Assembly (NCBI GenBank): GCA_017478965.1
Contig: JAFVCV010000026.1
Span: 55,876 to 119,875 of the forward strand
DNA from: Ruminococcus sp.
GTDB taxonomy: Bacteria; Bacillota; Clostridia; Oscillospirales; Ruminococcaceae
Length of the DNA: 64,000 nt
Reading direction: 5' to 3'
Position numbers and translations under genes: made by a program. Position 1 is the first letter of the stretch. Each line of letters begins with the position of its first letter. This document shows, piece by piece, positions 1 through 64,000 of the stretch. Below the pieces are notes generated by a model. That model worked only from the letters and a program-made list of their open reading frames with translations. It did not search any database and was not told the DNA's origin.

Positions 1-255
1 CCTACTGATATTTCAAAGGGCTTTGCTCTGAGTAAGATGCGTGAGGTCTGCCATATGGAAGACTTTACTTTTGTGGCCATGGGGGACTATAATAACGACA
101 TCGAGATGCTCAAAGCTGCTGATGTTGCCATCTGTCCCTCAAATGCAGTGGATGAGGTCAAGGAGGTCTGCGGCGTCGTGCTCAAAGAGAGCTGCGAGGA
201 GGACGCAGCAGCGGCAGCTGTCAGATATATATACAAGAAACTTGATATTTTATAA
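1..255 (+). CDS. HAD-superfamily Cof-type phosphatase, C-terminal fragment
   Basis: This is the tail of a gene that begins before the window; the frame is open from base 1 and ends at the stop at 253-255. The visible 84 residues contain a KGFAL segment near the start, and then GDYNNDIEML, which matches HAD motif IV (GDxxNDxxM) that holds the catalytic magnesium. The run ADVAICPSNAVDEVK is typical of Cof/YwpJ-type sugar-phosphate phosphatases. The family dephosphorylates small phosphorylated metabolites in the cytoplasm, but the substrate cannot be read from sequence. It lies 15 bases before the transketolase N subunit on the same strand, so co-transcription with a pentose phosphate enzyme is likely. 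The cap domain that would help set substrate class is outside the window. Confidence 0.85.
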   Translation, partial: PTDISKGFALSKMREVCHMEDFTFVAMGDYNNDIEMLKAADVAICPSNAVDEVKEVCGVVLKESCEEDAAAAAVRYIYKKLDIL

Positions 256-270
256 ACGGAGGTTTTATCT

Positions 271-1110
271 ATGGACGCTACAACAAAAAAACAGCTTGAG
301 ATCACAGCGTGTAAGGTGCGTCTCGGTATCATCGAGGGCGTTTACAATGCCAGGTCCGGCCACCCGGGCGGCTCGCTTTCGATAGCCGATGTGCTGACCT
401 ATCTTTATTTCGCTGAAATGAAGGTAGACCCTAAGGACCCTGACGCTGCGGACAGGGACAGACTTGTCCTTTCCAAGGGCCATACTGCGCCCGCTCTTTA
501 TTCTACTCTCGCTCAGAGGGGCTTTTTTCCGGCTGACGAGCTTAAAAGTCTCAGACATATCGGTGCTATGCTCCAGGGCCATCCCTGCATAACTATACCC
601 GGTGTGGATATGTCCTCAGGCTCCCTGGGCCAGGGTGTTTCCGTTGCCTGCGGAATGGCCCTTTCCGGCAAGATATCCGAGGCTCCCTACAGAGTGTATA
701 CTATCCTGGGAGACGGCGAGATACAGGAGGGACAGGTCTGGGAGGCTTCGATGTTCTCTGCCCACTATAAGCTGGATAATCTCACCATGATAGTAGATAA
801 CAACGGTCTTCAGATCGACGGCAAGATCAGCGATGTTATGTCGCCCTATCCCATAACCGATAAGTTCAGGGCCTTCGGCCTTAATGTCATCGAGGCAGAT
901 GCCCATGATTTTGACTCCCTTGAAAAGGCATTTGAAGAGGCTTCAAACACCAAGGGCAAGCCCTCTGTTATCGTTATGAAGAGCGTAAAGGGCAAGGGCG
1001 TTTCGTTTATGGAGAACAATGTGGGCTGGCACGGCACCGCTCCTAACGCTGAACAGTATGCTCAGGCTGTGGAAGAGCTGAATGCCAGATTGAAAGAATT
1101 GGAGGGCTGA
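271..1110 (+). CDS. Transketolase, N-terminal (TPP-binding) subunit
   Basis: The 279-residue product is the thiamine-diphosphate-binding half of a split transketolase, which moves two-carbon ketol units between sugar phosphates in the pentose phosphate pathway. Visible motifs are SGHPGGSLS near residue 30, SKGHTAPALY near 70, and GDGE at about 147-150 followed some 27 residues later by DNN, the classical TPP/Mg motif. The length fits split-type TktN (about 270-285), against about 660 for the one-chain enzyme. The ATG follows an ACGGAGG-type site at 256-261. Its stop overlaps the start of the C-terminal subunit gene by one base, which supports translational coupling of the two halves. A 1-deoxyxylulose-5-phosphate synthase is less likely because of the split arrangement. 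Confidence 0.95.
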   Translation: MDATTKKQLEITACKVRLGIIEGVYNARSGHPGGSLSIADVLTYLYFAEMKVDPKDPDAADRDRLVLSKGHTAPALYSTLAQRGFFPADELKSLRHIGAMLQGHPCITIPGVDMSSGSLGQGVSVACGMALSGKISEAPYRVYTILGDGEIQEGQVWEASMFSAHYKLDNLTMIVDNNGLQIDGKISDVMSPYPITDKFRAFGLNVIEADAHDFDSLEKAFEEASNTKGKPSVIVMKSVKGKGVSFMENNVGWHGTAPNAEQYAQAVEELNARLKELEG

Positions 1111-2063
1111 TGGAAATGGCTGATGTAAAGAAGATCGCTACCAGAGAGAGCTATGGCAATGCGCTGACTGAGCTTGGTGATAAGTATAAGGACCTCGTTG
1201 TGCTGGACGCTGACCTGGCTGCCGCTACCAAGACGGGCATTTTTAAGAAGAAATTCCCTGACAGATTTTTTGACTGCGGTATAGCTGAATCGAATATGAT
1301 GAGCGTGGCCGCAGGTATTGCCGCCACCGGCAAGATACCCTTCGCCTCAACCTTTGCGATGTTCGCCGCCGGCAGAGCCTTCGAGCAGGTGAGAAATTCC
1401 ATCGGCTATCCTCACCTCAATGTGAAGATAGGCGCAACCCATGCAGGCATATCAGTTGGTGAGGACGGAGCTACCCATCAGTGCAATGAGGATATCGCTC
1501 TTATGAGGACTATCCCCGGCATGACCGTTATCAATCCTGCGGACGATGTTGAGGCCCGGGCAGCGGTTGAAGCCGCTATCCTTCATCAGGGACCTGTTTA
1601 TATGCATTTCGGCAGACTTGCCGCTCCGGTCTTCAATGACCCAGATACCTATAAGTTTGAGCTTGGCAAGGGCGTACAGATAAGAGAGGGCAAGGATATC
1701 GCCATTTTCGCTACAGGCCTTATGGTGGCCGAGGCTATCGAAGCCGCTAAAGTCCTGGCTGATAAGGGCATTGATGCCGCTGTTATCAATATCCATACTA
1801 TAAAGCCTATAGATGAGGAGATCATAATCAAGAACGCTGCCAGGTGCGGCCTGGTCCTGACAGTCGAGGAGCATAGCATCATCGGGGGACTTGGCTCTAC
1901 TGTTGCTGATGTTCTGTCTCAGAACTGTCCCACTAAGCTGGTCAAGATCGGCGTCAATGACGAGTTCGGTCATTCCGGACCTGCTGTTGACCTTCTCAGG
2001 CAGTTTGGCCTTTGTGCTGACAATATCATTGCCAAGGCTGAGGCTGCTGTTAAGTCAAAGTAA
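1110..2063 (+). CDS. Transketolase, C-terminal subunit
   Basis: The 317-residue product carries the pyrimidine-binding and C-terminal domains that complete the transketolase active site. Motifs include DADLAAATKT near residue 33, FDCGIAESNMMSVAAG with the pyrimidine-activating region, GATHAGISVGEDGATHQ near 110, and EEHSIIGGLGS near 250. The ATG at 1110 overlaps the upstream stop. A second in-frame ATG at 1116 is better spaced from the GGAGG at 1101-1105 and may be the true start, removing two residues. The pair behaves as one enzyme. A clear terminator hairpin follows at 2082-2116. No odd features were seen. Confidence 0.95.
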   Translation: MEMADVKKIATRESYGNALTELGDKYKDLVVLDADLAAATKTGIFKKKFPDRFFDCGIAESNMMSVAAGIAATGKIPFASTFAMFAAGRAFEQVRNSIGYPHLNVKIGATHAGISVGEDGATHQCNEDIALMRTIPGMTVINPADDVEARAAVEAAILHQGPVYMHFGRLAAPVFNDPDTYKFELGKGVQIREGKDIAIFATGLMVAEAIEAAKVLADKGIDAAVINIHTIKPIDEEIIIKNAARCGLVLTVEEHSIIGGLGSTVADVLSQNCPTKLVKIGVNDEFGHSGPAVDLLRQFGLCADNIIAKAEAAVKSK

Positions 2064-2081
2064 GCAAGACCATATCACTTT

Positions 2082-2116
2082 GCCCGGAGATGATTTTCGT
2101 TTCCGGGCTTTTTTTT
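2082..2116 (+). terminator. Rho-independent terminator after the transketolase genes
   Basis: GCCCGGA and TCCGGGC form a 7-bp stem around an 11-12-base loop, followed directly by a run of eight T. It closes the HAD-transketolase transcript. Confidence 0.85.
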
Positions 2117-2176
2117 GAATATCCGTGGCCTTTCTGCCCATACTGTATCTATAAAACTATTTGGAGGTGCAGTACT

Positions 2177-2611
2177 ATGATCGAAAGCGATACGATAAAG
2201 CTTTTGAGAGAATGTGACAGTGGGATAAAAATGGGCGTTTCCTCGATAGATGACTCTATGAAATATGTCCAGAGCGATAAACTCAGACAGCTCCTTGAAA
2301 ACAGCAAGGAGCGCCATGAAGCAGTTGGCGGCAGGCTTGTGTCATTTCTCCATGAGTATTCCGACAGCGGTAAGGAGCCGCCCGTCATGGCTAAGGTCAT
2401 GAGCAAGGTAAAGACCGAGTTCAAGCTTGCCATTGAGAACGCCGACAGCGCAGTTGCAGAAAGCATGATCGACGGCTGTAATATGGGCATAAAGTCCCTG
2501 TCCCGTTATCTTAATCAGTATCAGGCCGCTGATGAGAACTCCAAAGACCTGGCAAAGGAGCTAATCGGTATCGAAGAGAGTCTCAGCGCAGAACTAAGAC
2601 CATATCTCTGA
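2177..2611 (+). CDS. Four-helix-bundle (ferritin-like/PA2169-type) protein of unknown role
   Basis: The 144-residue product starts at the ATG at 2177, placed 9 bases after a GGAGG at 2163-2167. A longer reading from 2090 would run through the terminator and is not credible. The protein is soluble, acidic and strongly helical (TIKLLRECDSGIKMGVSSIDD, then KLRQLLENSKERHEAVGGRL and ENADSAVAESMIDGCNMG). The spacing of the helices resembles the DUF2383/PA2169 four-helix bundles, but the metal-ligand pattern of true ferritins is not obvious. It has its own terminator at 2622-2664, so it may be a single-gene unit. The upstream GAATAT...CATACTGT at about 2115-2145 loosely resembles a sporulation sigma-E promoter, which is weak inference. 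Function is unknown. Confidence 0.6.
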   Translation: MIESDTIKLLRECDSGIKMGVSSIDDSMKYVQSDKLRQLLENSKERHEAVGGRLVSFLHEYSDSGKEPPVMAKVMSKVKTEFKLAIENADSAVAESMIDGCNMGIKSLSRYLNQYQAADENSKDLAKELIGIEESLSAELRPYL

Positions 2612-2621
2612 CAAGGCCATC

Positions 2622-2664
2622 ACACCCCTGCTGTATTTTTAATAGTATAGTTAGGGGTGTTTTT
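2622..2664 (+). terminator. Terminator hairpin abutting the yunB start codon
   Basis: ACACCCCT (2622-2629) pairs with AGGGGTGT (2653-2660) and is followed by TTTT, which runs directly into the ATG at 2665. The 3' arm also holds the only purine-rich stretch available as a ribosome binding site for the next gene. Confidence 0.75.
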
Positions 2665-3288
2665 ATGAGCGTATACAGAAAAAGCCTGAAATGCAGGCTT
2701 TCATACCTGCTGCTTGCTGGGGCAGCTATTATCCTTTTTTTAACTGCCGTCTTTATCCATGAGCTGAATGAACATATTGACGAGATAACTGAGTATAAAT
2801 GCCGTGAGACAGCCAGGGCGGTCATGGTATCTGCCGCCGCTTCGGCTGCTGAAGAGATAGACGGCGCTGATTATTATGTTATTGAAAAAGACAGCAAAGG
2901 CTCAGTTACCTCTGTTCGTGCCGACCCGGCAGTAACTGAGCGGCTGTGTCTGCTGCTTTCTGAGAAGATAGAGGAGGAGCTTGATAAACTCAGCCAGCAT
3001 GGCATCAGTATCCCCATTGGCACCCTTATGGGCAGCACATTGCTTTCCGGCAAGGGCAGCAGTATCTCAATTGATGTCACTCAGCTTGGCGTGGCTGAGA
3101 CTATCCCTGTCTGTGAAGTGGAGAGCGCCGGCATAAACCAGACCCTTCTTCGTATGAAAATACTTATCACTGTCCGTATAAGAGCAGTTCTTCCTGATAA
3201 GTATATCGACACCGAAAGCTCCTACGAACTGCCCGTCTGTGAGACTCTTGTGGTGGGAGATGTCCCATGTACTTATTTTTCCACGTGA
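2665..3288 (+). CDS. yunB: Sporulation protein YunB
   Basis: The 207-residue product has one N-terminal membrane segment at about residues 13-30. It also shows the YunB hallmarks in the second half: ISIPIGTLMGSTLLSGKG near residues 112-130 and a conserved AGINQTLLRMKI near 157-168. YunB is a sigma-E-controlled mother-cell protein in Bacillus and is widespread in spore formers; its biochemical role is not settled. The ATG at 2665 has only GGGGTG upstream as a ribosome site, and that sequence lies in the stem of the preceding terminator. The last residues (CTYFST) end cleanly 3 bases before the ligA promoter. Recognition is from the conserved motifs and length. Confidence 0.8.
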   Translation: MSVYRKSLKCRLSYLLLAGAAIILFLTAVFIHELNEHIDEITEYKCRETARAVMVSAAASAAEEIDGADYYVIEKDSKGSVTSVRADPAVTERLCLLLSEKIEEELDKLSQHGISIPIGTLMGSTLLSGKGSSISIDVTQLGVAETIPVCEVESAGINQTLLRMKILITVRIRAVLPDKYIDTESSYELPVCETLVVGDVPCTYFST

Positions 3289-3291
3289 CTA

Positions 3292-3320
3292 TTGTAAAAT
3301 ATTCTGCTTTGTGCTATAAT
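3292..3320 (+). promoter_or_regulatory. Sigma-A type promoter for ligA
   Basis: TTGTAA (3292-3297), a 17-base spacer, then TATAAT (3315-3320). The ATG of ligA lies about 50 bases downstream. Confidence 0.75.
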
Positions 3321-3350
3321 TGTCTGTAGAGAGGCAGTTAACGACTCTAA

Positions 3351-5363
<2,013 letters not shown>

Positions 5364-5372
5364 GGTAAAATA

Positions 5373-5410
5373 AAGTCCGCAGAACAATTGATGGATTGTT
5401 CTGCGGACTT
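5373..5410. terminator. Bidirectional terminator between ligA and the DUF815 gene
   Basis: A perfect 16-bp inverted repeat (5373-5388 with 5395-5410) has a 6-base loop. T-rich tails flank it on both strands, so it can end both converging transcripts. Confidence 0.9.
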
Positions 5411-5424
5411 ATGCTTTTGTTATG

Positions 5425-6624
5425 TCAGCAGTTTACCGAGCCTTTTATCAGCTCGATGAACTGCTTTGCTGTCCTTGGGGACCTTCCTCCACGGCGCAAG
5501 GCAAAGCTCTCTGCCTTTGCCTCCAGCTCAGGCAGGGGAATATCCACCCCGTAGTCCTCAGCCAGCCTGTCCACCAGGTCAAGGTAAAGCTTCTTGTCAG
5601 GCTGCTGGAAGGTCACGGTAAGTCCGAACCTGTCAGAAAGAGACAAAAGCTCCTGGACCGTATCTCTGAAATGTATCTCATCGCCCTTTCTCGATGTGAA
5701 CGTCTCACGGACCAGGTGACGTCGGTTGGAAGTAGCATAGATAGCCAGATTAGAGGCCGTCGATGCCACACTGCCCTCCAGTATGGCTTTTAGTGCCGCA
5801 TAATCGTTATCGTCCTCAGTAAAGGAAAGATCGTCTATGAACACTATGAATTTCAGCGGGTTGCGGCTTATGGTCTCCACTATGGACGGTATCTCGTGGA
5901 GCTGTTTCTTTTTCAGCTCTATGAGTCTCAGTCCTCTGGAGGCATATTCGTTAGCTATGGCCTTTACTGTAGAGGACTTGCCTGTTCCGCAGTCTCCGTA
6001 TAGCAGAACGTTGTTGGCAGGTTTCCCGTCCAGCAAAGCAAGCGTGTTGGCGATGACCCTCTCCCGTTCGTTCTCATATCCGTGAAGCTGACTGAGACGG
6101 ATGCTGTCCGGGTATTCTACCGGCTTCAGTCTGCCGTTTTCTACCATGAATACATGGAACTTCGAGTAGACCCCGTAACCTATCTCACTGATGGCATGGA
6201 GCCTGTCAGCATATATTTTGGACAGATCTGCATCCTCGTCGATATCGTATTCCGGCAGGAAACCGTCGTAGTCCAGTCTGCCGGTGATAAAGCTGCATGG
6301 CGTCTTTGCCAGTTCCTCAAAAAAAGCCAGCTCGCAGGCCAAACAAGCCTCCAGCTTCAGGCCGGTCTTTTTACCTTCGCCCTTTCTCAGCACATAAAGA
6401 TTCTCGTCCTCCAGAATGGCCTTTGTGATGTATTCCGTAAGGTCCTCGGTAGTCGGATAAAGTGCGGATAAAAGCTTGCCGTATGACCGAAGTGCGTCTT
6501 CGTTGCGGCCGCTGTCGATGTGGTCAAGTGTATCCAGCAGCGCCGATATCACTGTATCTTCCCGCAGTCTGCGGAATATTACAAGTGTGTCTGACTGCAT
6601 CAAAAACTGTTTCAGGTCTTCCAT
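5425..6624 (-). CDS. DUF815-family AAA ATPase
   Basis: The 399-residue product is a predicted cytoplasmic ATPase. A Walker A motif GDCGTGKSS is at residues 210-218. A Walker B stretch FIVFIDDLSF follows about 50 residues later, and a polar SNRRHLV segment and a sensor-like arginine cluster lie near 305-330. The N-terminal 180 residues are helical and carry no recognised domain. DUF815 proteins are common in Firmicutes and their function is not established. The start at 6624 is chosen because AAGGAAAG lies 5-8 bases upstream; the frame stays open further upstream but without a better site. It follows the Nudix gene by 13 bases on the same strand and is probably co-transcribed with it. Confidence 0.85.
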   Translation of the reverse strand: MEDLKQFLMQSDTLVIFRRLREDTVISALLDTLDHIDSGRNEDALRSYGKLLSALYPTTEDLTEYITKAILEDENLYVLRKGEGKKTGLKLEACLACELAFFEELAKTPCSFITGRLDYDGFLPEYDIDEDADLSKIYADRLHAISEIGYGVYSKFHVFMVENGRLKPVEYPDSIRLSQLHGYENERERVIANTLALLDGKPANNVLLYGDCGTGKSSTVKAIANEYASRGLRLIELKKKQLHEIPSIVETISRNPLKFIVFIDDLSFTEDDNDYAALKAILEGSVASTASNLAIYATSNRRHLVRETFTSRKGDEIHFRDTVQELLSLSDRFGLTVTFQQPDKKLYLDLVDRLAEDYGVDIPLPELEAKAESFALRRGGRSPRTAKQFIELIKGSVNC

Positions 6625-6637
6625 TTTTACTTTCCTT

Positions 6638-7150
6638 TCAGATCTTTTTCCCAAGTCTTTCCATATATATCCTGTATAAGGCAAACGCAGCATTCCCTGG
6701 GGAGTCAGGGAATATGGTCTTTATGACATCCTCCGGTTTTGTCCACTGCGCATCGTCCACCTCGCTGGAAAGTATCAGCTCACACTTCTTTGCCCGTCCG
6801 ATGAACCCGTGCATCAGCAGTCCCAGCTTTTCAAACCAGAAGGTCCCGCAGCTCTCCAGTGACAGAAGCTCGACCCCGATCTCTTCCCGGACCTCTCTGT
6901 ATGCAGTTTCCTCAGCTGTCTCTCCGGGCTTTATGTATCCGGAGACAAAGGTGGAGTATTTGTCGGACATATAATCCTGTCTCAGCAGAGCTATCTCATC
7001 AAATTCGTCAGCCACCAGCACTATAGAGCAGCAGCTGAAAGTGTCGAACCATAGCTTTTTGCATTTTTCGCAGTACGGGACCATGCCTTCGTCGCCGGCA
7101 AGCTGTTCTCCAAGCTCAGAACCGCACATAGGACAGTATCTGTATCTCAT
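6638..7150 (-). CDS. Nudix hydrolase with N-terminal zinc ribbon (NudC-like)
   Basis: The 170-residue product has an N-terminal CPMCG...CEKC pair that should bind zinc, then a Nudix fold. The Nudix box is complete: GYIKPGETAEETAYREVREEIGVE, read in two parts as GETAEETAYR and EVREEIG, has the REXXEE core. Nudix enzymes cleave nucleoside diphosphates linked to another moiety. The zinc ribbon plus Nudix order recalls NADH pyrophosphatase NudC, but the protein is shorter and lacks a recognisable SQPWPFPxS signature, so the substrate is open. The start at 7150 gives an AAAGGA site 8 bases upstream; ATGs at 7195 and 7159 are alternatives. It is the first gene of a two-gene minus-strand unit with the DUF815 ATPase. 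Confidence 0.85.
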   Translation of the reverse strand: MRYRYCPMCGSELGEQLAGDEGMVPYCEKCKKLWFDTFSCCSIVLVADEFDEIALLRQDYMSDKYSTFVSGYIKPGETAEETAYREVREEIGVELLSLESCGTFWFEKLGLLMHGFIGRAKKCELILSSEVDDAQWTKPEDVIKTIFPDSPGNAAFALYRIYMERLGKKI

Positions 7151-7183
7151 ACTTCCCATCCTTTCAGTTTTCCTTTTCTTTAT

Positions 7184-7212
7184 ATTATATACCATTTTTA
7201 TCCGTTCGTCAA
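7184..7212 (-). promoter_or_regulatory. Promoter for the Nudix-DUF815 unit
   Basis: On the minus strand: TTGACG (7212-7207), a 17-base spacer, TATAAT (7189-7184). It sits back to back with the promoter at 7214-7242; the two -35 boxes are one base apart. Confidence 0.75.
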
Positions 7213-7213
7213 C

Positions 7214-7242
7214 TTGTAATGCAAAATAAAATGTGCTATAAT
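7214..7242 (+). promoter_or_regulatory. Promoter for the VanRS-like operon
   Basis: TTGTAA (7214-7219), a 17-base spacer, TATAAT (7237-7242). The transcript should start near 7249, leaving a leader of about 147 bases before the response regulator. That leader holds two GC-rich inverted repeats (GCCTG...CAGGC at about 7253-7286, and GCCGC...GCGG-type pairing at about 7287-7313) of unknown purpose. Confidence 0.75.
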
Positions 7243-7395
7243 TAAGTCTGAGGCCTGCCGGGTATGAAGTAGCGCCGTGCCAGGCGCCGCTTTATATTCC
7301 GGCGGAGGATTTAAGGTATTTTTAAGAATTATATCAGCCTGATTTTAAGTATTGTGTTATATCATAATTACATCAAAGGAAAGGATGCAGAACAA

Positions 7396-8106
7396 ATGAA
7401 AGACAACACCCCCAGTATACTTGTCGTTGACGATGACAGAGACATAGTAGCAGCTATAGCGAAAGTGCTTGAGCTTGAGGGATATCATACCGTAAAGGCC
7501 TATGACGGTATAGATGCTCTGGAAAAGCTTGGCGAGAACGATATCCAGCTGATACTGATAGATATAATGATGCCTCGTCTCGACGGGCTTTCAGCACTGA
7601 TGAAGATAAGAGAGAAAAAGAATATACCCGTCATCGTGCTGTCGGCCAAGTCGGAGGACTCCGACAAGATACTGGGGCTTTCCATGGGTGCGGACGATTA
7701 CATAACAAAGCCCTATAATCCCATGGAGCTTGTAGCAAGAGTAAGGAGCAATCTCCGCCGTTATCTCCAGCTTGGCGCTGCGGATACGGCGGGCAAAACG
7801 GATGTTATCACTATAGGCGGTCTGGTGCTGGATAAGCAGGCCAAGACCCTCACTGCTGAGGGCGAGCCTGTTAAGCTCACCGCCACTGAACTGAAAATAC
7901 TTGAATTCCTTATGGAAAATGCCGGCAGAGTATTTTCAGCAGAAGAGATATACAGGAAGGTGTGGAACGAAGATGCGTATGCGGTGGAGAACACAGTAAT
8001 GGTCCATATCAGACACATCAGGGAAAAGATAGAGATAGATCCGAAGGAACCGAGATATTTAAAGGTGGTGTGGGGAATTGGATACAAGATCGAGAAAGGC
8101 AGATAA
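7396..8106 (+). CDS. OmpR/PhoB-family response regulator (VanR-like)
   Basis: The 236-residue product has a receiver domain at 1-120 and a winged-helix DNA-binding domain at about 140-234. The acidic pocket is DDD at 12-14, the phosphoacceptor is Asp56 (LIDIMMP), and the conserved lysine is in the ITKPY segment. The C-terminal domain has the typical KLTATELKILEFLMENAG and the recognition helix VENTVMVHIRHIREKI. The ATG at 7396 follows AAAGGAAAGG. The gene overlaps the sensor kinase start by 29 bases, so the pair is translationally coupled. VanR-type naming is based on the family and on the carboxypeptidase gene that follows; the actual targets are unknown. Confidence 0.92.
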   Translation: MKDNTPSILVVDDDRDIVAAIAKVLELEGYHTVKAYDGIDALEKLGENDIQLILIDIMMPRLDGLSALMKIREKKNIPVIVLSAKSEDSDKILGLSMGADDYITKPYNPMELVARVRSNLRRYLQLGAADTAGKTDVITIGGLVLDKQAKTLTAEGEPVKLTATELKILEFLMENAGRVFSAEEIYRKVWNEDAYAVENTVMVHIRHIREKIEIDPKEPRYLKVVWGIGYKIEKGR

Positions 8107-10630
8107 GTTTTTTGCAAAGCCCCTGAGACTGTTTTCAGTGTTTACCGCGGCTGTATTGTCAACTGTGTCGGTATTCTGTCTGGGGGCAGCTATAGAGCTT
8201 GGCGGAGTGGCAGAAAATAACCCGAATTATTATGAAACGTATGAATACAGAAAAGAGCTGATGGACACCTATGAGCAGCTCTGCATAATCTCTGCCTGTT
8301 ATCTGGCAAACACAGATGAGGATATGGTGTATACAGGCAACAAGAACGTACTCAGCGACTTTTTTAATTATATGGACTATAACGGCTATAAGTACAAAAA
8401 GACCGAGGACGGGATAGTGCCGGTATCAGACCTTTTCAACTACTACGTTTCCTTTGATAAAGGCTCTGTCTCAGCCGGGGAGTACATGATCGGGGACGTG
8501 CTGACTACAGATGAGGAAACTACCGCAGAGGAGACTGTTGAAACGTTCACCGAAAGCGGCAGTGATGCGCAGGATATTGCTTTTATAACCAATATCACGG
8601 ACTCGGATATTCTGTCCAATACTGACCAGAAACAGCGCGTGAAACTGATGGAGGGGAGATACGGCTCATATCTTCTCAGGCAGAACAACACCATCACCTC
8701 AGATATGGTATCCTCCAGCACGGTCCATTATTACAGCTATGTAACTCCGATAGACGGCAAGGTGGACATTTTCGGAGAGAGCAATGTCTCAGAGAGCTAT
8801 CCTGGTAATTTTCTCCCAATAGGATGCTGGTACAGCGACAACTACGGAAGATATATCTACTATTTCGGCAACAACGGCGCCATACAGTTCTATACCTACC
8901 CTCAGAATACCCAGAATGGCAGGACGGCCCGAAACGGCTATGTAGAATCGGCCATAGTATCCGATGAGTATTATTCAGAGCATGACGCAAACGTAGTGTA
9001 TTTTGATGGCGACGTCGGTTATGCTGAGTACCGCTTAGAGGAGCTGGACGACTATCAAGCCTATAAAGGTGAGGACAGCGGCATAACTGTTTTCATTAGT
9101 CCCAAAACGGACAAATTCGTTCAGGCACAGGCTGTGCATCTTAAAAATTATGAGTCTTACAGTACCTATAGGACAGTGTGCAAGCTATGTGCGCTGCTGG
9201 CTCTGGCAGTCCTTATCTATCTGTCGATAGCTTCAATATATGCCGGCATTGCAGAGGGCGTAGGCGAGAACGGCATCAAAATACCTCCCGAGATACATTT
9301 TGCATCAGTGTTCTTTTCTATAATGATAATGGCGGTGGGCATAAGCACACGCTACAGCAGTGAGATCTCGGGAGCAAGCAGAACGTATGTAGTGTTTTTC
9401 ACTGTCGTTCTCTTAGTCAGCACATTCCTTGGAGTTTACTCAGGTCACAGGCTCCTCCTTACAGCGGCTGCCAGAAAGCTTTTCAGTTCCATGGTAATGC
9501 CCGGTCTGGTAAAACGCTGGGTCAACAGATACCGTCAGTCGGCTCTGGGCATCCATATGAGAGAAAGACGGCTCAGAATGACCCTCAGTGAACGAATGGC
9601 CCGCAAGATCATCACTAACTTAGCCGCCTTTGGCATAGCAGTAACAGCTATCCTGCTGGTGATGGCAGGAGGTCTTCATGATGAGCTTGGCGCCTTGATC
9701 TGCGTTCTCATGGCAGCAGTGTTCCTGATTTGTGAGATAAAGAACCTGATAGCCGTGCTGCAGCTAGGCAAGCTCAGCCGCAGGATTAGGGCACTGAGGA
9801 ACGGCGAGGCATTTGATGAAAATGTATCCGAAAATTCAGATATCTACCCTGAGATCCAGGCCCTTGGCACCGTAGATGAGCGGATAAAGACCTCAGTGGA
9901 GGAGCAGTTAAGATCAGAAAGAATGAAGATAGAGCTGGTAGCTAATGTTTCCCACGACCTGAAGACCCCGCTGACCTCCATTATAAGCTATATCGACCTG
10001 CTGAAAAAATGCGATCTTGACGATGAAGCCAGGGCATATGTGACCGTGCTGGATAACAAGTCCCAGAAACTCAAAAGCATAGTAGCAGACGTTTTCAGCC
10101 TTGCAAAGGCCACCAGCGGCATAGACGTTTCGCTTGAAAGGCTGGACCTGGTTATGCTGTTCAACCAGAGTATCGCTGATATGGACGACAAGCTCAGCAG
10201 CTGCGGCAAGACCATAAAGGTCACTGTATCAGAGCAGAGCGCCTTCGTAATGGCGGACGGACCAAAAATGTACAGGGTATTCCAGAACATCATCGACAAC
10301 GCTGTGAAGTACTCTCTGGAGGGTTCCAGAATATTCCTTGATGTTTACAGAAAGGACGGACGGATATTCTTTACCTCACGGAACGTTTCCTCATACCCCA
10401 TAGATTTTACTGCCGGAGAGATAGTGGAAAGATTTGTAAGAGGCGACAAGTCCAGGACAGACGGCGGAAGCGGCCTGGGGCTTTCCATAGCTAAGAGCTT
10501 TACCGAGGCCTGCGGAGGTGAGTTCAGTATAGAGCTTGACGGAGATATGTTCAAAGCGATAGTATCAATGGATATAGAAGAGAATGACGATAAAGAGACA
10601 GAAGAGAATACGGAGAAAGACCCCGTCTGA
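8078..10630 (+). CDS. Large membrane sensor histidine kinase (VanS-like catalytic core)
   Basis: The 850-residue product begins at a TTG at 8078 inside the regulator gene, preceded by GGTGGTGTGGGG; no better start exists before the first membrane helix. An N-terminal helix at about 14-38 is followed by an unusually long outside region of about 320 residues with no recognised fold. Then come several membrane helices between about 365 and 560. The catalytic part has the H-box SHDLKTPLTS with His626, an N-box NIIDNAVKYS and a G-box SGLGLSIAKSF. The core is close to VanS/BaeS-type kinases, while the sensor is not. It phosphorylates the adjacent regulator. A perfect hairpin overlaps its stop codon at 10627-10649. 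Confidence 0.9.
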   Translation: MDTRSRKADKFFAKPLRLFSVFTAAVLSTVSVFCLGAAIELGGVAENNPNYYETYEYRKELMDTYEQLCIISACYLANTDEDMVYTGNKNVLSDFFNYMDYNGYKYKKTEDGIVPVSDLFNYYVSFDKGSVSAGEYMIGDVLTTDEETTAEETVETFTESGSDAQDIAFITNITDSDILSNTDQKQRVKLMEGRYGSYLLRQNNTITSDMVSSSTVHYYSYVTPIDGKVDIFGESNVSESYPGNFLPIGCWYSDNYGRYIYYFGNNGAIQFYTYPQNTQNGRTARNGYVESAIVSDEYYSEHDANVVYFDGDVGYAEYRLEELDDYQAYKGEDSGITVFISPKTDKFVQAQAVHLKNYESYSTYRTVCKLCALLALAVLIYLSIASIYAGIAEGVGENGIKIPPEIHFASVFFSIMIMAVGISTRYSSEISGASRTYVVFFTVVLLVSTFLGVYSGHRLLLTAAARKLFSSMVMPGLVKRWVNRYRQSALGIHMRERRLRMTLSERMARKIITNLAAFGIAVTAILLVMAGGLHDELGALICVLMAAVFLICEIKNLIAVLQLGKLSRRIRALRNGEAFDENVSENSDIYPEIQALGTVDERIKTSVEEQLRSERMKIELVANVSHDLKTPLTSIISYIDLLKKCDLDDEARAYVTVLDNKSQKLKSIVADVFSLAKATSGIDVSLERLDLVMLFNQSIADMDDKLSSCGKTIKVTVSEQSAFVMADGPKMYRVFQNIIDNAVKYSLEGSRIFLDVYRKDGRIFFTSRNVSSYPIDFTAGEIVERFVRGDKSRTDGGSGLGLSIAKSFTEACGGEFSIELDGDMFKAIVSMDIEENDDKETEENTEKDPV

Positions 10631-10649
10631 CCGGCTTTGAGCCGGTCAG
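10627..10649 (+). repeat. Perfect hairpin overlapping the kinase stop codon
   Basis: CTGACCGGCT pairs exactly with AGCCGGTCAG around TTG, and the kinase TGA lies in its 5' arm. No T-run follows, so it is more likely an RNA stability or processing element than a terminator. Confidence 0.6.
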
Positions 10650-10684
10650 GCAGAATGAGTGAAATAAGAAAGAGGACAACGCAA

Positions 10685-11545
10685 ATGAGGAGAAAGAATA
10701 AAAGGCTGGCGGCAGTTCTGGCGGCGGTCATATTTAGTGCGGCCGCTTTTCTGTCGGTCGTCGGGGCATTGAGGCCCGATATCCGCTATGGCGTCAGAAT
10801 GGCCCTGAGCGAGGTCAGTTCAGGGATAAAGGTGAAGGAAGTGAGTCCTTCTCAGCTTGAAATGAAAGAAATAGACCTGAGGGACTTCGAGATAAACGAC
10901 GACCTGATCCTGGTAAATAAGGACCACCCGATCACGGACCAGGAGGAGTTTGAAAAAAGTCTGGCCGACTATAAAGGCACGGGGGTACTCATGAATGAAA
11001 GAGCCGCCGCTGACTACTCAGCCATGTCAAAGGCGATAACCGATGATACCGGTCATGAGCTATGGGTCATGTCTTCCTACCGCACAGAACAGGAACAGCA
11101 GCAGATCAATGAGGAGCAGGGGAGCGCCACAGCCATGCCCTCCGGCTGCAGCGAGCACCAGACCGGTCTTGCCCTTGATCTGTATTTCACAGGCTATGCC
11201 GGCGGTTCGATCCTCAGATGCGAGGGCGGAAGGTATCTGGCTGACAACTGTTCTCAGTATGGCTTTATAATGAGATATCCTCCCGCAAAGGAGGGTATAA
11301 CGGGTATAGAATATGAGCCGTGGCACTACAGATATGTCGGCCTGCCGCACTCGAAGATCATTACCTCATCGGGCATGACTCTCGAAGAGTATCTTGACAG
11401 TCTGGAGGAAGGGAAATACTACAGCTATGGAGACTATATACTGACCCGAACAGTCTCCGATAAGGTCATGGTCCCTGAGAAAAGCACAGTTGAGATCTCC
11501 CGGGATAACTGCGGCGGCTATATAGTCACTTCAAAGGTTAACTGA
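10685..11545 (+). CDS. D-alanyl-D-alanine carboxypeptidase, VanY/DdcY family (M15)
   Basis: The 286-residue product is a membrane-anchored zinc peptidase that would trim the last D-alanine from peptidoglycan stem peptides. A positively charged start and a hydrophobic segment at about 7-27 serve as anchor or signal. The M15 metal ligands are visible: SEHQTGLALD with His158 and the Asp seven residues on, and PWHYRYV with His214. The family arginine lies in SSYRTE near residue 135. The ATG at 10685 is chosen for the GAGG seven bases upstream; ATGs at 10637 and 10655 are possible. Placement after a VanRS-like pair suggests an envelope-stress or glycopeptide-type response, but no vanHAX ligase genes are present in the window. 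Confidence 0.88.
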   Translation: MRRKNKRLAAVLAAVIFSAAAFLSVVGALRPDIRYGVRMALSEVSSGIKVKEVSPSQLEMKEIDLRDFEINDDLILVNKDHPITDQEEFEKSLADYKGTGVLMNERAAADYSAMSKAITDDTGHELWVMSSYRTEQEQQQINEEQGSATAMPSGCSEHQTGLALDLYFTGYAGGSILRCEGGRYLADNCSQYGFIMRYPPAKEGITGIEYEPWHYRYVGLPHSKIITSSGMTLEEYLDSLEEGKYYSYGDYILTRTVSDKVMVPEKSTVEISRDNCGGYIVTSKVN

Positions 11546-11553
11546 GCAAGGTC

Positions 11554-11582
11554 TTTACAATCGGAGCGGAATGTGATATAAT
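11554..11582 (+). promoter_or_regulatory. Promoter for pyrE
   Basis: TTTACA (11554-11559), a 17-base spacer ending in the extended -10 TGA, and TATAAT (11577-11582). The leader before the ATG at 11615 is only about 25 bases, so there is no room for a PyrR-type attenuator. Confidence 0.8.
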
Positions 11583-11614
11583 AATGGTATCATAACTCTG
11601 AAAGGACGATCATT

Positions 11615-12271
11615 ATGACCTACAAGGAAGAATTTATCAGATTCATGGTCGAGAGCGGCGTTCTCACCTTCGGGGACTTTACTCTCAAAAGCGGCAGAAA
11701 GGCGCCCTATTTCATCAACTGCGGCAACTATAAGACCGGTGCTCAGCTTGCAAAGCTTGGCGAATACTACGCTGAGTGTATAGTTGATAACAAGATACCC
11801 GTTGAGACCCTTTTCGGTCCTGCCTATAAGGGTATACCTCTGGCAGTTTCCGCCGTGGTAGCATTGAGCAATAAGTTCGGGATCGACGTTTCATATTGCT
11901 TTGACCGCAAGGAGGCCAAGGATCATGGCGAGGGCGGTATGTTTGTTGGTAAGAAACTGACCGACGGCGAGAAGGTGGTAATCATCGACGATGTAATGAC
12001 CTCCGGCAAGGCCCTGGGCGAGTCGATGCCAAAGCTGAAGTCTGCCGCAGACGTAGATGTCACCGGCATGGTCATCACAGTTGACAGAATGGAAAAAGCT
12101 CTTAATTCCGAGCTTTCCGCAGTGGGACAGGCTTACAGGGACTATGGTGTGAAGGTATATTCCATTGTAAACATCAACGATATAATCAAGGCCATTGAGG
12201 ACGGCATAGTGGAGGGCATGGACTACCTTGACAAGATGAAAGCCTACCGCAGTGAGTACGGCGCCAGCTAG
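11615..12271 (+). CDS. pyrE: Orotate phosphoribosyltransferase
   Basis: The 218-residue product joins orotate and PRPP to give orotidine 5'-phosphate in pyrimidine synthesis. The PRPP-binding loop is clear: VVIIDDVMTSGKAL near residues 121-134. Upstream, LKSGRKAPYFINCGNYK near 24-40 is the orotate-side signature, and FGPAYKGIPLA is near 66. The ATG has AAAGGACG upstream. The gene stands alone; no other pyr genes are adjacent. Its 3' side holds an AT-rich inverted repeat and then a candidate small RNA. The call is secure. Confidence 0.95.
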   Translation: MTYKEEFIRFMVESGVLTFGDFTLKSGRKAPYFINCGNYKTGAQLAKLGEYYAECIVDNKIPVETLFGPAYKGIPLAVSAVVALSNKFGIDVSYCFDRKEAKDHGEGGMFVGKKLTDGEKVVIIDDVMTSGKALGESMPKLKSAADVDVTGMVITVDRMEKALNSELSAVGQAYRDYGVKVYSIVNINDIIKAIEDGIVEGMDYLDKMKAYRSEYGAS

Positions 12272-12287
12272 GTCTTTGTCTTAATTG

Positions 12288-12310
12288 TTACAAATTGAAA
12301 TTATTTGTAA
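12288..12310 (+). repeat. AT-rich inverted repeat after pyrE
   Basis: TTACAAAT and ATTTGTAA form a perfect 8-bp inverted repeat with a 7-base spacer, 16 bases after the pyrE stop. It could be a weak terminator or a protein-binding site; there is no real T-run. Confidence 0.5.
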
Positions 12311-12342
12311 TAAAATCGTAGCTATATGTAATATATCTGTTC

Positions 12343-12371
12343 TTGTAAATATTCGCATTTTGCATTATAAT
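12343..12371 (+). promoter_or_regulatory. Orphan promoter in the pyrE-leuA gap
   Basis: TTGTAA (12343-12348), a 17-base spacer, TATAAT (12366-12371). No open reading frame follows before the terminator at 12464, so it appears to drive a non-coding transcript. Confidence 0.65.
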
Positions 12372-12377
12372 AATAAT

Positions 12378-12490
12378 CGTAGAACAGAGAAAGAAAAGAA
12401 TGTAAACACTAAGAAATTACTCTTAGCTCGTTTCATCCTCTCCAAAATTTTTACACAAGCTTGAAGCCACCCAATAGGGTGGCTTTTAGT
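12378..12490 (+). ncRNA. Candidate small RNA, about 110 nt
   Basis: The interval lies between a good promoter and an intrinsic terminator and has no credible ORF; the only ATG is followed at once by TAA. It contains a CTAAG...CTTAG hairpin near 12408-12425 and a purine-rich 5' part. It does not resemble a tRNA, 6S, SRP or RNase P RNA. The family is unknown and the call rests only on signal arrangement. Confidence 0.45.
12464..12488 (+). terminator. Terminator of the candidate small RNA
   Basis: AAGCCACCC and GGGTGGCTT form a perfect 9-bp stem with an AATA loop, followed by TTAGTTTT. Confidence 0.85.
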
Positions 12491-12516
12491 TTTCCAGTGC
12501 AGACATAATAAAACAA

Positions 12517-12547
12517 TGCCCGGAGCTTATCGTCCGCTCCGGGCATT
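12517..12547 (-). terminator. Terminator after leuA
   Basis: ATGCCCGGAGC and GCTCCGGGCAT form a strong stem 10 bases past the leuA stop on the minus strand, with T-rich sequence beyond it (complement of AATAAAACA). Confidence 0.8.
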
Positions 12548-12555
12548 TGTGTATG

Positions 12556-14217
12556 TTATTTCAGTGCGTTGTTTATAGCCGACACCAGTGCTCTTACGGA
12601 GGAAACTATGATATCGGAATGTCTTCCCACGCCCCAGAACAGCTTGCCGCCGCAGGTGATCCCCACATACGAGCAAGCCTCGGAGGTGGTCTTTCTCTCC
12701 AGTGCGTGTTCGGTGTAGGTGTCTACATTGAACTCGGTGCCGAGCTGCGCCATCAGTGCGTTAGCCACTGCGTCAAGTCTGCCGTTTCCGTCAGCGCTGC
12801 ACTGGACCTTTTCACCTCTGATAACTGCCGTCACGGCGGCTCCTATGGTGTTGTCAGATTTCTGTACGTAGTGAGCCTCAACCACGTCCACAGGCTCGGT
12901 GATGTTCAGATAATTCTCCTTGAATATGGAGTGTACCTCGCTTGGCATCAGCTCCTTGTGGGCCTTGTCTGAAACGTCCTTTACCTTGTAGCCGAAATCC
13001 TCTCTCATCTTCTTAGGCAGGTCATATCCGTACTGCTGCTGGAGGATATAACCTATGCCGCCCTTGCCGGACTGAGAATTTATCCTTATAACGTCGCCTT
13101 CGTATTCTCTTCCCACATCATGCGGATCAATAGGCAGATACGGGCAGGTCCAACGGTCTTCGCCGGTCTCCTTGCGGTAGTTCATACCCTTTGCGATAGC
13201 GTCCTGATGTGAGCCGGAGAATGCAGCATATACCAGCTGGCCGGAATAGGGCTGTCTCTCATAGACTCTCATTCTTGTCACTCTCTCATAAAGCTCTATG
13301 AGAGTGGGGAGGTCTGAGAAATCAAGCTCAGGGTCAACGCCGTGGGTGTACATATTGAGCGCAAGAGTAACGATGTCAACGTTGCCGGTCCTCTCACCGT
13401 TGCCGAAGCAGGTGCCTTCGACTCTGTCAGCGCCGGCCAGCAGGCCCAGCTCAGTGTCGGCTATGCCTGTGCCCCTGTCGTTGTGGGGATGGAGCGAAAC
13501 TATTATGTTTTCTCTGTTGTGGAGGTTCCCGCACATATACTCGACCTGCTGAGCATAAACGTGGGGCAGGGACATTTCGACAGTGACAGGCAGATTGATG
13601 ATGACCTTGCACTCAGGAGTAGGTTTCCAGATGTCTATGACTGCGTTGCATATCTCAAGAGCGAACTCAGGCTCAGTTCCGGTAAAGCTCTCGGGGGAGT
13701 ACTCGAAAACGATGTTTCCCTTGGCGTTTTTCTTATACTCATTGCAAAGCTCTGCTCCTGTGGTAGCTATCTTGATGATCTCCTCCTTGGATTTCCTGAA
13801 CACCTGCTCACGCTGTGCCACTGAGGTGGAATTGTAAAGATGCACCACTGCATTCTTAGCGCCCTCTATGGCTTCAAAGGTCTTCTTGATGATATGTTCT
13901 CTGCTCTGAGTGAGCACCTGTATGGTAACATCATCGGGTATCATGTCCTTCTCGATCAGAGTCCGGCAGAACTCATATTCCGTCTCTGAGGCCGCAGGGA
14001 AGCCTATCTCGATCTCCTTGAAACCTATCTCTACCAGTTTCTTGAAGAACTCCAGCTTTTCCTCTAAGTTCATAGGTATGATAAGAGCCTGGTTGCCGTC
14101 TCTCAGGTCAACAGAGCACCATGCAGGTGCATGGTCCACATACTCCTTATCCGCCCACTTCATACATTTCACAGGGGGCATATAATATCCTCTCGAATAC
14201 TTTGCTGCGTTTTTCAT
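12556..14217 (-). CDS. leuA: 2-isopropylmalate synthase (yeast/actinobacterial type)
   Basis: The 553-residue product condenses acetyl-CoA with 2-oxoisovalerate, the first committed step of leucine synthesis. The catalytic start DLRDGNQ lies near residue 38-44, and the metal-binding HPHND near 240. The long form with a C-terminal regulatory domain at about 430-553 (feedback site for leucine) fits the LeuA2 family rather than the shorter LeuA1. An AGGAGG precedes the ATG by 8 bases. It follows an unknown membrane protein gene by 36 bases, and both lie behind a leucine T-box leader, so leucine shortage should raise its expression. The terminator is at 12517-12547. No leuCDB genes are nearby. 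Confidence 0.95.
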   Translation of the reverse strand: MKNAAKYSRGYYMPPVKCMKWADKEYVDHAPAWCSVDLRDGNQALIIPMNLEEKLEFFKKLVEIGFKEIEIGFPAASETEYEFCRTLIEKDMIPDDVTIQVLTQSREHIIKKTFEAIEGAKNAVVHLYNSTSVAQREQVFRKSKEEIIKIATTGAELCNEYKKNAKGNIVFEYSPESFTGTEPEFALEICNAVIDIWKPTPECKVIINLPVTVEMSLPHVYAQQVEYMCGNLHNRENIIVSLHPHNDRGTGIADTELGLLAGADRVEGTCFGNGERTGNVDIVTLALNMYTHGVDPELDFSDLPTLIELYERVTRMRVYERQPYSGQLVYAAFSGSHQDAIAKGMNYRKETGEDRWTCPYLPIDPHDVGREYEGDVIRINSQSGKGGIGYILQQQYGYDLPKKMREDFGYKVKDVSDKAHKELMPSEVHSIFKENYLNITEPVDVVEAHYVQKSDNTIGAAVTAVIRGEKVQCSADGNGRLDAVANALMAQLGTEFNVDTYTEHALERKTTSEACSYVGITCGGKLFWGVGRHSDIIVSSVRALVSAINNALK

Positions 14218-14253
14218 AACAATATCCTCCTTGATCTATTATTGCTTTATAGT

Positions 14254-15396
14254 TTACTTTAATGACCTTATCTCTTCTGCGCTTTTTAGCAGATAAAAAT
14301 AGTACGCCGCTGCCGCTGCCGCACCTATCGCTCCGGCAGTGAGCCAGGGAACTATCTTATTTTTTATCTTCGCCCGGTCGATCAACTCTAAATAGAAGCC
14401 GTCCTCTGCTGTGACATCAATATCTCTGACGTTTCTCTCCAGGAGCTTTAGATCCGGGGCCGTCCGGTCATAGCTGCTCACTTTACATACCCGGCAGAAG
14501 ATGTCTATAGGCTCCGGTTTTTTCTCATAGGTCTTAAGATCAGCCATGCCATATGGGTCGTTGTCGTTGAAGGCGTTGTAAAGGCTGAAAAACCTCAGCT
14601 TATTGTCTGTGCCGCTCACCGTGACCATAAGGCACTGTTCGTTTATCCTGCACCAGTAAGAATCCTCGATGCTGTCATCTATGGCTGCTCCCGACTGGTA
14701 ATATACCTTATCTACCACTGCTCTTATGACATTCCCGCTGTCCTCAGCACTTATGCTGTCCGGTCTTAAAGCCCTAGAAAGACTTTTGTCCATACTCAGC
14801 GCTCCCGCTGCGATACACAGTCCTGAGACTGCCAGCAGCAGCGCACCGTTCTTGACTATCGTCATGGCCATCGGCAGCTGCTCTTCTTTAAGGCACAGAC
14901 TGACCACCGTCTCTCTGCTCACGTTCTCGTAGCTTTCTATAACACTTTTGCAAAGCTCCGGGTCCTTCTCAAGTTCCATAGACAGAAGAAGACCGCCGAA
15001 CCCCAGAGCGCCGTAGAGCCTGCTGACCCTGTCTGCCGCAGCAGCCCATCTGCATCTCATGATATGCGCACCGGCAGAAACTGCCAGCAGCATACCGGAC
15101 TGAGTTTCAAGAGCTTTGAAATACAAAAGTAGTACTGCCGCTGCTATGGTCATGACTGCCGCTGTGATACTGCCTTTACAGCCGTGGATAAAGACCGCAG
15201 CGCATTCCCTGGCGATAAGCAGAAGTATGACAACTACCGTTATCGCCGGAGCCGAAAGCATTATATACAAAAACAGCTGATAGATGAGCGCAGCACTACA
15301 GAGGCTGCTTATGAAAAAATATGCCCGGCTGACAGTCCCTATTTTTCTGAATTCCGAACAACGCTCCTGAAACAGCGTCTCTTTTTCACCATTCAT
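14254..15396 (-). CDS. Unknown membrane protein in the leucine T-box operon
   Basis: The 380-residue product is not recognised. It has a hydrophobic N-terminal half with about four membrane helices between residues 22 and 105 (for example LIYQLFLYIML and ITVVVILLLIA). A further helix lies near 180-200, then comes a soluble outside or inside stretch of about 150 residues, and a final helix at about 350-375 (VPWLTAGAIGAAAAAAYYFYL). It lacks transporter signatures. It is the first gene after the T-box terminator and lies 36 bases before leuA. The ribosome site is weak, which may make it poorly translated. A leucine-related role, such as sensing or uptake, is only inference from position. Confidence 0.65.
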   Translation of the reverse strand: MNGEKETLFQERCSEFRKIGTVSRAYFFISSLCSAALIYQLFLYIMLSAPAITVVVILLLIARECAAVFIHGCKGSITAAVMTIAAAVLLLYFKALETQSGMLLAVSAGAHIMRCRWAAAADRVSRLYGALGFGGLLLSMELEKDPELCKSVIESYENVSRETVVSLCLKEEQLPMAMTIVKNGALLLAVSGLCIAAGALSMDKSLSRALRPDSISAEDSGNVIRAVVDKVYYQSGAAIDDSIEDSYWCRINEQCLMVTVSGTDNKLRFFSLYNAFNDNDPYGMADLKTYEKKPEPIDIFCRVCKVSSYDRTAPDLKLLERNVRDIDVTAEDGFYLELIDRAKIKNKIVPWLTAGAIGAAAAAAYYFYLLKSAEEIRSLK

Positions 15397-15424
15397 ACTT
15401 TCTGTACCGTTTATCCAAGGTCAT

Positions 15425-15741
15425 AAAAATCAAATAAGCCCGTCCCTTAAAAAAGAGACGAGCATAATACCCGTGTTACCACTCCGATTCAGATACAGCT
15501 CACACCGTATCCCTCATTCGCAATTTATCAGCATCTGACAATGCGTATCTCTGTAACGGGAGAACCCCGGATAAAGCTACTGGCGTTCCTTCAACAAACA
15601 GGAACAGGCTTTCACTTTATCGGCTCAAGGACGAGTTATGGCACGAAATGTATACTGTCTCTCACCACCCGGCAGCTCTCTGAAAAACATCTTTCCTGCT
15701 TTTTTTCCTCTCAACGCCATTAAGCATATTCAAAATTACTA
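15425..15741 (-). promoter_or_regulatory. T-box leader, probably leucine-specific
   Basis: On the minus strand the leader shows the AGAGAG stem I bulge and GGTGAGAG distal loop (about 15680-15655), and a specifier loop reading AA-CTC-G (CTC at 15635-15633, a leucine codon). The T-box core GGAGTGGTAACACGGG is at 15485-15470, and the terminator GCTCGTCTC...GGGACGGGC at 15463-15438 has a T-rich tail. The UGGU bulge would pair with an ACCA tRNA end, which fits tRNA-Leu. Uncharged tRNA would favour antitermination and read-through into the membrane protein gene and leuA. Confidence 0.9.
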
Positions 15742-15747
15742 TAGTTA

Positions 15748-15776
15748 ATTATATTATATATTTTCATCTTTGTCAA
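15748..15776 (-). promoter_or_regulatory. Consensus promoter for the T-box operon
   Basis: On the minus strand: TTGACA (15776-15771), a 17-base spacer, TATAAT (15753-15748). Both boxes match consensus exactly. Confidence 0.85.
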
Positions 15777-15828
15777 GTACTGTTCAGGGACTTTAACATT
15801 TTATTCACTTTTGGCCTTTTATAAAGTG

Positions 15829-15857
15829 TTGACTTTGGGTCATTTTTATAATATAAT
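15829..15857 (+). promoter_or_regulatory. Promoter for galT
   Basis: TTGACT (15829-15834), a 17-base spacer, TATAAT (15852-15857). It diverges from the T-box promoter, with about 50 bases between the two -35 boxes. Confidence 0.8.
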
Positions 15858-15922
15858 ATAAGTAGTCATCGGCATTATTTTTTCATACAGGCCGTTTAAT
15901 GCGGCCGGACAGGGGAGATACT

Positions 15923-17419
15923 ATGATAGATAAGAGCATCAAAAAGCTTGTAGCCTATGGACTGGAGAAGGGTCTGATAGAGGAAAGCGACTGTGTATAC
16001 ACAGTGAACAGGATACTGGAATGTCTGGGGCTGGATGAATACAACGAACCGGAGGACAGCTTTGAGAACGTTGACCTGGAGAGCACCCTGAGAGAGCTGC
16101 TTGACTATGCCTGTGAAAAGGGGCTTTGTGAGGATACAGTGGTATACAGGGACCTTTTCGACACTAAACTCATGGGGCTGCTGACCCCAAGGCCATCTGA
16201 GGTGGACAGAGCCTTTGCCGAAAAATACAGTGTGTCTCCCAGAGAGGCTACGGACTATTTCTATAAGCTTTCCGGCGACAGCGACTACATCAGGCGTTAC
16301 AGGATAGCTAAGGACGTCCGCTGGAAGGCTGAGACTGAGTTCGGTGAGCTGGATATTACAATAAATCTCTCAAAGCCTGAAAAGGACCCCAAGGCCATTG
16401 CTGCGGCTAAACTGGCAAGGCAGAGCGGTTATCCCAGGTGCCTGCTCTGCTATGAAAATGTGGGCTATGCAGGCAGAGTCAATTCTCCTGCAAGACAGAA
16501 TCACAGGGTCATCGGGGTGGATATCGGCGGCAGCCGGTGGGGGCTGCAATACTCGCCCTATGTATATTATAATGAGCACTGCATAGTTTTCAACAAAAAA
16601 CATACCCCAATGGTCATCGACAAGAGCGCTTTTGAAAAGCTTTTTGACTTTGTGGAGCAGTTCCCTCACTATTTTATAGGCTCGAATGCAGACCTGCCCA
16701 TCGTTGGCGGTTCCATACTTTCCCATGAGCATTTCCAGGGGGGGCATTATGAGTTCCCCATGGCGAAGGCAGAGGTAGAGAAAAAGCTTGTTTTCAAGGG
16801 CTTTGAGAATGTGAGCGCCGGTATAGTTAAGTGGCCGATGTCAGTTATAAGGCTCAATTGCGGCGACAGAAAGTCCGTGGTGGAGCTGGCTGACAGGATA
16901 CTTGAAAAATGGCGTGGCTATACTGACGAAGAGGCATTTATCTTTGCTGAGACAGACGGCGAAAAGCATAACACCATAACTCCCATAGCCCGTATGCGTG
17001 ACGGCAACTATGAGCTGGACCTGGTGCTGAGAAATAATATCACGACTCCTGAGCACCCTCTGGGAGTTTATCATCCCCATGGGGAGCTGCATCATATAAA
17101 GAAAGAGAATATCGGCCTTATCGAGGTCATGGGTCTGGCAGTGCTGCCCTCCAGACTGAAAGGTGAGATGGAAAGGCTTGGCGATGCCCTTGTGAGCGGC
17201 GCAGATATAAGGGCGGACAGCGAGCTTGCCAAACACGCCGACTGGGCCGAGGAGCTGAAAAAGGACCATGATATCAATGCTGAAAACGTTACGGATATCC
17301 TGAAACTGGAGATAGGCCGGGTGTTCTCAAAGGTCCTTGAACACGCCGGGGTCTATAAGAGAGACGAAAAGGGAAGAAGAGCATTTGAAAGGTTTATCAG
17401 CTACGTGAACGGGATCTGA
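15923..17419 (+). CDS. galT: UDP-glucose-hexose-1-phosphate uridylyltransferase, class II
   Basis: The 498-residue product exchanges UMP between UDP-glucose and galactose-1-phosphate in the Leloir pathway. It belongs to the longer class II GalT found in Firmicutes: SGYPRCLLCYENVGYAGRV in two parts near residues 170-188, and the active-site HPH at 384-386 within VYHPHGELHH. Further family blocks are GGSILSHEHFQGG near 257-270 and IKWPMSVIRLN-like text near 305. The ATG at 15923 is chosen over the upstream 15899 because AGGGGAG lies 6-9 bases before it. It has its own promoter and a bidirectional terminator. No galK or galE is adjacent. Confidence 0.95.
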   Translation: MIDKSIKKLVAYGLEKGLIEESDCVYTVNRILECLGLDEYNEPEDSFENVDLESTLRELLDYACEKGLCEDTVVYRDLFDTKLMGLLTPRPSEVDRAFAEKYSVSPREATDYFYKLSGDSDYIRRYRIAKDVRWKAETEFGELDITINLSKPEKDPKAIAAAKLARQSGYPRCLLCYENVGYAGRVNSPARQNHRVIGVDIGGSRWGLQYSPYVYYNEHCIVFNKKHTPMVIDKSAFEKLFDFVEQFPHYFIGSNADLPIVGGSILSHEHFQGGHYEFPMAKAEVEKKLVFKGFENVSAGIVKWPMSVIRLNCGDRKSVVELADRILEKWRGYTDEEAFIFAETDGEKHNTITPIARMRDGNYELDLVLRNNITTPEHPLGVYHPHGELHHIKKENIGLIEVMGLAVLPSRLKGEMERLGDALVSGADIRADSELAKHADWAEELKKDHDINAENVTDILKLEIGRVFSKVLEHAGVYKRDEKGRRAFERFISYVNGI

Positions 17420-17426
17420 AAAAACA

Positions 17427-17458
17427 GTGTCTCCCTCCGCAAAAGCGGGGGAAGACAC
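17427..17458. terminator. Bidirectional terminator between galT and the TetR gene
   Basis: GTGTCT-CCC-TCCGC and GCGGGGGAAGACAC form a long stem with an AAAA loop and short T-rich runs on both sides. Confidence 0.75.
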
Positions 17459-17468
17459 ATAGTTTTCA

Positions 17469-18029
17469 TTACAGATTTTCGATAAAGCCCTTGCCGATGT
17501 TGACATTCTCGAAGGCCAGCTCTTTCATTTGCAGCATGACTGTGTGGGGCGAATCCTTCATGCCGGCAGCAGCCCAGTCGATGATTATCCCGCAAAAACC
17601 GTGGGAATAGAAATCAGCGAAAAATTTTGCCTTGTCGCTGCGCTTTCTGGTGTTGGCGACGGCATGGTAGAAAAATCTCAGAAACATCCTGTGCATACTC
17701 TGGAAGAGGTATCTTTCAAATATCTTCTCATTGCTGCGAAGAGTGTTGGAGTAGAACTTCTTGTCTTTCTGCATATTTTCAAGAAAGCCCTCCAGCCTTT
17801 CGTACCAGTTGTCGTAGTTCACGCCACGGGTGATGTTCTTGAAAAGCTCATTGAAATATATGTAGGAGAGCAGCTCCTCTTTATCCTGAAAATGGTAGTA
17901 GAAGGATTGACGGTTAAGTCCGCAGGCGCCTGTAATATCTGAGATAGATATTTTTTCAAAATCCTTCTGCCTGCAAAGCTCTTTCAGAGCATCGCAAAGG
18001 GCAGCTTTTGTTATGGTCGAACTGGACAT
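17469..18029 (-). CDS. TetR/AcrR-family transcriptional regulator
   Basis: The 186-residue product has an N-terminal helix-turn-helix (ISISDITGACGLNRQSFYYHF at about residues 27-48, read in two pieces) followed by KEELLSYIY, the usual TetR layout. The C-terminal domain has the HGFCGIIIDWAAAGM block seen in DhaS-like and clostridial TetR_C_33-type proteins. Its ligand is unknown. The start at 18029 removes a short, poorly conserved extension and has GGAAA upstream. It diverges from glgB across a 103-base gap that holds a perfect 16-bp palindrome over its own -10 box, so autoregulation and control of glgB are both plausible. Confidence 0.85.
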   Translation of the reverse strand: MSSSTITKAALCDALKELCRQKDFEKISISDITGACGLNRQSFYYHFQDKEELLSYIYFNELFKNITRGVNYDNWYERLEGFLENMQKDKKFYSNTLRSNEKIFERYLFQSMHRMFLRFFYHAVANTRKRSDKAKFFADFYSHGFCGIIIDWAAAGMKDSPHTVMLQMKELAFENVNIGKGFIENL

Positions 18030-18060
18030 CAGATATTTTCCTTTCAATCGCATTATGTTA

Positions 18061-18076
18061 TGATATAATTATATCA
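18061..18076. promoter_or_regulatory. Perfect 16-bp palindrome, candidate TetR operator
   Basis: TGATATAATTATATCA is fully self-complementary and contains TATAAT on both strands. On the minus strand it forms the -10 of a promoter with TTGAAA at 18095-18090 and a 16-base spacer, feeding the TetR gene. Confidence 0.55.
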
Positions 18077-18132
18077 CAATTGAAAAAAATTTCAAGTTAT
18101 TTTAGTAAATATTTATCAGGGAGTGGTGATCT

Positions 18133-19917
18133 ATGATTGCTGATGAGTTCCTGCAGGGGCAGAGCATGACAGCATATGAATATTTCGGGGCGCATTTTTG
18201 CAAGGGCGGGGTAAGGTTCGCCACGTATGCCCCGAATGCAAAGAACGTGGTGCTTATGTTAAACGGCGGCGAGTTCAGTATGGACAGGGACGAGAGGGGT
18301 ATCTGGAAGACTACGCTTCCGGACGTAAAGCAAGGTGACATCTATCAGTTTATTATTACCACTCAGGCCCTGCAAAAGCATTACCGTTCGGACCCCTTCG
18401 CCTTTTACAGTGAGGTCAGGCCCCTGAATGCTTCCAGAGTCTACGATGTGGACAGATATAAGTGGAAGGACAGAGAATGGCTGAACAGACGGGACAAGTG
18501 CTATGACAAGCCCATGAACATCTATGAGGTCCACTTTGGCTCCTGGAGGGTCAAGTATGACGACCCGGAGGACGACGGCAGGCTGTACAGCTATGATGAG
18601 ATGACGGACAAGCTCATTCCCTATGTGAAGGATATGGGATATACTCATATCGAGCTGATGCCCCTGACCGAATACCCTTTCGACGGGTCCTGGGGATATC
18701 AGGTCACAGGTTATTTCGCCGCTACCTCACGTTACGGCGAACCGGAGGGTCTGATGAGGTTCATAGATGCCTGCCATGAGAATGGCATAGGGGTGATACT
18801 GGATTTCGTGCCGGTACATTTTGTTACGGATTTTTACGCTCTTCATATCTATGACGGCGGTTTTCTTTTTGAGAGCGACAGAGAGAGCGAAAGGTTCTCA
18901 GAGTGGGGGACTGCGCTGTTCGATTATTCAAAGCCCCATGTACTGAGCTTTGTGAAGTCTGCTGTTAATTTCTGGATAGAGAAATACCATGTAGACGGCA
19001 TTAGAATGGACGCTGTGGCTAACCTTATCTATAAGCACGGCAGGAAGGATGCTCCCATTAATGACTCCGGCATCTGGTTCCTTAAAAACACCAACTATGC
19101 CATACAAAAGCGCCACCCTGAGGTCATGCTTTTTGCGGAGGATTCCACTGATTATGAGAAGGTCACTGCACCTGTTGAGTTTGGCGGCCTGGGTTTTGAC
19201 TATAAGTGGGACTTAGGTTTTATGCACGACACCATAAACTATGTCAAGACCCCGCCCTATGAGCGCCGTGCCCATCACAACAAAATGACTTTCTCCATGA
19301 GCTATTACTACAACAATCTTTATATCCTTCCATATTCTCACGACGAGGTGGTCCACGGAAAGCAGACCATGCTCGATAAGTGCTTTGGTAAACATGAGGA
19401 AAAGATAGCTACGGTAAAGGTCCTTTATACGTTTCAGTTTGGCCACCCGGGCAAAAAGCTGAATTTTATGGGCAATGAGATCGCTGAGTATATGGAATGG
19501 CGCCCGGACAAGGAGCTTGGGTGGAATCTGCTGACCTATCCGGCCCACGATTCTGTTCATCAGTATCTGAAAAAACTCCATCATATCTATCTCAGCGAAC
19601 CGGCCCTTTATGAGAATGATTATAATTCCAGCTTTTTCCGATGGATAGATGCAAATAACAACGATCAATCTGTCTATTCCTTCTGCCGTAAGGACAAATA
19701 TGGCCGGGGGATATATATGGTGTTCAATTTTTCCGGCATCAGCCAGAGGTATTTTCTCAGGGTCGAGGAAAACGGCGATTATTACGAACTGCTCAATTCC
19801 GATCAGGATATCTATGCAGGTTCAAATTGCCTCAATGGCGATATGAGGTCCTATAATTACGGACTGAATATCCAGCTGGCTCCCCTGAGCTGCGCCATTA
19901 TCAAGAAGAAGTTCTGA
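18133..19917 (+). CDS. glgB: 1,4-alpha-glucan branching enzyme
   Basis: The 594-residue product makes alpha-1,6 branches in glycogen. An N-terminal CBM48-like domain is at about 15-100 (YEYFGAHF, VRFATYAPNAKNVVLM). The GH13 barrel has the catalytic residues in order: Asp293 in GIRMDAV, Glu336 in LFAEDST and Asp404 in YSHDEVVHGK. The region IYEVHFGSWR near 133 is the standard branching-enzyme signature. The protein is short for GlgB (about 630-730) because the extra N-terminal domain is missing, as in many Clostridia. A GGGAGTGGTGAT ribosome site precedes the ATG. No other glg gene is adjacent; a strong terminator follows at 19971-20011. Confidence 0.95.
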   Translation: MIADEFLQGQSMTAYEYFGAHFCKGGVRFATYAPNAKNVVLMLNGGEFSMDRDERGIWKTTLPDVKQGDIYQFIITTQALQKHYRSDPFAFYSEVRPLNASRVYDVDRYKWKDREWLNRRDKCYDKPMNIYEVHFGSWRVKYDDPEDDGRLYSYDEMTDKLIPYVKDMGYTHIELMPLTEYPFDGSWGYQVTGYFAATSRYGEPEGLMRFIDACHENGIGVILDFVPVHFVTDFYALHIYDGGFLFESDRESERFSEWGTALFDYSKPHVLSFVKSAVNFWIEKYHVDGIRMDAVANLIYKHGRKDAPINDSGIWFLKNTNYAIQKRHPEVMLFAEDSTDYEKVTAPVEFGGLGFDYKWDLGFMHDTINYVKTPPYERRAHHNKMTFSMSYYYNNLYILPYSHDEVVHGKQTMLDKCFGKHEEKIATVKVLYTFQFGHPGKKLNFMGNEIAEYMEWRPDKELGWNLLTYPAHDSVHQYLKKLHHIYLSEPALYENDYNSSFFRWIDANNNDQSVYSFCRKDKYGRGIYMVFNFSGISQRYFLRVEENGDYYELLNSDQDIYAGSNCLNGDMRSYNYGLNIQLAPLSCAIIKKKF

Positions 19918-19970
19918 CAGGAAAAATAACAGCCCCATAGCATAGGAACGGTACTCATATTGAAGTATTG

Positions 19971-20015
19971 AGCCATAGTATTTCTGATCTGAAGTCAGAA
20001 TTACTATGGCTTTTC
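19971..20015 (+). terminator. Terminator after glgB
   Basis: AGCCATAGTA and TACTATGGCT form a 10-bp outer stem, with TTCTGA...TCAGAA as an inner stem, followed by TTTT. Confidence 0.85.
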
Positions 20016-20017
20016 TA

Positions 20018-20046
20018 TTGACAGTGCAGCAATGTTGTGCTATAAT
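20018..20046 (+). promoter_or_regulatory. Consensus promoter for the TraX-like gene
   Basis: TTGACA (20018-20023), a 17-base spacer, TATAAT (20041-20046); both boxes are perfect consensus and lie directly after the glgB terminator. Confidence 0.85.
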
Positions 20047-20081
20047 TGTTACTGACAAAAAAGGGGATCTAAAGGTGATTT

Positions 20082-20888
20082 ATGAAAACAGAATCAGGAA
20101 AAGTTAAAAAAGTATCGTATCTTTCGGACCTTGACCGTAAACTGCTGGACAAAAAGTTTGCTTTGCAGTTCATTGATCGTGACTTGCTCAAATATATTGC
20201 CTTAGTGTTAATGACACTCGGACATTGGTCACTGGATATTTATAAAAATATTATTCCTTCAAGGTCTTTGTTTAAGTTTTTGGTTGTGGCAGAATATTTT
20301 GCTCCCCCTGTGTTTTTCTTTTTTATAGCGGAAGGGTTTCACTATACCAAATCGAAAACAAAGTACGCAATACGGCTTCTGATTTTTGCAGTTATCACGC
20401 AGATACCTTATTCGCTGACATATCCGGGAGGGCTGACACTTTATAATCTGTTCCTGCAATGGAATGTCATCATGACACTGTTTTTAGGTCTTTGTGCGCT
20501 GATAGTCATGCATTGTGAGTGGAAACTGCCGCTGCGTCTCCTGACAATTGCTGCATTGATGGCAGTGAGCTGGCTGCTGAACTGCGAATGGAAAGTCAGT
20601 GGGATAATGATAATGCTGCTCTTTGCTCTGCTCCGCCAAAAACCTCTTCTAAGGTTCATAGCATATACTGTTTTTATGTTTGCTGTTGATTGCGTAATGG
20701 TCAGAAATATCCCAGCATTATCGGATTATTTACATTACTTGTTACCTATATGGAGTGCGGGAGTTGTCATCACCTTTTTCTATAACGGAAAGAAAGGGCA
20801 TTTACCTTTATTTTCTAAGTACTTTTTCTATGTCTGGTATCCATTGCATTTGTTTGTGCAATGGTTATTTCACATAATACTGGAGTAA
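20082..20888 (+). CDS. TraX-family membrane acyltransferase-like protein
   Basis: The 268-residue product has about seven or eight membrane helices and the TraX start LLKYIALVLMTLGHW near residue 33, followed by EYFAPPVFFFFIAEGFHYTKS. The C-terminal YFFYVWYPLHLFVQWLF is also typical. TraX of the F plasmid acetylates pilin, but chromosomal relatives in Firmicutes are of unknown substrate; a role in acylating a surface molecule is inference. AAAGGTGA precedes the ATG. Codon use looks more AT-rich than in glgB and mrp, and the gene is a complete cassette with its own promoter and terminator, which suggests transfer. Confidence 0.85.
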   Translation: MKTESGKVKKVSYLSDLDRKLLDKKFALQFIDRDLLKYIALVLMTLGHWSLDIYKNIIPSRSLFKFLVVAEYFAPPVFFFFIAEGFHYTKSKTKYAIRLLIFAVITQIPYSLTYPGGLTLYNLFLQWNVIMTLFLGLCALIVMHCEWKLPLRLLTIAALMAVSWLLNCEWKVSGIMIMLLFALLRQKPLLRFIAYTVFMFAVDCVMVRNIPALSDYLHYLLPIWSAGVVITFFYNGKKGHLPLFSKYFFYVWYPLHLFVQWLFHIILE

Positions 20889-20923
20889 ACTCTGATTTAT
20901 CTGAGCAGGCAAATTGATACAAT

Positions 20924-20957
20924 GCCCCGAAGCGCCTTGAAACGCTTCGGGGCAAAA
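20924..20957. terminator. Bidirectional terminator between the TraX-like gene and mrp
   Basis: GCCCCGAAGCG and CGCTTCGGGGC form an 11-bp perfect stem. It serves both convergent genes. Confidence 0.85.
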
Positions 20958-21006
20958 CTTTTATATTTGGTATCAGTCTTAGGCTCTGGGCTTGTCGTTT
21001 ATACTG

Positions 21007-21828
21007 TCATTGGCCGAACACCGCATCTGCCTTCATGAGAAGATCGTCCTCGATAAATTCAATGCCGCCCTTATCACAAAGCTCGGCTACCTGCGGCTGG
21101 ATAGGCAGCTTGGCTATTACCCTCAGTCCGTGCTCAGCGGCTATCTCGTCAACATGGCTCTCACCGAAAAGCTTTATCTCCTTGCCGCAGTCGGGGCATT
21201 TCAGATAGCTCATGTTTTCCACAATGCCTATTATGGGTATATTCATGGCTTCGGCCATTTTTACGGCCTTTTCGACTATCATTTTCACCATGTCCTGCGG
21301 AGTGGTGACAACGATTATACCGTCTACCGGCAGGGACTGGAACACTGTCAGCGGCACATCGCCCGTTCCGGGAGGCATATCAATGAACATATAGTCCACC
21401 TCGCCCCAGGCCACATCGGTCCAGAACTGTGTAACTGTGCCGGCAATGACCGGGCCACGCCAGATGACGGGATCAGTCTCGTCTTCCATAAGAAGATTGA
21501 TCGACATGATCGCCGTGTCGTTCACTGTCCTGCATGGGAAAATGCAGTCCTCGGAGCCGGTAGCCTTCTCCTTGATACCGAAGATCTTGGGTATGGAGGG
21601 CCCGGTGATGTCTGCATCGAGCACAGCTGTGCTCAATCCCTTTCTCTGAGAGTTTACCGCCAGCATCGAAGTCACCATGGATTTACCCACGCCGCCCTTG
21701 CCGCTGACAACAGCAATGACCTTTTTGATATGTGACATATAGTGGGGCATTGCCTTAGGGATCCCGCCGCTGCGTGACTCACAGTCAACCGAACAGCTGC
21801 CGCAGTCGTGTGTACATTCTTCGCTCAT
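21007..21828 (-). CDS. Mrp/NBP35-family Fe-S cluster carrier ATPase
   Basis: The 273-residue product is a P-loop ATPase that carries or inserts iron-sulfur clusters. The deviant Walker A SGKGGVGKS is at residues 42-50, the Mrp signature DADITGPSIPKIFGI near 70, and the DMPPGTGD block near 145. The cluster-binding YLKCPDCGKE pair is near 200. The first 16 residues contain four cysteines (CTHDCGSCSVDC), as in clostridial Mrp proteins. The start at 21828 leaves an AGGACAGG nine bases upstream; an upstream ATG at 21858 is possible. It has a promoter at 21940-21968 and a leader of about 100 bases. Confidence 0.92.
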   Translation of the reverse strand: MSEECTHDCGSCSVDCESRSGGIPKAMPHYMSHIKKVIAVVSGKGGVGKSMVTSMLAVNSQRKGLSTAVLDADITGPSIPKIFGIKEKATGSEDCIFPCRTVNDTAIMSINLLMEDETDPVIWRGPVIAGTVTQFWTDVAWGEVDYMFIDMPPGTGDVPLTVFQSLPVDGIIVVTTPQDMVKMIVEKAVKMAEAMNIPIIGIVENMSYLKCPDCGKEIKLFGESHVDEIAAEHGLRVIAKLPIQPQVAELCDKGGIEFIEDDLLMKADAVFGQ

Positions 21829-21939
21829 ATCATTATACCTGTCCTTTCGTTTTTTCATGTTCCCGGTTAATGCTTAACTGTACCCGATAACAGGGTACAA
21901 ACGGGCCGGGTCATGTTATTATGTCATATATCTCCGTTA

Positions 21940-21968
21940 ATTATACCATTTTTATATTGGTTAGTCAA
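21940..21968 (-). promoter_or_regulatory. Promoter for mrp
   Basis: On the minus strand: TTGACT (21968-21963), a 17-base spacer, TATAAT (21945-21940). The leader contains a GTACCC...GGGTAC hairpin at about 21880-21898. The rest of the 383-base gap between mrp and the sigma gene is covered by the sigma promoter and leader. Confidence 0.75.
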
Positions 21969-22050
21969 TGCTAATAGGTCATCTTACCTGATAATTCATT
22001 TTGTGAGCCTGGTCCTTTGTCAAAAATCATCTGATGACATGATAATCAGA

Positions 22051-22079
22051 TTGCAAAATCTGAACGGATATGTTATAAT
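22051..22079 (+). promoter_or_regulatory. Promoter for the ECF sigma operon
   Basis: TTGCAA (22051-22056), a 17-base spacer, TATAAT (22074-22079). This is a housekeeping-type promoter, so basal expression should not need the ECF factor itself. Confidence 0.7.
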
Positions 22080-22161
22080 AGAAAAGGTTCTGGATAATAA
22101 GATGTTCAGAAGTTGGAATTGTTAGTATTTACTAAATGCAAAGGCTCAAAATTAGTGAAAA

Positions 22162-22185
22162 TGCTGCCATAAATCTATGGCGGCA
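22162..22185 (+). repeat. Hairpin in the ECF operon leader
   Basis: TGCTGCCATA and TATGGCGGCA pair almost fully around a short loop, about 24 bases before the sigma start codon. No T-run follows; it may affect translation or RNA life. Confidence 0.5.
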
Positions 22186-22211
22186 GAACGTATATATTAT
22201 GTCGAAGGGTG

Positions 22212-22772
22212 ATGAGAAACTTGACCGATCAGGAATTTGACCTAAGTATATCCCTGATCCTCCAGAAGGACAAAAACGGTCTCAGAACGATCTACGACAG
22301 CTATGGCAGGCTCATCTATCAACAGATGCTCTCTATAGTGAAAAGTCCTCAGGACGCTGAGGACCTTACGTCGGATCTTTTTCTGAAACTTTGGGAGAGT
22401 GCGGCGCAGTACCGGTCCGGAACAGGTCACAGGCGCTATCTTACAGTCATGGCGAGAAATATGGCCATCGACTTTCTCAGAAAACGGAAACACGAAAGCT
22501 ACAGCATTGATGACGATGAGGTCTATCATGAAGAAAAAGCTGATGACTTCCGGGTCGATGAACAGGTGGTCGGGGAGGTCAATTTCAGGACGGCTCTTGA
22601 CAGTCTGAGTGCAGATGAAAAAGAGATAGTCAATATGCACTTGGGCTTTGAGATGACTTTTGCCGAGATAAGCAAGGTCATCGGCAGGCCCCTTGGTACT
22701 GTGACTTGGAAATATCGGCAGGCTTTATCCAAGCTAAGAAAAAATGTAAAGGAGGGCAGTATCAATGGCTGA
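22212..22772 (+). CDS. ECF-type RNA polymerase sigma factor
   Basis: The 186-residue product has sigma-70 region 2 at about 20-90 (AEDLTSDLFLKLWE, then YLTVMARNMAIDFLRKRK) and region 4 at about 125-180 (LSADEKEIVNMHLGFEMTFAEIS and LGTVTWKYRQALSKLRK). There is no region 3, as expected for the ECF class. The exact start is uncertain: GTG at 22209, ATG at 22212 and TTG at 22221 are in frame, and the last has the best spacing to GGTGATGAG. Its end overlaps the next gene by 8 bases, tying it to a membrane anti-sigma. It probably directs RNA polymerase to envelope-related genes, including the operon's own. Confidence 0.9.
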   Translation: MRNLTDQEFDLSISLILQKDKNGLRTIYDSYGRLIYQQMLSIVKSPQDAEDLTSDLFLKLWESAAQYRSGTGHRRYLTVMARNMAIDFLRKRKHESYSIDDDEVYHEEKADDFRVDEQVVGEVNFRTALDSLSADEKEIVNMHLGFEMTFAEISKVIGRPLGTVTWKYRQALSKLRKNVKEGSING

Positions 22773-23763
22773 TATAAGAAATGAATATCTGAAACATCTC
22801 GACAATACTGCGCCTGACATGGATAAGCTCTGGGCAAGGATAGAAAGCAGTATAGATGAAAAGGAAAATAAAAGCACTGAAACTGGATATGAAAAGAAGA
22901 GACAGGAGATAAAAAAGTCCGGCACAGGATTTAAGATAGCCGGTGCTGCCGCTGCGCTCATCCTGGTGGTGGCCGGGGCAAGAATGTTCGCAAATACCGG
23001 CTCTGACATCAAGCAAAGTGCCAAAGACAGTACGGTCAACGATGTAACGGTCAAGGAAAACACCCAGGAGGCCGCTCCCCAGACTGAAAACGAGGACGAC
23101 AGGACTGACTTTGAGTCGGAAGAAGTAAATAATGTGCATAATGAAGAGGCTGCCGGCGATACCGAAGTTCCTGACATTGAAGAACAGTTCATGGAAAGCG
23201 AAGACATGGCCGAAGAGATCCCACGGACTGACAGCGTCAAGACTGTCCGGCTGAGCTACAGCGAGCTGAAACTGAGTCCTACTCCCAGCATAGCCTATGT
23301 CCGTGAATATGCGTCCAAGGGAGACGAGTACTTCGTGGAGGACGATGTGCTGGAAAAGACTGATTATTTTGCAGACATCACTGTACAGGAGGCCAAACTG
23401 ACATCAGAGGGCGGCAGCTATGTCCTTGAAGTCAATGCTATCTACGATAAGTCCGGCACAGCTCAGGAAACTTCCATAACCCTTAACAGCACCACTCCCT
23501 ATATCCTTCAGGAGAACAGAGAGTATTTCATTCCGCTGTCATACGATGAAGGTACCTGGTCCCTGGTTTTTGAGAACGCTCCGCAGATCGAACTTACCCT
23601 TGACGGAGGAGTCGTTTTTCAGAACGGCTGGAAGAGCCTTTATGAAGGCTCACAGGACCTTGAGAAGGAAGAACTCAGCGTGAACGACAATTACTATGAC
23701 CGCATGAGATACTGCGGACAAAACGATCTGCAAAAGCTCCTTGACAGCTGGCAGAACGAATAA
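22765..23763 (+). CDS. Membrane-bound anti-sigma factor, non-zinc type
   Basis: The 332-residue product has a helical cytoplasmic part at about 1-50 (IRNEYLKHLDNTAPDMDKLW) and one membrane helix at about 55-73 (IAGAAAALILVVAGARMF). An acidic linker runs to about 160, and a folded outside domain of about 170 residues follows. The N-terminal part lacks the HxxxCxxC zinc anti-sigma motif. An AAGGAGG precedes the ATG, which overlaps the sigma gene by 8 bases. Position and topology support an anti-sigma role. The outside domain (ITVQEAKLTSEGGSYVLEV...) has no family I can name, and may sense a ligand or cleavage. Confidence 0.75.
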   Translation: MADIRNEYLKHLDNTAPDMDKLWARIESSIDEKENKSTETGYEKKRQEIKKSGTGFKIAGAAAALILVVAGARMFANTGSDIKQSAKDSTVNDVTVKENTQEAAPQTENEDDRTDFESEEVNNVHNEEAAGDTEVPDIEEQFMESEDMAEEIPRTDSVKTVRLSYSELKLSPTPSIAYVREYASKGDEYFVEDDVLEKTDYFADITVQEAKLTSEGGSYVLEVNAIYDKSGTAQETSITLNSTTPYILQENREYFIPLSYDEGTWSLVFENAPQIELTLDGGVVFQNGWKSLYEGSQDLEKEELSVNDNYYDRMRYCGQNDLQKLLDSWQNE

Positions 23764-23790
23764 AATAAAAGAACAACGGAGGTCATAAAA

Positions 23791-24876
23791 ATGAAGATAC
23801 GTAGTTTTGCAGTCATCATCACAGCAGTTCTGGCCCTTGCATCCTGCGGAAAGATCGAAGAGCCGGCTGGACAAGGCAATACTGTTAATGTGGACTTAAA
23901 CAGTTCTGCCGCCGAGACGCAGGAGATCACCACAGGGGAGGAGGATATCTCTGTGGAGGAAGAGGAGACTACCGCCGCAGAGGACGCTGATCTTGACGCC
24001 TATATTGACGATATCCTCTCGGTGCCTTTCGGCTTTGAACTTTATATCGACGGCCATACCGATTCCTGGGAGCAGCGTTATGAGGCTGGCAGGATCATTC
24101 TGGAGGGCGCCGCAAAGGAGGGCACGGAGCTGCTGGCAGTTGACAGCAATATAGGTCTTATAGATATGAACGCCCTGGAAACCAAGGGCTTTATGACATG
24201 GCTGAAATTTGAGGATACCAGGGAATTCCGAGTAGGGAATACGATCGTTGAGGGCAGCTCCATCATCGTGGTAAGCGACGGTGAAGGGTATTTGTTCGCA
24301 GTAGACGATGGCAGCTACACAGGTCTGCTTTACGAATTTGACAAGGAATATGTTGACAGGCTCATCGACCTTACCGGAACTGTTATCAAGGGCAGTGTTG
24401 ATGGCACAACTGAAGAAGAGCCTGAAACCGAGTACGAAACAGAGCCTGCCAATATTCAGGAGAGCGTGTCTCTACTGCCGGAGGGAGAACTTTACAGTGT
24501 GGGACTGTCGGGCTTCTGCAAAGGAAAAAGCTTTGACAATTATGGCGGTCAGGGAATGCTCAGTGATGAGCAGGCTGACAGGATAGTCAGGATCATACTG
24601 AGCGAACTTGGCAAGGAAGAGACTCTTGGGTCTGCTCAGAATACCAATTTCATAGATTACAAAAAGTATCAGATAGGCGACGGTTCGTTTTTTGTAGGCT
24701 TTGAATTCAGGGAAGAGACTGATGTGGCCGTTGGCGATAAAGTTATGAACGGGGTATGGTATATCTCAGCTGCCGGGTCGGCGGACGACGGTTATCTTAT
24801 CCAGATAGACGGGGGCAGCGTTATGACATTTGACCCTGAAGCAGTGGAAAAGATCATTGCGATCACAGAAGAATAA
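23791..24876 (+). CDS. Lipoprotein with two related domains, unknown function
   Basis: The 361-residue product has a lipoprotein signal with lipobox LASC and Cys19, then an acidic linker. Two domains of about 130 residues follow and look alike. Each has a helical DRI/RII segment, a core ending in DGYL or EGYLFAVDDGS, and a closing helix (EYVDRLIDLTG; EAVEKIIAITE). The linker between them is Glu/Thr-rich (about 205-225). A GGAGG lies 9 bases before the ATG. It sits 27 bases after the anti-sigma gene. No catalytic motif is visible. A surface binding role for the ECF system is inference. Confidence 0.7.
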   Translation: MKIRSFAVIITAVLALASCGKIEEPAGQGNTVNVDLNSSAAETQEITTGEEDISVEEEETTAAEDADLDAYIDDILSVPFGFELYIDGHTDSWEQRYEAGRIILEGAAKEGTELLAVDSNIGLIDMNALETKGFMTWLKFEDTREFRVGNTIVEGSSIIVVSDGEGYLFAVDDGSYTGLLYEFDKEYVDRLIDLTGTVIKGSVDGTTEEEPETEYETEPANIQESVSLLPEGELYSVGLSGFCKGKSFDNYGGQGMLSDEQADRIVRIILSELGKEETLGSAQNTNFIDYKKYQIGDGSFFVGFEFREETDVAVGDKVMNGVWYISAAGSADDGYLIQIDGGSVMTFDPEAVEKIIAITEE

Positions 24877-24933
24877 AAAACAGGAGCAGCACAGACAAAT
24901 ATGCTCCATTTATCAAAGAAAGAAGGCATATGT

Positions 24934-26538
24934 ATGAACAACAGAAAAAGAAGGACAGCTATGGTATTGTGTGCGGTGATGACAGCCGTGAGCATACTTG
25001 CCTCCTGCGGCAGCGCCGACAGCGGCGATGAGGCAAGGTCAGGCAAAAGTGCAATGAGAGATGACCGGGACGGTGTAACCTACGACAACGGCGGGGATAT
25101 CCGTGCCGAAAACGAGGATGGCGGCTTTTATGGCTTGACTATGGACATGGCTGAGTGGGAGCCTGATATGGAAGAATACTCCCATTATAATGAGAATGAA
25201 TTCAAGAGCGTCAGCGAAAATCCGCTATCGACTTTTTCAACTGATGTGGATACAGCATCTTATACCAATGTCAGAAGAATGATAAACAACGGCACGGCTG
25301 TTGACCCTGATGCTGTCAGGACTGAGGAATTCATCAACTATTTCAAATATGCTTATCCCCAGCCGGAGGACGGCGAAAAGATCGGTATAAGCGCAGAGCT
25401 TACCGACTGTCCCTGGAACGATGAGGCAAAGCTTATGATGATAGGTCTTCAGGCCGAGGAAACAGAGGTAAGGGATATCGACTCGAATATAGTTTTTCTG
25501 ATCGACGTCAGCGGTTCCATGGAGAGTGAGGATAAGCTGCCGCTGGTCCGTCAGGCATTTTCTCTGCTCTCTGAAAATCTCGGACAGAATGACAGGATAT
25601 CCATAGTGACATATGCCGGAGCGGACAAGGTGGTCCTGGAGGGTGAGAACGGAGCCAACTATGACAGGATAAAGGAGTGTCTTGATTCGCTCACAGCGGG
25701 CGGCTCTACGGCAGGAGCAGCCGGTATCAATACAGCCTATGAGCTGGCTGAGAGATATTTCATAGAGGGCGGCAACAACAGAGTCATTCTTGCTACTGAC
25801 GGCGACCTGAACGTGGGAGTTTCCACAGAAGAAGGTCTGGTAGGTCTTATCGAAGAAAAGCGGGATAAGGGCATATTCCTGTCTGTACTTGGTTTCGGTA
25901 CCGGCAATTATAAGGACAACAAGCTGGAGGCTATCGCAGATAACGGCAACGGCAACTATGCCTATATCGACAGTGTTGACGAGGCGAGAAGAGTGCTTGT
26001 GTCTGAAATGAACGGGACTCTTTTCACTGTTGCAAAGGATATAAAAGTCCAGGTCGAATTCGACCCTGAGACAGTGGCGTTTTACAGACTGGTCGGATAT
26101 GAGAACAGGCTCCTTGAAGACAAGGATTTTGAGGACGACTCCAAGGACGCCGGAGATGTTGGTGCCGGGCAGCAGGTAACAGTGCTTTACGAGATAATAC
26201 CCGAAGGGAGCATGACACATGACGACCAGGGACAGGAACTGGATGGACTTGGAAATGCACAGGATAGGCTGATGACCGTTTCGGTGAGATATAAAAAAGC
26301 TGATGAAGACGAGAGCAGGCTCATAGAAAGCGAAGTGAATGCAACGGCCTATAGGCCAGCGGACGAAATGTCCTCAAACATGGTCGCTGCTGTCTCTGCG
26401 GCAATGTTCGCCCGGGCTTTAAAAGGCTCGGAACAGGGCGTTGTGTTTACCTTCTCAGAGATACTGGAGTTCATGGACGCCCACGGACTTGCTGATGGCT
26501 ACAGTGAGCTGCGGGAGCTTGTGGAAAAATGCGTATAA
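24934..26538 (+). CDS. VWA-domain lipoprotein, YfbK family
   Basis: The 534-residue product has a lipobox ILASC with Cys25. A YfbK-type N-terminal block follows (FSTDVDTASYTNVRRMI and RTEEFINYFKYAYP, about 90-140). The von Willebrand factor A domain starts near residue 183 with the metal site DVSGS at 191-195, plus TAGGSTAG and ATDGDLN to complete the MIDAS. The C-terminal region matches the DUF3520-like part of YfbK proteins. It would bind a partner at the cell surface through a metal ion. The ATG at 24934 is preferred to 24901 because the signal peptide then begins correctly. It is the last gene of the ECF unit. Confidence 0.88.
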   Translation: MNNRKRRTAMVLCAVMTAVSILASCGSADSGDEARSGKSAMRDDRDGVTYDNGGDIRAENEDGGFYGLTMDMAEWEPDMEEYSHYNENEFKSVSENPLSTFSTDVDTASYTNVRRMINNGTAVDPDAVRTEEFINYFKYAYPQPEDGEKIGISAELTDCPWNDEAKLMMIGLQAEETEVRDIDSNIVFLIDVSGSMESEDKLPLVRQAFSLLSENLGQNDRISIVTYAGADKVVLEGENGANYDRIKECLDSLTAGGSTAGAAGINTAYELAERYFIEGGNNRVILATDGDLNVGVSTEEGLVGLIEEKRDKGIFLSVLGFGTGNYKDNKLEAIADNGNGNYAYIDSVDEARRVLVSEMNGTLFTVAKDIKVQVEFDPETVAFYRLVGYENRLLEDKDFEDDSKDAGDVGAGQQVTVLYEIIPEGSMTHDDQGQELDGLGNAQDRLMTVSVRYKKADEDESRLIESEVNATAYRPADEMSSNMVAAVSAAMFARALKGSEQGVVFTFSEILEFMDAHGLADGYSELRELVEKCV

Positions 26539-26553
26539 AACTGACATAAACGA

Positions 26554-26636
26554 AGGCTCTCCTCACATACTAATACTGATGTCCGACTTGTTGGATCAAG
26601 TGACCGGGGCAGGTATGATGTGGGGAGAGCTTTTTT
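26554..26636 (+). terminator. Large terminator hairpin after the ECF unit
   Basis: GCTCTCCTCACAT and the matching ATGTGGGGAGAGC close an 80-base structure with an inner ACTTG...CAAGT hairpin, followed by TTTTTT. Confidence 0.8.
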
Positions 26637-26705
26637 GTGCGGTCAGGTCAGAAAAATTCCACAAAAGTAATGGTTGATAAAATCAAATATTGATATGATC
26701 TGCTA

Positions 26706-26734
26706 TTGAATAAATCCTCATGATATGGTATAAT
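26706..26734 (+). promoter_or_regulatory. Promoter for the MarR unit
   Basis: TTGAAT (26706-26711), a 17-base spacer, TATAAT (26729-26734). An inverted repeat TTGAT-AAA-ATCAA at about 26673-26685 lies just upstream and is a possible regulator site. Confidence 0.75.
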
Positions 26735-26765
26735 TATCCAAAGATGATATATCGGAGGCGAGATC

Positions 26766-27215
26766 ATGGAAGAACAGACTGATATCCGTACAAAGTGCCT
26801 GCTGGCTTTTTATGAGATCTATCCGCTGAGCAGAAAGCTGGTATTTGATACTTTTGATAAGAAGAAATACAATATCACCCGGACCCAGCAGATCATATTG
26901 CTGTCTCTGTCCGTTTGCGGCAGTCTGACGATGTCGAACCTGGCCTCCCGGATAAACACCTCTAATGAGCAGGCTACCCGTGCGGTAGCGCAGCTGGTGG
27001 GGAAAGGACTTGTAGAAAGGGCCCACGACCCTCAGAACCGCAGGATAGTCAATATCTCACTGACGCCGGAGGCGGAAGTATTTCTCACAAAGATGAAGGC
27101 TGAGATCAGGGGAGAACTTTTAAACAGGTTCTCAGTGGTCACAGACGAGGAGATGGCCGAGCTTTACCGTTCTCTGTGCTGTGTGGACGATGTACTGAAA
27201 AAGGTCATCAGGTAG
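26766..27215 (+). CDS. MarR-family transcriptional regulator
   Basis: The 149-residue product has the winged helix-turn-helix of MarR. The recognition region LTMSNLASRINTSNEQATRAVAQL is at about 55-80, and the wing KGLVERAHDPQNRRIVNISLT at about 83-103, including the conserved D-x-R-x-R pattern. GGAGG precedes the ATG by 6-9 bases. MarR proteins are dimeric repressors that respond to small molecules. The two small genes that follow within 26 and 19 bases are probably in the same transcript, so the regulator likely controls its own unit. Confidence 0.9.
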   Translation: MEEQTDIRTKCLLAFYEIYPLSRKLVFDTFDKKKYNITRTQQIILLSLSVCGSLTMSNLASRINTSNEQATRAVAQLVGKGLVERAHDPQNRRIVNISLTPEAEVFLTKMKAEIRGELLNRFSVVTDEEMAELYRSLCCVDDVLKKVIR

Positions 27216-27240
27216 TATGCAAGACCGGAGGTAGGGCAGA

Positions 27241-27435
27241 ATGGGAAAGAACAAAAACAAGTCAGGCGCCTGCGAAAGCTGTGTGAATTACGTTTTTGAC
27301 GATGAAGAGGAATGCTATATGTGCATGGTGAGCTTGGATGAGGATGAAATGTACAGATTTTATAACGAACCTCATTACGCCTGTCCCTACTATAAGCTGG
27401 ACGATGAATACGCCGTAGTGAGAAAGCAGAACTGA
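27241..27435 (+). CDS. Small cysteine-rich protein (DUF6472-like)
   Basis: The 64-residue product is acidic and has five cysteines in CESC, CYMC and CPYY contexts, so it may form a zinc knuckle. The layout CxxCxNYVxDxEExCYxC, then LDEDEMYRF and CPYY...DEYxxVRKQ, is a recurrent small clostridial family that I recall as DUF6472. The function is unknown. GGTAGGGCAG precedes the ATG. It lies between the MarR gene and a DUF3267 metalloprotease-like gene on one apparent transcript. Confidence 0.8.
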   Translation: MGKNKNKSGACESCVNYVFDDEEECYMCMVSLDEDEMYRFYNEPHYACPYYKLDDEYAVVRKQN

Positions 27436-27453
27436 ATTCTGAGATACAATAGT

Positions 27454-28047
27454 ATGATACAGATCAATTTTTCAATAGATGATATTGATGAGTTTCAGAC
27501 CAGGGAGCTGCCAACCGGAGCTGTGAGAATAAAAACGCCCCGGACCACAGATGAGATGATGAAGAAAGCTTCCCCCATCGCAGTCTTATTGTGCTTTTTC
27601 ATGACAGCGGCAATGTTTATAAAGACAGTTTCTGCGAGGGAAGTAGTTTTTTCTCCCGTATCGCTGATCGCCGGTTTCCTTCTTGGTTTTTGTCTTATAT
27701 TTGTTCATGAGCTGCTTCACGCTGCTGTTTACCCGGAAGAAGCGATCGTAACGGTAGGGAAACTGAAAGGAAAGCTTACTTTTGTGGCCCTGGCCTCATA
27801 TCCTTTAAAAAGATCAAGGTTTATTATTATGTGTCTTGTTCCGTTTATTCTGGGACTTATCCCGCTGGCGGTCTTTATCATCAGTCCGGCAGAGTTCAGG
27901 GTATTGAACGGACTGATGTTTGGGGCAGCTTGTATTGGCATGGTGTCACCGTTTCCTGATGTGTATAATGTGATAACAGTACTTCGCAGTGCTGAGAAAA
28001 ATGATAAGATAATGTTTTATAAAGATGAAATGTACAAGGTAAGGTAG
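27454..28047 (+). CDS. DUF3267 membrane metalloprotease-like protein
   Basis: The 197-residue product has four predicted membrane helices, at about 43-60, 68-90, 125-147 and 152-170. A HELLH zinc-binding motif is near residue 90 (FVHELLHAAVYPEEA). This HExxH at a membrane face is the DUF3267 signature, seen in intramembrane site-2-like protease relatives, but activity is not shown for most members. The ribosome site before the ATG is weak. It is the third gene of the MarR unit. Substrate and role are unknown. Confidence 0.8.
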   Translation: MIQINFSIDDIDEFQTRELPTGAVRIKTPRTTDEMMKKASPIAVLLCFFMTAAMFIKTVSAREVVFSPVSLIAGFLLGFCLIFVHELLHAAVYPEEAIVTVGKLKGKLTFVALASYPLKRSRFIIMCLVPFILGLIPLAVFIISPAEFRVLNGLMFGAACIGMVSPFPDVYNVITVLRSAEKNDKIMFYKDEMYKVR

Positions 28048-28123
28048 GCTATAATAAATTATTCTTCCCCTCGCCGAAAGGTGGGGGGAATGGTCTGTTT
28101 TATGCCTGTTTTATGATATATTA

Positions 28124-28152
28124 TTGACTTGAAGGAAATAATATGGTAAAAT
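28124..28152 (+). promoter_or_regulatory. Promoter for the spermidine synthase-like gene
   Basis: TTGACT (28124-28129), a 17-base spacer, TAAAAT (28147-28152). A short hairpin-rich stretch (CCCCTCGCC, GGTGGGGGG) at 28066-28088 may end the MarR unit. Confidence 0.7.
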
Positions 28153-28209
28153 ACTCTTGTGTGATCTTCCCCGGCAGCGGACTTTGTCGGGCGTGTGAAA
28201 GGAAATGCT

Positions 28210-29877
28210 ATGGATAATATGGATAAAAAGGATACCGGTCTTTCTGCTCCGGCCGAAACAAGGAGCAAGGGCATACTGAACAGTAAGATTTATCTTTATC
28301 TTACTGAGTTCTTTTCAGGTATGTCGGTAATGGCGGTCGAGCTTGGAGCCAGCAGACTTCTGGCTCCTTATTTCAGTTCGTCACAGATCGTTTGGACTAT
28401 AATCATCGGCACAATAATGATAGCCATGGCCCTCGGTAACTATTATGGCGGAAAAAACGCCGATAAGGACCCGGACCCGGACAAGCTTTACAAAAGGGTG
28501 CTGTTCTCAGCAGTTTGGATAGCGGCTATTCCTTTTGTGGGAAAGCTGGTCATTGCTCTTGTTTCTGCGCTGCTGGTAGTGACCATCAGCACCAATTTTC
28601 TTATCTGGGCGGCTTTTCTGGCCTGCATGATAATATTTGTTTACCCTCTGTTCCTGCTTGGCACTGTTACGCCCTCCCTGGTCAAATATACCACAGACAG
28701 TCTTGAGGATAACGGTAAGACCGTTGGAACTCTCGGCGCTTTCAACACTGTCGGCAGTATTATCGGTACATTTGCGCCTACCTTTATCACTATCCCTGCC
28801 GTGGGAACTTCGGTGACGTTTCTCATCTTCTCGGGTATACTTCTGGTACTGGGGCTGATATACTTTATCTCCTGCGGAAGATGCAGGGTAAGAATGGCGG
28901 TATGTACAGTGCTGTTCGTGATCTGCTGTGCGGTGAGCACCTCTTTGGGCTTTGCTTTCTGGGAAAAATCACTGGCATATGAGGGAGAATCGGTCTATAA
29001 TTATCTCCAGGTCAAGGAGGACGACAGACAGGTGGCCCTTTCAACAAACGTACTTTTTGGGATACAGTCGGTCTATATGAAGCAGGGCGGGCTTTCGGGT
29101 CTTTACTACGATACTGCCCTTGCCGCTCCACTCATGTCCGGCGGCGGCGAAAGCAGCGATATCCTGATCCTGGGTATGGGTACAGGCACCTATGCTAAGG
29201 AATGCCGGGAATTCTTTCCTGAGCTCGGTTCGGCCGAAGGCGTTGAGATCGACGAAAAGATAACCGACCTTGCCCACGAATATTTTGAGCTTGACAGTGA
29301 TATAAAGGTAACGACCTATGATGGACGTGCCTATCTCCAGGGTCTGCAAAAACAGATAAAAAGCGGTGAGCTTGAGAAGTACGACGTCATAATGGTGGAC
29401 GCATATCAGGATATAACTATCCCTTTTCAGATGTCCTCCGTTGAGTTTTTTGAGCTTGTTAGGAGCAGCTTAAAGCCTGATGGGGTCATGGTGGTCAACA
29501 TGAATATGCACTCCGACCAGCCCGGCAGTATCAATGATTATCTTGGTGATACTATTTCCTCAGTTTTCAGCCAGGTCTTTACCATCCCAGTAAGGCACAC
29601 TACTAACCGTGAGCTTTTTGCTTCAAACGACCAGGATATGCTTGACCGTTTTAAAAGCAGATCTGACTCTCTTGATGACCCGGACCTGAAAAACCTAATG
29701 GAGTATATCTTCGATAATCTGGAAGAGTACGAAAGCAAGGGCAATATCCTGACCGATGACAAGGCGCCGGTAGAACTACTTGGTATGAAGGTCATAGACG
29801 GCCTTATCTCAGAGGAGCTGGAGTATTATAGAAGAGTCTACAGAGAAAAGGGGATAAGAGGTATTCTGGACGCATAA
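28210..29877 (+). CDS. Membrane-fused spermidine synthase-like protein
   Basis: The 555-residue product joins an N-terminal membrane domain to a C-terminal Rossmann methyltransferase-like domain at about 310-500. The membrane part has about seven helices, including FFSGMSVMAVELGASRLLAPYF and LLGTVTPSLVKY. The soluble part shows ILGMGTGTYAKE (glycine-rich cofactor loop), EGVEID, YDGRAYL and YDVIMVDAY. This layout is the fused MFS/spermidine synthase family, common but mostly uncharacterised. The usual polyamine-site DxxDP is altered (VDAYQD), so genuine spermidine synthesis is doubtful. The ATG at 28210 follows GAAAGGA. It is transcribed alone. Confidence 0.85.
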   Translation: MDNMDKKDTGLSAPAETRSKGILNSKIYLYLTEFFSGMSVMAVELGASRLLAPYFSSSQIVWTIIIGTIMIAMALGNYYGGKNADKDPDPDKLYKRVLFSAVWIAAIPFVGKLVIALVSALLVVTISTNFLIWAAFLACMIIFVYPLFLLGTVTPSLVKYTTDSLEDNGKTVGTLGAFNTVGSIIGTFAPTFITIPAVGTSVTFLIFSGILLVLGLIYFISCGRCRVRMAVCTVLFVICCAVSTSLGFAFWEKSLAYEGESVYNYLQVKEDDRQVALSTNVLFGIQSVYMKQGGLSGLYYDTALAAPLMSGGGESSDILILGMGTGTYAKECREFFPELGSAEGVEIDEKITDLAHEYFELDSDIKVTTYDGRAYLQGLQKQIKSGELEKYDVIMVDAYQDITIPFQMSSVEFFELVRSSLKPDGVMVVNMNMHSDQPGSINDYLGDTISSVFSQVFTIPVRHTTNRELFASNDQDMLDRFKSRSDSLDDPDLKNLMEYIFDNLEEYESKGNILTDDKAPVELLGMKVIDGLISEELEYYRRVYREKGIRGILDA

Positions 29878-29974
29878 AAGCAGTCCCGGAACATAAGACG
29901 GACTTTTGAATATAAGGCTGCATGACCAAGTGGTCACGCAGCCTTTCTCTTTTTGTCATATCTTGTTTTAATGG

Positions 29975-30748
29975 TCATGCAGTCAGTAATGAGGACATTG
30001 GCTGAAATGATTCGCACTTGCCCTTGCGGTGCAGTCTTACCAGCGCAGCAGGCAGGCAGATAATAACTATTGCGATACCAACATACATCAGGTAGCTGTT
30101 AGCGAGCAGCTGCTTGGCAACAGGGACTGTCAGCACGGTCATGATGTTTGCTGAAATATGGAATGCCAGGCAGTAAACAATGTTCTTGGAGAACATATAT
30201 ATCAGGCTTATAACGATTCCCACAATAACAAGGTCTGCAAGACGGGCGGCCGTTCTGGGGAAGTGGATCCCTACCCAGGGCAGGCAGGAGATAAGGATAG
30301 CCAGCACCTTTTTCAAGCCGCTTTTGCCTGCGGCTATGAGAAGAATGGTCATTACACTCAGACGGAAGATGAGCTCTTCTGCAACGGGTGATATAAATAC
30401 AGTTGCTGCCATAGTGTATATTTCTTTGAATGTAGGAACAAATTCGTTGTTCTCGAAGGTCTGTCGGTTTGCAAGGAATACGTCAGCCAGCGACCAGCCA
30501 AGCCCCGCTATGATTATCAGTGCAAGGGTAAGAAGCTGGGGTTTTCTGAAACAGCTGCCGGTGTCGAGCTTCAGCAGCTTTTTGTCAGCAAGAACACAGA
30601 GCATTCCGCCCATCAGATAGCATATCGGTACAAAATAAGCTTCGAGCGATCTGTTGACCATGCCTATGATAACGTCTCCTACCATAGGCAGCATACCTAT
30701 GAGTATCATCAATATACCGTATCCCACGGCGCTTTTATAATTTTTCAT
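29975..30748 (-). CDS. CPBP-family intramembrane glutamic protease, copy 1
   Basis: The 257-residue product has about eight membrane helices and the CPBP/Abi motifs: EELIFR with Glu124, Glu125 and Arg129, His162 in the second motif, and HISAN with His197 and Asn201. This family includes CAAX-type proteases and bacteriocin self-immunity proteins. All expected catalytic residues are present. It lies 12 bases after copy 2 on the same strand. The pair diverges from a LytTR/GHKL two-component system. A role in signal-peptide processing or in self-protection is inferred from this context only. Confidence 0.9.
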   Translation of the reverse strand: MKNYKSAVGYGILMILIGMLPMVGDVIIGMVNRSLEAYFVPICYLMGGMLCVLADKKLLKLDTGSCFRKPQLLTLALIIIAGLGWSLADVFLANRQTFENNEFVPTFKEIYTMAATVFISPVAEELIFRLSVMTILLIAAGKSGLKKVLAILISCLPWVGIHFPRTAARLADLVIVGIVISLIYMFSKNIVYCLAFHISANIMTVLTVPVAKQLLANSYLMYVGIAIVIICLPAALVRLHRKGKCESFQPMSSLLTA

Positions 30749-30760
30749 AATATCTCTCCT

Positions 30761-31531
30761 TTACTGTATTACTGGAACTGCTCTTATTTCAGTCTTTTTG
30801 TCTTTTCTGAAAAGCTTTGCCATTTCATAAGTGAACCCTGCGGTGATGATGACCGCTGCGATCATAGTTATCGCCAGCGGCAGAGGGCTGGTGTAAGATC
30901 TGCCTATGAGCATTACTACCGTTACGCAGATATTGTTTGCTGCGTGTTCAAATATGCACAGTTTGAGGCTGCCTGTCTTTTGGTAGACCATACTTGCTGC
31001 CAAACCTGTGAAGAAGACACGGGCAGAGGTGAGCGTACCATAGCAGTGAGGTATGGTCCAGAGGACAGCTGTCAGGACAGCTGTGATAATGCAGATCGCC
31101 TTCGTGTTTGAACCACGCTTTATAATGTGAGTCATAAGGCAGCGGCAGAGGACCTCCTCTGCAAACGGTGCAAAGAATACTGCGTCTATCTGTTTCATAA
31201 GGTCAAAAGAGATCTCCTCATCCGGGGCGTTGTGCAGCAAGAACATCATTGGCAGCAGCGCACTTATCGCTCCGAACAGCACATACCACACATATAGCTT
31301 TGCAGGTGCTTTGCTTTCTTTGGGTATCTCCACATCGCCCCACTTTCTGAAGGCCAGCAGCGTTAAGATCCCTCCCGCACCTAACAACACCATAGTAAGG
31401 TACCTAAATGTAAACTCGATATTTCCTTTCACCAAAAAATTCACCGCCATTCCTATCCCCAATGGCAGCACATACAACACCAGTGCTATCACCAGGTCTC
31501 TTATCGTCAGCATTGATCTTTTCATCTTCAT
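30761..31531 (-). CDS. CPBP-family intramembrane glutamic protease, copy 2
   Basis: The 256-residue product has the same layout as its neighbour: EEVLCR with Glu125, Glu126 and Arg130, His162 in TIPH, and HAANN with His196 and Asn200. Overall similarity to copy 1 outside the motifs is low by eye, so the two are not a recent duplication. GAAAGG precedes the first ATG; a second ATG at 31525 is possible. It is the first gene after a promoter at 31563-31591, just downstream of a 21-bp-period repeat array. It probably belongs to the regulon of the divergent LytTR regulator. Confidence 0.9.
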   Translation of the reverse strand: MKMKRSMLTIRDLVIALVLYVLPLGIGMAVNFLVKGNIEFTFRYLTMVLLGAGGILTLLAFRKWGDVEIPKESKAPAKLYVWYVLFGAISALLPMMFLLHNAPDEEISFDLMKQIDAVFFAPFAEEVLCRCLMTHIIKRGSNTKAICIITAVLTAVLWTIPHCYGTLTSARVFFTGLAASMVYQKTGSLKLCIFEHAANNICVTVVMLIGRSYTSPLPLAITMIAAVIITAGFTYEMAKLFRKDKKTEIRAVPVIQ

Positions 31532-31562
31532 CTATCCTTTCGTGTTTTTTTGCTGTGACTAT

Positions 31563-31591
31563 GTTATACCACTTTTCTTCACGACAATCAA
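31563..31591 (-). promoter_or_regulatory. Promoter for the CPBP pair
   Basis: On the minus strand: TTGATT (31591-31586), a 17-base spacer, TATAAC (31568-31563). The repeat array starts 6 bases upstream of the -35 box, the usual place for an activator of the LytTR class. Confidence 0.7.
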
Positions 31592-31596
31592 CGATC

Positions 31597-31651
31597 TAAC
31601 GGTGAACGGCATTTCAAAGCGGCTGAACGGTATTTTAGTTCGGTCAAGCGG
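31597..31651. repeat. Tandem 21-bp-period repeat array, candidate LytTR operator
   Basis: TGAACGG at 31603-31609 recurs at 31624-31630 and as CAAGCGG at 31645-31651, exactly 21 bases apart. A second set of CGG half-sites ends at 31602, 31622 and 31643. Direct repeats about two helical turns apart are the normal binding mode of LytTR regulators. Confidence 0.65.
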
Positions 31652-31684
31652 TCATTATCTCAAAATGAAATTTCTGCGTTTGAC

Positions 31685-31713
31685 TTTACATTATTTTAAA
31701 AACATGATATAAT
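31685..31713 (+). promoter_or_regulatory. Promoter for the LytTR-GHKL operon
   Basis: TTTACA (31685-31690), a 17-base spacer ending in TGA, TATAAT (31708-31713). The repeat array ends 33 bases upstream. Confidence 0.75.
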
Positions 31714-31734
31714 ATCAAACGGAGGAGATCACTG

Positions 31735-32436
31735 ATGAAAATAGCTATATGCGATGATGAAAAGCATATGCGAAGCCTTTTGCGGCAGAAGCTCGCTGCC
31801 CGTTCGGGGGAAATAAAGATGACTGAATTTTCCGGCGGCAGGGAACTTATCAGCTCAAAAGAGAGTTTCGATATGATCTTTTTAGATATAGAGATGCCCG
31901 ATCTCGACGGTATGGAAACTGCCGCAAGGCTGAGAGAGAAAGGCGTTTCGTCCCTGATGATATTTCTGACCAGCCATGAGGAGTTTATGCGGGACGCTTT
32001 CAAGGTCAAGGCATTTCGCTTTCTGTCAAAGCCTGTGGACGAAAAGGAACTTGATGAAGCCATGAGTGAGGCTGAAAAGGAGCTTTCTGCCCAGAACAAG
32101 CTGATAATAGAGCAGCGGGGCAGGATATATGAGGTGAGGTCGGCAGATGTGCTTTACATCGAAGCCTATGGCGACGGTACCTACATCTATGACAATGCAG
32201 GGAATGTCTACGACAGCAAGAAACAGCTCAAGCAATGGGAAGAAGAGCTTTCGGGACAGCCGTTTTTCAAGATACATAAATCCTATATCGTATCGCTGGC
32301 GCAGGTCGCAAGGATAGAGGGCGCCGAGGTCACGCTGATAGGTCAGAAAAAACCTTTGACCGTCAGCCGCAGGAACCTTTCTGCTTTCAAGGAAGCCTAT
32401 CTTGACCATGTTAGAAAAAATGCCCGCATAGTTTAG
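31735..32436 (+). CDS. LytTR-family response regulator (AgrA/ComE-like)
   Basis: The 233-residue product has a receiver domain at 1-115 with acidic DD at 7-8, phosphoacceptor Asp51 (FLDIEMP) and the conserved lysine in LSKPV. A LytTR DNA-binding domain follows at about 135-230 (VRSADVLYIEAYGDGTYIY; FFKIHKSYIVSLAQVARI; LTVSRRNLSAFKEAY). LytTR regulators bind short direct repeats and often control peptide signalling, bacteriocins or competence. The ATG follows GGAGG. It lies 13 bases before the GHKL kinase. The repeat array at 31597-31651 is the obvious candidate target. Confidence 0.95.
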   Translation: MKIAICDDEKHMRSLLRQKLAARSGEIKMTEFSGGRELISSKESFDMIFLDIEMPDLDGMETAARLREKGVSSLMIFLTSHEEFMRDAFKVKAFRFLSKPVDEKELDEAMSEAEKELSAQNKLIIEQRGRIYEVRSADVLYIEAYGDGTYIYDNAGNVYDSKKQLKQWEEELSGQPFFKIHKSYIVSLAQVARIEGAEVTLIGQKKPLTVSRRNLSAFKEAYLDHVRKNARIV

Positions 32437-32449
32437 GAGGCGGCAGGTA

Positions 32450-33739
32450 TTGAAATTGATAATTAGCTATATATTTGATTTTGTAAAGCTGTTCGTTATC
32501 GAAACCGGCATATTCGGCTACAGACCCAAAAAGGACTGCAAAGCACCTCTGGCAGCGGCGGCATTTACAGCAGCATACATACTGGCGTTCCGACTGACAA
32601 AGAATAACATAGGGGCGCAGGCTTTGGTGCATTTACTGTACCTTATGACAAATGTGATAACTGTTTCCCTGGCTTTAGATGGCAGGAAAAAGCTGCTAGT
32701 CAGCTTTGCTGTTTACTGTTGTATCTTGTTGTTCGATGATATTTTTATGACAGCAGCGGCGGATATCCTGGGGATAACATACCATGAAGCGGATATGGAC
32801 ACAGTTATACATTACACGACCATGTTCATTTCTTTGGTCTTCTATACGCTCGTCACCTTTATCATCGTATATATGAGAAAAAGAAAAGGTGAAAATAAGA
32901 TAGATCTGAGAGAAAGCAACAGCCTGTATTTTTTCATTCTTTCTCTTTCTGTAATAGTAATGTATGTTTTAGGAGTCTCCGGAAAAATCGGACCTTTTGT
33001 CAGTGACGGCATTTCCCCGTTCATGCTGCTTGCAGCGGCGATAATAATTCTTATTGCTGTTATCATACATACCAACGCTTTAAAAAAGTATTACGAATCC
33101 AGCAATCATGTGAACGAAAAGATCAAGGAATCCCAGAAGGCCTACTATGAGGGTATGCTGGCAAGAGAAAACGATACCAGAAAATTCCGCCACGACATAA
33201 ACAATCATGTGCTGTGCATGAAGACCCTGCTGAACGAGGGGAAATATGATGAAGTGGGAGAGTATCTTTCAAGCATCGAAAACAAGACCGAAAAACTGAC
33301 TCCTACTGTTTCTACAGGCAATGACCTGGTAAATGCCATAACAAGCGACCTGATGAACCGCTATAACAATGTCAGACTGGACTGGCAGGGGCATCTTCCA
33401 GCCGAAATGAATATTTCGGATATGGACATATGCGTTATCTTCTCGAATATACTCGACAATGCTTTCACCGCCGCAGCAAAATGCGAAACGGGAAATGTCG
33501 GTGTACGCATTGCCGCCGCAGGCGCAAGCCTTATGATAACGGTGGTAAACGGCATAAATGAGCCTATCCAGCTAAGGGCCAGCAAACTTGTTACCTCAAA
33601 GCCCAATAAGCGCAACCACGGTTTCGGCGTCATGAACGTAAAAGAATGTGCCGAGAAAAATAGTGGCAAGGCTGAATTTTCCTTTGATGAAAAGCATTTT
33701 ACCGCCGAGGTCATACTGCCGAATGCGATCGCCCTGTGA
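32450..33739 (+). CDS. GHKL-family sensor histidine kinase (AgrC/ComD-like)
   Basis: The 429-residue product has an N-terminal membrane domain of about six helices (to residue 205), a coiled-coil dimerisation part, and a GHKL ATPase domain. The phosphoacceptor region FRHDINNHVLCMKTLL is near residues 245-260. The N-box NILDNAFTAA is near 328 and GFGVMNVKE near 395. This is the AgrC/ComD/BlpH pattern, in which the membrane part reads an extracellular peptide. The start is a TTG at 32450, nine bases after an AGGAGG. No AgrD, ComC or double-glycine leader peptide ORF was found nearby, so the ligand is unknown. A terminator follows at 33749-33795. Confidence 0.93.
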   Translation: MKLIISYIFDFVKLFVIETGIFGYRPKKDCKAPLAAAAFTAAYILAFRLTKNNIGAQALVHLLYLMTNVITVSLALDGRKKLLVSFAVYCCILLFDDIFMTAAADILGITYHEADMDTVIHYTTMFISLVFYTLVTFIIVYMRKRKGENKIDLRESNSLYFFILSLSVIVMYVLGVSGKIGPFVSDGISPFMLLAAAIIILIAVIIHTNALKKYYESSNHVNEKIKESQKAYYEGMLARENDTRKFRHDINNHVLCMKTLLNEGKYDEVGEYLSSIENKTEKLTPTVSTGNDLVNAITSDLMNRYNNVRLDWQGHLPAEMNISDMDICVIFSNILDNAFTAAAKCETGNVGVRIAAAGASLMITVVNGINEPIQLRASKLVTSKPNKRNHGFGVMNVKECAEKNSGKAEFSFDEKHFTAEVILPNAIAL

Positions 33740-33748
33740 CATTAAAAT

Positions 33749-33795
33749 AACAGCTTACCGTTTTGCACTTTGCTGGAACGGCGGGCTGTTTTCAT
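33749..33795 (+). terminator. Terminator after the GHKL kinase
   Basis: AACAGC...CCGTT and AACGG...GCTGTT pair around a GCACTTTGC loop, followed by TTCATTCCTTTTT. Confidence 0.75.
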
Positions 33796-33819
33796 TCCTT
33801 TTTCAGGACTTTTATATTA

Positions 33820-33847
33820 TTGACTAATGTACAATAATTTGTACTAT
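33820..33847 (+). promoter_or_regulatory. Orphan promoter before a structured intergenic RNA
   Basis: TTGACT (33820-33825), a 16-base spacer, TACTAT (33842-33847). No ORF follows on this strand. Confidence 0.5.
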
Positions 33848-33853
33848 TTATCA

Positions 33854-33996
33854 ATGACTGATTCTTAAAAGATCCCGACCTACAAGGCGGGTGATACCCC
33901 GTTCTGCTGCTAAAGCAGCGGATCCATTACTATAATAGAGATCTGATATAGCACAAAAATGCAGATACCTCCTATGGAAGTATCTGCATTTTGCTG
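33854..33996 (+). ncRNA. Candidate structured small RNA, about 140 nt
   Basis: GATCC (33871-33875) and GGATC (33920-33924) close a domain holding two inner hairpins: CGGG...CCCG (33888-33901) and GCTGC-TAAA-GCAGC (33906-33919). The unit runs from an orphan promoter to a strong terminator. It matches no RNA class I can name. It also fills most of the 350-base gene-free gap between the kinase and argF. Confidence 0.45.
33956..33992. terminator. Bidirectional terminator between the candidate RNA and argF
   Basis: AAAATGCAGATAC and GTATCTGCATTTT form a perfect 13-bp stem, extended outward by ATATAGCA...TGCTATAG-type pairing. A and T runs at both ends suit both directions. Confidence 0.85.
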
Positions 33997-34086
33997 CTAT
34001 AGCCCGCAGTATAAGTCTTTCATCATAGTCGCCGGTGCTTCTATATCCGCACCGCTCATATTGTTTTGGGGGCTTTGTGGTCTACT

Positions 34087-35001
34087 TCACTTCTCGCCGC
34101 CCATTACCTTGACCATAACGGCCTTCTGAGCATGGAGCCTGTTCTCGGCCTCTTCAAATATCTCATTTACATGGGCCTCAAATACCTTTTCGGTTATCTC
34201 TTCCTCACGGTGGGCAGGCAGGCAGTGCTGTACCATAGCGTCAGGCTTGGCAGCCGCCATTATCTCATCATTTATCTGATAACCTGCAAAGGCGATCTTT
34301 CTCTTCTCTGTCTCAGCCTCTTCGCCCATGGAGGTCCAGACGTCTGTAAACAGTACGTCAGCGTCCTTAGCGGCATCGATAGGGATATTGGTCATGCTGA
34401 ACTTACCTGCATACTGCTTTGTGAATTCCAGCACCTCAGCATCAGGCTGATAATCGTCGGGGCAGGCGACAGATACTTCCATACCCACCTTTAATCCGCC
34501 TACTATAAGTGAATTTGCCATATTGTTCCCATCGCCGATGTAGCACATTTTCAGTCCCTCGAACTGGCCTTTGAACTCTCTTATAGTCATAAGGTCGGCC
34601 AGCACCTGACATGGGTGACAGAGATCGGTAAGGCCGTTTATTATCGGTATCGACCCGAACTTCGCCAGGTCCTCGACCTCCTTCTGCTCAAAGGTCCTTA
34701 TCATTATGCCGTCGAGATACCTGGAAAGAACTCTTGCCGTATCCTGCACCGGCTCACCCCTGCCTATCTGAAGATCACGGTTGGACAGGAAAAGCGCCTG
34801 CCCGCCCAGCTGATACATACCTGTCTCAAAAGAAACTCTTGTGCGTGTAGAGGATTTCTGGAATATCATGCCGAGGGTCTTGCCCTTCAGCAGCTTGTGT
34901 TCGATACCGTTTTTGTTTTCGTACTTCAGCTGGTCAGCCAGGTTGAGGATATCAATGATCTCTTCCTTTGACAGGTCCAGCATTTTAAGAAGATGTTTCA
35001 T
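34087..35001 (-). CDS. argF: Ornithine carbamoyltransferase
   Basis: The 304-residue product makes citrulline from ornithine and carbamoyl phosphate. The carbamoyl-phosphate motif STRTR is at residues 51-55, HPCQVLAD near 127 and the ornithine-side HCLPAHRE near 259, which separates OTC from aspartate carbamoyltransferase. GGAGG precedes the ATG at 35001 by 10 bases; an in-frame ATG at 35022 lacks a site. It is the last gene of the minus-strand arginine cluster, 91 bases after argD, and may have separate expression. Confidence 0.97.
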   Translation of the reverse strand: MKHLLKMLDLSKEEIIDILNLADQLKYENKNGIEHKLLKGKTLGMIFQKSSTRTRVSFETGMYQLGGQALFLSNRDLQIGRGEPVQDTARVLSRYLDGIMIRTFEQKEVEDLAKFGSIPIINGLTDLCHPCQVLADLMTIREFKGQFEGLKMCYIGDGNNMANSLIVGGLKVGMEVSVACPDDYQPDAEVLEFTKQYAGKFSMTNIPIDAAKDADVLFTDVWTSMGEEAETEKRKIAFAGYQINDEIMAAAKPDAMVQHCLPAHREEEITEKVFEAHVNEIFEEAENRLHAQKAVMVKVMGGEK

Positions 35002-35092
35002 ACTAATCTGCCTCCATATCATAATGATTTCCCTATATCCCGATGAGGGAAGAATACGTTAATTATACAACTTTGCTCCGCATTTGTCAAGC

Positions 35093-36274
35093 TTATTGTG
35101 CAAGTATCTTTTCAAGTATGTCAAGGCCCCTGTCTATCTCCTCATAGGTGATATTGAGCGGAGGAAGGAACCTGAGTTTTTCCTTGGCGGTCAGGACCAG
35201 CAGCCCGTTGTCCAGGCAGGCTTTGCAGACATCAGCGGCTTTCTTGGTCTTAAAACTTATGCCCATCATAAGACCCAGACCGCTTATGCCTGTGACCTCG
35301 GGATCGTTTATCAGCCTTTGCCAGATATGATAGCCCTTCTGCACTACCTCATCAAGAAATTTTTCGTCCGCAACTTTATCAAGCACTGCGATGCCTCCTG
35401 CACAGGCCAGAGGGTTGCCGCCGAAGGTAGAACCGTGAGTGCCCTTTGTCAGTACGTCCTTGCATTTTTCGTCAGCAAGACATACGCCTATAGGTATACC
35501 GCCGGCCAGACCCTTCGCAAGGGTCACGATATCAGGCTTCACGCCGAAATTCTCGCAGGCTAAGAATTTCCCCGTCCTGCCGACGCCTGTCTGCACCTCA
35601 TCGCAGATAGTGAGGATATCCCTCTTCTCACATTCCTGGAAAATAGCTTCAATAAAGCTCTTTTCCAGTGCGATAACGCCGCCTTCGCCCTGAATGCACT
35701 CGAACATCACGGCGCAGACCCTGTTCTCGTTTTCAGAAAGCACCCTTTTCAGGTCCTCGATGTCGTTGGCCTTTACATTAACAAACCCAGGCACAAAGGG
35801 AAAGAAATAGTTGTGGAACACATCCTGACCTGTGGCGGAAAGGGTAGCAATGGTCCTGCCGTGAAAGCTGTTGACCAGAGTGATTATTATATTCCTTTCA
35901 GCCTCTTTGCCGTATTTGTCAAAACTGTATTTCCTTGCCAGCTTGATAGCGCATTCGTTGGCCTCGGCGCCGGAATTTCCAAAGAACATCTTGCTGTAGC
36001 CGGTAGTCTCGCAGAGCTTTTTGGCAAAATCAGCCTGGACCTTGGTATAGTAATAGTTTGACGTGTGCTGTACTTTATGTGCCTGCTCGCAGACAGCCTT
36101 TACCCATTCTTCGTCGCAGAACCCAAGGCTGTTTGTCCCGATGCCTGATCCGAAGTCTATGTATTCCTTACCGTTCTCGTCAACGGCAGTATGCTCCTGC
36201 CCTTTTTCTATAACAACGTCGTAACGGCCGTAGGTGGGCATTACGTGTTCGTTGAACTGTTCTATGGTATCCAT
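35093..36274 (-). CDS. argD: Acetylornithine aminotransferase
   Basis: The 393-residue product moves an amino group from glutamate to N-acetylglutamate semialdehyde, using PLP. Signatures are the GSGIGTNSLG-like start near 42, FFGNSGAEANECAIKLAR near 95, ICDEVQTGVGRTG near 220 and the PLP lysine in TLAKGLAGG near 245. The start at 36274 follows AAAGGAAAA; the in-frame ATG at 36292 adds a poorly conserved MKGKCK. It is placed between argB (37 bases upstream) and argF in the transcript. Context makes acetylornithine the likely substrate, rather than GABA or ornithine. Confidence 0.95.
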   Translation of the reverse strand: MDTIEQFNEHVMPTYGRYDVVIEKGQEHTAVDENGKEYIDFGSGIGTNSLGFCDEEWVKAVCEQAHKVQHTSNYYYTKVQADFAKKLCETTGYSKMFFGNSGAEANECAIKLARKYSFDKYGKEAERNIIITLVNSFHGRTIATLSATGQDVFHNYFFPFVPGFVNVKANDIEDLKRVLSENENRVCAVMFECIQGEGGVIALEKSFIEAIFQECEKRDILTICDEVQTGVGRTGKFLACENFGVKPDIVTLAKGLAGGIPIGVCLADEKCKDVLTKGTHGSTFGGNPLACAGGIAVLDKVADEKFLDEVVQKGYHIWQRLINDPEVTGISGLGLMMGISFKTKKAADVCKACLDNGLLVLTAKEKLRFLPPLNITYEEIDRGLDILEKILAQ

Positions 36275-36311
36275 CTTACATTTTCCTTTCATATCTTTGT
36301 TGTCACTGTCA

Positions 36312-37169
36312 TCAGTTGAACTGAGTGCCGATGCCCTCGCTTGTAAGCAGCTCTATAAGGATAGAGTGCGGCACTCTGCCGTCGATTATGGAGGTCCTCT
36401 TGACGCCCCGTCTGACAGCCTCCACGCAGCAGTCTATCTTAGGTATCATGCCTCCGCTGATAATGCCCGACTTTTTAAGGAAAGGCACCTCGCTTACATT
36501 GACCTGAGGTATAAGTGTGCTGTCGTCGTCCTTGTCTTTGAGCAGTCCCACTATATCGGTCATAAGTATGAGCTTTTCAGCTCTCAGGCAGGAGGCTATC
36601 CTTGATGCGGCGGTGTCGGCGTTGATATTGTAAGCCTGACCGTCATCTCCTACGCCCACGGTGGAAATGATTGGAACATATCCGTTGTTGATGGCGTCGA
36701 TGATGGGCTTAGTAGTGACTTTTCTGATCTCACCTACATAGCCGTAATCGACCTCGCCCTCCATTTTCTCTGCCACTATCATTCTTGCATCGCAGCCGCA
36801 TAGTCCCAGAGCGCTCCCCCCGTGGAGCTGCAATGCAGAGACCAGTTCTTTATTGAGCTTACCGCAAAGGACCATCTTGACTATATCCATGGTTTCCTTG
36901 TCGGTGTATCTCAGGCCGTTTATGAACTTGCTCTCTATGCCCACTCTTTTAAGCATAGCATTTATCTCAGGTCCGCCGCCGTGTACGAGCACGACCTTGA
37001 TGCCTACCTCACTGAGAAGTACTATATCGCTCATAACAGCCTCTTTGAGCTCCGCATTTGTCATTGCGTTCCCGCCGTATTTCACAACGACGACCTTGTT
37101 GTGGTATTTCTGTATGTACGGCAGAGCATCGCTCAGTATCTGGCTCCTGACAGTGTTTGACATTTCCAT
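36312..37169 (-). CDS. argB: Acetylglutamate kinase
   Basis: The 285-residue product phosphorylates N-acetylglutamate. Motifs are VVKYGGNAM near 29 and LVHGGGPEINAML near 61, with the NAG-binding NINADTAAS near 182 and the C-terminal KSGIISGGMIPKI block near 225. The length and the GxGG loops match the family. AAGGAAG precedes the ATG, and a second ATG at 37163 is possible. ArgB is often the arginine feedback point, but the long N-terminal helix of feedback-sensitive hexameric forms is only partly visible, so sensitivity cannot be decided. It lies 59 bases after argJ. Confidence 0.97.
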   Translation of the reverse strand: MEMSNTVRSQILSDALPYIQKYHNKVVVVKYGGNAMTNAELKEAVMSDIVLLSEVGIKVVLVHGGGPEINAMLKRVGIESKFINGLRYTDKETMDIVKMVLCGKLNKELVSALQLHGGSALGLCGCDARMIVAEKMEGEVDYGYVGEIRKVTTKPIIDAINNGYVPIISTVGVGDDGQAYNINADTAASRIASCLRAEKLILMTDIVGLLKDKDDDSTLIPQVNVSEVPFLKKSGIISGGMIPKIDCCVEAVRRGVKRTSIIDGRVPHSILIELLTSEGIGTQFN

Positions 37170-37228
37170 TTTACATCTTCCTTTTTATAGTATATGGCCC
37201 CGCCGGGGCCTGTGACTGAAAAGACTTA

Positions 37229-38527
37229 TCAGCTCCTGTAATCTCCGTTTATCTTTACATAATCATAACTTAGGTCGCATCCCCAGGCAGCTGCTCGTCC
37301 TTCGCCGTCTCCCACGGATACGATAATAAATATCTCGTCCTCTCCGAGCACCTTCTTGGCGTCTTCCTCAGAGAATGGGATCCCTGCGCCGTTATGACAA
37401 ACGTGGACCTCTCCTGCCCTTGACGATAGCTTTACATCGACTTTGTTTATATCGAACTGTGCGTCGGCATAGCCCACTGCGCAGAGTATACGGCCCCAGT
37501 TTGCGTCTGCGCCGAACATAGCGCATTTGAAAAGCGGAGAACAGATCACGCTCTTTGCTATGATTATAGCCTGCTCCTGGTCCTCAGCGCCGCTGACCTG
37601 ACACTCCAGCAGCTTAGTTGCGCCCTCGCCGTCCTTGGCAAGCATTTTAGTTATATTGCTCATTATTATGAAAAGAGCCTGCCTGAACTTCTCAAAGTCC
37701 CCGCCCTCGGAAACTATCTCATCGTTCCCGGCCAGCCCGTCAGCCATCACTGCACAGGTATCGTTAGTGCTCTGGTCGCCGTCTACTGAAAGGCAGTTGT
37801 AGGTTATCTTTACGACTTCGTCAAGGGCCTTTTGCAGCATTTCAGCACTGACAGCGCAGTCAGTAGTGATGACGTTAAGTGTAGTGGCCATGTTGGGGTG
37901 TATCATGCCGCTGCCTTTGCCCATGCCGCCCATACGGCAGGTCTTCCCCCCTATCTCAAACTCTACTGCGACTTCTTTCTTCACTGTATCAGTGGTCATA
38001 ATAGCGATAGCGGCCTTTTCGTTGCCATCGTAGGACAGACCATCATAAAGCTCGTTGATATGGTCTCTTACGGGCTGGATAGGCATTATCTGTCCAATGA
38101 CGCCGGTCTGTGCTATGAGCATCTCTTCGGTCCTGATGCCCAGCTTCTCAGCCGCCAGTCTGCACATTTCAGCAGCCTTTTCCTCACCGTCTGCATTGCA
38201 GGTATTAGCATTCTTGGAATTAAGTATGAAACCCTTCGCCTTACCGCCGGTGGCTTTCAGATGCTTCTGTGAAAGGGTGACTGGTGCGCCCTTGACTTTG
38301 TTCTGTGTGAAAACAGCCGCTGCATTGCACATCACATCTGCCGCTACCAGACAAAGGTCCGGCTTGTCGTTTGACAGGGGACTTTCGTTTCCGTCCGGCG
38401 TCAGTGCGGCGTCCATTGCTTTTTTGATGCCGCTGTAAAGTCCGTTGGCTTTAAACCCCTTTGCGGCGCAGACACCGCCCTCGATATACCTATAGCCGTC
38501 GTATTTGACCATGTTTATTTTTTTCAT
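37229..38527 (-). CDS. argJ: Bifunctional ornithine acetyltransferase / N-acetylglutamate synthase
   Basis: The 432-residue product recycles the acetyl group from acetylornithine to glutamate, which makes a separate argA unnecessary if the enzyme is bifunctional. The self-cleavage site is HPNMATTL, with Thr215 as the new N-terminal nucleophile. Other blocks are GGVCAAKGF near 17 and NSKNANTCNADG near 103. The second ATG (38527) is chosen because the first lies only one base after AAGGAGT. It is 10 bases downstream of the GH3 lipoprotein gene. Whether it is mono- or bifunctional cannot be settled by eye. Confidence 0.95.
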   Translation of the reverse strand: MKKINMVKYDGYRYIEGGVCAAKGFKANGLYSGIKKAMDAALTPDGNESPLSNDKPDLCLVAADVMCNAAAVFTQNKVKGAPVTLSQKHLKATGGKAKGFILNSKNANTCNADGEEKAAEMCRLAAEKLGIRTEEMLIAQTGVIGQIMPIQPVRDHINELYDGLSYDGNEKAAIAIMTTDTVKKEVAVEFEIGGKTCRMGGMGKGSGMIHPNMATTLNVITTDCAVSAEMLQKALDEVVKITYNCLSVDGDQSTNDTCAVMADGLAGNDEIVSEGGDFEKFRQALFIIMSNITKMLAKDGEGATKLLECQVSGAEDQEQAIIIAKSVICSPLFKCAMFGADANWGRILCAVGYADAQFDINKVDVKLSSRAGEVHVCHNGAGIPFSEEDAKKVLGEDEIFIIVSVGDGEGRAAAWGCDLSYDYVKINGDYRS

Positions 38528-38543
38528 ATCCATACTCCTTATG

Positions 38544-39869
38544 TCAGCCCTTAGCGGAAGGAATGATGCCGTTTTTCTTTTTCAGCTCTATTATCCTTCT
38601 CAGGCTCTGATCTATCCTTTTCTCGCTTATCTCACCGTTTTCCACCGCCGATAACAGCCCCTCATAGGCCTTATCAAGATCGAAGGGAGCAAGAATGACA
38701 TCTGCCCCGGCTTTCACGGCTTCAACGGCGGCTTTGTCGCTCTCATAGCCATCTCTTACTGCCGGATCCGACATGGGCGCAGTGATGACGACCCCGTCAA
38801 ACAGATAATCTGTCCTAAGTCTGCCGTTTATGATATCCTCTGACATTGACGCCGGCACGTCAGAATTCAGTATCAGCGGAAGCTTGACATGACCGACCAT
38901 GACCATGTCCGCACTGCTCATTGTTCTGTCAAATGGAATCAGGTCCCATTCCACCAGGTCCTGCCAGCTGCTGCCGATCTCGGGGAAAGCGTTAAGCGGC
39001 TCATCATATTCCCTTCCGCCGGGGAAGTGCTTTACAGCGCATATCATACCGCTTTCGTGAAGGCCTTCTATCTGTGCAGTGACCATATCGGTGACTTCGC
39101 TTGCGTTTGAAGAAAAGTTCCTGCTGAAACCGCTCTCATCCTCCGAAAGGTCGGCCACAACCCCAAGGTCGAGATTAAAGCCCAGCTCTTTGAGATAAGA
39201 ACCGATGGTCCTGCCCATGGCCCCGGCGGCCTGCGCATCTCCAGCCTCTCCTATGTCATAAGCATTTCCGAACATAGCCACATCAAAGCCAACGGTCGTT
39301 GCGACCCTGGCATTGTCTCCACACTGTTCGTCAATCGCCATGAACATCGGAACAGTACTTTCCTGCTGCATATCGCTTATGACGGTCTTCAGCTGCTCGG
39401 GTCCTGAAATGTTCTTGTCATAGAACACGATCCCTCCCAGGTGATACTTAGCCATTGCCTCCTTCATCATATCGTCAAGATAGGTAACACCGCCAAGGCT
39501 GTCGTCACTGACAGTGGCAGGGGAGAAGGCTGTCTCCAGAGCATCGGGTCTGACAATGAACATCTGACCTATTTTCTGCTCCAGGGTCATCGCAGCGATG
39601 AGCTCATCGGTGTCAGCACTGAGATCGAGCTCGGCTGGCTGCGTGTTCTCCCAGCGGTCGGTGACTGCCAGGCCGCCCTCAAAAACATAAACGCTTTCCG
39701 CCTTTTCCATATCTTCTTCAGAAAGTGTCGATACCGGCACAGAGGTCGTTGTTGATGAAGTGGTCTTTTTGCTGCTCATGCCGGAATTCTCCTCCGGGCC
39801 AAGGTGGCCGCAGGAGGAAAGCCCCATTACCGAGCATAAAGCTAATAAGGATATTACGGTTCTTTTCAT
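38544..39869 (-). CDS. GH3-family lipoprotein, probably catalytically inactive NagZ relative
   Basis: The 441-residue product has a lipoprotein signal with lipobox LSSC (Cys20), a Ser/Thr linker to about 50, and one GH3 barrel. Family blocks are EQKIGQMFIVRPD near 97, KYHLGGIVFYD near 141, AIDEQCGDNARV near 178 and KHFPGGREYD at 280-289. The expected nucleophile block, FxGVVxTDDL in NagZ, reads FDGVVITAPM here, with Ala364 in place of Asp. The DSH acid/base dyad after KHFPG is also missing. It is therefore likely a pseudoenzyme or peptidoglycan-binding protein. It lies inside the arginine cluster between argC and argJ, 10-22 bases from each. Confidence 0.85.
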   Translation of the reverse strand: MKRTVISLLALCSVMGLSSCGHLGPEENSGMSSKKTTSSTTTSVPVSTLSEEDMEKAESVYVFEGGLAVTDRWENTQPAELDLSADTDELIAAMTLEQKIGQMFIVRPDALETAFSPATVSDDSLGGVTYLDDMMKEAMAKYHLGGIVFYDKNISGPEQLKTVISDMQQESTVPMFMAIDEQCGDNARVATTVGFDVAMFGNAYDIGEAGDAQAAGAMGRTIGSYLKELGFNLDLGVVADLSEDESGFSRNFSSNASEVTDMVTAQIEGLHESGMICAVKHFPGGREYDEPLNAFPEIGSSWQDLVEWDLIPFDRTMSSADMVMVGHVKLPLILNSDVPASMSEDIINGRLRTDYLFDGVVITAPMSDPAVRDGYESDKAAVEAVKAGADVILAPFDLDKAYEGLLSAVENGEISEKRIDQSLRRIIELKKKNGIIPSAKG

Positions 39870-39891
39870 ATCATTTTCCTTTTACTTCATA

Positions 39892-40842
39892 TCATTCAAG
39901 TCCGCATCTTTCATCTATTCCCAGCATGATATTCATACACTGAACTGCGGCTCCGCTGGCACCTTTCCCAAGGTTGTCAAAGCGTGATGCCAGCAGGACC
40001 TGTTCGTCGTTCCCAAGAACGAATATCTGCATATTATTGGTGTCAGCCAGAGTATTGGCCGCTAAAAATCCGTCTTTAATGGACTCAGTGTCTCCCGGTC
40101 CCATGACTTTGACAAAGTGCTGTCCGGCATAGTGAGCCGCCATAATCTCATAGATATCGTTAAGACCATAGTTCTTTGTCAGACATCTGGTGATAAGGGG
40201 TACTGACACGACCATGCCGCTGAAATAATCGTCAACTATAGGGTTGAACATTGGAGCATATTTTAGCCCTGTTATCTTCTGCATCTCAGGCAGATGCTTG
40301 TGTTTCTGCCCTAAGGCATACTGTCTCGGCGAGCACATCTCCTTAGTCTTTTCAGGACCCTCGATGGCAGCTATCATCTTGTTGCCGCCGCCGCTGTAGC
40401 CCGAAACTGCATGACAGGTCAGGGGATAGTCCTCCGGCAGAACGCCGGCCTGTACCAGGGGATAGACCAGAGAGATGAATCCGCTGGCATAGCACCCGGG
40501 GTTAGCCACTCTTCTGGACTTCCTTATGTTCTCCCTGTGTTTTTCGGAAAGCTCAGGAAAGCCGTAGTCCCAGCCCGGGGCAGTCCTATGTGCGGTGGAG
40601 GCGTCGATGATCCTCACCCTGTCGTTGGTGCAAAGCCCCACTGCCTCTTTTGCGGCATCGTCCGGCAGGCACAGGAACACCACATCAGAGCTGTTAATTA
40701 GCCTTGCTCTCTCGTCATTGTCCTTGCGCTTGTCCTCATCTATCAGCAGTATCTCGATATCCTCTCTGCTGCCTAATCTCTCGTATATTTTAAGACCAGT
40801 AGTACCGGCCTTGCCGTCTATGAAAACTTTATACTTGTCCAT
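39892..40842 (-). CDS. argC: N-acetyl-gamma-glutamyl-phosphate reductase, short type
   Basis: The 316-residue product reduces acetylglutamyl phosphate with NADPH. The N-terminal FIDGKAGTTGLKIYERL is the nucleotide-binding start, and the active-site Cys117 is in VANPGCYAS. HAVSGYSGGG near 149 is conserved in ArgC. The length fits the shorter type 2 ArgC, against about 340-350 for type 1. AGCGGGAAGTG precedes the ATG. It follows an unknown membrane protein gene by 15 bases. Confidence 0.95.
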   Translation of the reverse strand: MDKYKVFIDGKAGTTGLKIYERLGSREDIEILLIDEDKRKDNDERARLINSSDVVFLCLPDDAAKEAVGLCTNDRVRIIDASTAHRTAPGWDYGFPELSEKHRENIRKSRRVANPGCYASGFISLVYPLVQAGVLPEDYPLTCHAVSGYSGGGNKMIAAIEGPEKTKEMCSPRQYALGQKHKHLPEMQKITGLKYAPMFNPIVDDYFSGMVVSVPLITRCLTKNYGLNDIYEIMAAHYAGQHFVKVMGPGDTESIKDGFLAANTLADTNNMQIFVLGNDEQVLLASRFDNLGKGASGAAVQCMNIMLGIDERCGLE

Positions 40843-40857
40843 TTAAACACTTCCCGC

Positions 40858-41322
40858 TCATTTCTTTTTATTGCTGATGTCACTGCTGAGTATGCTCACG
40901 TAATTCTCGTCCTCGTGCATTCGTTTAAGTCTTCTCTGTTCCTTCGCTTTCTGCAAAGCGTCCTTATCCGCAAAGCAGCTGCCGATGCCGCAGCCGAACA
41001 ACAGCGTCAGCACTGTCAGGACTATCATGTTAGGAACGATTATCCTGTAGGTCCGGTACAGCAGAAATTCCAGCACACAGGCTGCTATAACGGCCGCTGC
41101 AAAATACCACAGTCCGCCGTGGCGCCTGCCTATCCTGAAAAACAAAATAAAAGTCCCCACTGGGTATATAAAGCCAAAACAAAACATCAGCGAGAACCCG
41201 GTGCTCCACAGCTTATCTACCAGCAGCACCAGCAGGTTCATTCCTGCGAACCATACAAGAAAGGTCAGCACAGCATGGCCCACCGGACCGCCGATCAGTT
41301 TTTCATATTTTTGCTTTAACAT
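40858..41322 (-). CDS. Small four-helix membrane protein of unknown function
   Basis: The 154-residue product has four predicted membrane helices, at about 14-35, 43-62, 70-88 and 95-113. A basic cytoplasmic tail rich in Lys and Arg follows (KEQRRLKRMHEDE, ending NKKK). No family is recognised. Its start overlaps the end of argH by 20 bases, and argC follows 15 bases on, so it is fixed in the arginine transcript. It could be a transporter accessory or unrelated; no motif supports either. Confidence 0.65.
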   Translation of the reverse strand: MLKQKYEKLIGGPVGHAVLTFLVWFAGMNLLVLLVDKLWSTGFSLMFCFGFIYPVGTFILFFRIGRRHGGLWYFAAAVIAACVLEFLLYRTYRIIVPNMIVLTVLTLLFGCGIGSCFADKDALQKAKEQRRLKRMHEDENYVSILSSDISNKKK

Positions 41323-42676
41323 ATTCTATCTGGCTCTTCACCGATTCAGGCGCAGGTCCTCCCACAGCCTTCCTCTGCATAACGCAGGTCTCCAGCCTGA
41401 TGGCTTCATATACGTCCTCATCGAAATTCTCAGTAAGTTTTTTGTATTCCTCCAGGGGCAGTGTCTCCAGAGTGCAGCCCTTTTCGATGCAGATATGGAC
41501 CAGTGTGCCGGTTATCTTGTAAGCGTCTCTGAAAGGCATACCCTTCTTTACCAGGTAATCTGCGCAGTCGGTGGCGTTTATAAAGCCCTTTGCGGCAGCG
41601 TTTCTCATATTATCTTTCAGTACCGTCATGGTGCTCAGCATAGGGATAAAAGTCCTGAGACAGAGCTTTACAGTATCAACTGCATCAAAGACAGCCTCCT
41701 TGTCCTCCTGCATATCCTTATTATAAGCCAGGGGGATGCCCTTCATCATGACCAGAAGCGTATTCAGGTCACCGTAGACTCTGCCTGTCTTTCCTCTGAT
41801 AAGTTCGGTAACGTCAGGATTTTTCTTCTGGGGCATTATGGAAGAACCTGTTGCATAGGCATCATCGAGTTCAATGAACTTGAACTCCCATGAGCACCAC
41901 ATTATTATTTCCTCGGAGAACCTTGAAAGGTGCATCATCAGCACTGAGATGGCCGAAGTCAGCTCTATGCAGAAATCCCTGTCAGATACGCCGTCCAGAG
42001 AATTCTGAGTGACTTCATCGAACCCGAGCAGTTCGCAGACTCTCTGCCTGTCGATAGGGTAGGTGGTAGAAGCAAGAGCACCGCTGCCAAGGGGCATAAC
42101 GTTCATTCTCTTATAACAGTCCTCAAGTCTTCCCAGATCTCGCAGCAGCATATTGGCATATGCCATCAGGTGATGGGCAAAGGTGATCGGCTGCGCCCTC
42201 TGCATATGGGTATATCCGGGCATCACTGTGTCAAGATGTTTTTCAGCCATTGAAACTATGGTGTTCTCCAGTTCCTTCACCAGAGCGATTATCTCCACAG
42301 TCTCCGCCTTTAAATTCATCCTGATGTCCAGCGCCACCTGATCGTTCCTCGACCGGGCTGTATGGAGCCTTTTTCCGGTGTCGCCCAGTCTTGCGGTAAG
42401 TTCGGCCTCCACAAACATATGAACGTCCTCGGCTGTTGGGTCAAATTGTAGCTTGCCGCTGTCTATATCGGCAAGTATGCCTTTAAGTCCCTCGATTATT
42501 TTCTTGCTCTCATCAATGTCGATTATCCCGCACTCGCCCAGCATGGCAGCGTGCGCCATGGAACCTTCTATATCCTGCCTGTACATCCTGGCGTCAAAGG
42601 ATATAGATGAGTTGAAATCGTTGACCCTCTCATCTATCTCCTTCGTAAACCTTCCTGCCCACATCTTATTCGCCAT
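41303..42676 (-). CDS. argH: Argininosuccinate lyase
   Basis: The 457-residue product splits argininosuccinate into arginine and fumarate. The fumarase/aspartase signature SSIMPQKKNPD is near residues 277-287. The start MWAGRFTKEIDERVNDFNSSI and the block HTARSRNDQVALD near 105 are typical of ArgH. The ATG has AAGGACGG upstream. It is separated from the pentapeptide gene by 176 bases that hold two large mutually exclusive hairpins, so its expression may be set apart from argG. Confidence 0.97.
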   Translation of the reverse strand: MANKMWAGRFTKEIDERVNDFNSSISFDARMYRQDIEGSMAHAAMLGECGIIDIDESKKIIEGLKGILADIDSGKLQFDPTAEDVHMFVEAELTARLGDTGKRLHTARSRNDQVALDIRMNLKAETVEIIALVKELENTIVSMAEKHLDTVMPGYTHMQRAQPITFAHHLMAYANMLLRDLGRLEDCYKRMNVMPLGSGALASTTYPIDRQRVCELLGFDEVTQNSLDGVSDRDFCIELTSAISVLMMHLSRFSEEIIMWCSWEFKFIELDDAYATGSSIMPQKKNPDVTELIRGKTGRVYGDLNTLLVMMKGIPLAYNKDMQEDKEAVFDAVDTVKLCLRTFIPMLSTMTVLKDNMRNAAAKGFINATDCADYLVKKGMPFRDAYKITGTLVHICIEKGCTLETLPLEEYKKLTENFDEDVYEAIRLETCVMQRKAVGGPAPESVKSQIEYVKAKI

Positions 42677-42722
42677 CGTAAAACCGTCCTTTTTCTGTCT
42701 TTATATTATTCAGAATATCTAA

Positions 42723-42826
42723 ACTACACTGTTCTGCCGGCAATGATATTATCGGCAGAAGAGTGCAGTATAAACATATAGGGGCAAAATAGCCCAACGA
42801 ATGAGCTATCCTGCCCGATACTGCAC
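42723..42826 (-). promoter_or_regulatory. Alternative hairpin pair upstream of argH
   Basis: Hairpin A: GTGCAGTAT (42826-42818) with ATACTGCAC (42771-42763), plus an inner 12-bp stem (42816-42805 with 42793-42782). Hairpin B: ACTGCACT (42769-42762) with AGTGTAGT (42730-42723), plus TTCTGCCG with CGGCAGAA. Bases 42763-42769 are needed by both, so only one can form at a time. This is the layout of an attenuator or a structured insertion. Confidence 0.6.
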
Positions 42827-42852
42827 TTTCCTGAGGCACTGAGATCCAGGCC

Positions 42853-43284
42853 CTATTCCTTCTCATGCTGTTCCAGAAGTTTCTGGATATCTATACCGTT
42901 GATCTTCAGACCGTCGATCTTGCAGTCGCTTATCTCAACGCCCGTAAGGTCACAGTGAACGAACTGAGAGTTCTTTAGATCGGGATTTTTGAACTCCACA
43001 TTGTTCATGATGGAACAACCAAATCTGGAATTACTGATGTTGACCCCGAGAAATCTGGAATTGACCATATATATATCAGTGAAGTTGCTTGCCTTCATGC
43101 TGATATTGTCGAACTTGGCTTCGTCCATATTAACGTCCTCGAAGGTAGCGTTTTTAAGGCTGACGTTATTGAATCTTGCTCCGCCGAGGTTTACGTCATC
43201 AAACGTTGAGTTCGGCAGGTTGTCATATGAGATCTCTACCTTCTTATCAAAACCGGGTTCAAAAATGCTGGATGTGTCTGACAT
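42853..43284 (-). CDS. Pentapeptide-repeat protein
   Basis: The 143-residue product consists of about 18 consecutive five-residue units with Phe, Leu, Val or Met at the centre (for example FDDVN-LGGAR-FNNVS-LKNAT), from about residue 25 to 130. Such sequences fold as a right-handed quadrilateral beta helix, sometimes a DNA mimic that protects gyrase, but most are of unknown role. It lacks membrane segments. It lies 39 bases after argG and is likely transcribed with it. A function linked to arginine is not supported by sequence. Confidence 0.85.
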   Translation of the reverse strand: MSDTSSIFEPGFDKKVEISYDNLPNSTFDDVNLGGARFNNVSLKNATFEDVNMDEAKFDNISMKASNFTDIYMVNSRFLGVNISNSRFGCSIMNNVEFKNPDLKNSQFVHCDLTGVEISDCKIDGLKINGIDIQKLLEQHEKE

Positions 43285-43323
43285 ATTAAAAACCTCCCTA
43301 AAGCTTAATACAGCGCAATTGTT

Positions 43324-44556
43324 TTATTTGCCGGAATTTCTCTTCTGCTCCAGTTTTGCCCTTACCTTGATGGGCAGGCCGAACAGATTGATAAATCCTG
43401 CGGAATCTGCCTGGTTGTAAACATTGTCCTCATCGAATGTAGCAACCTCTTCGTCATACAGTGTATAGGGCGAAGTAACGCCTGCATTGATGATATTGCC
43501 CTTATAGAGCTTTAACTTGACGTCGCCGGTAACAGTCTTCTGTGTCTCGGTAACGAAAGCGCTCAGTGCTTCCCTGAGCGGTGTGAACCACTGGCCGTTG
43601 TATACGATATCAGCGAACTTGATGCCGATATACGACTTCATTCTTGCAGTTTCTTTATCAACGGTGATAGTCTCCAGCACCTCATGTGCCTTATAAAGGA
43701 TAGTTCCGCCGGGAGTCTCATAAACGCCCCTGGACTTCATGCCGACCAGTCTGTTCTCCACCAGGTCAGCCAGGCCTATGCCGTTGGCGCCGCCAAGCTC
43801 GTTGAGCTTGCTGACCAGAGCCTTGCCGCCCATCTCAACGCCGTCCACAGCGGTGGGTATGCCCTTCTCGAAATGTATAGTCACATAGGTGGGCTTATCA
43901 GGTGCCTGCAGGGGTGAAACGCCCAGCTCAAGGAACCCGGGCTTTTCATACTGAGGCTCGTTGGCAGGATCCTCAAGGTCAAGACCTTCATGGGAAAGAT
44001 GCCACAGGTTCTTATCCTTGGAATAATTAGTCTCCCTGTTTATTTTAAGAGGAATGTTGTGCGCCTCAGCATAGTCGATCTCCTGGTCTCTTGACTTGAT
44101 GTCCCAGATCCTCCAGGGAGCGATGATCTGCATATCAGGAGCAAAAGCCTTGATAGCCAGCTCAAATCTTACCTGGTCGTTGCCCTTGCCGGTGCAGCCG
44201 TGGCAGATAGCGTCGGCGCCTTCCTTCAAAGCGATCTCAGCTATCCTCTTTGCGATTATGGGTCTTGCAAAGGAGGTGCCAAGAAGGTACTGGTTCTCAT
44301 AAACTGCACCTGCCTGAACGGTAGGATATACATAATCAGTGATGAACTCCTCAGTCAGGTCCTCAATGTAGAGCTTGGATGCGCCGGTCTTGATAGCCTT
44401 CTCTTCCAGACCGTCAAGTTCAGTACCCTGGCCAACATCGCCGGAAACTGCTATAACTTCGCAATTGTTATAGTTCTCCTTCAGCCACGGAATGATGATA
44501 GAAGTATCAAGTCCGCCGGAATAAGCGAGTACGACCTTTTTGATTTCTTTTGCCAT
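43324..44556 (-). CDS. argG: Argininosuccinate synthase
   Basis: The 410-residue product joins citrulline and aspartate with ATP. The N-terminal PP-loop [10 protein letters not shown] is at residues 10-19. Later blocks are [13 protein letters not shown] near 115 and [13 protein letters not shown] near 275. The length is typical for the type 1 enzyme. GGAGG lies 10 bases before the ATG at 44556. It is the first gene of the arginine cluster, behind a promoter at 44669-44696 and a leader of about 105 bases. Repeated AATAT-N5-ATATT sites lie just upstream. Confidence 0.97.
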
Positions 44557-44668
44557 TATAACTTCCTCCAAACAAATTCTAAAATATGGCAGACCTCCGT
44601 ATTTCTGACTTACCCTCCGGCAAGAAAGATAACGCTTCAGTCTCCCCTTAATATATCAGACAAGATAT

Positions 44669-44696
44669 ATTATACACCTAAATAAGCATTTGTCAA
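44669..44696 (-). promoter_or_regulatory. Promoter for the arginine cluster
   Basis: On the minus strand: TTGACA (44696-44691), a 16-base spacer, TATAAT (44674-44669). Confidence 0.8.
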
Positions 44697-44720
44697 GTGC
44701 TTTTTGCATAACAAGTTCAA

Positions 44721-44806
44721 AATATACAGAATATTAACATTTACTGTGCATATTCTCAATAATATACAGCATATTATGAATAATCCGAGATAATATACTG
44801 TATATG
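44721..44806. promoter_or_regulatory. Three AATATAC-type palindromic sites, candidate operator cluster
   Basis: AATATACAGAATATT (44721-44735), AATATACAGCATATT (44761-44775) and AATATACTGTATATG (44792-44806) share one pattern with short inverted arms. They fill the gap between the argG and flavin reductase promoters. They could be ArgR sites, though they differ from the usual TGAAT...ATTCA form. Confidence 0.5.
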
Positions 44807-44895
44807 CCCCGAACGATCCGGCTAAAAACACAGCATATCGTCCCAATATAAAGTTATTATACCATATATTCTTAAAAAAAGCAATTACAAAACGG

Positions 44896-44924
44896 TTGCA
44901 TTTTTTGCCGCTCTGGTGTATAAT
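44896..44924 (+). promoter_or_regulatory. Promoter for the flavin reductase gene
   Basis: TTGCAT (44896-44901), a 17-base spacer, TATAAT (44919-44924). Confidence 0.75.
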
Positions 44925-44967
44925 GTATATATAACGATATGCTTGTATAGGAAAGGCGGTATAAGTT

Positions 44968-45489
44968 ATGAGTTTTGAAGGTTTTAAAAAGATCGACCCG
45001 GCGGACATTGGGACCATAGGATTTGACCCGTTCACTAAGATAGGGAAGGAATGGTTCCTTCTGACGGCGGGCAATAAGGACGGCTTTAACACCATGACGG
45101 CCTCATGGGGATTTGGCGGCGTTATGTGGGGCAAGCCCTGCTTTATCACGGTGGTAAGGCCACAGAGACACACAAAAACTTTTCTTGACAAGGAGGAATA
45201 CTTTACAGTATCTATCTTTGAACAGGAGTATAAAAAGGCGCTTTCTTACTGCGGTTCTCACAGCGGAAAAGATGTCGATAAAGTCAAGGAAACCGGCTTG
45301 ACACCAATAACTGATGAAAAAACTGCTGCATTTGGTGAAGCCTCGCTTATTTTCGTGTGCAGGAAAGCTTATGTTCAGTCTTTGAACAGCGAAAGTTTTA
45401 TTGATAAGGAACTTGATGCTCAGAATTATTCTGCCGGTGACTACCATGCGGGATATGTGGGCATTATCGAGGAGATCTACATGAAATGA
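44968..45489 (+). CDS. Flavin reductase-like FMN-binding protein
   Basis: The 173-residue product has the split-barrel flavin reductase fold: FDPFTKIGKEWFLLTAGN, then FNTMTASWGFGGVMWGKPC near residues 41-59 and VRPQRHTKTFLDKEEYFTVS near 65-85. These are the FMN-contact regions of the family. Such proteins bind FMN and pass electrons to partners; the partner is not indicated here. AAAGGCGG precedes the ATG. It diverges from argG, with the possible operator cluster between them. The next gene begins 52 bases on, behind a 22-bp duplication. Confidence 0.88.
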   Translation: MSFEGFKKIDPADIGTIGFDPFTKIGKEWFLLTAGNKDGFNTMTASWGFGGVMWGKPCFITVVRPQRHTKTFLDKEEYFTVSIFEQEYKKALSYCGSHSGKDVDKVKETGLTPITDEKTAAFGEASLIFVCRKAYVQSLNSESFIDKELDAQNYSAGDYHAGYVGIIEEIYMK

Positions 45490-45506
45490 TCTCAGGGACC
45501 ATTCGG

Positions 45507-45550
45507 AAAGAGGGATACTGTGGTATATAAAGAGGGATACTGTGGTATAT
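45507..45550 (+). repeat. Perfect 22-bp tandem duplication over a translation start
   Basis: AAAGAGGGATACTGTGGTAT plus AT occurs twice in direct succession (45507-45528 and 45529-45550). Each copy holds AGAGGG and a GTG. The first GTG (45520) opens a 14-codon frame; the second (45542) is the thioesterase start. Confidence 0.85.
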
Positions 45551-46030
45551 TCAAAAGGAAATAAAAAGACGGCAGATTCGCTGACGGAGATAACAAAGCT
45601 TATCCAGTACCGTGACATCAACGGACAGAACAGGCTTTTCGGCGGCAGGCTGATGGAGTGGATAGATGAGGCTGCCGGGGTAGCCGCTATGAGGCACTGC
45701 GGCGGCAATGCGGTGACTCTGATGGTGGACAGCCTGAAATTTAAGCATGGGGCATTCATCAACGATATCCTTGTACTTATCGCTAAGGTCACCTATGTAG
45801 GAAGGACATCTATGGAGGTCAGGGTCGATACCTATGTGGAGGAGAAGGATACTGGGATAAGAAGAGCGATAAATCATGCTTATCTTACCTGTGTCCATGT
45901 TGACGATGATGGCAGGCCAAAGCCCATCGAATACGGTCTGACCCCTGAGAGCATTACGGAGAAGGCCGAGTGGGAGGGAGCTGTCAAAAGGATAGCCGTC
46001 AGAAAGCAGCGTAAGGCCGAAGGGTTCTGA
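45542..46030 (+). CDS. Hotdog-fold acyl-CoA thioesterase
   Basis: The 162-residue product matches the YciA/BFIT-type hotdog thioesterases that hydrolyse acyl-CoA. Blocks are GRLMEWIDEAAGVAAMRHCGG near 35-55 (catalytic Asp region) and VDSLKFKHGAFINDILVLIAKV near 62-84. A RTSMEVRVDTYVE strand follows near 88-100. The start is a GTG at 45542 with GAGGG 7 bases upstream, within the second copy of a 22-bp duplication. Substrate length cannot be told. Confidence 0.88.
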   Translation: MVYSKGNKKTADSLTEITKLIQYRDINGQNRLFGGRLMEWIDEAAGVAAMRHCGGNAVTLMVDSLKFKHGAFINDILVLIAKVTYVGRTSMEVRVDTYVEEKDTGIRRAINHAYLTCVHVDDDGRPKPIEYGLTPESITEKAEWEGAVKRIAVRKQRKAEGF

Positions 46031-46147
46031 GGACCGACTTTTTTACCGTATTTGCTGAAATATACTTTTTTCCTGAATATTGATATTTCTGCATCCGTTT
46101 TGTTCACAAAACGTCATTATTTGTAAGCAGAAATTTTATCAAAGTAC

Positions 46148-46176
46148 TTGTAAAATGTAAAAAAATATGGTATGAT
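46148..46176 (+). promoter_or_regulatory. Promoter for the NfeD-stomatin pair
   Basis: TTGTAA (46148-46153), a 17-base spacer, TATGAT (46171-46176). The leader of about 90 bases holds a GAGC...GCTC hairpin at about 46182-46220. Confidence 0.7.
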
Positions 46177-46272
46177 GTATGTGAGCTGAAATGTCCCGGT
46201 GAATGGCAGCGGGCGGTGCTCAGTAGAAATAATATAACGAGGCTATCAAAGGAAGAAAGGAGTTGAACTGTC

Positions 46273-46716
46273 GTGACTGGAACGACTTATATCGTAATGT
46301 GGGCTGTTGCCTTTGTGTTTTTTGTTGTGGTAGAGGTCGCTAACGGTGCGGGGCTGTTCAGTATATGGTTCGCTGTCGCATCTATCATAGCTATGTTCTT
46401 TGCAATAGCAAAAGCGCCCTTCGTAGTCCAGCTGGCTGCATTCGTGGTGGGGTCCATCGTGCTGCTGCTGGTCACCAGACCTCTGGCGAAGAGGGTGCAG
46501 AAAAAGACCGTGCCTACCAACTATGAGCTGGACGTCGGTCAGACGGCGGTGGTCATAGAAGGTATAGACAACACTGTTAACAAGGGCCGTGTAAAGCTCA
46601 ACGGCACCGACTGGTCTGCCAGGAGCGTGGACGGGAGACCGATATCTAACGGCAGTACAGTTACGGTGGTGCAGGTCTCGGGAGCAAAGCTCATAGTGAG
46701 CGACAACAACAAGTAA
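46273..46716 (+). CDS. NfeD-like membrane protein
   Basis: The 147-residue product has about three membrane helices in the first 75 residues and a C-terminal OB-fold domain at about 85-145 (LDVGQTAVVIEGIDNTVNKGRVKLNG; DWSARS). This is the short NfeD class, which works with SPFH/stomatin proteins in membrane microdomains. The start is GTG at 46273 with AAAGGAG 10 bases upstream. The stomatin gene follows 38 bases later, which is the standard pairing. Confidence 0.92.
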   Translation: MTGTTYIVMWAVAFVFFVVVEVANGAGLFSIWFAVASIIAMFFAIAKAPFVVQLAAFVVGSIVLLLVTRPLAKRVQKKTVPTNYELDVGQTAVVIEGIDNTVNKGRVKLNGTDWSARSVDGRPISNGSTVTVVQVSGAKLIVSDNNK

Positions 46717-46754
46717 AAGTTACCAACAAATATAATTAGACCGGAGGGCTGATA

Positions 46755-47717
46755 ATGAATCCATGGTATATAGTTTTCGGGGTCATCATAGTACTGATAA
46801 TCCTGTGCGTAAGCAACATCAAGATAGTTCCGCAGGCGTATGTTTATGTAATTGAGCGCCTGGGCAAGTTCAATACCTGCTGGGGCAGCGGTATGCACAT
46901 GAAGTGGCCGTTTGTGGACAGGATAGCCAAGAGAGTCTCCATAAAGGAGCAGGTGGTGGACTTCAAGCCGCAGTCCGTTATCACCAAGGATAACGTTACG
47001 ATGCAGATAGATACGGTAGTGTTCTTTCAGATAACTGACGCTATGCAGTTTACATACGGCGTTGAAAGGCCTATTTCCGCTATCGAGAACCTGACTGCCA
47101 CTACTCTTCGTAACATAGTCGGCGACCTTGACCTGGAGGCTACGCTCACTTCGAGAGATATCATCAATACAAGGATCACCGCTATACTGGACGAGGCCAC
47201 CGACAGGTGGGGCATAAAGGTACAGCGAGTAGAGCTTAAAAACATCCTTCCCCCGAGGGAGATACAGGACGCCATGGAAAAGCAGATGAAGGCTGACCGT
47301 GAAAGACGTGAGAAAGTCATACAGGCAGAGGCCGAGAAGAAGTCTCAGATACTGGTGGCCGAGGGTGAAAAGGAGTCTAAGATACTTAGGGCGCAGGCCG
47401 ATAAGGAATCTCAGATACTTGCCGCCGAGGCTGAAAAACAGAGTATGATACTCCGTGCGGACGCTGTGAAAGAGCAGAAGATACTTGAGGCTGAAGGTGA
47501 GGCTCAGGCCATCGAGATGGTGCAGAGGGCATTGGCTGACAGTATCGTAAAGCTGAACACAGCTAATCCTAACGAAGCTGTCCTCCAGCTCAAGAGCCTG
47601 GAAGCCTTTGCGAAGGCTGCTGACGGTAAAGCTACCAAGATCATCATACCCAGTGAGATACAGGGTATCGCAGGTCTGGCAAGCGGCCTGAAAGAAGTCA
47701 TAAAAGACACTAAGTAA
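46755..47717 (+). CDS. SPFH/Band 7 stomatin-like protein (QmcA type)
   Basis: The 320-residue product has one N-terminal membrane segment (5-22), a Band 7 domain at about 25-190 (VIERLGKFNTCWGSGMH; KEQVVDFKPQSVITKDNV) and a heptad-rich coiled coil at about 190-265. The coil contains a repeated motif (EKKSQIL, EKESKIL, DKESQIL, EKQSMIL). It would form ring-like oligomers that scaffold membrane microdomains with NfeD. GGAGG precedes the ATG. A strong terminator follows. Confidence 0.93.
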   Translation: MNPWYIVFGVIIVLIILCVSNIKIVPQAYVYVIERLGKFNTCWGSGMHMKWPFVDRIAKRVSIKEQVVDFKPQSVITKDNVTMQIDTVVFFQITDAMQFTYGVERPISAIENLTATTLRNIVGDLDLEATLTSRDIINTRITAILDEATDRWGIKVQRVELKNILPPREIQDAMEKQMKADRERREKVIQAEAEKKSQILVAEGEKESKILRAQADKESQILAAEAEKQSMILRADAVKEQKILEAEGEAQAIEMVQRALADSIVKLNTANPNEAVLQLKSLEAFAKAADGKATKIIIPSEIQGIAGLASGLKEVIKDTK

Positions 47718-47723
47718 AAAACA

Positions 47724-47756
47724 GAGCCGAAAGCATTTCGCTTTCGGCTCTTATTA
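47724..47756 (+). terminator. Terminator after the stomatin gene
   Basis: GAGCCGAAAGC and GCTTTCGGCTC form an 11-bp perfect stem followed by TTATTATT; it may also serve the convergent trmO gene. Confidence 0.85.
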
Positions 47757-48440
47757 TTCACCTTGTTTTATCAGACCGACAACAAAGACCTTGCCGTCTG
47801 AGACCCTGAACTTGACTTCAAAGCCGCTGAACCCAAAACCGTAGACTCTCTCAGGATCATTGTGATAATGCGGCCTGGGATCCTGAGACAGGAGCTTGAT
47901 AAGAGCCTCCTGCTTGTCCTCAGGCAAAACTCCCATGAGCTTTTCCGGGAAAACAACTTCAAGACTGTATCTTTCAACATCACTGGCAAAGCCTCCGACT
48001 GCATCCGTATGACAGTCGGTCAAGGGAAGATATGGCTTGATGTCCAGTATGGGAGTGCAGTCCATAAGGTCGGCTCCGGAAACTATCAGCACCGTCCCGA
48101 GATCTTCAGTCCTGCGTATCTCCTTCAGCCTTACGCAGGAAAGGCCTATTGGGTTAGGCCGGAATGGCGAACGGGTAGCGAAGACCCCTACTCGCTTATT
48201 GCCCCCAAGCCTTGGAGGACGGACCGTAGGAGACCAGTTGTCACGTTTGTTTTCAGAGAATTCCCAGATGAGCCAGAGGTGACTGAATCCGTCTAGGCCC
48301 TTCAATGCCTGAGGGTCCCTGAACTGCGGTGCAAAGACCACAGTTCCTGAAAGCTCGCCGACAAGTCCGCTTTGTCTCGGTATTCCGAATTTTGTGGGGA
48401 AATCGGTCCTTATCCAGCCAATCGGCTCTAAATCCAACAA
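47754..48440 (-). CDS. trmO: tRNA m6t6A methyltransferase TrmO (TsaA)
   Basis: The 228-residue product methylates t6A at tRNA position 37 using S-adenosylmethionine. The TrmO beta-barrel blocks are clear: PIGWIRTDFPTKFGIPRQSG near the start, GLDGFSHLWLIWEFSEN near 50 and the SAM-binding GVFATRSPFRPNPIGLSCV near 85-103. LDIKPYLP is near 135. The start is uncertain: TTG at 48440 has GGGAGG nine bases upstream, while a TTG at 48473 gives 11 more residues. There is no ATG before the conserved region. It converges on the stomatin gene. Confidence 0.9.
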   Translation of the reverse strand: MLDLEPIGWIRTDFPTKFGIPRQSGLVGELSGTVVFAPQFRDPQALKGLDGFSHLWLIWEFSENKRDNWSPTVRPPRLGGNKRVGVFATRSPFRPNPIGLSCVRLKEIRRTEDLGTVLIVSGADLMDCTPILDIKPYLPLTDCHTDAVGGFASDVERYSLEVVFPEKLMGVLPEDKQEALIKLLSQDPRPHYHNDPERVYGFGFSGFEVKFRVSDGKVFVVGLIKQGE

Positions 48441-48530
48441 ATCTGAAAGCCTCCCAACTATGAACGCCGTCAAACAGATCTTTTCTTTATTTCAGCTCAT
48501 CAACAGGCTTATCTAACGGCCCGTCCGGCC

Positions 48531-50000
48531 TTAGGACCCGAACTTTGGTTCGCAGGTCAGATTTATTCCAAGGCGTTTGAATATCCTCTCGTCTACCGCA
48601 CTGAGAATGACTGTAGAGTGAGCCTCGCAGCCACGGAGCTTTTCAAGCTGTTCCATTGCACACTTGGCGTTCTTGTCAGTGGTTGCGCATATCGAAAGTG
48701 CTATCAGTGTCTCGTCAGTATGGATCCTGGGATTGATATTGCCAAGATGGTTTATCTTCAGGTCCTGGATAGGCTCAATAACATGGGGCGACATCAGCAG
48801 GATATCGTCGTCTATGTTGCCGAAGTGCTTTAATGCGTTGAGCACCAGAGCCGAACATGAGCCGAGCAGATCGGAGGTCTTGCCCGTAATGATCGTCCCG
48901 TCAGGCAGCTCCATAGCAGCCGCAGCATCACCTGTCTCCTCCTCCTTGGCCAGTGCGGCAGCGACCACCTTCCTGTCAGCTATGGTAACGCCAGCCTGCT
49001 TCATCAGAAGCTCCAGCTTATAGACCTCGTCCTCTGAGGTCAGTCCCTTCTTTCTTCCGCAAAGTGCATTGTAATAGCGTCTTATTATCTCTGCCCTTGC
49101 AGCCTCCTTCACGACTTCATCGTCGATTATGCAGTTACCTGCCATATTGACGCCCATGTCAGTGGGAGATTTGTAGGGCGACTCTCCTAAGATCATGCCG
49201 AACATTGCGTTGAGTACCGGGAAGATCTCCACATCTCTGTTGTAATTGACCGTAGTCTTGCCATAGGCTTCCAGATGGAAAGGGTCGATCATATTTACAT
49301 CGTTGAGATCAGAGGTAGCAGCCTCGTAAGCCAGATTGACGGGGTGTTTAAGCGGGATATTCCATATCGGGAAAGTCTCGAACTTTGCATAGCCCGCATT
49401 AATGCCACGCTTGTGTTCATGATAAAGCTGAGACAGACAGGTCGCCATCTTGCCGCTGCCCGGACCGGGAGCAGTGATGACCACCAGCCTTCTGGTAGTC
49501 TCTATGTAGTCGTTTTTTCCATAGCCCTGGTCGCTCATGATGAGCTGCAGATCCGAGGGATATCCCTGTATCTTATAGTGATGGTAGACCTTTATGCCAA
49601 GAGTCTCCAGCCTCTTCTGAAACGCATCGGCAGAACGCTGCCCCTCATACTGGGTCAGCACCACCGAGCTGACATAAAGGCCTATCTTGTTGAAAATGTT
49701 GTAAAGCCTGATAACGTCAACATCATAGGTTATCCCCAGGTCGCCCCTGATCTTGTTTTTCTCGATGTCCCCGGCATTGATGACAATGACTATCTCTGCA
49801 TCGTCCTTTAACTGCAAAAGCATTTGCAGTTTACTGTCGGGCTTGAAACCCGGCAGGACTCTGGAAGCATGAAAGTCGTCATAAAGCTTGCCGCCGAACT
49901 CCAGATAAAGCTTATCGCCGAACTTAGAGATGCGCTCCCTGATATGCTCAGACTGTGTTCTCAGATACTTTTCGTTGTCAAATCCAATTTTAGTACTCAT
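48531..50000 (-). CDS. DUF1846 P-loop-like protein
   Basis: The 489-residue product belongs to the DUF1846 family, found mainly in Firmicutes. The N-terminal two thirds contain a nucleotide-binding-like loop, ITAPGPGSGKMATCLSQLYHE, near residues 175-195. Before it come GFDNEKYLRTQSEHIRERI and KLYLEFGGKLYDDFHASRVLPGFKPD. The family's function is not established. AAGGAATTGAAAG precedes the ATG. It has a promoter at 50158-50186 and a leader of about 150 bases with a terminator-like hairpin. Confidence 0.9.
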   Translation of the reverse strand: MSTKIGFDNEKYLRTQSEHIRERISKFGDKLYLEFGGKLYDDFHASRVLPGFKPDSKLQMLLQLKDDAEIVIVINAGDIEKNKIRGDLGITYDVDVIRLYNIFNKIGLYVSSVVLTQYEGQRSADAFQKRLETLGIKVYHHYKIQGYPSDLQLIMSDQGYGKNDYIETTRRLVVITAPGPGSGKMATCLSQLYHEHKRGINAGYAKFETFPIWNIPLKHPVNLAYEAATSDLNDVNMIDPFHLEAYGKTTVNYNRDVEIFPVLNAMFGMILGESPYKSPTDMGVNMAGNCIIDDEVVKEAARAEIIRRYYNALCGRKKGLTSEDEVYKLELLMKQAGVTIADRKVVAAALAKEEETGDAAAAMELPDGTIITGKTSDLLGSCSALVLNALKHFGNIDDDILLMSPHVIEPIQDLKINHLGNINPRIHTDETLIALSICATTDKNAKCAMEQLEKLRGCEAHSTVILSAVDERIFKRLGINLTCEPKFGS

Positions 50001-50060
50001 CTTTCAATTCCTTCTATAGTCTTCATCATATTGGCCTGATAAGGGCTTTACAACAGAAAA

Positions 50061-50085
50061 GAGGGGCTCTTGCATAGAGTCCCTC
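50061..50085 (-). promoter_or_regulatory. Terminator-like hairpin in the DUF1846 leader
   Basis: On the minus strand GAGGG-ACTCT and AGAGC-CCCTC pair with one mismatch, followed by TTTTCTG, about 60 bases before the start codon. It may attenuate transcription. Confidence 0.5.
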
Positions 50086-50157
50086 AGACCGTACATTGTC
50101 CTCGTTCAGCACCGAGAAAGCCTCTTAACAGTTATCTCAATGCTTAGCCCACGTATA

Positions 50158-50186
50158 ATGATATCACTTTTTTCGCCTTTTGTCAA
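50158..50186 (-). promoter_or_regulatory. Promoter for the DUF1846 gene
   Basis: On the minus strand: TTGACA (50186-50181), a 17-base spacer, TATCAT (50163-50158). Confidence 0.65.
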
Positions 50187-50243
50187 TAGAATACCGCAAA
50201 AATTTTGAACCTCTGTCAAAAAAAGCAAATATCTGCAAAATAC

Positions 50244-50272
50244 TTGACTTAATGAGGGAAAAATGTTATTAT
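50244..50272 (+). promoter_or_regulatory. Promoter for lysA
   Basis: TTGACT (50244-50249), a 17-base spacer, TATTAT (50267-50272). The leader is only about 33 bases, so no lysine riboswitch fits. Confidence 0.7.
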
Positions 50273-50311
50273 ATATATGTATTTTTTTATTTTCAGAAAA
50301 GGGTGATATCA

Positions 50312-51577
50312 ATGAAAAAACCAATGCTTACCAAGGAAAAGGCCCAGGAGATCATCAAGACTTATCCCACGCCTTTCCATATCTATGACGAAAAGGGCAT
50401 AAGAGAGAATGCCAGGGACCTTTACAAGGCCTTTAGCTGGAACAAGGGCTTTAAAGAGTTCTTCGCTGTGAAGGCTACCCCGAATCCCTACATACTCAAG
50501 ATACTTCAGGAGGAGGGCTGCGGCGTTGACTGCTCGTCGCTGACTGAGCTTATGATGAGCGAATGCTGTGATTTCGGGAAAGGCGATATCATGTTCTCTT
50601 CCAACGTTACCCCCAGGGAGGATTTCCTGAAAGCAAAGGAGCTTGGGGCTTATATCAATCTCGATGACTTTACCCATATCGAATATCTTGACAAGCTCTG
50701 CGGCATACCTGAGACTATTTTCTGCCGCTATAATCCCGGCGGAGATTTTGCTATCGAGAGCCAGATAATGGATACTCCCGGTGACGCCAAGTACGGCTTT
50801 ACCAAGGAGCAGCTCATCGAGGGCTTCAGGATCCTTAAAGAGAAGGGCGCCAAGCGTTTCGGCATCCACGCTTTCTTAGCGTCAAACACCGTTTCAAACG
50901 AGTATTATCCCGCCCTTGCAAGGATACTTTTTGAACTCGCAGTAGAACTGAAGGAGAAGACCGGGGCTGACATCAAGTTCATCAACCTTTCCGGCGGTGT
51001 GGGAATATCCTATGTGCCGGATAAGCCGCAGAACGACATTTTCGCTATAGGCGAGGGCGTACACAAGGCCTTCGACGAGATACTTGTTCCTAATGGCATG
51101 GGTGATGTAGCGATCTTCACTGAGCTGGGCAGATATATGCTGGCTCCCTACGGTCAGCTCATCACTACCTGTACCCATCAGAAACACATCTATAAGGAAT
51201 ATATCGGCTGTGACGCCTGCGCCTGCAATCTTATGAGGCCGGCTATGTACGGCGCTTATCACCACATCACTGTTCTTGGCAAGGAGAACTCTCCCTGTGA
51301 CCATAAGTATGACGTCACCGGAGGTCTTTGTGAGAACAATGATAAGTTTGCCATCGACAGGATGCTGCCGGAGATCGAGATAGGGGATATCCTGTGTATC
51401 CACGACACCGGCGCACACGGTTTTTCCATGGGCTATAACTACAACGGCAAGCTGCGTTCTGCTGAACTCCTTCTGAAGGAGGACGGTGATGTTCAGCTGA
51501 TCCGACGTGCTGAGACTCCTGCGGATTATTTCGCTACCTTCGATTTTACTCATATCCTGGACAAGTACAGCAAATGA
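50312..51577 (+). CDS. lysA: Diaminopimelate decarboxylase
   Basis: The 421-residue product makes lysine from meso-diaminopimelate with PLP. The fold III blocks are visible: FFAVKATPNPYIL near 50-62, with the PLP lysine in VKA, and HAFLASNTV near 190. INLSGGVGISY is near 228, GRYMLAPYG near 275, and the C-terminal HDTGAHGFSMGYNYNG near 370 matches the CDxGAY motif of DAP decarboxylases. The ATG at 50312 follows AAGGGTGAT; the long upstream extension is untranslated. Carboxynorspermidine decarboxylase is an alternative within the same fold but fits less well. It is a single-gene unit. Confidence 0.9.
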   Translation: MKKPMLTKEKAQEIIKTYPTPFHIYDEKGIRENARDLYKAFSWNKGFKEFFAVKATPNPYILKILQEEGCGVDCSSLTELMMSECCDFGKGDIMFSSNVTPREDFLKAKELGAYINLDDFTHIEYLDKLCGIPETIFCRYNPGGDFAIESQIMDTPGDAKYGFTKEQLIEGFRILKEKGAKRFGIHAFLASNTVSNEYYPALARILFELAVELKEKTGADIKFINLSGGVGISYVPDKPQNDIFAIGEGVHKAFDEILVPNGMGDVAIFTELGRYMLAPYGQLITTCTHQKHIYKEYIGCDACACNLMRPAMYGAYHHITVLGKENSPCDHKYDVTGGLCENNDKFAIDRMLPEIEIGDILCIHDTGAHGFSMGYNYNGKLRSAELLLKEDGDVQLIRRAETPADYFATFDFTHILDKYSK

Positions 51578-51596
51578 TCTGTCATACATATTAATA

Positions 51597-51626
51597 AGTC
51601 CCCGGTCATCAGGCCGGGGACTTTTC
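51597..51626 (+). terminator. Terminator after lysA
   Basis: AGTCCCCGG and CCGGGGACT form a strong stem around TCATCAGG-type loop sequence, followed by TTTTCGTTT. Confidence 0.85.
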
Positions 51627-51676
51627 GTTTCATATTACGTTTTATTACTGTCTTACATGAGCTTAGGATGATCATT

Positions 51677-52351
51677 TTACTTGCTGCTTATCCTCCAGTC
51701 GATGGGCTCGATGCCGTTATGCTGCAAGAAATCGTTGACCTTTGAGAAGTGCCTGCACCCAAAAAAGCCGTTATAAGCTGACAGCGGCGAAGGATGTGCG
51801 GCTGTGAATATCCCGTGGATAGGGTTGGTTATCAGGGGGGCTTTGGCCCTGGCGTTTGCACCCCAGAGGATAAAGGCGATGGGCTTATCCCTTTGGTCAA
51901 GCTTTCTTATTATCTCATCCGTAAGCTGCTCCCAGCCCATTCCCTTGTGGGAATTTGCTGCGCCCGCCCTGACAGTCAGAACAGCGTTGAGCAGCAGTAC
52001 TCCCTGCCTGGCCCAGTCCGTCAGCTCGCCGTTATCCGGTGGCGCTATGCCAAGATCGTTTTGCAGTTCCTTGAATATATTGACCAGAGAAGGCGGAGCC
52101 GGAACTCCTGCCTTGACCGAAAAACACAGTCCATGTGCCTGTCCGGGGCCGTGGTAAGGGTCCTGTCCTATGATAACTGCTTTAACGTCCTCATAGGCAG
52201 TGTATTTCAGAGCATTGAAGATATCGTACATATTAGGGTACACAGTCTTTGACGCATATTCGCTTTTCAAAAATTCTCTCAGTTTAAGATAGTAGGGCTT
52301 CCTGAACTCCTCGCCAAGGACCCTGTCCCAGCTGTTTCCTATATTTACCAT
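51677..52351 (-). CDS. ung: Uracil-DNA glycosylase
   Basis: The 224-residue product removes uracil from DNA. The water-activating motif GQDPYHGPGQAHGLCFS has the catalytic Asp64, and the DNA-insertion loop HPSPLSA contains His186. The length and both motifs fit family 1 UNG. It lies two bases after a small membrane protein gene on the same strand, which gives no functional hint. No anomaly was seen. Confidence 0.97.
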   Translation of the reverse strand: MVNIGNSWDRVLGEEFRKPYYLKLREFLKSEYASKTVYPNMYDIFNALKYTAYEDVKAVIIGQDPYHGPGQAHGLCFSVKAGVPAPPSLVNIFKELQNDLGIAPPDNGELTDWARQGVLLLNAVLTVRAGAANSHKGMGWEQLTDEIIRKLDQRDKPIAFILWGANARAKAPLITNPIHGIFTAAHPSPLSAYNGFFGCRHFSKVNDFLQHNGIEPIDWRISSK

Positions 52352-52353
52352 TA

Positions 52354-52569
52354 TCAGAACCCCATAGCTGCGCCTACAACGACGCCCAGTATCATGACCA
52401 CAGCCACAGCAAGGACCAGTATCCTCATGATGAGAGGCTTGTCAGCGGCTTTTTTCTGCTGTATCATGGCAGTTTCGACTTCTCTGGCAGCTGCTTCGGC
52501 GGCTTTTCTTGCCTCGATGTTCTTCTGAGGATTGCCGTACTTGTTCTTGACCTTCTTATTGTTAGTCAT
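52354..52569 (-). CDS. Small single-pass membrane protein
   Basis: The 71-residue product has a basic, helical N-terminal part (KKVKNKYGNPQKNIEARKAAEAAAREVE) and one membrane helix at about 49-68 (MRILVLAVAVVMILGVVVGAA). GAAAGGAT lies upstream of the ATG. It falls between the transglutaminase gene (20 bases upstream) and ung (2 bases downstream), so it is probably co-transcribed with both. No family or function is recognised. Confidence 0.7.
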   Translation of the reverse strand: MTNNKKVKNKYGNPQKNIEARKAAEAAAREVETAMIQQKKAADKPLIMRILVLAVAVVMILGVVVGAAMGF

Positions 52570-52589
52570 TGCTCATCTATCCTTTCATA

Positions 52590-55256
52590 TCAATATAGAC
52601 AGTATAAATACTTTGCCGAGACCATCTTCAGCTGATTAAGTGAGGATCCTACCACCTGCTGTGAGATGTGCTCCATTATCGCAGCGGCCTTCTCAGCCTC
52701 TTCCTCGGTGATGCCGCTGCTGCTCATCATGGCCTTTACGGTTATCAGAGCCAGGTCTACCAGCTTGTCATCTATCTCGGTTATCATCTTGCTGTGACAC
52801 TTTTCCAGCAGCTCATCGCACTGCTGAAGGTCGGTAATGTTCCTGTTGACCTCGATGTCGAGCAGAGAAAGATATCTCAGAGTATACTTATATATCTCAG
52901 CGGCTCTTTTATTAAGGTCCTTCTGTGTGCATCTATCCTCCATGACCTTCAGCTTGTGCCTGCGGTTAACAATTACTGCCGCCGCACCCAAGGCTACGGT
53001 GATAAGGGTGATGATAAGTGTCTTGACCATAGGAGATACTGTCCCGCCTGCACCTCCGCCCTCGGAGCTGCTGCCGACTACACCTATCCCAGCTGCTCTG
53101 GAGCTGCTGCTGTCAGTATCGCTGCTGCTTACCGCTGACTTCGATGAATTGCTAGGAGCCTTTGAATTCTCAGACTTGCTGGAGCTGCTCCCGGTGTTTT
53201 CCTTCTTGGAGCTTTCATCCGCAGCTGTAGTCGTGGTGGTGGTCGTTACCGTTTTTTCAATGTTCTTCTCCTTGTCACTGAGGTTAGGATTATCGTTATT
53301 ATAGCCGGGTGTGAACTCAGCCGGGACCCAGCCTGCACCCTCTATGAAGACCTCGGTCCAGGCGTGTGCGCACTTGTCAGGAACATTCACCTCATATCTG
53401 CCGTCACTCATCGGTTCGCCCTGCTGAGAGGGAAGTACCATATACCCCTCAGTATACCTGGCAGGATATCCGAATTTTCTCATGAGCTGAGTACCGACTG
53501 TAGCAAAATAGCTGCAATAGCCTTTCTTCTGCTCTGTCAGGAAATAGTCAATGAAATCCCTGTCCTTTGGCGTGGCCCCGGGGTTGAGGTCATACGTGTA
53601 ATTGCTGTCGAAATAATCAGCGATGGCCGAAACGATATCATAATAGCTGCTGCCGTAAGGGTCTCCGTCCAGATAAGTCTCGACTATTTCATCGTATACC
53701 TTGTCCAGCGAGTCCAGCTTTACTGAGTAGAGATAATTGTCGCAGACGTAGTCATAATAAGCGTTCATCACCTTGCGGGTCTTGCTGGTGTAGTCAGCCT
53801 CTGTGGACCTGAGGTCACGGACTCTGCCGCTCCAGCTGGAGTTCCCGAAATTCCAGTAGACCACACTGTAGCTTGTCTCAGATTTGCTGACCCTGACATA
53901 ATCGTCCTGATGGGGCTTTAACTTCTCGCCTAGCTTTGACAGGTCAGGGGATCCGGAGTATATTGCTGCATAAGGGGCATAGATGAATTTCGGGCAGGCT
54001 CCCTTGACAGTAATGTCCATTATGTCCAGCTGTGAGCCGGTGTAATACCTGGAGGAGTCTACGTAGATGTAATCATAGTCCTGCGCAAAACATCCTATCT
54101 CTGCGAACTGTTCGGTTATCTCTTCTATTTCCTTGTCATTTTCCAGAGGATTCCAGCAATTGTTCTCATATTGTCCGCCCATATAGCCCCTGATATACAT
54201 AGGGTAATTGAATTTCGACGAAGTCACCTTCAGTGCGGTGACACCGTTAAAGCTTATGCCGTTGCTGGTACCGAGAACTCCGCCGTTGGTGCCGCCCACG
54301 GTGTTTACCCCATACAGGTTAGAACCGCCGCTCAGGTCTGAAAAGAATTCGTCCACATTATTCAGGTCAAAGCTTGTCATAGCATGGTGCAGATTGAGCC
54401 TTTTCTGAGTGAAGGACTCAGGCCTTACAAATCCGGTCAGTCCTGAGAACAGCACTACCCCGAGAAACACCGCAGCTGTGATGATGCTGACAAAGGCGAT
54501 ATAGACCGTATAGAACTGTGATTTAGCCGCCTGTGAGGTGAAGAAGAAGGTCTTGCTCCTCTCATGTACTGCAAAGGTGTTCTTCCTGCCGGCTTTATTG
54601 GTCGTATGGTTTATAATGTGCATAGCCAGTATCGTGACCCAGCTCACTACCAATCCAAGTACTGAGAAGGTAGGAGCCTCCATTCCCTGATACATACCGA
54701 TCTCAAAGAGCGGAAAGGTAAAAATAAACAAGACCGGGAAGTCTATCCTGTATATGCAGCCGAACACACACCCGAACGATACCACCAGTATCAGTGCGGC
54801 AAAGAAGTAAAAATAGAAAGTCGGGTCATACTTATCGAAACCGAGCCCCGCCGTGCTCCAGGAGCCTGAGGCTATGCCTGAGAGTTTCAGGTAGTCGTAG
54901 ACTGCGATAATGAACCCGTTCTTTATGGCCTTGCGTTTGAGTATGAGGGAACCGGCATAGATAATGGCTGTGGCAGCAGCGCAGAATTTCACAATGCCGT
55001 ATTTTGATGCGAACATACCGAAAGTCATTGTGGCTATCAGGCTGAAAAAGAAGAGCACAGAGGTCCTTTCTGGCTCCCCCACAAAGCTGTTGGACATAGC
55101 CGCCACTGAAAAAGTCGCTGTAAAAGCAATGAGTATCCTAAGTATCAGGTAGGATCCTGAAAGATGTTCATGGGCACATTTAAGCAGTATATCGCCGTCC
55201 ACCAGGACGCCGTTCTCGCTTATCAGCCCCATATCTTTATTTATCTCTTTTCTCAT
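52590..55256 (-). CDS. Membrane transglutaminase-like protein (TgpA type)
   Basis: The 888-residue product has about seven membrane helices up to residue 275, a large outside domain with a transglutaminase-like core, a Ser/Thr-rich linker at about 672-735, one more helix near 745-765, and a cytoplasmic tail. The papain-like triad is visible as Cys581 in KKGYCSYFATVG and His631 in CAHAWTEVFIE, with Glu647 (WVPAEFTPG) where most relatives have Asp. It is 20 bases after the DUF58 gene and completes the MoxR-DUF58-transglutaminase set. A role in wall-linked protein cross-linking or cleavage is inferred from the family. Confidence 0.9.
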   Translation of the reverse strand: MRKEINKDMGLISENGVLVDGDILLKCAHEHLSGSYLILRILIAFTATFSVAAMSNSFVGEPERTSVLFFFSLIATMTFGMFASKYGIVKFCAAATAIIYAGSLILKRKAIKNGFIIAVYDYLKLSGIASGSWSTAGLGFDKYDPTFYFYFFAALILVVSFGCVFGCIYRIDFPVLFIFTFPLFEIGMYQGMEAPTFSVLGLVVSWVTILAMHIINHTTNKAGRKNTFAVHERSKTFFFTSQAAKSQFYTVYIAFVSIITAAVFLGVVLFSGLTGFVRPESFTQKRLNLHHAMTSFDLNNVDEFFSDLSGGSNLYGVNTVGGTNGGVLGTSNGISFNGVTALKVTSSKFNYPMYIRGYMGGQYENNCWNPLENDKEIEEITEQFAEIGCFAQDYDYIYVDSSRYYTGSQLDIMDITVKGACPKFIYAPYAAIYSGSPDLSKLGEKLKPHQDDYVRVSKSETSYSVVYWNFGNSSWSGRVRDLRSTEADYTSKTRKVMNAYYDYVCDNYLYSVKLDSLDKVYDEIVETYLDGDPYGSSYYDIVSAIADYFDSNYTYDLNPGATPKDRDFIDYFLTEQKKGYCSYFATVGTQLMRKFGYPARYTEGYMVLPSQQGEPMSDGRYEVNVPDKCAHAWTEVFIEGAGWVPAEFTPGYNNDNPNLSDKEKNIEKTVTTTTTTTAADESSKKENTGSSSSKSENSKAPSNSSKSAVSSSDTDSSSSRAAGIGVVGSSSEGGGAGGTVSPMVKTLIITLITVALGAAAVIVNRRHKLKVMEDRCTQKDLNKRAAEIYKYTLRYLSLLDIEVNRNITDLQQCDELLEKCHSKMITEIDDKLVDLALITVKAMMSSSGITEEEAEKAAAIMEHISQQVVGSSLNQLKMVSAKYLYCLY

Positions 55257-55275
55257 ATTGTCACCTTGTTCTTTA

Positions 55276-56472
55276 TCATAAGCATATATCCTGTATGCTT
55301 TCTCCGACCCTTCCGGGGTAGATGGGGACTATCTGTGCAAATTCATCGTAAAGCCCCGAGGTATCCGTTCTGCTGCCGGCTGCTATCATGTATGAATACT
55401 TGAAGGCCAGGTCGCTGTCGTTCATCAGCTCCGTCACGTTCTCCGAATATGAGGCGGAGAAATACATCAGATGACCGCATTTATATCTGTCGCTTTCATT
55501 TATATAGCTGGAAAGCGACAGGTCACTGTCGTTATAAAGACTTGCCCTCAGCAGCATATTTATGAGCATCCTGTGGGACTCCTCATCAGTGATGTTAAGA
55601 CTGACAAGCCCGCCTCTTTTCACATCGTACCATACGGCCTTGTGGGGAGTCTCATACTCGATAAGATGGTTCGATATGGATACAACGGCCTCTATTATAG
55701 TATCGTAGCTGTAAAGGATATCTTTCTTGTCGCTTACCATGCAGAGGTCCACCATCAGGATAATGGAATTGGAAATGGGCAGCGAATAGTCCTTTACCAT
55801 AGTCTTGCCCTGCTTGGCCGAGAGCTTCCAGTGGATACGGTTTATCTTATCGCCCTCGATGTATTCGTGTATATCAAATATCTCCGAAGGATCGTCACCC
55901 TTGGAGTGCTTGGAATACTCGTCCGTCTCCAGTCCCATGTCTGTATAATTGGCAATATTGTTCTCCAGCATAACATGGTCCGGCATGATTATGAATGAGC
56001 TTTCTCTTGCTGCCTGCTCATACTTGGGATATCTGAGCTTTATCCTGAATAACCTGAGCATATCGTAAAGCCTGCACTTCTTTATATTGACCCTGATGGT
56101 CCCATAATGGACGCAGGAGATGTGCATGGTGAGATAATGGGTCTCGTTAGGATAGACAGGCGTATTTATCTTCATACGGTTCACCTGTCCGTCAAGGGTG
56201 TTATAATACTCTATCTCAATGAGCAGATTTGCCCCAGGCAGATGCGAGCGGTTCTGCACCATCAGCACCAGTGGCATTTTTGATGACCTGCTGGCGGCGT
56301 TATGCTTTGAGGCTATGGTGACGGCGGTCTTTCTGGCCGTATAAAAAGTCATTATGAAAAGAACGACCGGCGTAAGCAGCAGGAACCCGAAAAGATAGAA
56401 GGAAAAAGCCGGCTCATAAAGTATATAGAACAGGTATGACGTCAGCAGCAGTATTAAATATAAAACAGGCAT
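55276..56472 (-). CDS. DUF58 domain membrane protein
   Basis: The 398-residue product has two membrane helices in the first 45 residues and a DUF58 block near 190-245: GDDPSEIFDIHEYIEGDKINRIHWKLSAKQ, read in pieces as SKGDDPSEIFD and INRIHWKLSAK. The C-terminal part resembles a von Willebrand A fold (SNSIILMVDLCMV), although the metal site is partial. DUF58 proteins work with MoxR ATPases and transglutaminases, probably in envelope assembly. It follows the MoxR gene by 17 bases. Confidence 0.9.
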   Translation of the reverse strand: MPVLYLILLLTSYLFYILYEPAFSFYLFGFLLLTPVVLFIMTFYTARKTAVTIASKHNAASRSSKMPLVLMVQNRSHLPGANLLIEIEYYNTLDGQVNRMKINTPVYPNETHYLTMHISCVHYGTIRVNIKKCRLYDMLRLFRIKLRYPKYEQAARESSFIIMPDHVMLENNIANYTDMGLETDEYSKHSKGDDPSEIFDIHEYIEGDKINRIHWKLSAKQGKTMVKDYSLPISNSIILMVDLCMVSDKKDILYSYDTIIEAVVSISNHLIEYETPHKAVWYDVKRGGLVSLNITDEESHRMLINMLLRASLYNDSDLSLSSYINESDRYKCGHLMYFSASYSENVTELMNDSDLAFKYSYMIAAGSRTDTSGLYDEFAQIVPIYPGRVGESIQDICL

Positions 56473-56489
56473 TTGTCTGCTGACCTCCG

Positions 56490-57458
56490 TTATCTGTTCA
56501 CTCTCGGAACTTCCACGCTGGCCAGGATATCTCTCAGCACCTGTTCTCCGGTGATGCCGTTGATCTTTGCCTTGGAATTGAATACCATCCTGTGCAGCAC
56601 CACATCGTTGAAGGCATAGATAACATCGTCCGGGATAACATAGTCCCTGCCCTTCAGCAGTGCAGTGGCCTTGGTCATTCTCAGCAATGCGATGGTGCCA
56701 CGGGGAGAAAGCCCCATTTTGATATAGATATGGTCCCTGGTAGCAGCAGCCAGTCTGGCGATATATTCAAATACCTGGTCGGCCACATAGATATTCTCCA
56801 CTTCATGCCTTGCGTCTATGATATCCTGTGCGGTAACTACTGACTGCACCGAGTCCACCGGCACAAGGCTCTGCTTAGCTTTGAGCATCATGACCTCGCT
56901 CTCTACAGTGGGATAGCCCATAGTCAGTCTTACAATGAACCTGTCCATCTGAGATTCCGGCAGCATCTGGGTGCCTATGGAGCCTATGGGGTTCTGAGTG
57001 GCTATGACTATGTAGGGGTCCGGGGCCTTTCTCGTGATCCCGTCTACAGTGACCTTGCCCTCCTCCATGATCTCAAGAAGTGCGCTCTGGGTCTTGGAAG
57101 AAGTCCTGTTTATCTCATCCGCCAGGAAAAGATTTGTCAGCGCAGCGCCCTCCTTGTATTCAAACTTCTGGGTCTGTTTGTTGAGTATCGAAAAACCGGT
57201 CACATCGGTGGGCAGTACGTCCGGAGTGAATTGCAGCCGCTTATAGTCCAGCGACAGCGCCTTTGACAATGCCACAGCCAGAGTAGTCTTTCCCACGCCG
57301 GGGATATCTTCGATAAGTATATGTCCGCCAGCCAGTATAGAAAGCAGGACCTTGATGATTATCTCGTCCTTACCGATGATGACTTTCTTGACCTCTCTTA
57401 TGACGTCCTGGGACATAGCCAGCACTTTCCTTTGTTCCTCTGTCAGATTTGTTCTCAT
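56490..57458 (-). CDS. MoxR-family AAA ATPase
   Basis: The 322-residue product is a chaperone-like AAA+ ATPase. Walker A is GVGKTT at 54-59, Walker B FLADEINRTS near 110, and sensor 1 ATQNPIG near 153. The MoxR-specific SPRGTIALLR sits near 267. It is the first gene of a unit with DUF58 and transglutaminase genes and would remodel or activate those partners. The promoter lies at 57500-57528. AAGGAGAC precedes the ATG. Confidence 0.95.
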   Translation of the reverse strand: MRTNLTEEQRKVLAMSQDVIREVKKVIIGKDEIIIKVLLSILAGGHILIEDIPGVGKTTLAVALSKALSLDYKRLQFTPDVLPTDVTGFSILNKQTQKFEYKEGAALTNLFLADEINRTSSKTQSALLEIMEEGKVTVDGITRKAPDPYIVIATQNPIGSIGTQMLPESQMDRFIVRLTMGYPTVESEVMMLKAKQSLVPVDSVQSVVTAQDIIDARHEVENIYVADQVFEYIARLAAATRDHIYIKMGLSPRGTIALLRMTKATALLKGRDYVIPDDVIYAFNDVVLHRMVFNSKAKINGITGEQVLRDILASVEVPRVNR

Positions 57459-57499
57459 TTTTTTAGTCTCCTTGAAAATAATTTATCATAGATACGATT

Positions 57500-57528
57500 A
57501 TTATAACATATCTGCGGCATTTTTTCAA
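57500..57528 (-). promoter_or_regulatory. Promoter for the MoxR unit
   Basis: On the minus strand: TTGAAA (57528-57523), a 17-base spacer, TATAAT (57505-57500). Confidence 0.8.
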
Positions 57529-57676
57529 CAAATTCCTATTGTGCATTTTTTACAATTTTGGTGCTGGCACCGATACATATGCTGTTGATTATTGAGGACG
57601 GCCCAGCTATGGCTGTTGTCATAATCCAATGGCCGGCGGCATAAGATTAAACAGGACAAGCAAAGGGAGTGATTAT

Positions 57677-58600
57677 ATGAACAGCCAAGACAACAGGCTC
57701 GACTCAGCCGCTGAGCTGCTGCCGGACAGGGTAAGTGAGCAGATATATACGCTGAGTAAAGACATAAGGGAGGGCATTACCGAGATAAGGCTCCGGTTAG
57801 GCAGGCCCGTGGTACTGAATACTATGGGAAGGGGACTGGTAGAGCTTTGCTCAGACACCGTGACTACGGTCAGTGATATTGAGCGTGTAAAAGAAAAACT
57901 GTTCAGAAATTCTGTATTCAATCACAAGAAAGAGATACTCAACGGCACCATGACAGCTCCGGGAGGCTGCCGGGTGGGTTTCTGCGGCACTGCCTCCGCC
58001 GGGGCTGATGGGCATGGGATACAGGACGTCAGGGATATTAATTCAGTGAATATCAGGATAGCCAGACAGGTACCCGGCTGCGCATTGCCACTGTTTGAAA
58101 AGATACATGAAGGCAGGCCTTTCAGTCTTTTGGCTGCCGGAAGTCCCGGCAGCGGAAAAACGACCCTGCTGCGTGACCTTTGCCGTCTTCTGGGCGGCAG
58201 GTACACCGTCTCTCTCATTGATGAGCGCAGCGAGATAGCCGCAGTTTCAAAGGGCCATGCCGGCTGCGATGTGGGAAGGTTCACTGACATATTCACCGGC
58301 TATCCTAAATATGACGCTATGATCACCGCAGTCAGGGTCATGTCTCCTCAGGTCATCGTGTGCGATGAGATAGGTTCAGCTGAGGATATGAATGCTCTGG
58401 ACTATGCCATCAGGTCAGGTGTGAAGATAGTGGCGGCCTGCCATTGTGATGATCTGGAAGAACTGGATCAAAAAAGCAATATCTCCGTCCTTTTGCGAAA
58501 CGGAGTTTTTGAATGGGTAGCTCTCATACAGGACCGGCAGGTCAGAGAGCTTTGCAGGGCAGGTGAAGGAAAATGCTCCTTTTTGCAGGCTGCATATTGA
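57677..58600 (+). CDS. spoIIIAA: Stage III sporulation protein AA (ATPase)
   Basis: The 307-residue product is the secretion-type ATPase of the SpoIIIA-SpoIIQ channel that links mother cell and forespore. Walker A GSPGSGKTT is near 154-162, and the SLIDERSEIA and VIVCDEIGSAED blocks near 178 and 233 are conserved. The ATG at 57677 follows AAAGGGAGTG. The upstream gap contains CGATACATAT at about 57569-57578, a loose match to a sigma-E -10 element, as expected for this operon. Its end overlaps spoIIIAB by 28 bases. Confidence 0.95.
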   Translation: MNSQDNRLDSAAELLPDRVSEQIYTLSKDIREGITEIRLRLGRPVVLNTMGRGLVELCSDTVTTVSDIERVKEKLFRNSVFNHKKEILNGTMTAPGGCRVGFCGTASAGADGHGIQDVRDINSVNIRIARQVPGCALPLFEKIHEGRPFSLLAAGSPGSGKTTLLRDLCRLLGGRYTVSLIDERSEIAAVSKGHAGCDVGRFTDIFTGYPKYDAMITAVRVMSPQVIVCDEIGSAEDMNALDYAIRSGVKIVAACHCDDLEELDQKSNISVLLRNGVFEWVALIQDRQVRELCRAGEGKCSFLQAAY

Positions 58601-59019
58601 TAATATCGGCAAGTACCGCCGCCGGGGCATATATGTCTTCCCAGCTAAGATCAAAGTGCGAGGAGCTTAAAAAGTCGGCTGAGATATTTGAGTTTATCAG
58701 TATTTACCTTATCTCCGGCAGCTATGACAGTGCCGAGATATTCAGCGCTCTTCGTGAGCGTTTCCCAGGCGCTGTGGTCCTTCAGGCAGACGGCATTGAC
58801 AGCACGGGCTTTTCAGGTAACCTTGTCCTGAAGTTAAAGACCTATTTTGAAAAGTTCGGTTCCTCCGACCTTGACTCACTGCTGTCAATGACCGGGCTGA
58901 TGAAAAAGGAGCTGGAGAGCGAATATCTGGCTGCAAAGGAAAAATATGAAAAAAACGGCAGGCTCTACAGGGTGATGGGCCTTTGTGCAGGATCTATGCT
59001 GGCATTGATGATAATATAA
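58573..59019 (+). CDS. spoIIIAB: Stage III sporulation protein AB
   Basis: The 148-residue product has an N-terminal membrane helix, a central helical part and a C-terminal hydrophobic helix (GLCAGSMLALMII). The middle (YLISGSYDSAEIFSALRERF; LVLKLKTYFEKFGSSD) fits SpoIIIAB, which resembles type II secretion GspF domains. AAGGAAA lies before the ATG inside the spoIIIAA gene. Its identity rests partly on the conserved operon position. Confidence 0.92.
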   Translation: MLLFAGCILIISASTAAGAYMSSQLRSKCEELKKSAEIFEFISIYLISGSYDSAEIFSALRERFPGAVVLQADGIDSTGFSGNLVLKLKTYFEKFGSSDLDSLLSMTGLMKKELESEYLAAKEKYEKNGRLYRVMGLCAGSMLALMII

Positions 59020-59038
59020 AAACTAGGACGGTGAGAAC

Positions 59039-59236
59039 ATGGAGATAGACCTGGTGTTCAAGATCGCAGCGATAGGCATAATCGTGGCGGTCCTAAATCA
59101 GCTGCTGAAACGGGCTGAAAGGGACGAGCAGGCTATGATGACTACCCTTGCGGGACTGATAGTGGTGCTGATGATGATAGTCTCCCAGATAGGCAGACTG
59201 TTTGAGACCATAAAAGACACACTTGGACTATACTGA
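59039..59236 (+). CDS. spoIIIAC: Stage III sporulation protein AC
   Basis: The 65-residue product is two membrane helices joined by a short charged loop (AAIGIIVAVLNQLLKRAERDEQAMM; AGLIVVLMMIVSQIG). The NQLLKxxxRDEQA loop is the SpoIIIAC hallmark. Its stop shares a base with the start of spoIIIAD. It is a small membrane part of the feeding channel. Confidence 0.95.
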   Translation: MEIDLVFKIAAIGIIVAVLNQLLKRAERDEQAMMTTLAGLIVVLMMIVSQIGRLFETIKDTLGLY

Positions 59237-59625
59237 TGGATATGCTCCTTATCTCCGGCTTTTGCCTGGCTGCGGTATTTGCCGCCGGCGTCCTCAGAGG
59301 GACCTCCTTTGAGTTCAGGCTGCTGCTCATCACAGCTGCGGCTGCCCTGGTGCTCATCCGCTCGGTCTCTTCCCTTAGCTCTGTTATCTCCAATATCAGG
59401 GTACTTTTCACTGACAACGGGATCGAAGCCGAGAACGTAAAGATACTGCTAAAAGGTCTTGGGATCTGCTATCTCACCTCCATAGTCAGCGGCCTTTGCC
59501 GTGACAGCGGCGAATACACCCTGTCCGAGCAGGTGCTTCTGGCCGGAAGGATAGCCCTGCTGACGGTTTCACTGCCGCTGTTCTCGGCTGTCGTTGAAAT
59601 AATAAAGATATTGCTTAATTTCTGA
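59236..59625 (+). CDS. spoIIIAD: Stage III sporulation protein AD
   Basis: The 129-residue product has three or four membrane helices and resembles SpoIIIAC in its first half. The block LLKGLGICYLTSIVSGLCRDSGEYTLSEQVLLAGRIALL, seen as LGICYLTSIVSGLCRDSGE near 73, is typical. The start codon overlaps the spoIIIAC stop by one base, so the two are coupled. Confidence 0.95.
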   Translation: MDMLLISGFCLAAVFAAGVLRGTSFEFRLLLITAAAALVLIRSVSSLSSVISNIRVLFTDNGIEAENVKILLKGLGICYLTSIVSGLCRDSGEYTLSEQVLLAGRIALLTVSLPLFSAVVEIIKILLNF

Positions 59626-59629
59626 GGAT

Positions 59630-60769
59630 ATGATGAAAAAACTCACAGCCCTGTTATTCAGTTTGCTGCTGTCCGTTTTCTTTACAGCTGTCCCTGCTTT
59701 TGCACAGTCTGAGGAAGGCCCGGATCTTAGCCGCATAACTGAGGAGATAAACGAAAAGTTCATGGACACCGTGGACAGCGATACTTACCAGGTCCTTGAA
59801 GAAAACGGTATTTCCGCCGGGGATACCGAAGGAGTCATGGGTATTGATCTAAGAAAGATCTTTTCAGGTCTTCTGCTTTCTTTTACCGAACAGCTGTCCG
59901 AACCGTTCAAACTGCTTTCCAAGCTTGCGGCAGTCTCGGTCATCTGCTCTGTTGCCGGTTCGGTCTGCACTGACCAGCCTGGACTTAACGAGCTGTTCGA
60001 TACGACCGCTATGCTGAGCGTCATTACTGTAGTCTCCGGCTCGGTATCTGAACTATTTGAGAAACTGAAAGATGCTCTTGAGCTGATCGAAAGATTTATG
60101 ATATCCTACATACCTATATTTTCCGCAGTGACTGCCGCCGGAGGACGTGCTGTGACTGCGGGCTGTTACAGCGGGGCTACGGTGCTGCTGTGCGAAACGG
60201 TCAGCTTTGTCTCATCAAACCTTCTGCTGCCACTGCTTTTTTCAATGACAGCTTTGACAATAGTTTCTGCTGTGGGGACCGATAAGCGTCTTTCAGCGGC
60301 TGCTGAAGGCATAAAAAAGACCGTGGTCTGGCTCCTGTCTACAGTGACCGTTATATTCGTTGGAGTGCTCTCCTTACAGGGACTGACAGGCGCAGCTGCC
60401 GACGGTCTGGCTGCAAAGTCGGTAAGGCTGGCCGCATCCAGCTTTATACCCGTCATCGGAGGCTCAGTCTCGGAGGCTTATTCCGCTGTCATGGGCGGCA
60501 TGGGTGTGATAAGGACCACCCTTGGCACAGTGGGCATGATAGCCCTTGCGGTCATGGCACTGAGGCCGCTGCTTCTGATAATAGCTATGAGGCTGGTCCT
60601 GTTTATGGCAAGGCTCATAAACGATATGCTCTGCGCAAGCCGTGTATCAGAGCTTTTGAAGGGCTTAGACCAGGTCCTCGGTCTGGGCATGAGCATAATA
60701 ATAACCGCCGCTGCGGCCTTTCTTGTCTCTACTGCGGCTATAATGTTCGTTTCAGGAGGTGGTTTCTGA
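59630..60769 (+). CDS. spoIIIAE: Stage III sporulation protein AE
   Basis: The 379-residue product has an N-terminal signal-like helix with AFAQS cleavage context near residue 24. About six to seven membrane helices follow, including FMISYIPIFSAVTAAGG and ASSFIPVIGGSVSEAYS. These are the SpoIIIAE signatures; the protein is a large polytopic component of the channel. ATGs at 59630 and 59633 are both possible. Its TGA overlaps a CTG that seems to start spoIIIAF. Confidence 0.95.
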   Translation: MMKKLTALLFSLLLSVFFTAVPAFAQSEEGPDLSRITEEINEKFMDTVDSDTYQVLEENGISAGDTEGVMGIDLRKIFSGLLLSFTEQLSEPFKLLSKLAAVSVICSVAGSVCTDQPGLNELFDTTAMLSVITVVSGSVSELFEKLKDALELIERFMISYIPIFSAVTAAGGRAVTAGCYSGATVLLCETVSFVSSNLLLPLLFSMTALTIVSAVGTDKRLSAAAEGIKKTVVWLLSTVTVIFVGVLSLQGLTGAAADGLAAKSVRLAASSFIPVIGGSVSEAYSAVMGGMGVIRTTLGTVGMIALAVMALRPLLLIIAMRLVLFMARLINDMLCASRVSELLKGLDQVLGLGMSIIITAAAAFLVSTAAIMFVSGGGF

Positions 60770-61257
60770 CGGATATTTTCAGAAATTGTCTGCTCATTCT
60801 CTGCATAATGTCCGTGACGGGAAGGCTCATAGAGAGCATTGCACCTGAAGGCGGTATGAAGTCACAGCTGAGGACCCTGACTGGCCTTATATCAGTCATC
60901 GCAGTCATATCGCCCTTTATCGGGGACGGTTTCAGGCTGGATATAGAGAGCTTTTCTATTGACTCCGAAATTGAAAGCGAGAGCCTGGAGCTGTCAGAAC
61001 AGGTAGACGATACTATCCTTTCCCTTGCCGCAGAGACCTTTGAGGAATACTTTGAGGATAAGCTGAATAAGAATGGTATAAAGGCAAGGATAAGGGCAGA
61101 GGCGGCCTTTGACGAAAACGGAGAGATCGTTCTGGAAAAGCTGACTGTGTTTTCGGACTCGAAGTCTGAGCAGGACGTGATAGAGCGGCTGTTAGGAGAA
61201 GATACCGAAGGTGGCGGCATAGGGATAGTGTTTTCACAGGAGGTGGAAAGTCAGTGA
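60766..61257 (+). CDS. spoIIIAF: Stage III sporulation protein AF, apparent CTG start
   Basis: The 163-residue product has two N-terminal helices (FRNCLLILCIMSVTG and TLTGLISVIAVISPFIG) and a soluble C-terminal part. The first ATG (60808) would delete most of helix one. The frame is open upstream, and CTG at 60766 lies 7 bases after a GGAGG (60754-60758) and overlaps the spoIIIAE stop as CTGA. It gives MTDIFRN, a normal SpoIIIAF start. No ATG, GTG or TTG suits. Its end overlaps spoIIIAG by four bases. Confidence 0.85.
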   Translation: MTDIFRNCLLILCIMSVTGRLIESIAPEGGMKSQLRTLTGLISVIAVISPFIGDGFRLDIESFSIDSEIESESLELSEQVDDTILSLAAETFEEYFEDKLNKNGIKARIRAEAAFDENGEIVLEKLTVFSDSKSEQDVIERLLGEDTEGGGIGIVFSQEVESQ

Positions 61258-61799
61258 AGGATATCTGGATCAGACTGGCTGAAAAGCTCAGGGCCGCACC
61301 CATGCGGGTCAGGCTCATCGTTGCCGCCGGGATCCTGGGCATGGTGCTGATAATGCTGTCGGAGGTCATGCCTGACAGAAAAAAGACCTCTGAGCCGGAG
61401 GAAAAAAAGCTGGTGAGCACAGACGAAACAGAACTTTTCCGAAAACAGACAGAAGACGACCTCAGAAAAATGCTCTGCGAGATAGACGGCGTGGGGGAGT
61501 GCATGGTATACATAACCGTAGAAGGCACCACAGAGTATGTTTATGCCGAGGAGCTTAGCCGTCACACCGATAACGGTGAGAACAGGAGCGACGAGAAATA
61601 CGAGAGCAAGCTGGTCACCATTGAAAAAAACGGCGAAAAACAGGCGCTTGTTAAGAAGGTCATCAGGCCAAAGATCAGCGGCGTCCTGATAGTATGCACG
61701 GGAGGAGGGGACGTGAGGACCAATGAAAGGATCATCAGAGCTGCATCTACCGCCCTGAATATCTCATCGGGACGGATATGCGTTGAAAAAATGAACTGA
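61254..61799 (+). CDS. spoIIIAG: Stage III sporulation protein AG
   Basis: The 181-residue product has one N-terminal membrane helix at about 20-38 and a ring-forming outside domain (LRKMLCEIDGVGECMVYITVEG near 75-95; KISGVLIVCTGGGD near 140). SpoIIIAG forms the large ring of the channel in Bacillus. The start is GTG at 61254, overlapping the spoIIIAF stop, after AGGAGG. The length is slightly below that of B. subtilis AG. Confidence 0.95.
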   Translation: MKDIWIRLAEKLRAAPMRVRLIVAAGILGMVLIMLSEVMPDRKKTSEPEEKKLVSTDETELFRKQTEDDLRKMLCEIDGVGECMVYITVEGTTEYVYAEELSRHTDNGENRSDEKYESKLVTIEKNGEKQALVKKVIRPKISGVLIVCTGGGDVRTNERIIRAASTALNISSGRICVEKMN

Positions 61800-61818
61800 C
61801 AGGAAAGAGGTACATATC

Positions 61819-62367
61819 ATGAAAAAACCAAGCTTTATCATCGGAAAGAAACAGATACTCCTTGCAGGGATGACCCTGATGCTGGGCGCAGCTGTGTATA
61901 TAAACTACGCTGTTGCCGGTACAGGCGGCGAGATAAGGGCCACTGAGAAGGTAAAGACCCAGAGCATTAATTACGGCGAGGCCGAACTGGTGGACGCACC
62001 TGCGGAGAATGGGGACGATTACTTTTCCAAGGCAAGGATAGAACGTATGAACGCCAGAGACGAGGCGAAGGAAACTCTAAAAAACATAATCGGCGGAGGT
62101 GACGCAACTGATGAGGAAAAAAGCGTAGCCGCAGAGGAGGCTGCGGTGATGACCGGTCTGATGGAGAGCGAGACAAAGATCGAATCCCTTGTCAAGGCTG
62201 CCGGATTTACAGACTGTGTATGCTATCTTGACGGCACAAACGCCAACATTGTCGTAAAGTCAGGCGATGACGGACTTATCGCCAGCGAGGCAGCCCAGAT
62301 AAAGGATATCCTTCTGAGTGAAGTCACTGTTCCCGCTGAGAACATCAGGATATTCGATGTAGCCTGA
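61819..62367 (+). CDS. spoIIIAH: Stage III sporulation protein AH
   Basis: The 182-residue product has an N-terminal membrane helix (QILLAGMTLMLGAAVYINYAV) and a C-terminal ring-building domain (VKAAGFTDCVCYLDGTNANIVVKSG near 128-152). It is the mother-cell partner of SpoIIQ across the septum. Between them is a helical linker (RIERMNARDEAKETLKNIIGG). It is the last gene of the spoIIIA operon. Confidence 0.95.
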   Translation: MKKPSFIIGKKQILLAGMTLMLGAAVYINYAVAGTGGEIRATEKVKTQSINYGEAELVDAPAENGDDYFSKARIERMNARDEAKETLKNIIGGGDATDEEKSVAAEEAAVMTGLMESETKIESLVKAAGFTDCVCYLDGTNANIVVKSGDDGLIASEAAQIKDILLSEVTVPAENIRIFDVA

Positions 62368-62412
62368 AAAAGGGAAAAAACATAACTGCTGAAAAAAATC
62401 CTGCAAAAATAC

Positions 62413-62441
62413 TTGTAAGTAAGGAAAAAATATGTTATAAT
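62413..62441 (+). promoter_or_regulatory. Promoter for the asp23-nusB unit
   Basis: TTGTAA (62413-62418), a 17-base spacer, TATAAT (62436-62441). The leader of about 150 bases holds nested inverted repeats (CCTGT...ACAGG and GTCCC...GGGAC at about 62468-62522). Confidence 0.75.
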
Positions 62442-62597
62442 AACAGTGTATATAGCAATTAGCGGCCTGTTTCTGCCAGGTCCCCTGCGGCTGATGTGCT
62501 TTTTCAGCGGGACGGGACAGGTAAGAAGGCTGCCCTTTGCTGTTATTTTCCAGAAAGCAAGTATCACTTGCAGGATTTTTTGTCAGGAGGTTTGAAT

Positions 62598-62951
62598 ATG
62601 GCTGATAATTCTAAAAATATCGAAAAGAGCCTGCACATAAGTCAGGACGTTATCGCACAGATAATTTCAAATTCCGTTTCGGAGGTCAGCGGGGTCTATG
62701 GCATAGCTCCCGTGATGAAAACGCCCAGACAGATCTGGTTCCGACAGGAGAGCATGGGCAATATCAGGATAGGCCTGGTGGACGATGTGCTTTCCGTTTC
62801 TATAGGCGTGATACTTAACAGCGGTTCCAAGGCCGTTGAGACAGCCGAAGCCATTCAGGAGGCTGTTAAAAGTTCAGTGCAGACCATGCTGGGCCTTGCC
62901 GTAGCCAAGGTCAATGTGACTGTGTGCGGAGTTCATTTCGGTGAAGAATAA
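62598..62951 (+). CDS. Asp23/Gls24 family envelope stress protein
   Basis: The 117-residue product is a DUF322 protein: HISQDVIAQIISNSVSEVSGVYGIAP near residues 13-38, then VEVxVxLxxxxG-like strands and the closing LAVAKVNVTVCGVHF. Such proteins sit near the membrane and are linked to envelope homeostasis; the copy beside nusB is conserved in many Firmicutes. AGGAGG lies 6 bases before the ATG at 62598; the upstream in-frame ATG at 62496 is in the leader hairpin. Confidence 0.92.
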   Translation: MADNSKNIEKSLHISQDVIAQIISNSVSEVSGVYGIAPVMKTPRQIWFRQESMGNIRIGLVDDVLSVSIGVILNSGSKAVETAEAIQEAVKSSVQTMLGLAVAKVNVTVCGVHFGEE

Positions 62952-62981
62952 AATAGTGACTTTGAGTAAGGATGTGTTTTT

Positions 62982-63395
62982 GTGGCAGCAAGACGAGAAA
63001 TAAGAAGATCGGCTTTTTTGCTGTGTTTTGAGAAGCTTTTTCACGATGAAGGACTTGAGGAGCTCTTCGAGAGTGCGCAGATACTTGATGATATCATACC
63101 TGTTGATGAGGAGGTCAAGGCTCTTGTCAGGGGAGTGACGGACAAGCAGGAGGAGCTTGACGCTATCATAGCCAGGTATTCTGACAAAAGGGCTGTCAGC
63201 CGCATACCCAGGATAAATCTTGCGGTACTCAGGCTGGCTATCTATGAGGCTCTTTATGATGATAAGGTGCCTGTGAACGTTGCCATCAGCGAGGCAGTCT
63301 ATCTTACGGAGACTTATGCCTTTGATGCCGATGTGTCCTTTGTCAACGGTGTTCTGGGCTCTTTTGCCAAGAGTCTGGATAAGGAAGAAAAGTAA
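62982..63395 (+). CDS. nusB: Transcription antitermination factor NusB
   Basis: The 137-residue product is all-helical and binds boxA RNA with NusE/S10 in ribosomal RNA antitermination. The start RREIRRSAFLLCFEK near 3-17 is the RNA-binding end. The C-terminal VPVNVAISEAVYLTETYAFDADVSFVNGVLG, read as VNVAISEAV and FVNGVLG, is the family signature. The start is GTG at 62982 with GTAAGGAT upstream. Its stop overlaps the start of the next gene by one base. Confidence 0.96.
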   Translation: MAARREIRRSAFLLCFEKLFHDEGLEELFESAQILDDIIPVDEEVKALVRGVTDKQEELDAIIARYSDKRAVSRIPRINLAVLRLAIYEALYDDKVPVNVAISEAVYLTETYAFDADVSFVNGVLGSFAKSLDKEEK

Positions 63396-64000
63396 TGCCG
63401 CTGTTCCTGGGACTGGATACCAGTAATTATACTACTTCCTGCGCTCTTTACGACAGCGCTTCCGGTGAGGTGTTTTCCTGTAAGGAAATGCTGCCAGTAA
63501 GAGAAGGCGAAAGAGGGCTCAGGCAGTCGGATGCAGTGTTCCACCATACCCGACAACTGCCTGAGCTTATGGAAGAGCTTTTTTCCATGGCAGAGGAAAG
63601 GTACGAAAAATATGATAAGATAACCGCAGTGGCATATTCCTATGCCCCAAGGGAAGTCCCTGGGTCATATATGCCATGCTTTCTTGTAGGGGAGAATACT
63701 GCGAGGAGCATTTCTGCCGCTATGGGTGTGCCTGTTTTTCGCACTTCCCATCAGAAGGGCCATATCCTCGCAGCGCTTTATTCCTGCGAAGAGCTGGGTA
63801 TGCTGGAGGGCGAGAGAGAGTTTCTGGCCTTTCATGTCAGCGGGGGAACGACGGACCTGCTACTGTGCCGGCCGGGCGGCGATGGGCTTTTTCAGATAAG
63901 CGAGATCGGCAGGTCATCAGACCTTAAAGCCGGTCAGTGTATAGACAGGATAGGTGTAAGGCTGGGCCTTGGCTTTCCGTGCGGGGCAGAACTTGAAAGA
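63395..64000 (+). CDS. M22/Kae1-like ATPase-fold protein, 5' part
   Basis: The visible 202 residues run off the window. LGLDTSNYTTSCALYD at the start is the ASKHA phosphate loop, TSHQKGHILAAL near 126-137 holds the HxxxH metal pair and VSGGTTDLLL near 150-160 is the second nucleotide loop. This resembles TsaD, but TsaD usually has SGGHT, while this reads SGGTTD. It fits the nusB-linked clostridial peptidase M22 paralogue. It is translationally coupled to nusB. Confidence 0.85.
   Translation, partial: MPLFLGLDTSNYTTSCALYDSASGEVFSCKEMLPVREGERGLRQSDAVFHHTRQLPELMEELFSMAEERYEKYDKITAVAYSYAPREVPGSYMPCFLVGENTARSISAAMGVPVFRTSHQKGHILAALYSCEELGMLEGEREFLAFHVSGGTTDLLLCRPGGDGLFQISEIGRSSDLKAGQCIDRIGVRLGLGFPCGAELER

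Follow-up and report, generated by a model that had tools for sequence, protein, structure and literature searches.

Within the 64,000-nucleotide stretch of DNA from a gut-type Ruminococcus that we analysed (the window), a LytTR response regulator and a GHKL sensor kinase face a divergent operon of two CPBP membrane proteases, CP1 and CP2. We consider the chances about even that this unit is a pared-down version of a bacteriocin-control circuit, like BlpRH or PlnBCD, acting as an inducible, immunity-only module that responds without producing. Inducible protection against peptides made elsewhere is the function that we favour from sequence comparison. If this is right, the cell has kept those parts of a bacteriocin system that listen and protect, without the weapon and with a single predicted target operon, and four genes with one promoter would suffice to test the role of CPBP proteases for a peptide-sensing kinase.

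All four open reading frames were intact, as judged from the ORF listing and a Pfam scan in which each protein exceeded the curated cut-offs. The forward strand carries the regulator (31735..32436), composed of a receiver and a LytTR DNA-binding domain (Response_reg 73.8 bits, LytTR 68.7 bits), and adjoining it a GHKL-type membrane histidine kinase with a TTG start (32450..33739; HATPase_c_5 (GHKL) 69.6 bits), the arrangement of LytTR/GHKL systems of the bacteriocin type. About six hydrophobic segments lie at the N terminus of the kinase in the orthologues compared, and its match to the AgrC model was weak (31 bits against a cut-off of 500). On the reverse strand, CP1 (30761..31531; PF02517 52.6 bits) is the first gene of the operon and CP2 (29975..30748; PF02517 49.2 bits) follows after 12 nt. 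Both proteases combine the PF02517 match with the EExxxR, H and HxxxN motifs of the CPBP family, and the motif residues were invariant in four orthologous sequences of CP1 (E123 E124 R128, H160, H194 N198) and three of CP2 (E124 E125 R129, H162, H197 N201). Their Rce1-like fold is an assignment from Pfam; a CP1 profile retrieved no solved structure at E 0.1. These results confirmed the first-pass annotation, which had described a LytTR/GHKL pair facing two intact CPBP proteases. An anti-phage defence identity was dropped after a PADLOC scan matched none of the four proteins.

CP1-CP2 is very probably under the control of the LytTR regulator, as the first-pass annotation had supposed, judging from a conserved predicted box and promoter. 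The promoter, predicted by script (31563..31591, reverse strand), consists of a -35 element TTGATT (31586-31591), a 17-nt spacer and a -10 element TATAAC (31563-31568), and is conserved in five aligned relatives. The predicted regulator-binding box, CCGTTCAGC-N12-CCGTTCACC (31601..31630, reverse strand), was found directly upstream of a TTGATW-N17-TATAAC CP1-CP2 promoter in all five relatives, always 32 nt from the -10 element and with one box mismatch in G019. From sequence, its direct 9-bp repeats, 12-bp spacer and position have the geometry reported for PlnC sites, in which two 9-bp repeats separated by 12 bp lie just upstream of the -35 element (PMC2714321). The box was the sole perfect match to the pattern in the 2.69-Mb genome, and the CP1 site was the top-scoring match in each of five genomes (reversed control, 0). 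An overlapping extra repeat with two mismatches to the pattern lies one period upstream (31622..31651, reverse strand; match C39:87497-87526), and a third repeat is likewise present in G014. A possible promoter for the regulator and kinase, TTTACA-N17-TATAAT, was read by eye at 31685..31713 on the forward strand. A loose pattern allowing up to two mismatches was rejected as unspecific, giving 46 matches in the same genome against 13 for the reversed control.

Other regulators in the subfamily can also be tied to their targets through the box: of the 12 nearest outside loci, 7 carry it, with 11 sites in all, and none was found in 41 farther loci or in 20 shuffles. Its absence at two mismatches from the other 5 of those 12 loci counts against an immunity-only role. 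Family-wide, 74 of 396 genomes had a match; the reversed control matched in 16 by our count, so these matches are in part due to chance. Among 14 of the stretches, chosen by eye for inspection, five (L211, L213, L215, L218 and L220, the last being the L081 locus met a second time) adjoin this kinase/regulator family and nine do not; in three of the nine, a more distant regulator lies 1.6 to 5 kb off.

A search for the four-gene neighbourhood, as the first-pass annotation had proposed, located the unit in three more Ruminococcus MAGs, with different flanks and with CP2 reduced in one; a fourth MAG keeps the CP1 end. The block conserved between species extends from the CP2 stop to approximately the kinase stop (29975 to 33720-33768). 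Across 29 genomes of the genus, among the matches listed, a CPBP lay within 2 kb of 7 of 80 LytTR matches of response-regulator length, against 0.78 expected, a count that took in 151 of the 192 tallied CPBP matches and in which the seven pairs, all drawn from four related genomes, cannot be taken as independent. A second LytTR/GHKL pair in the same genome also faces a CPBP, with its kinase in a separate clade, which favours the immunity-only reading; the lack of a clear box shared by this pair and its kin counts against it. Likewise, no clear tandem box was seen ahead of the CPBP in the type B loci L150, L151 and L154.

As far as the sequence can tell, the locus holds no conserved peptide gene, the one caveat being a frame with a Gly-Gly past the kinase. 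Besides the four genes, five frames within the conserved block had matches in two or more of three relatives. Three run antisense to CP1 or the regulator, one has 17 codons and sits on top of the CP1 promoter, and one (33648-33827, forward strand) crosses the kinase end in another reading frame. The last 34 codons of this frame (33723-33827) contain a Gly-Gly and a Shine-Dalgarno-like string. It was not counted as a peptide gene because the sequence past the kinase stop is unconserved in three relatives, and the earlier view that no conserved peptide gene lies beside the kinase therefore stands. It was also the only one with a Gly-Gly among 28 small ORFs outside genes in 24900-38600, two of which have a Shine-Dalgarno-like string. 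Neither a C39 peptidase nor AgrB was detected at E 0.001 in the whole draft genome, which is 92.8% complete, so that an exporter could have escaped detection. The missing AgrB, together with the absence of a noticeable AgrD-like frame among the small ORFs near the unit, sets it apart from agr systems. Since neither a cognate peptide gene nor a C39-type exporter was found at the locus, we did not file the unit as a complete bacteriocin system.

To us the circuit looks like one of the bacteriocin-control type lacking peptide and export because several relatives reside in bacteriocin or RiPP clusters. The locus of the sister kinase (L072, from R. flavefaciens XPD3002; support for this placement 92/90) has a C39 exporter and double-glycine peptides, L076 has a C39 exporter and a match of 34 bits to TIGR03949, a model for class IIb bacteriocins (cut-off 21.5), and L073 and L077 have radical-SAM genes. 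Against an immunity-only role, L072 has no such box even at up to four mismatches; a different repeat, with a 21-bp period, lies 29 nt past its kinase. The outputs of several related loci, which include secreted proteins and an AMP-ligase/carrier operon, are also not immunity-like. Other related circuits precede a DUF3267 zincin (L078), an M48/M56 peptidase with a box at three mismatches (L075) or a 4-TM protein (L211 and L213). In the kinase tree, L070 had been mislabelled as C39: the ABC exporter scanned, one of two, has no C39 domain, and the corrected row reads CPBP.

In the proposed mechanism, the kinase would detect a signal at the membrane, most probably a bacteriocin-type peptide or the associated pheromone from neighbouring bacteria, and, as expected for its family, would phosphorylate the regulator. 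The regulator would then bind the 9-12-9 bp box and turn on CP1-CP2, the one operon predicted to be switched on. Their catalytic motifs being intact, the CPBPs may protect the cell as characterised CPBPs suggest, for instance through cleavage or removal of the peptide or of its receptor. The cell would respond without producing because the peptide, exporter and maturation genes of several related kinases were not found here. SkkI and BlpY are reported to be CPBPs serving as immunity proteins. Against this role, a CPBP that a LytTR regulator controls, SilX, is reported to act in making the signal and not in immunity (PMC9298176).

It is fairly unlikely, in our estimate, that one or both CPBPs instead cut a membrane protein, perhaps at the CP2 tail, and that the kinase reads the resulting peptide and raises CPBP expression in an agr-like feedback. 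This would accord with the predicted regulator target being CP1-CP2 itself and with MroQ (PMC10482373) and probably SilX (PMC9298176), CPBPs reported to mature kinase ligands. The CP2 C-terminal tail (residues 243-257) shows no variation at 12 of its 15 positions across three species, and only 8 of 243 windows are as conserved, all at or beside the active-site motif. In L071, what remains of CP2 after loss of the protease core is its first membrane segment plus the tail, next to an intact CP1; this resembles an AgrB-AgrD type protease-propeptide pair. However, few sequences were compared, and the L071 tail has drifted in the manner of a gene in decay (non-synonymous differences at 0.15-0.21 per site, a suggestive figure from too few codons). 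Moreover, a search of 396 family genomes did not recover the tail as a peptide of its own, matches besides the window being weak (best E 0.007), and a known exporter is lacking for a tail whose topology, read by eye, is cytoplasmic. That the ligand is specifically a peptide cut by CP1 from this tail, closing a quorum-type loop without a separate pheromone gene, is improbable; it would be a new way of encoding a pheromone. Of the two readings offered by the first-pass annotation, release of a membrane-derived signal thus gains a little from the conserved tail, and protection from a foreign peptide fits better because of the bacteriocin-linked relatives and of CPBPs as immunity-type outputs.

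We assign a low probability to the CPBPs binding the kinase and setting its activity whatever the ligand, with proteolysis secondary. CPBP genes adjoin kinases in two separate kinase clades, the retained L071 CP2 fragment would fit a contact element, and Abx1 is reported to bind CovS in a manner that does not require its putative protease activity (PMC3578759); against this, all catalytic motif residues are kept in the compared CP1 and CP2 orthologues, L071 CP2 excepted. A kinase that reads membrane damage or membrane-active compounds, with proteases clearing damaged membrane proteins and the bacteriocin link reflecting ancestry only, also seems to us doubtful. The membrane or surface genes behind related circuits (L078, L075, L211 and L213, and the secreted proteins) argue for such an envelope-stress switch, whereas the sister kinase sits in a double-glycine peptide/C39 cluster. 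In addition, the kinase belongs to the GHKL type, which is known for sensing peptides.

The immunity-only module that we favour can be set beside several known systems. Abx1-CovS of group B Streptococcus likewise ties a CPBP to a sensor kinase, but Abx1 works by kinase contact (PMC3578759), and the kinase family differs from that of the present unit. AgrBDCA with MroQ in S. aureus also has a GHKL kinase, a LytTR regulator and a CPBP in one pathway (PMC10482373); unlike it, the present unit has no AgrB, no AgrD-like gene that we saw, a weak AgrC match and, downstream of the box, a divergent operon with two CPBPs. In the SilA/SilB system of S. anginosus, the CAAX protease SilX is reported to depend on SilA, a LytTR regulator that uses direct repeats, but sil carries signal peptide, exporter and bacteriocin genes, and SilX has no immunity role in that account (PMC9298176). 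Immunity-only (cheater) pneumococci share immunity without inhibitory activity, often through a frameshifted exporter gene, blpA, in an otherwise complete locus (PMC4517551), whereas the present unit, which is conserved across species, lacks such genes. BlpRH and PlnBCD regulons share the protein architecture and a 9-12-9 bp box just upstream of the -35 element but differ in that a peptide, exporter and bacteriocin gene were not found here and CP1-CP2 is the sole target seen. CPBP genes are also among the targets of BlpRH-type regulons: BlpR of S. gallolyticus, a LytTR regulator, is reported to control a CPBP pair (PMC8545106), and the CAAX protease SPV_0817 is a proposed member of the pneumococcal BlpR regulon (PMC6560143). 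Titles and abstract openings in the literature yielded CPBPs in bacteriocin loci and no peptide-free LytTR-CPBP cassette. The "new design" of the first-pass annotation was thus overstated, because LytTR control of CPBP proteases is already published; what is unusual is its reduced, peptide-free and conserved form.

Open reading frames and Pfam matches confirmed that the four genes named in the first-pass annotation are intact and correctly placed: a REC-LytTR regulator (31735-32436, plus strand), a GHKL kinase (32450-33739, plus strand) and two divergent CPBP membrane proteases, CP1 (30761-31531, minus strand) and CP2 (29975-30748, minus strand), separated by 12 nt. The window occupies contig positions 55876-119875 of a 2.69-Mb draft genome (G000; 92.8% complete). 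The named genomes nearest to it at this locus are Ruminococcus MAGs, three of which carry kinase orthologues with 67-70% identity (loci L069, which is L021 of genome G002; L070, which is L022 of G014; and L071). DNA alignment revealed conservation from the CP2 stop to approximately the kinase stop, and the genes beyond differ among relatives, indicating that these four genes are the unit. In the window, the outer neighbors are a fused MFS/spermidine synthase-like gene on one side and argF, argD, argB and argJ (named by eye from the ORF list) on the other. G019 has a 3-kb contig that carries CP1, the beginning of CP2 and the predicted box described below, and a different gene occupies the position expected for the regulator; no kinase orthologue was found in this genome (76% complete; best match, 28% identity). 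Membrane topology and the predicted regulator promoter were assigned by eye.

Upstream of CP1, on its strand, we found a predicted PlnC-like box, CCGTTCAGC-N12-CCGTTCACC, followed by TTGATT-N17-TATAAC, with 32 nt from box to -10. This is the geometry described for PlnC, a pair of 9-bp repeats with a 12-bp spacer immediately 5' of the -35 (PMC2714321). Four of five relatives matched the strict pattern and G019 had one mismatch; in an alignment, all five agree at most positions of the repeats, the -35 and the -10, and the spacers vary. G014 has an overlapping upstream repeat pair 53 nt from the -10, its promoter-adjacent pair lying 21 nt closer, and a third repeat is present in G000 and G014. 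In G002 the box still adjoins CP1; a 143-codon frame (L021:6188-6619, plus strand), seen in G002 only, has no Pfam match and lies between box and regulator. A looser box pattern gave one perfect match in the window's own genome, the CP1 site. With a stricter pattern the CP1 site was the best match in all five genomes, the remaining matches (two each in G000, G002 and G019) all carried two mismatches, and the reversed control gave no match in these genomes. Because only 34-39 nt separate the -10 from the CP1 start in the four relatives measured, there is no space for a leader peptide.

Among 56 related loci, the first three are the orthologues; the remaining 53 (L072-L124) were scanned with the window-clade box. 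At two mismatches or fewer, 11 sites were found in seven of the nearest 12 loci, with none in the other 41 and none in 20 shuffles of either set, indicating that the box tracks the regulator subfamily. Four sites lie 10-15 nt past the kinase stop, six lie 75-100 nt ahead of the regulator start, and the 11th lies further on, in L078. At this threshold L072-L075 and L077 had no box; one appeared directly 3' of the kinase at three mismatches in L075 and at four in L077, and none in L072 or L073 even at four. The association supports the prediction that the regulator binds the box directly.

In a tree of 32 kinases, the window clade (100/100) adjoins L072 at 92/90, which is under the program's starred level, and together they group with L073, L074, L075 and L077 (99/95). 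Downstream of the sister kinase in L072 (10243-14550; R. flavefaciens XPD3002) are a C39 exporter and several double-glycine peptides, which are a candidate ligand source; the four scanned scored above no model cut-off. L076 carries a C39 exporter as well as a match to the class IIb bacteriocin model TIGR03949 (34 bits; cut-off 21.5). In L215 a double-glycine peptide accompanies an exporter assigned to the C39 type from its resemblance to the L072 exporter, and L074 contains both an ABC fragment and a double-glycine frame. Radical-SAM genes occur in L073 and in L077, the latter also with a Cys-rich peptide scoring below its family's cut-off. Elsewhere we found an M48/M56 peptidase (L075), a VWA/TSP3 protein (L081), a divergent operon for an AMP-ligase and a carrier protein (L082), a DUF3267 putative zincin and a 91-residue membrane protein that are both preceded by perfect boxes (L078:7844-8992), and, in two loci of the same kinase/regulator family (L211:4269-7527 and L213:3048-6461), a 110-residue 4-TM protein with two boxes ahead of it. 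This survey indicates that bacteriocin or RiPP genes are frequent, not universal, near related circuits. The window's own DUF3267 gene (27454-28047) has no such box nearby. Farther out in L211 and L213, genes resemble arginine biosynthesis, as in the window unit's flank, either by chance or through a shared site.

The arrangement recurs in the same genome. Its other RR-length LytTR gene, on contig C7, is paired with a GHKL kinase (the pair lying at L032:5285-8473) and faces a divergent CPBP, and between them lies a repeat of 21-bp period (CTGTCGTAAAC/CTGTCGTGAAA) unlike the window box in sequence. The L032 kinase belongs to a separate clade in the 32-kinase tree (100/100), in which a CPBP lies directly 3' of the kinase in G002, G014 and G027. 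Across the genus, 80 RR-length LytTR matches included 7 with a CPBP no more than 2 kb away, where 0.78 were expected; for short LytTR matches the figure was 1 of 29, where 0.30 was expected. These counts used 151 of 192 CPBP matches. All seven came from G000, G002, G014 and G019, so independent LytTR-CPBP events are few.

At the level of sequence, the architecture, the conserved unit, and the predicted box and promoter are established. We propose that the kinase would sense a peptide, that the regulator would activate CP1-CP2 and that the CPBPs would protect the cell; we give this circuit, serving immunity only, about an even chance. A sequence search found no export genes. R. flavefaciens FD-1 peptides are reported to be active on R. 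albus (PMC13289728), so peptides of this kind are present in the habitat. Self-signaling, in which the proteases would help to mature the circuit's own signal as MroQ (PMC10482373) and probably SilX (PMC9298176) are described to do, seems unlikely. One form of it takes the CP2 tail as a hidden signal. In three full CP2 proteins, 12 of the 15 positions in residues 243-257 do not vary; eight further windows of the 243 equal this, all at or adjoining the active-site motif. The rate of non-synonymous differences per site is 0.03-0.09 in the 15 tail codons and 0.14-0.23 over residues 1-228. In L071, CP1 is intact and CP2 is cut down to a 66-codon frame (3521-3721, minus strand), in which the first membrane segment and the conserved C-terminal tail are retained and everything else is gone. 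Tail conservation and this reduced frame make a thin case for a hidden signal; the L071 tail has drifted further (0.15-0.21), so its CP2 may be a plain decaying gene. A ribosome-binding site ahead of this frame was read by eye.

Direct contact of the CPBPs with the kinase, for which Abx1 is the reported precedent (PMC3578759), appears less probable still, and a circuit answering envelope stress in general is just as doubtful. We found no report of a conserved peptide-free LytTR/GHKL-CPBP cassette in the open-access literature searched. The immunity circuit we favor has parallels in published work, where CPBPs serve as immunity proteins (SkkI and BlpY; PMC10482373, PMC4517551) and are known or proposed targets in LytTR bacteriocin regulons (PMC8545106, PMC9298176, PMC6560143).
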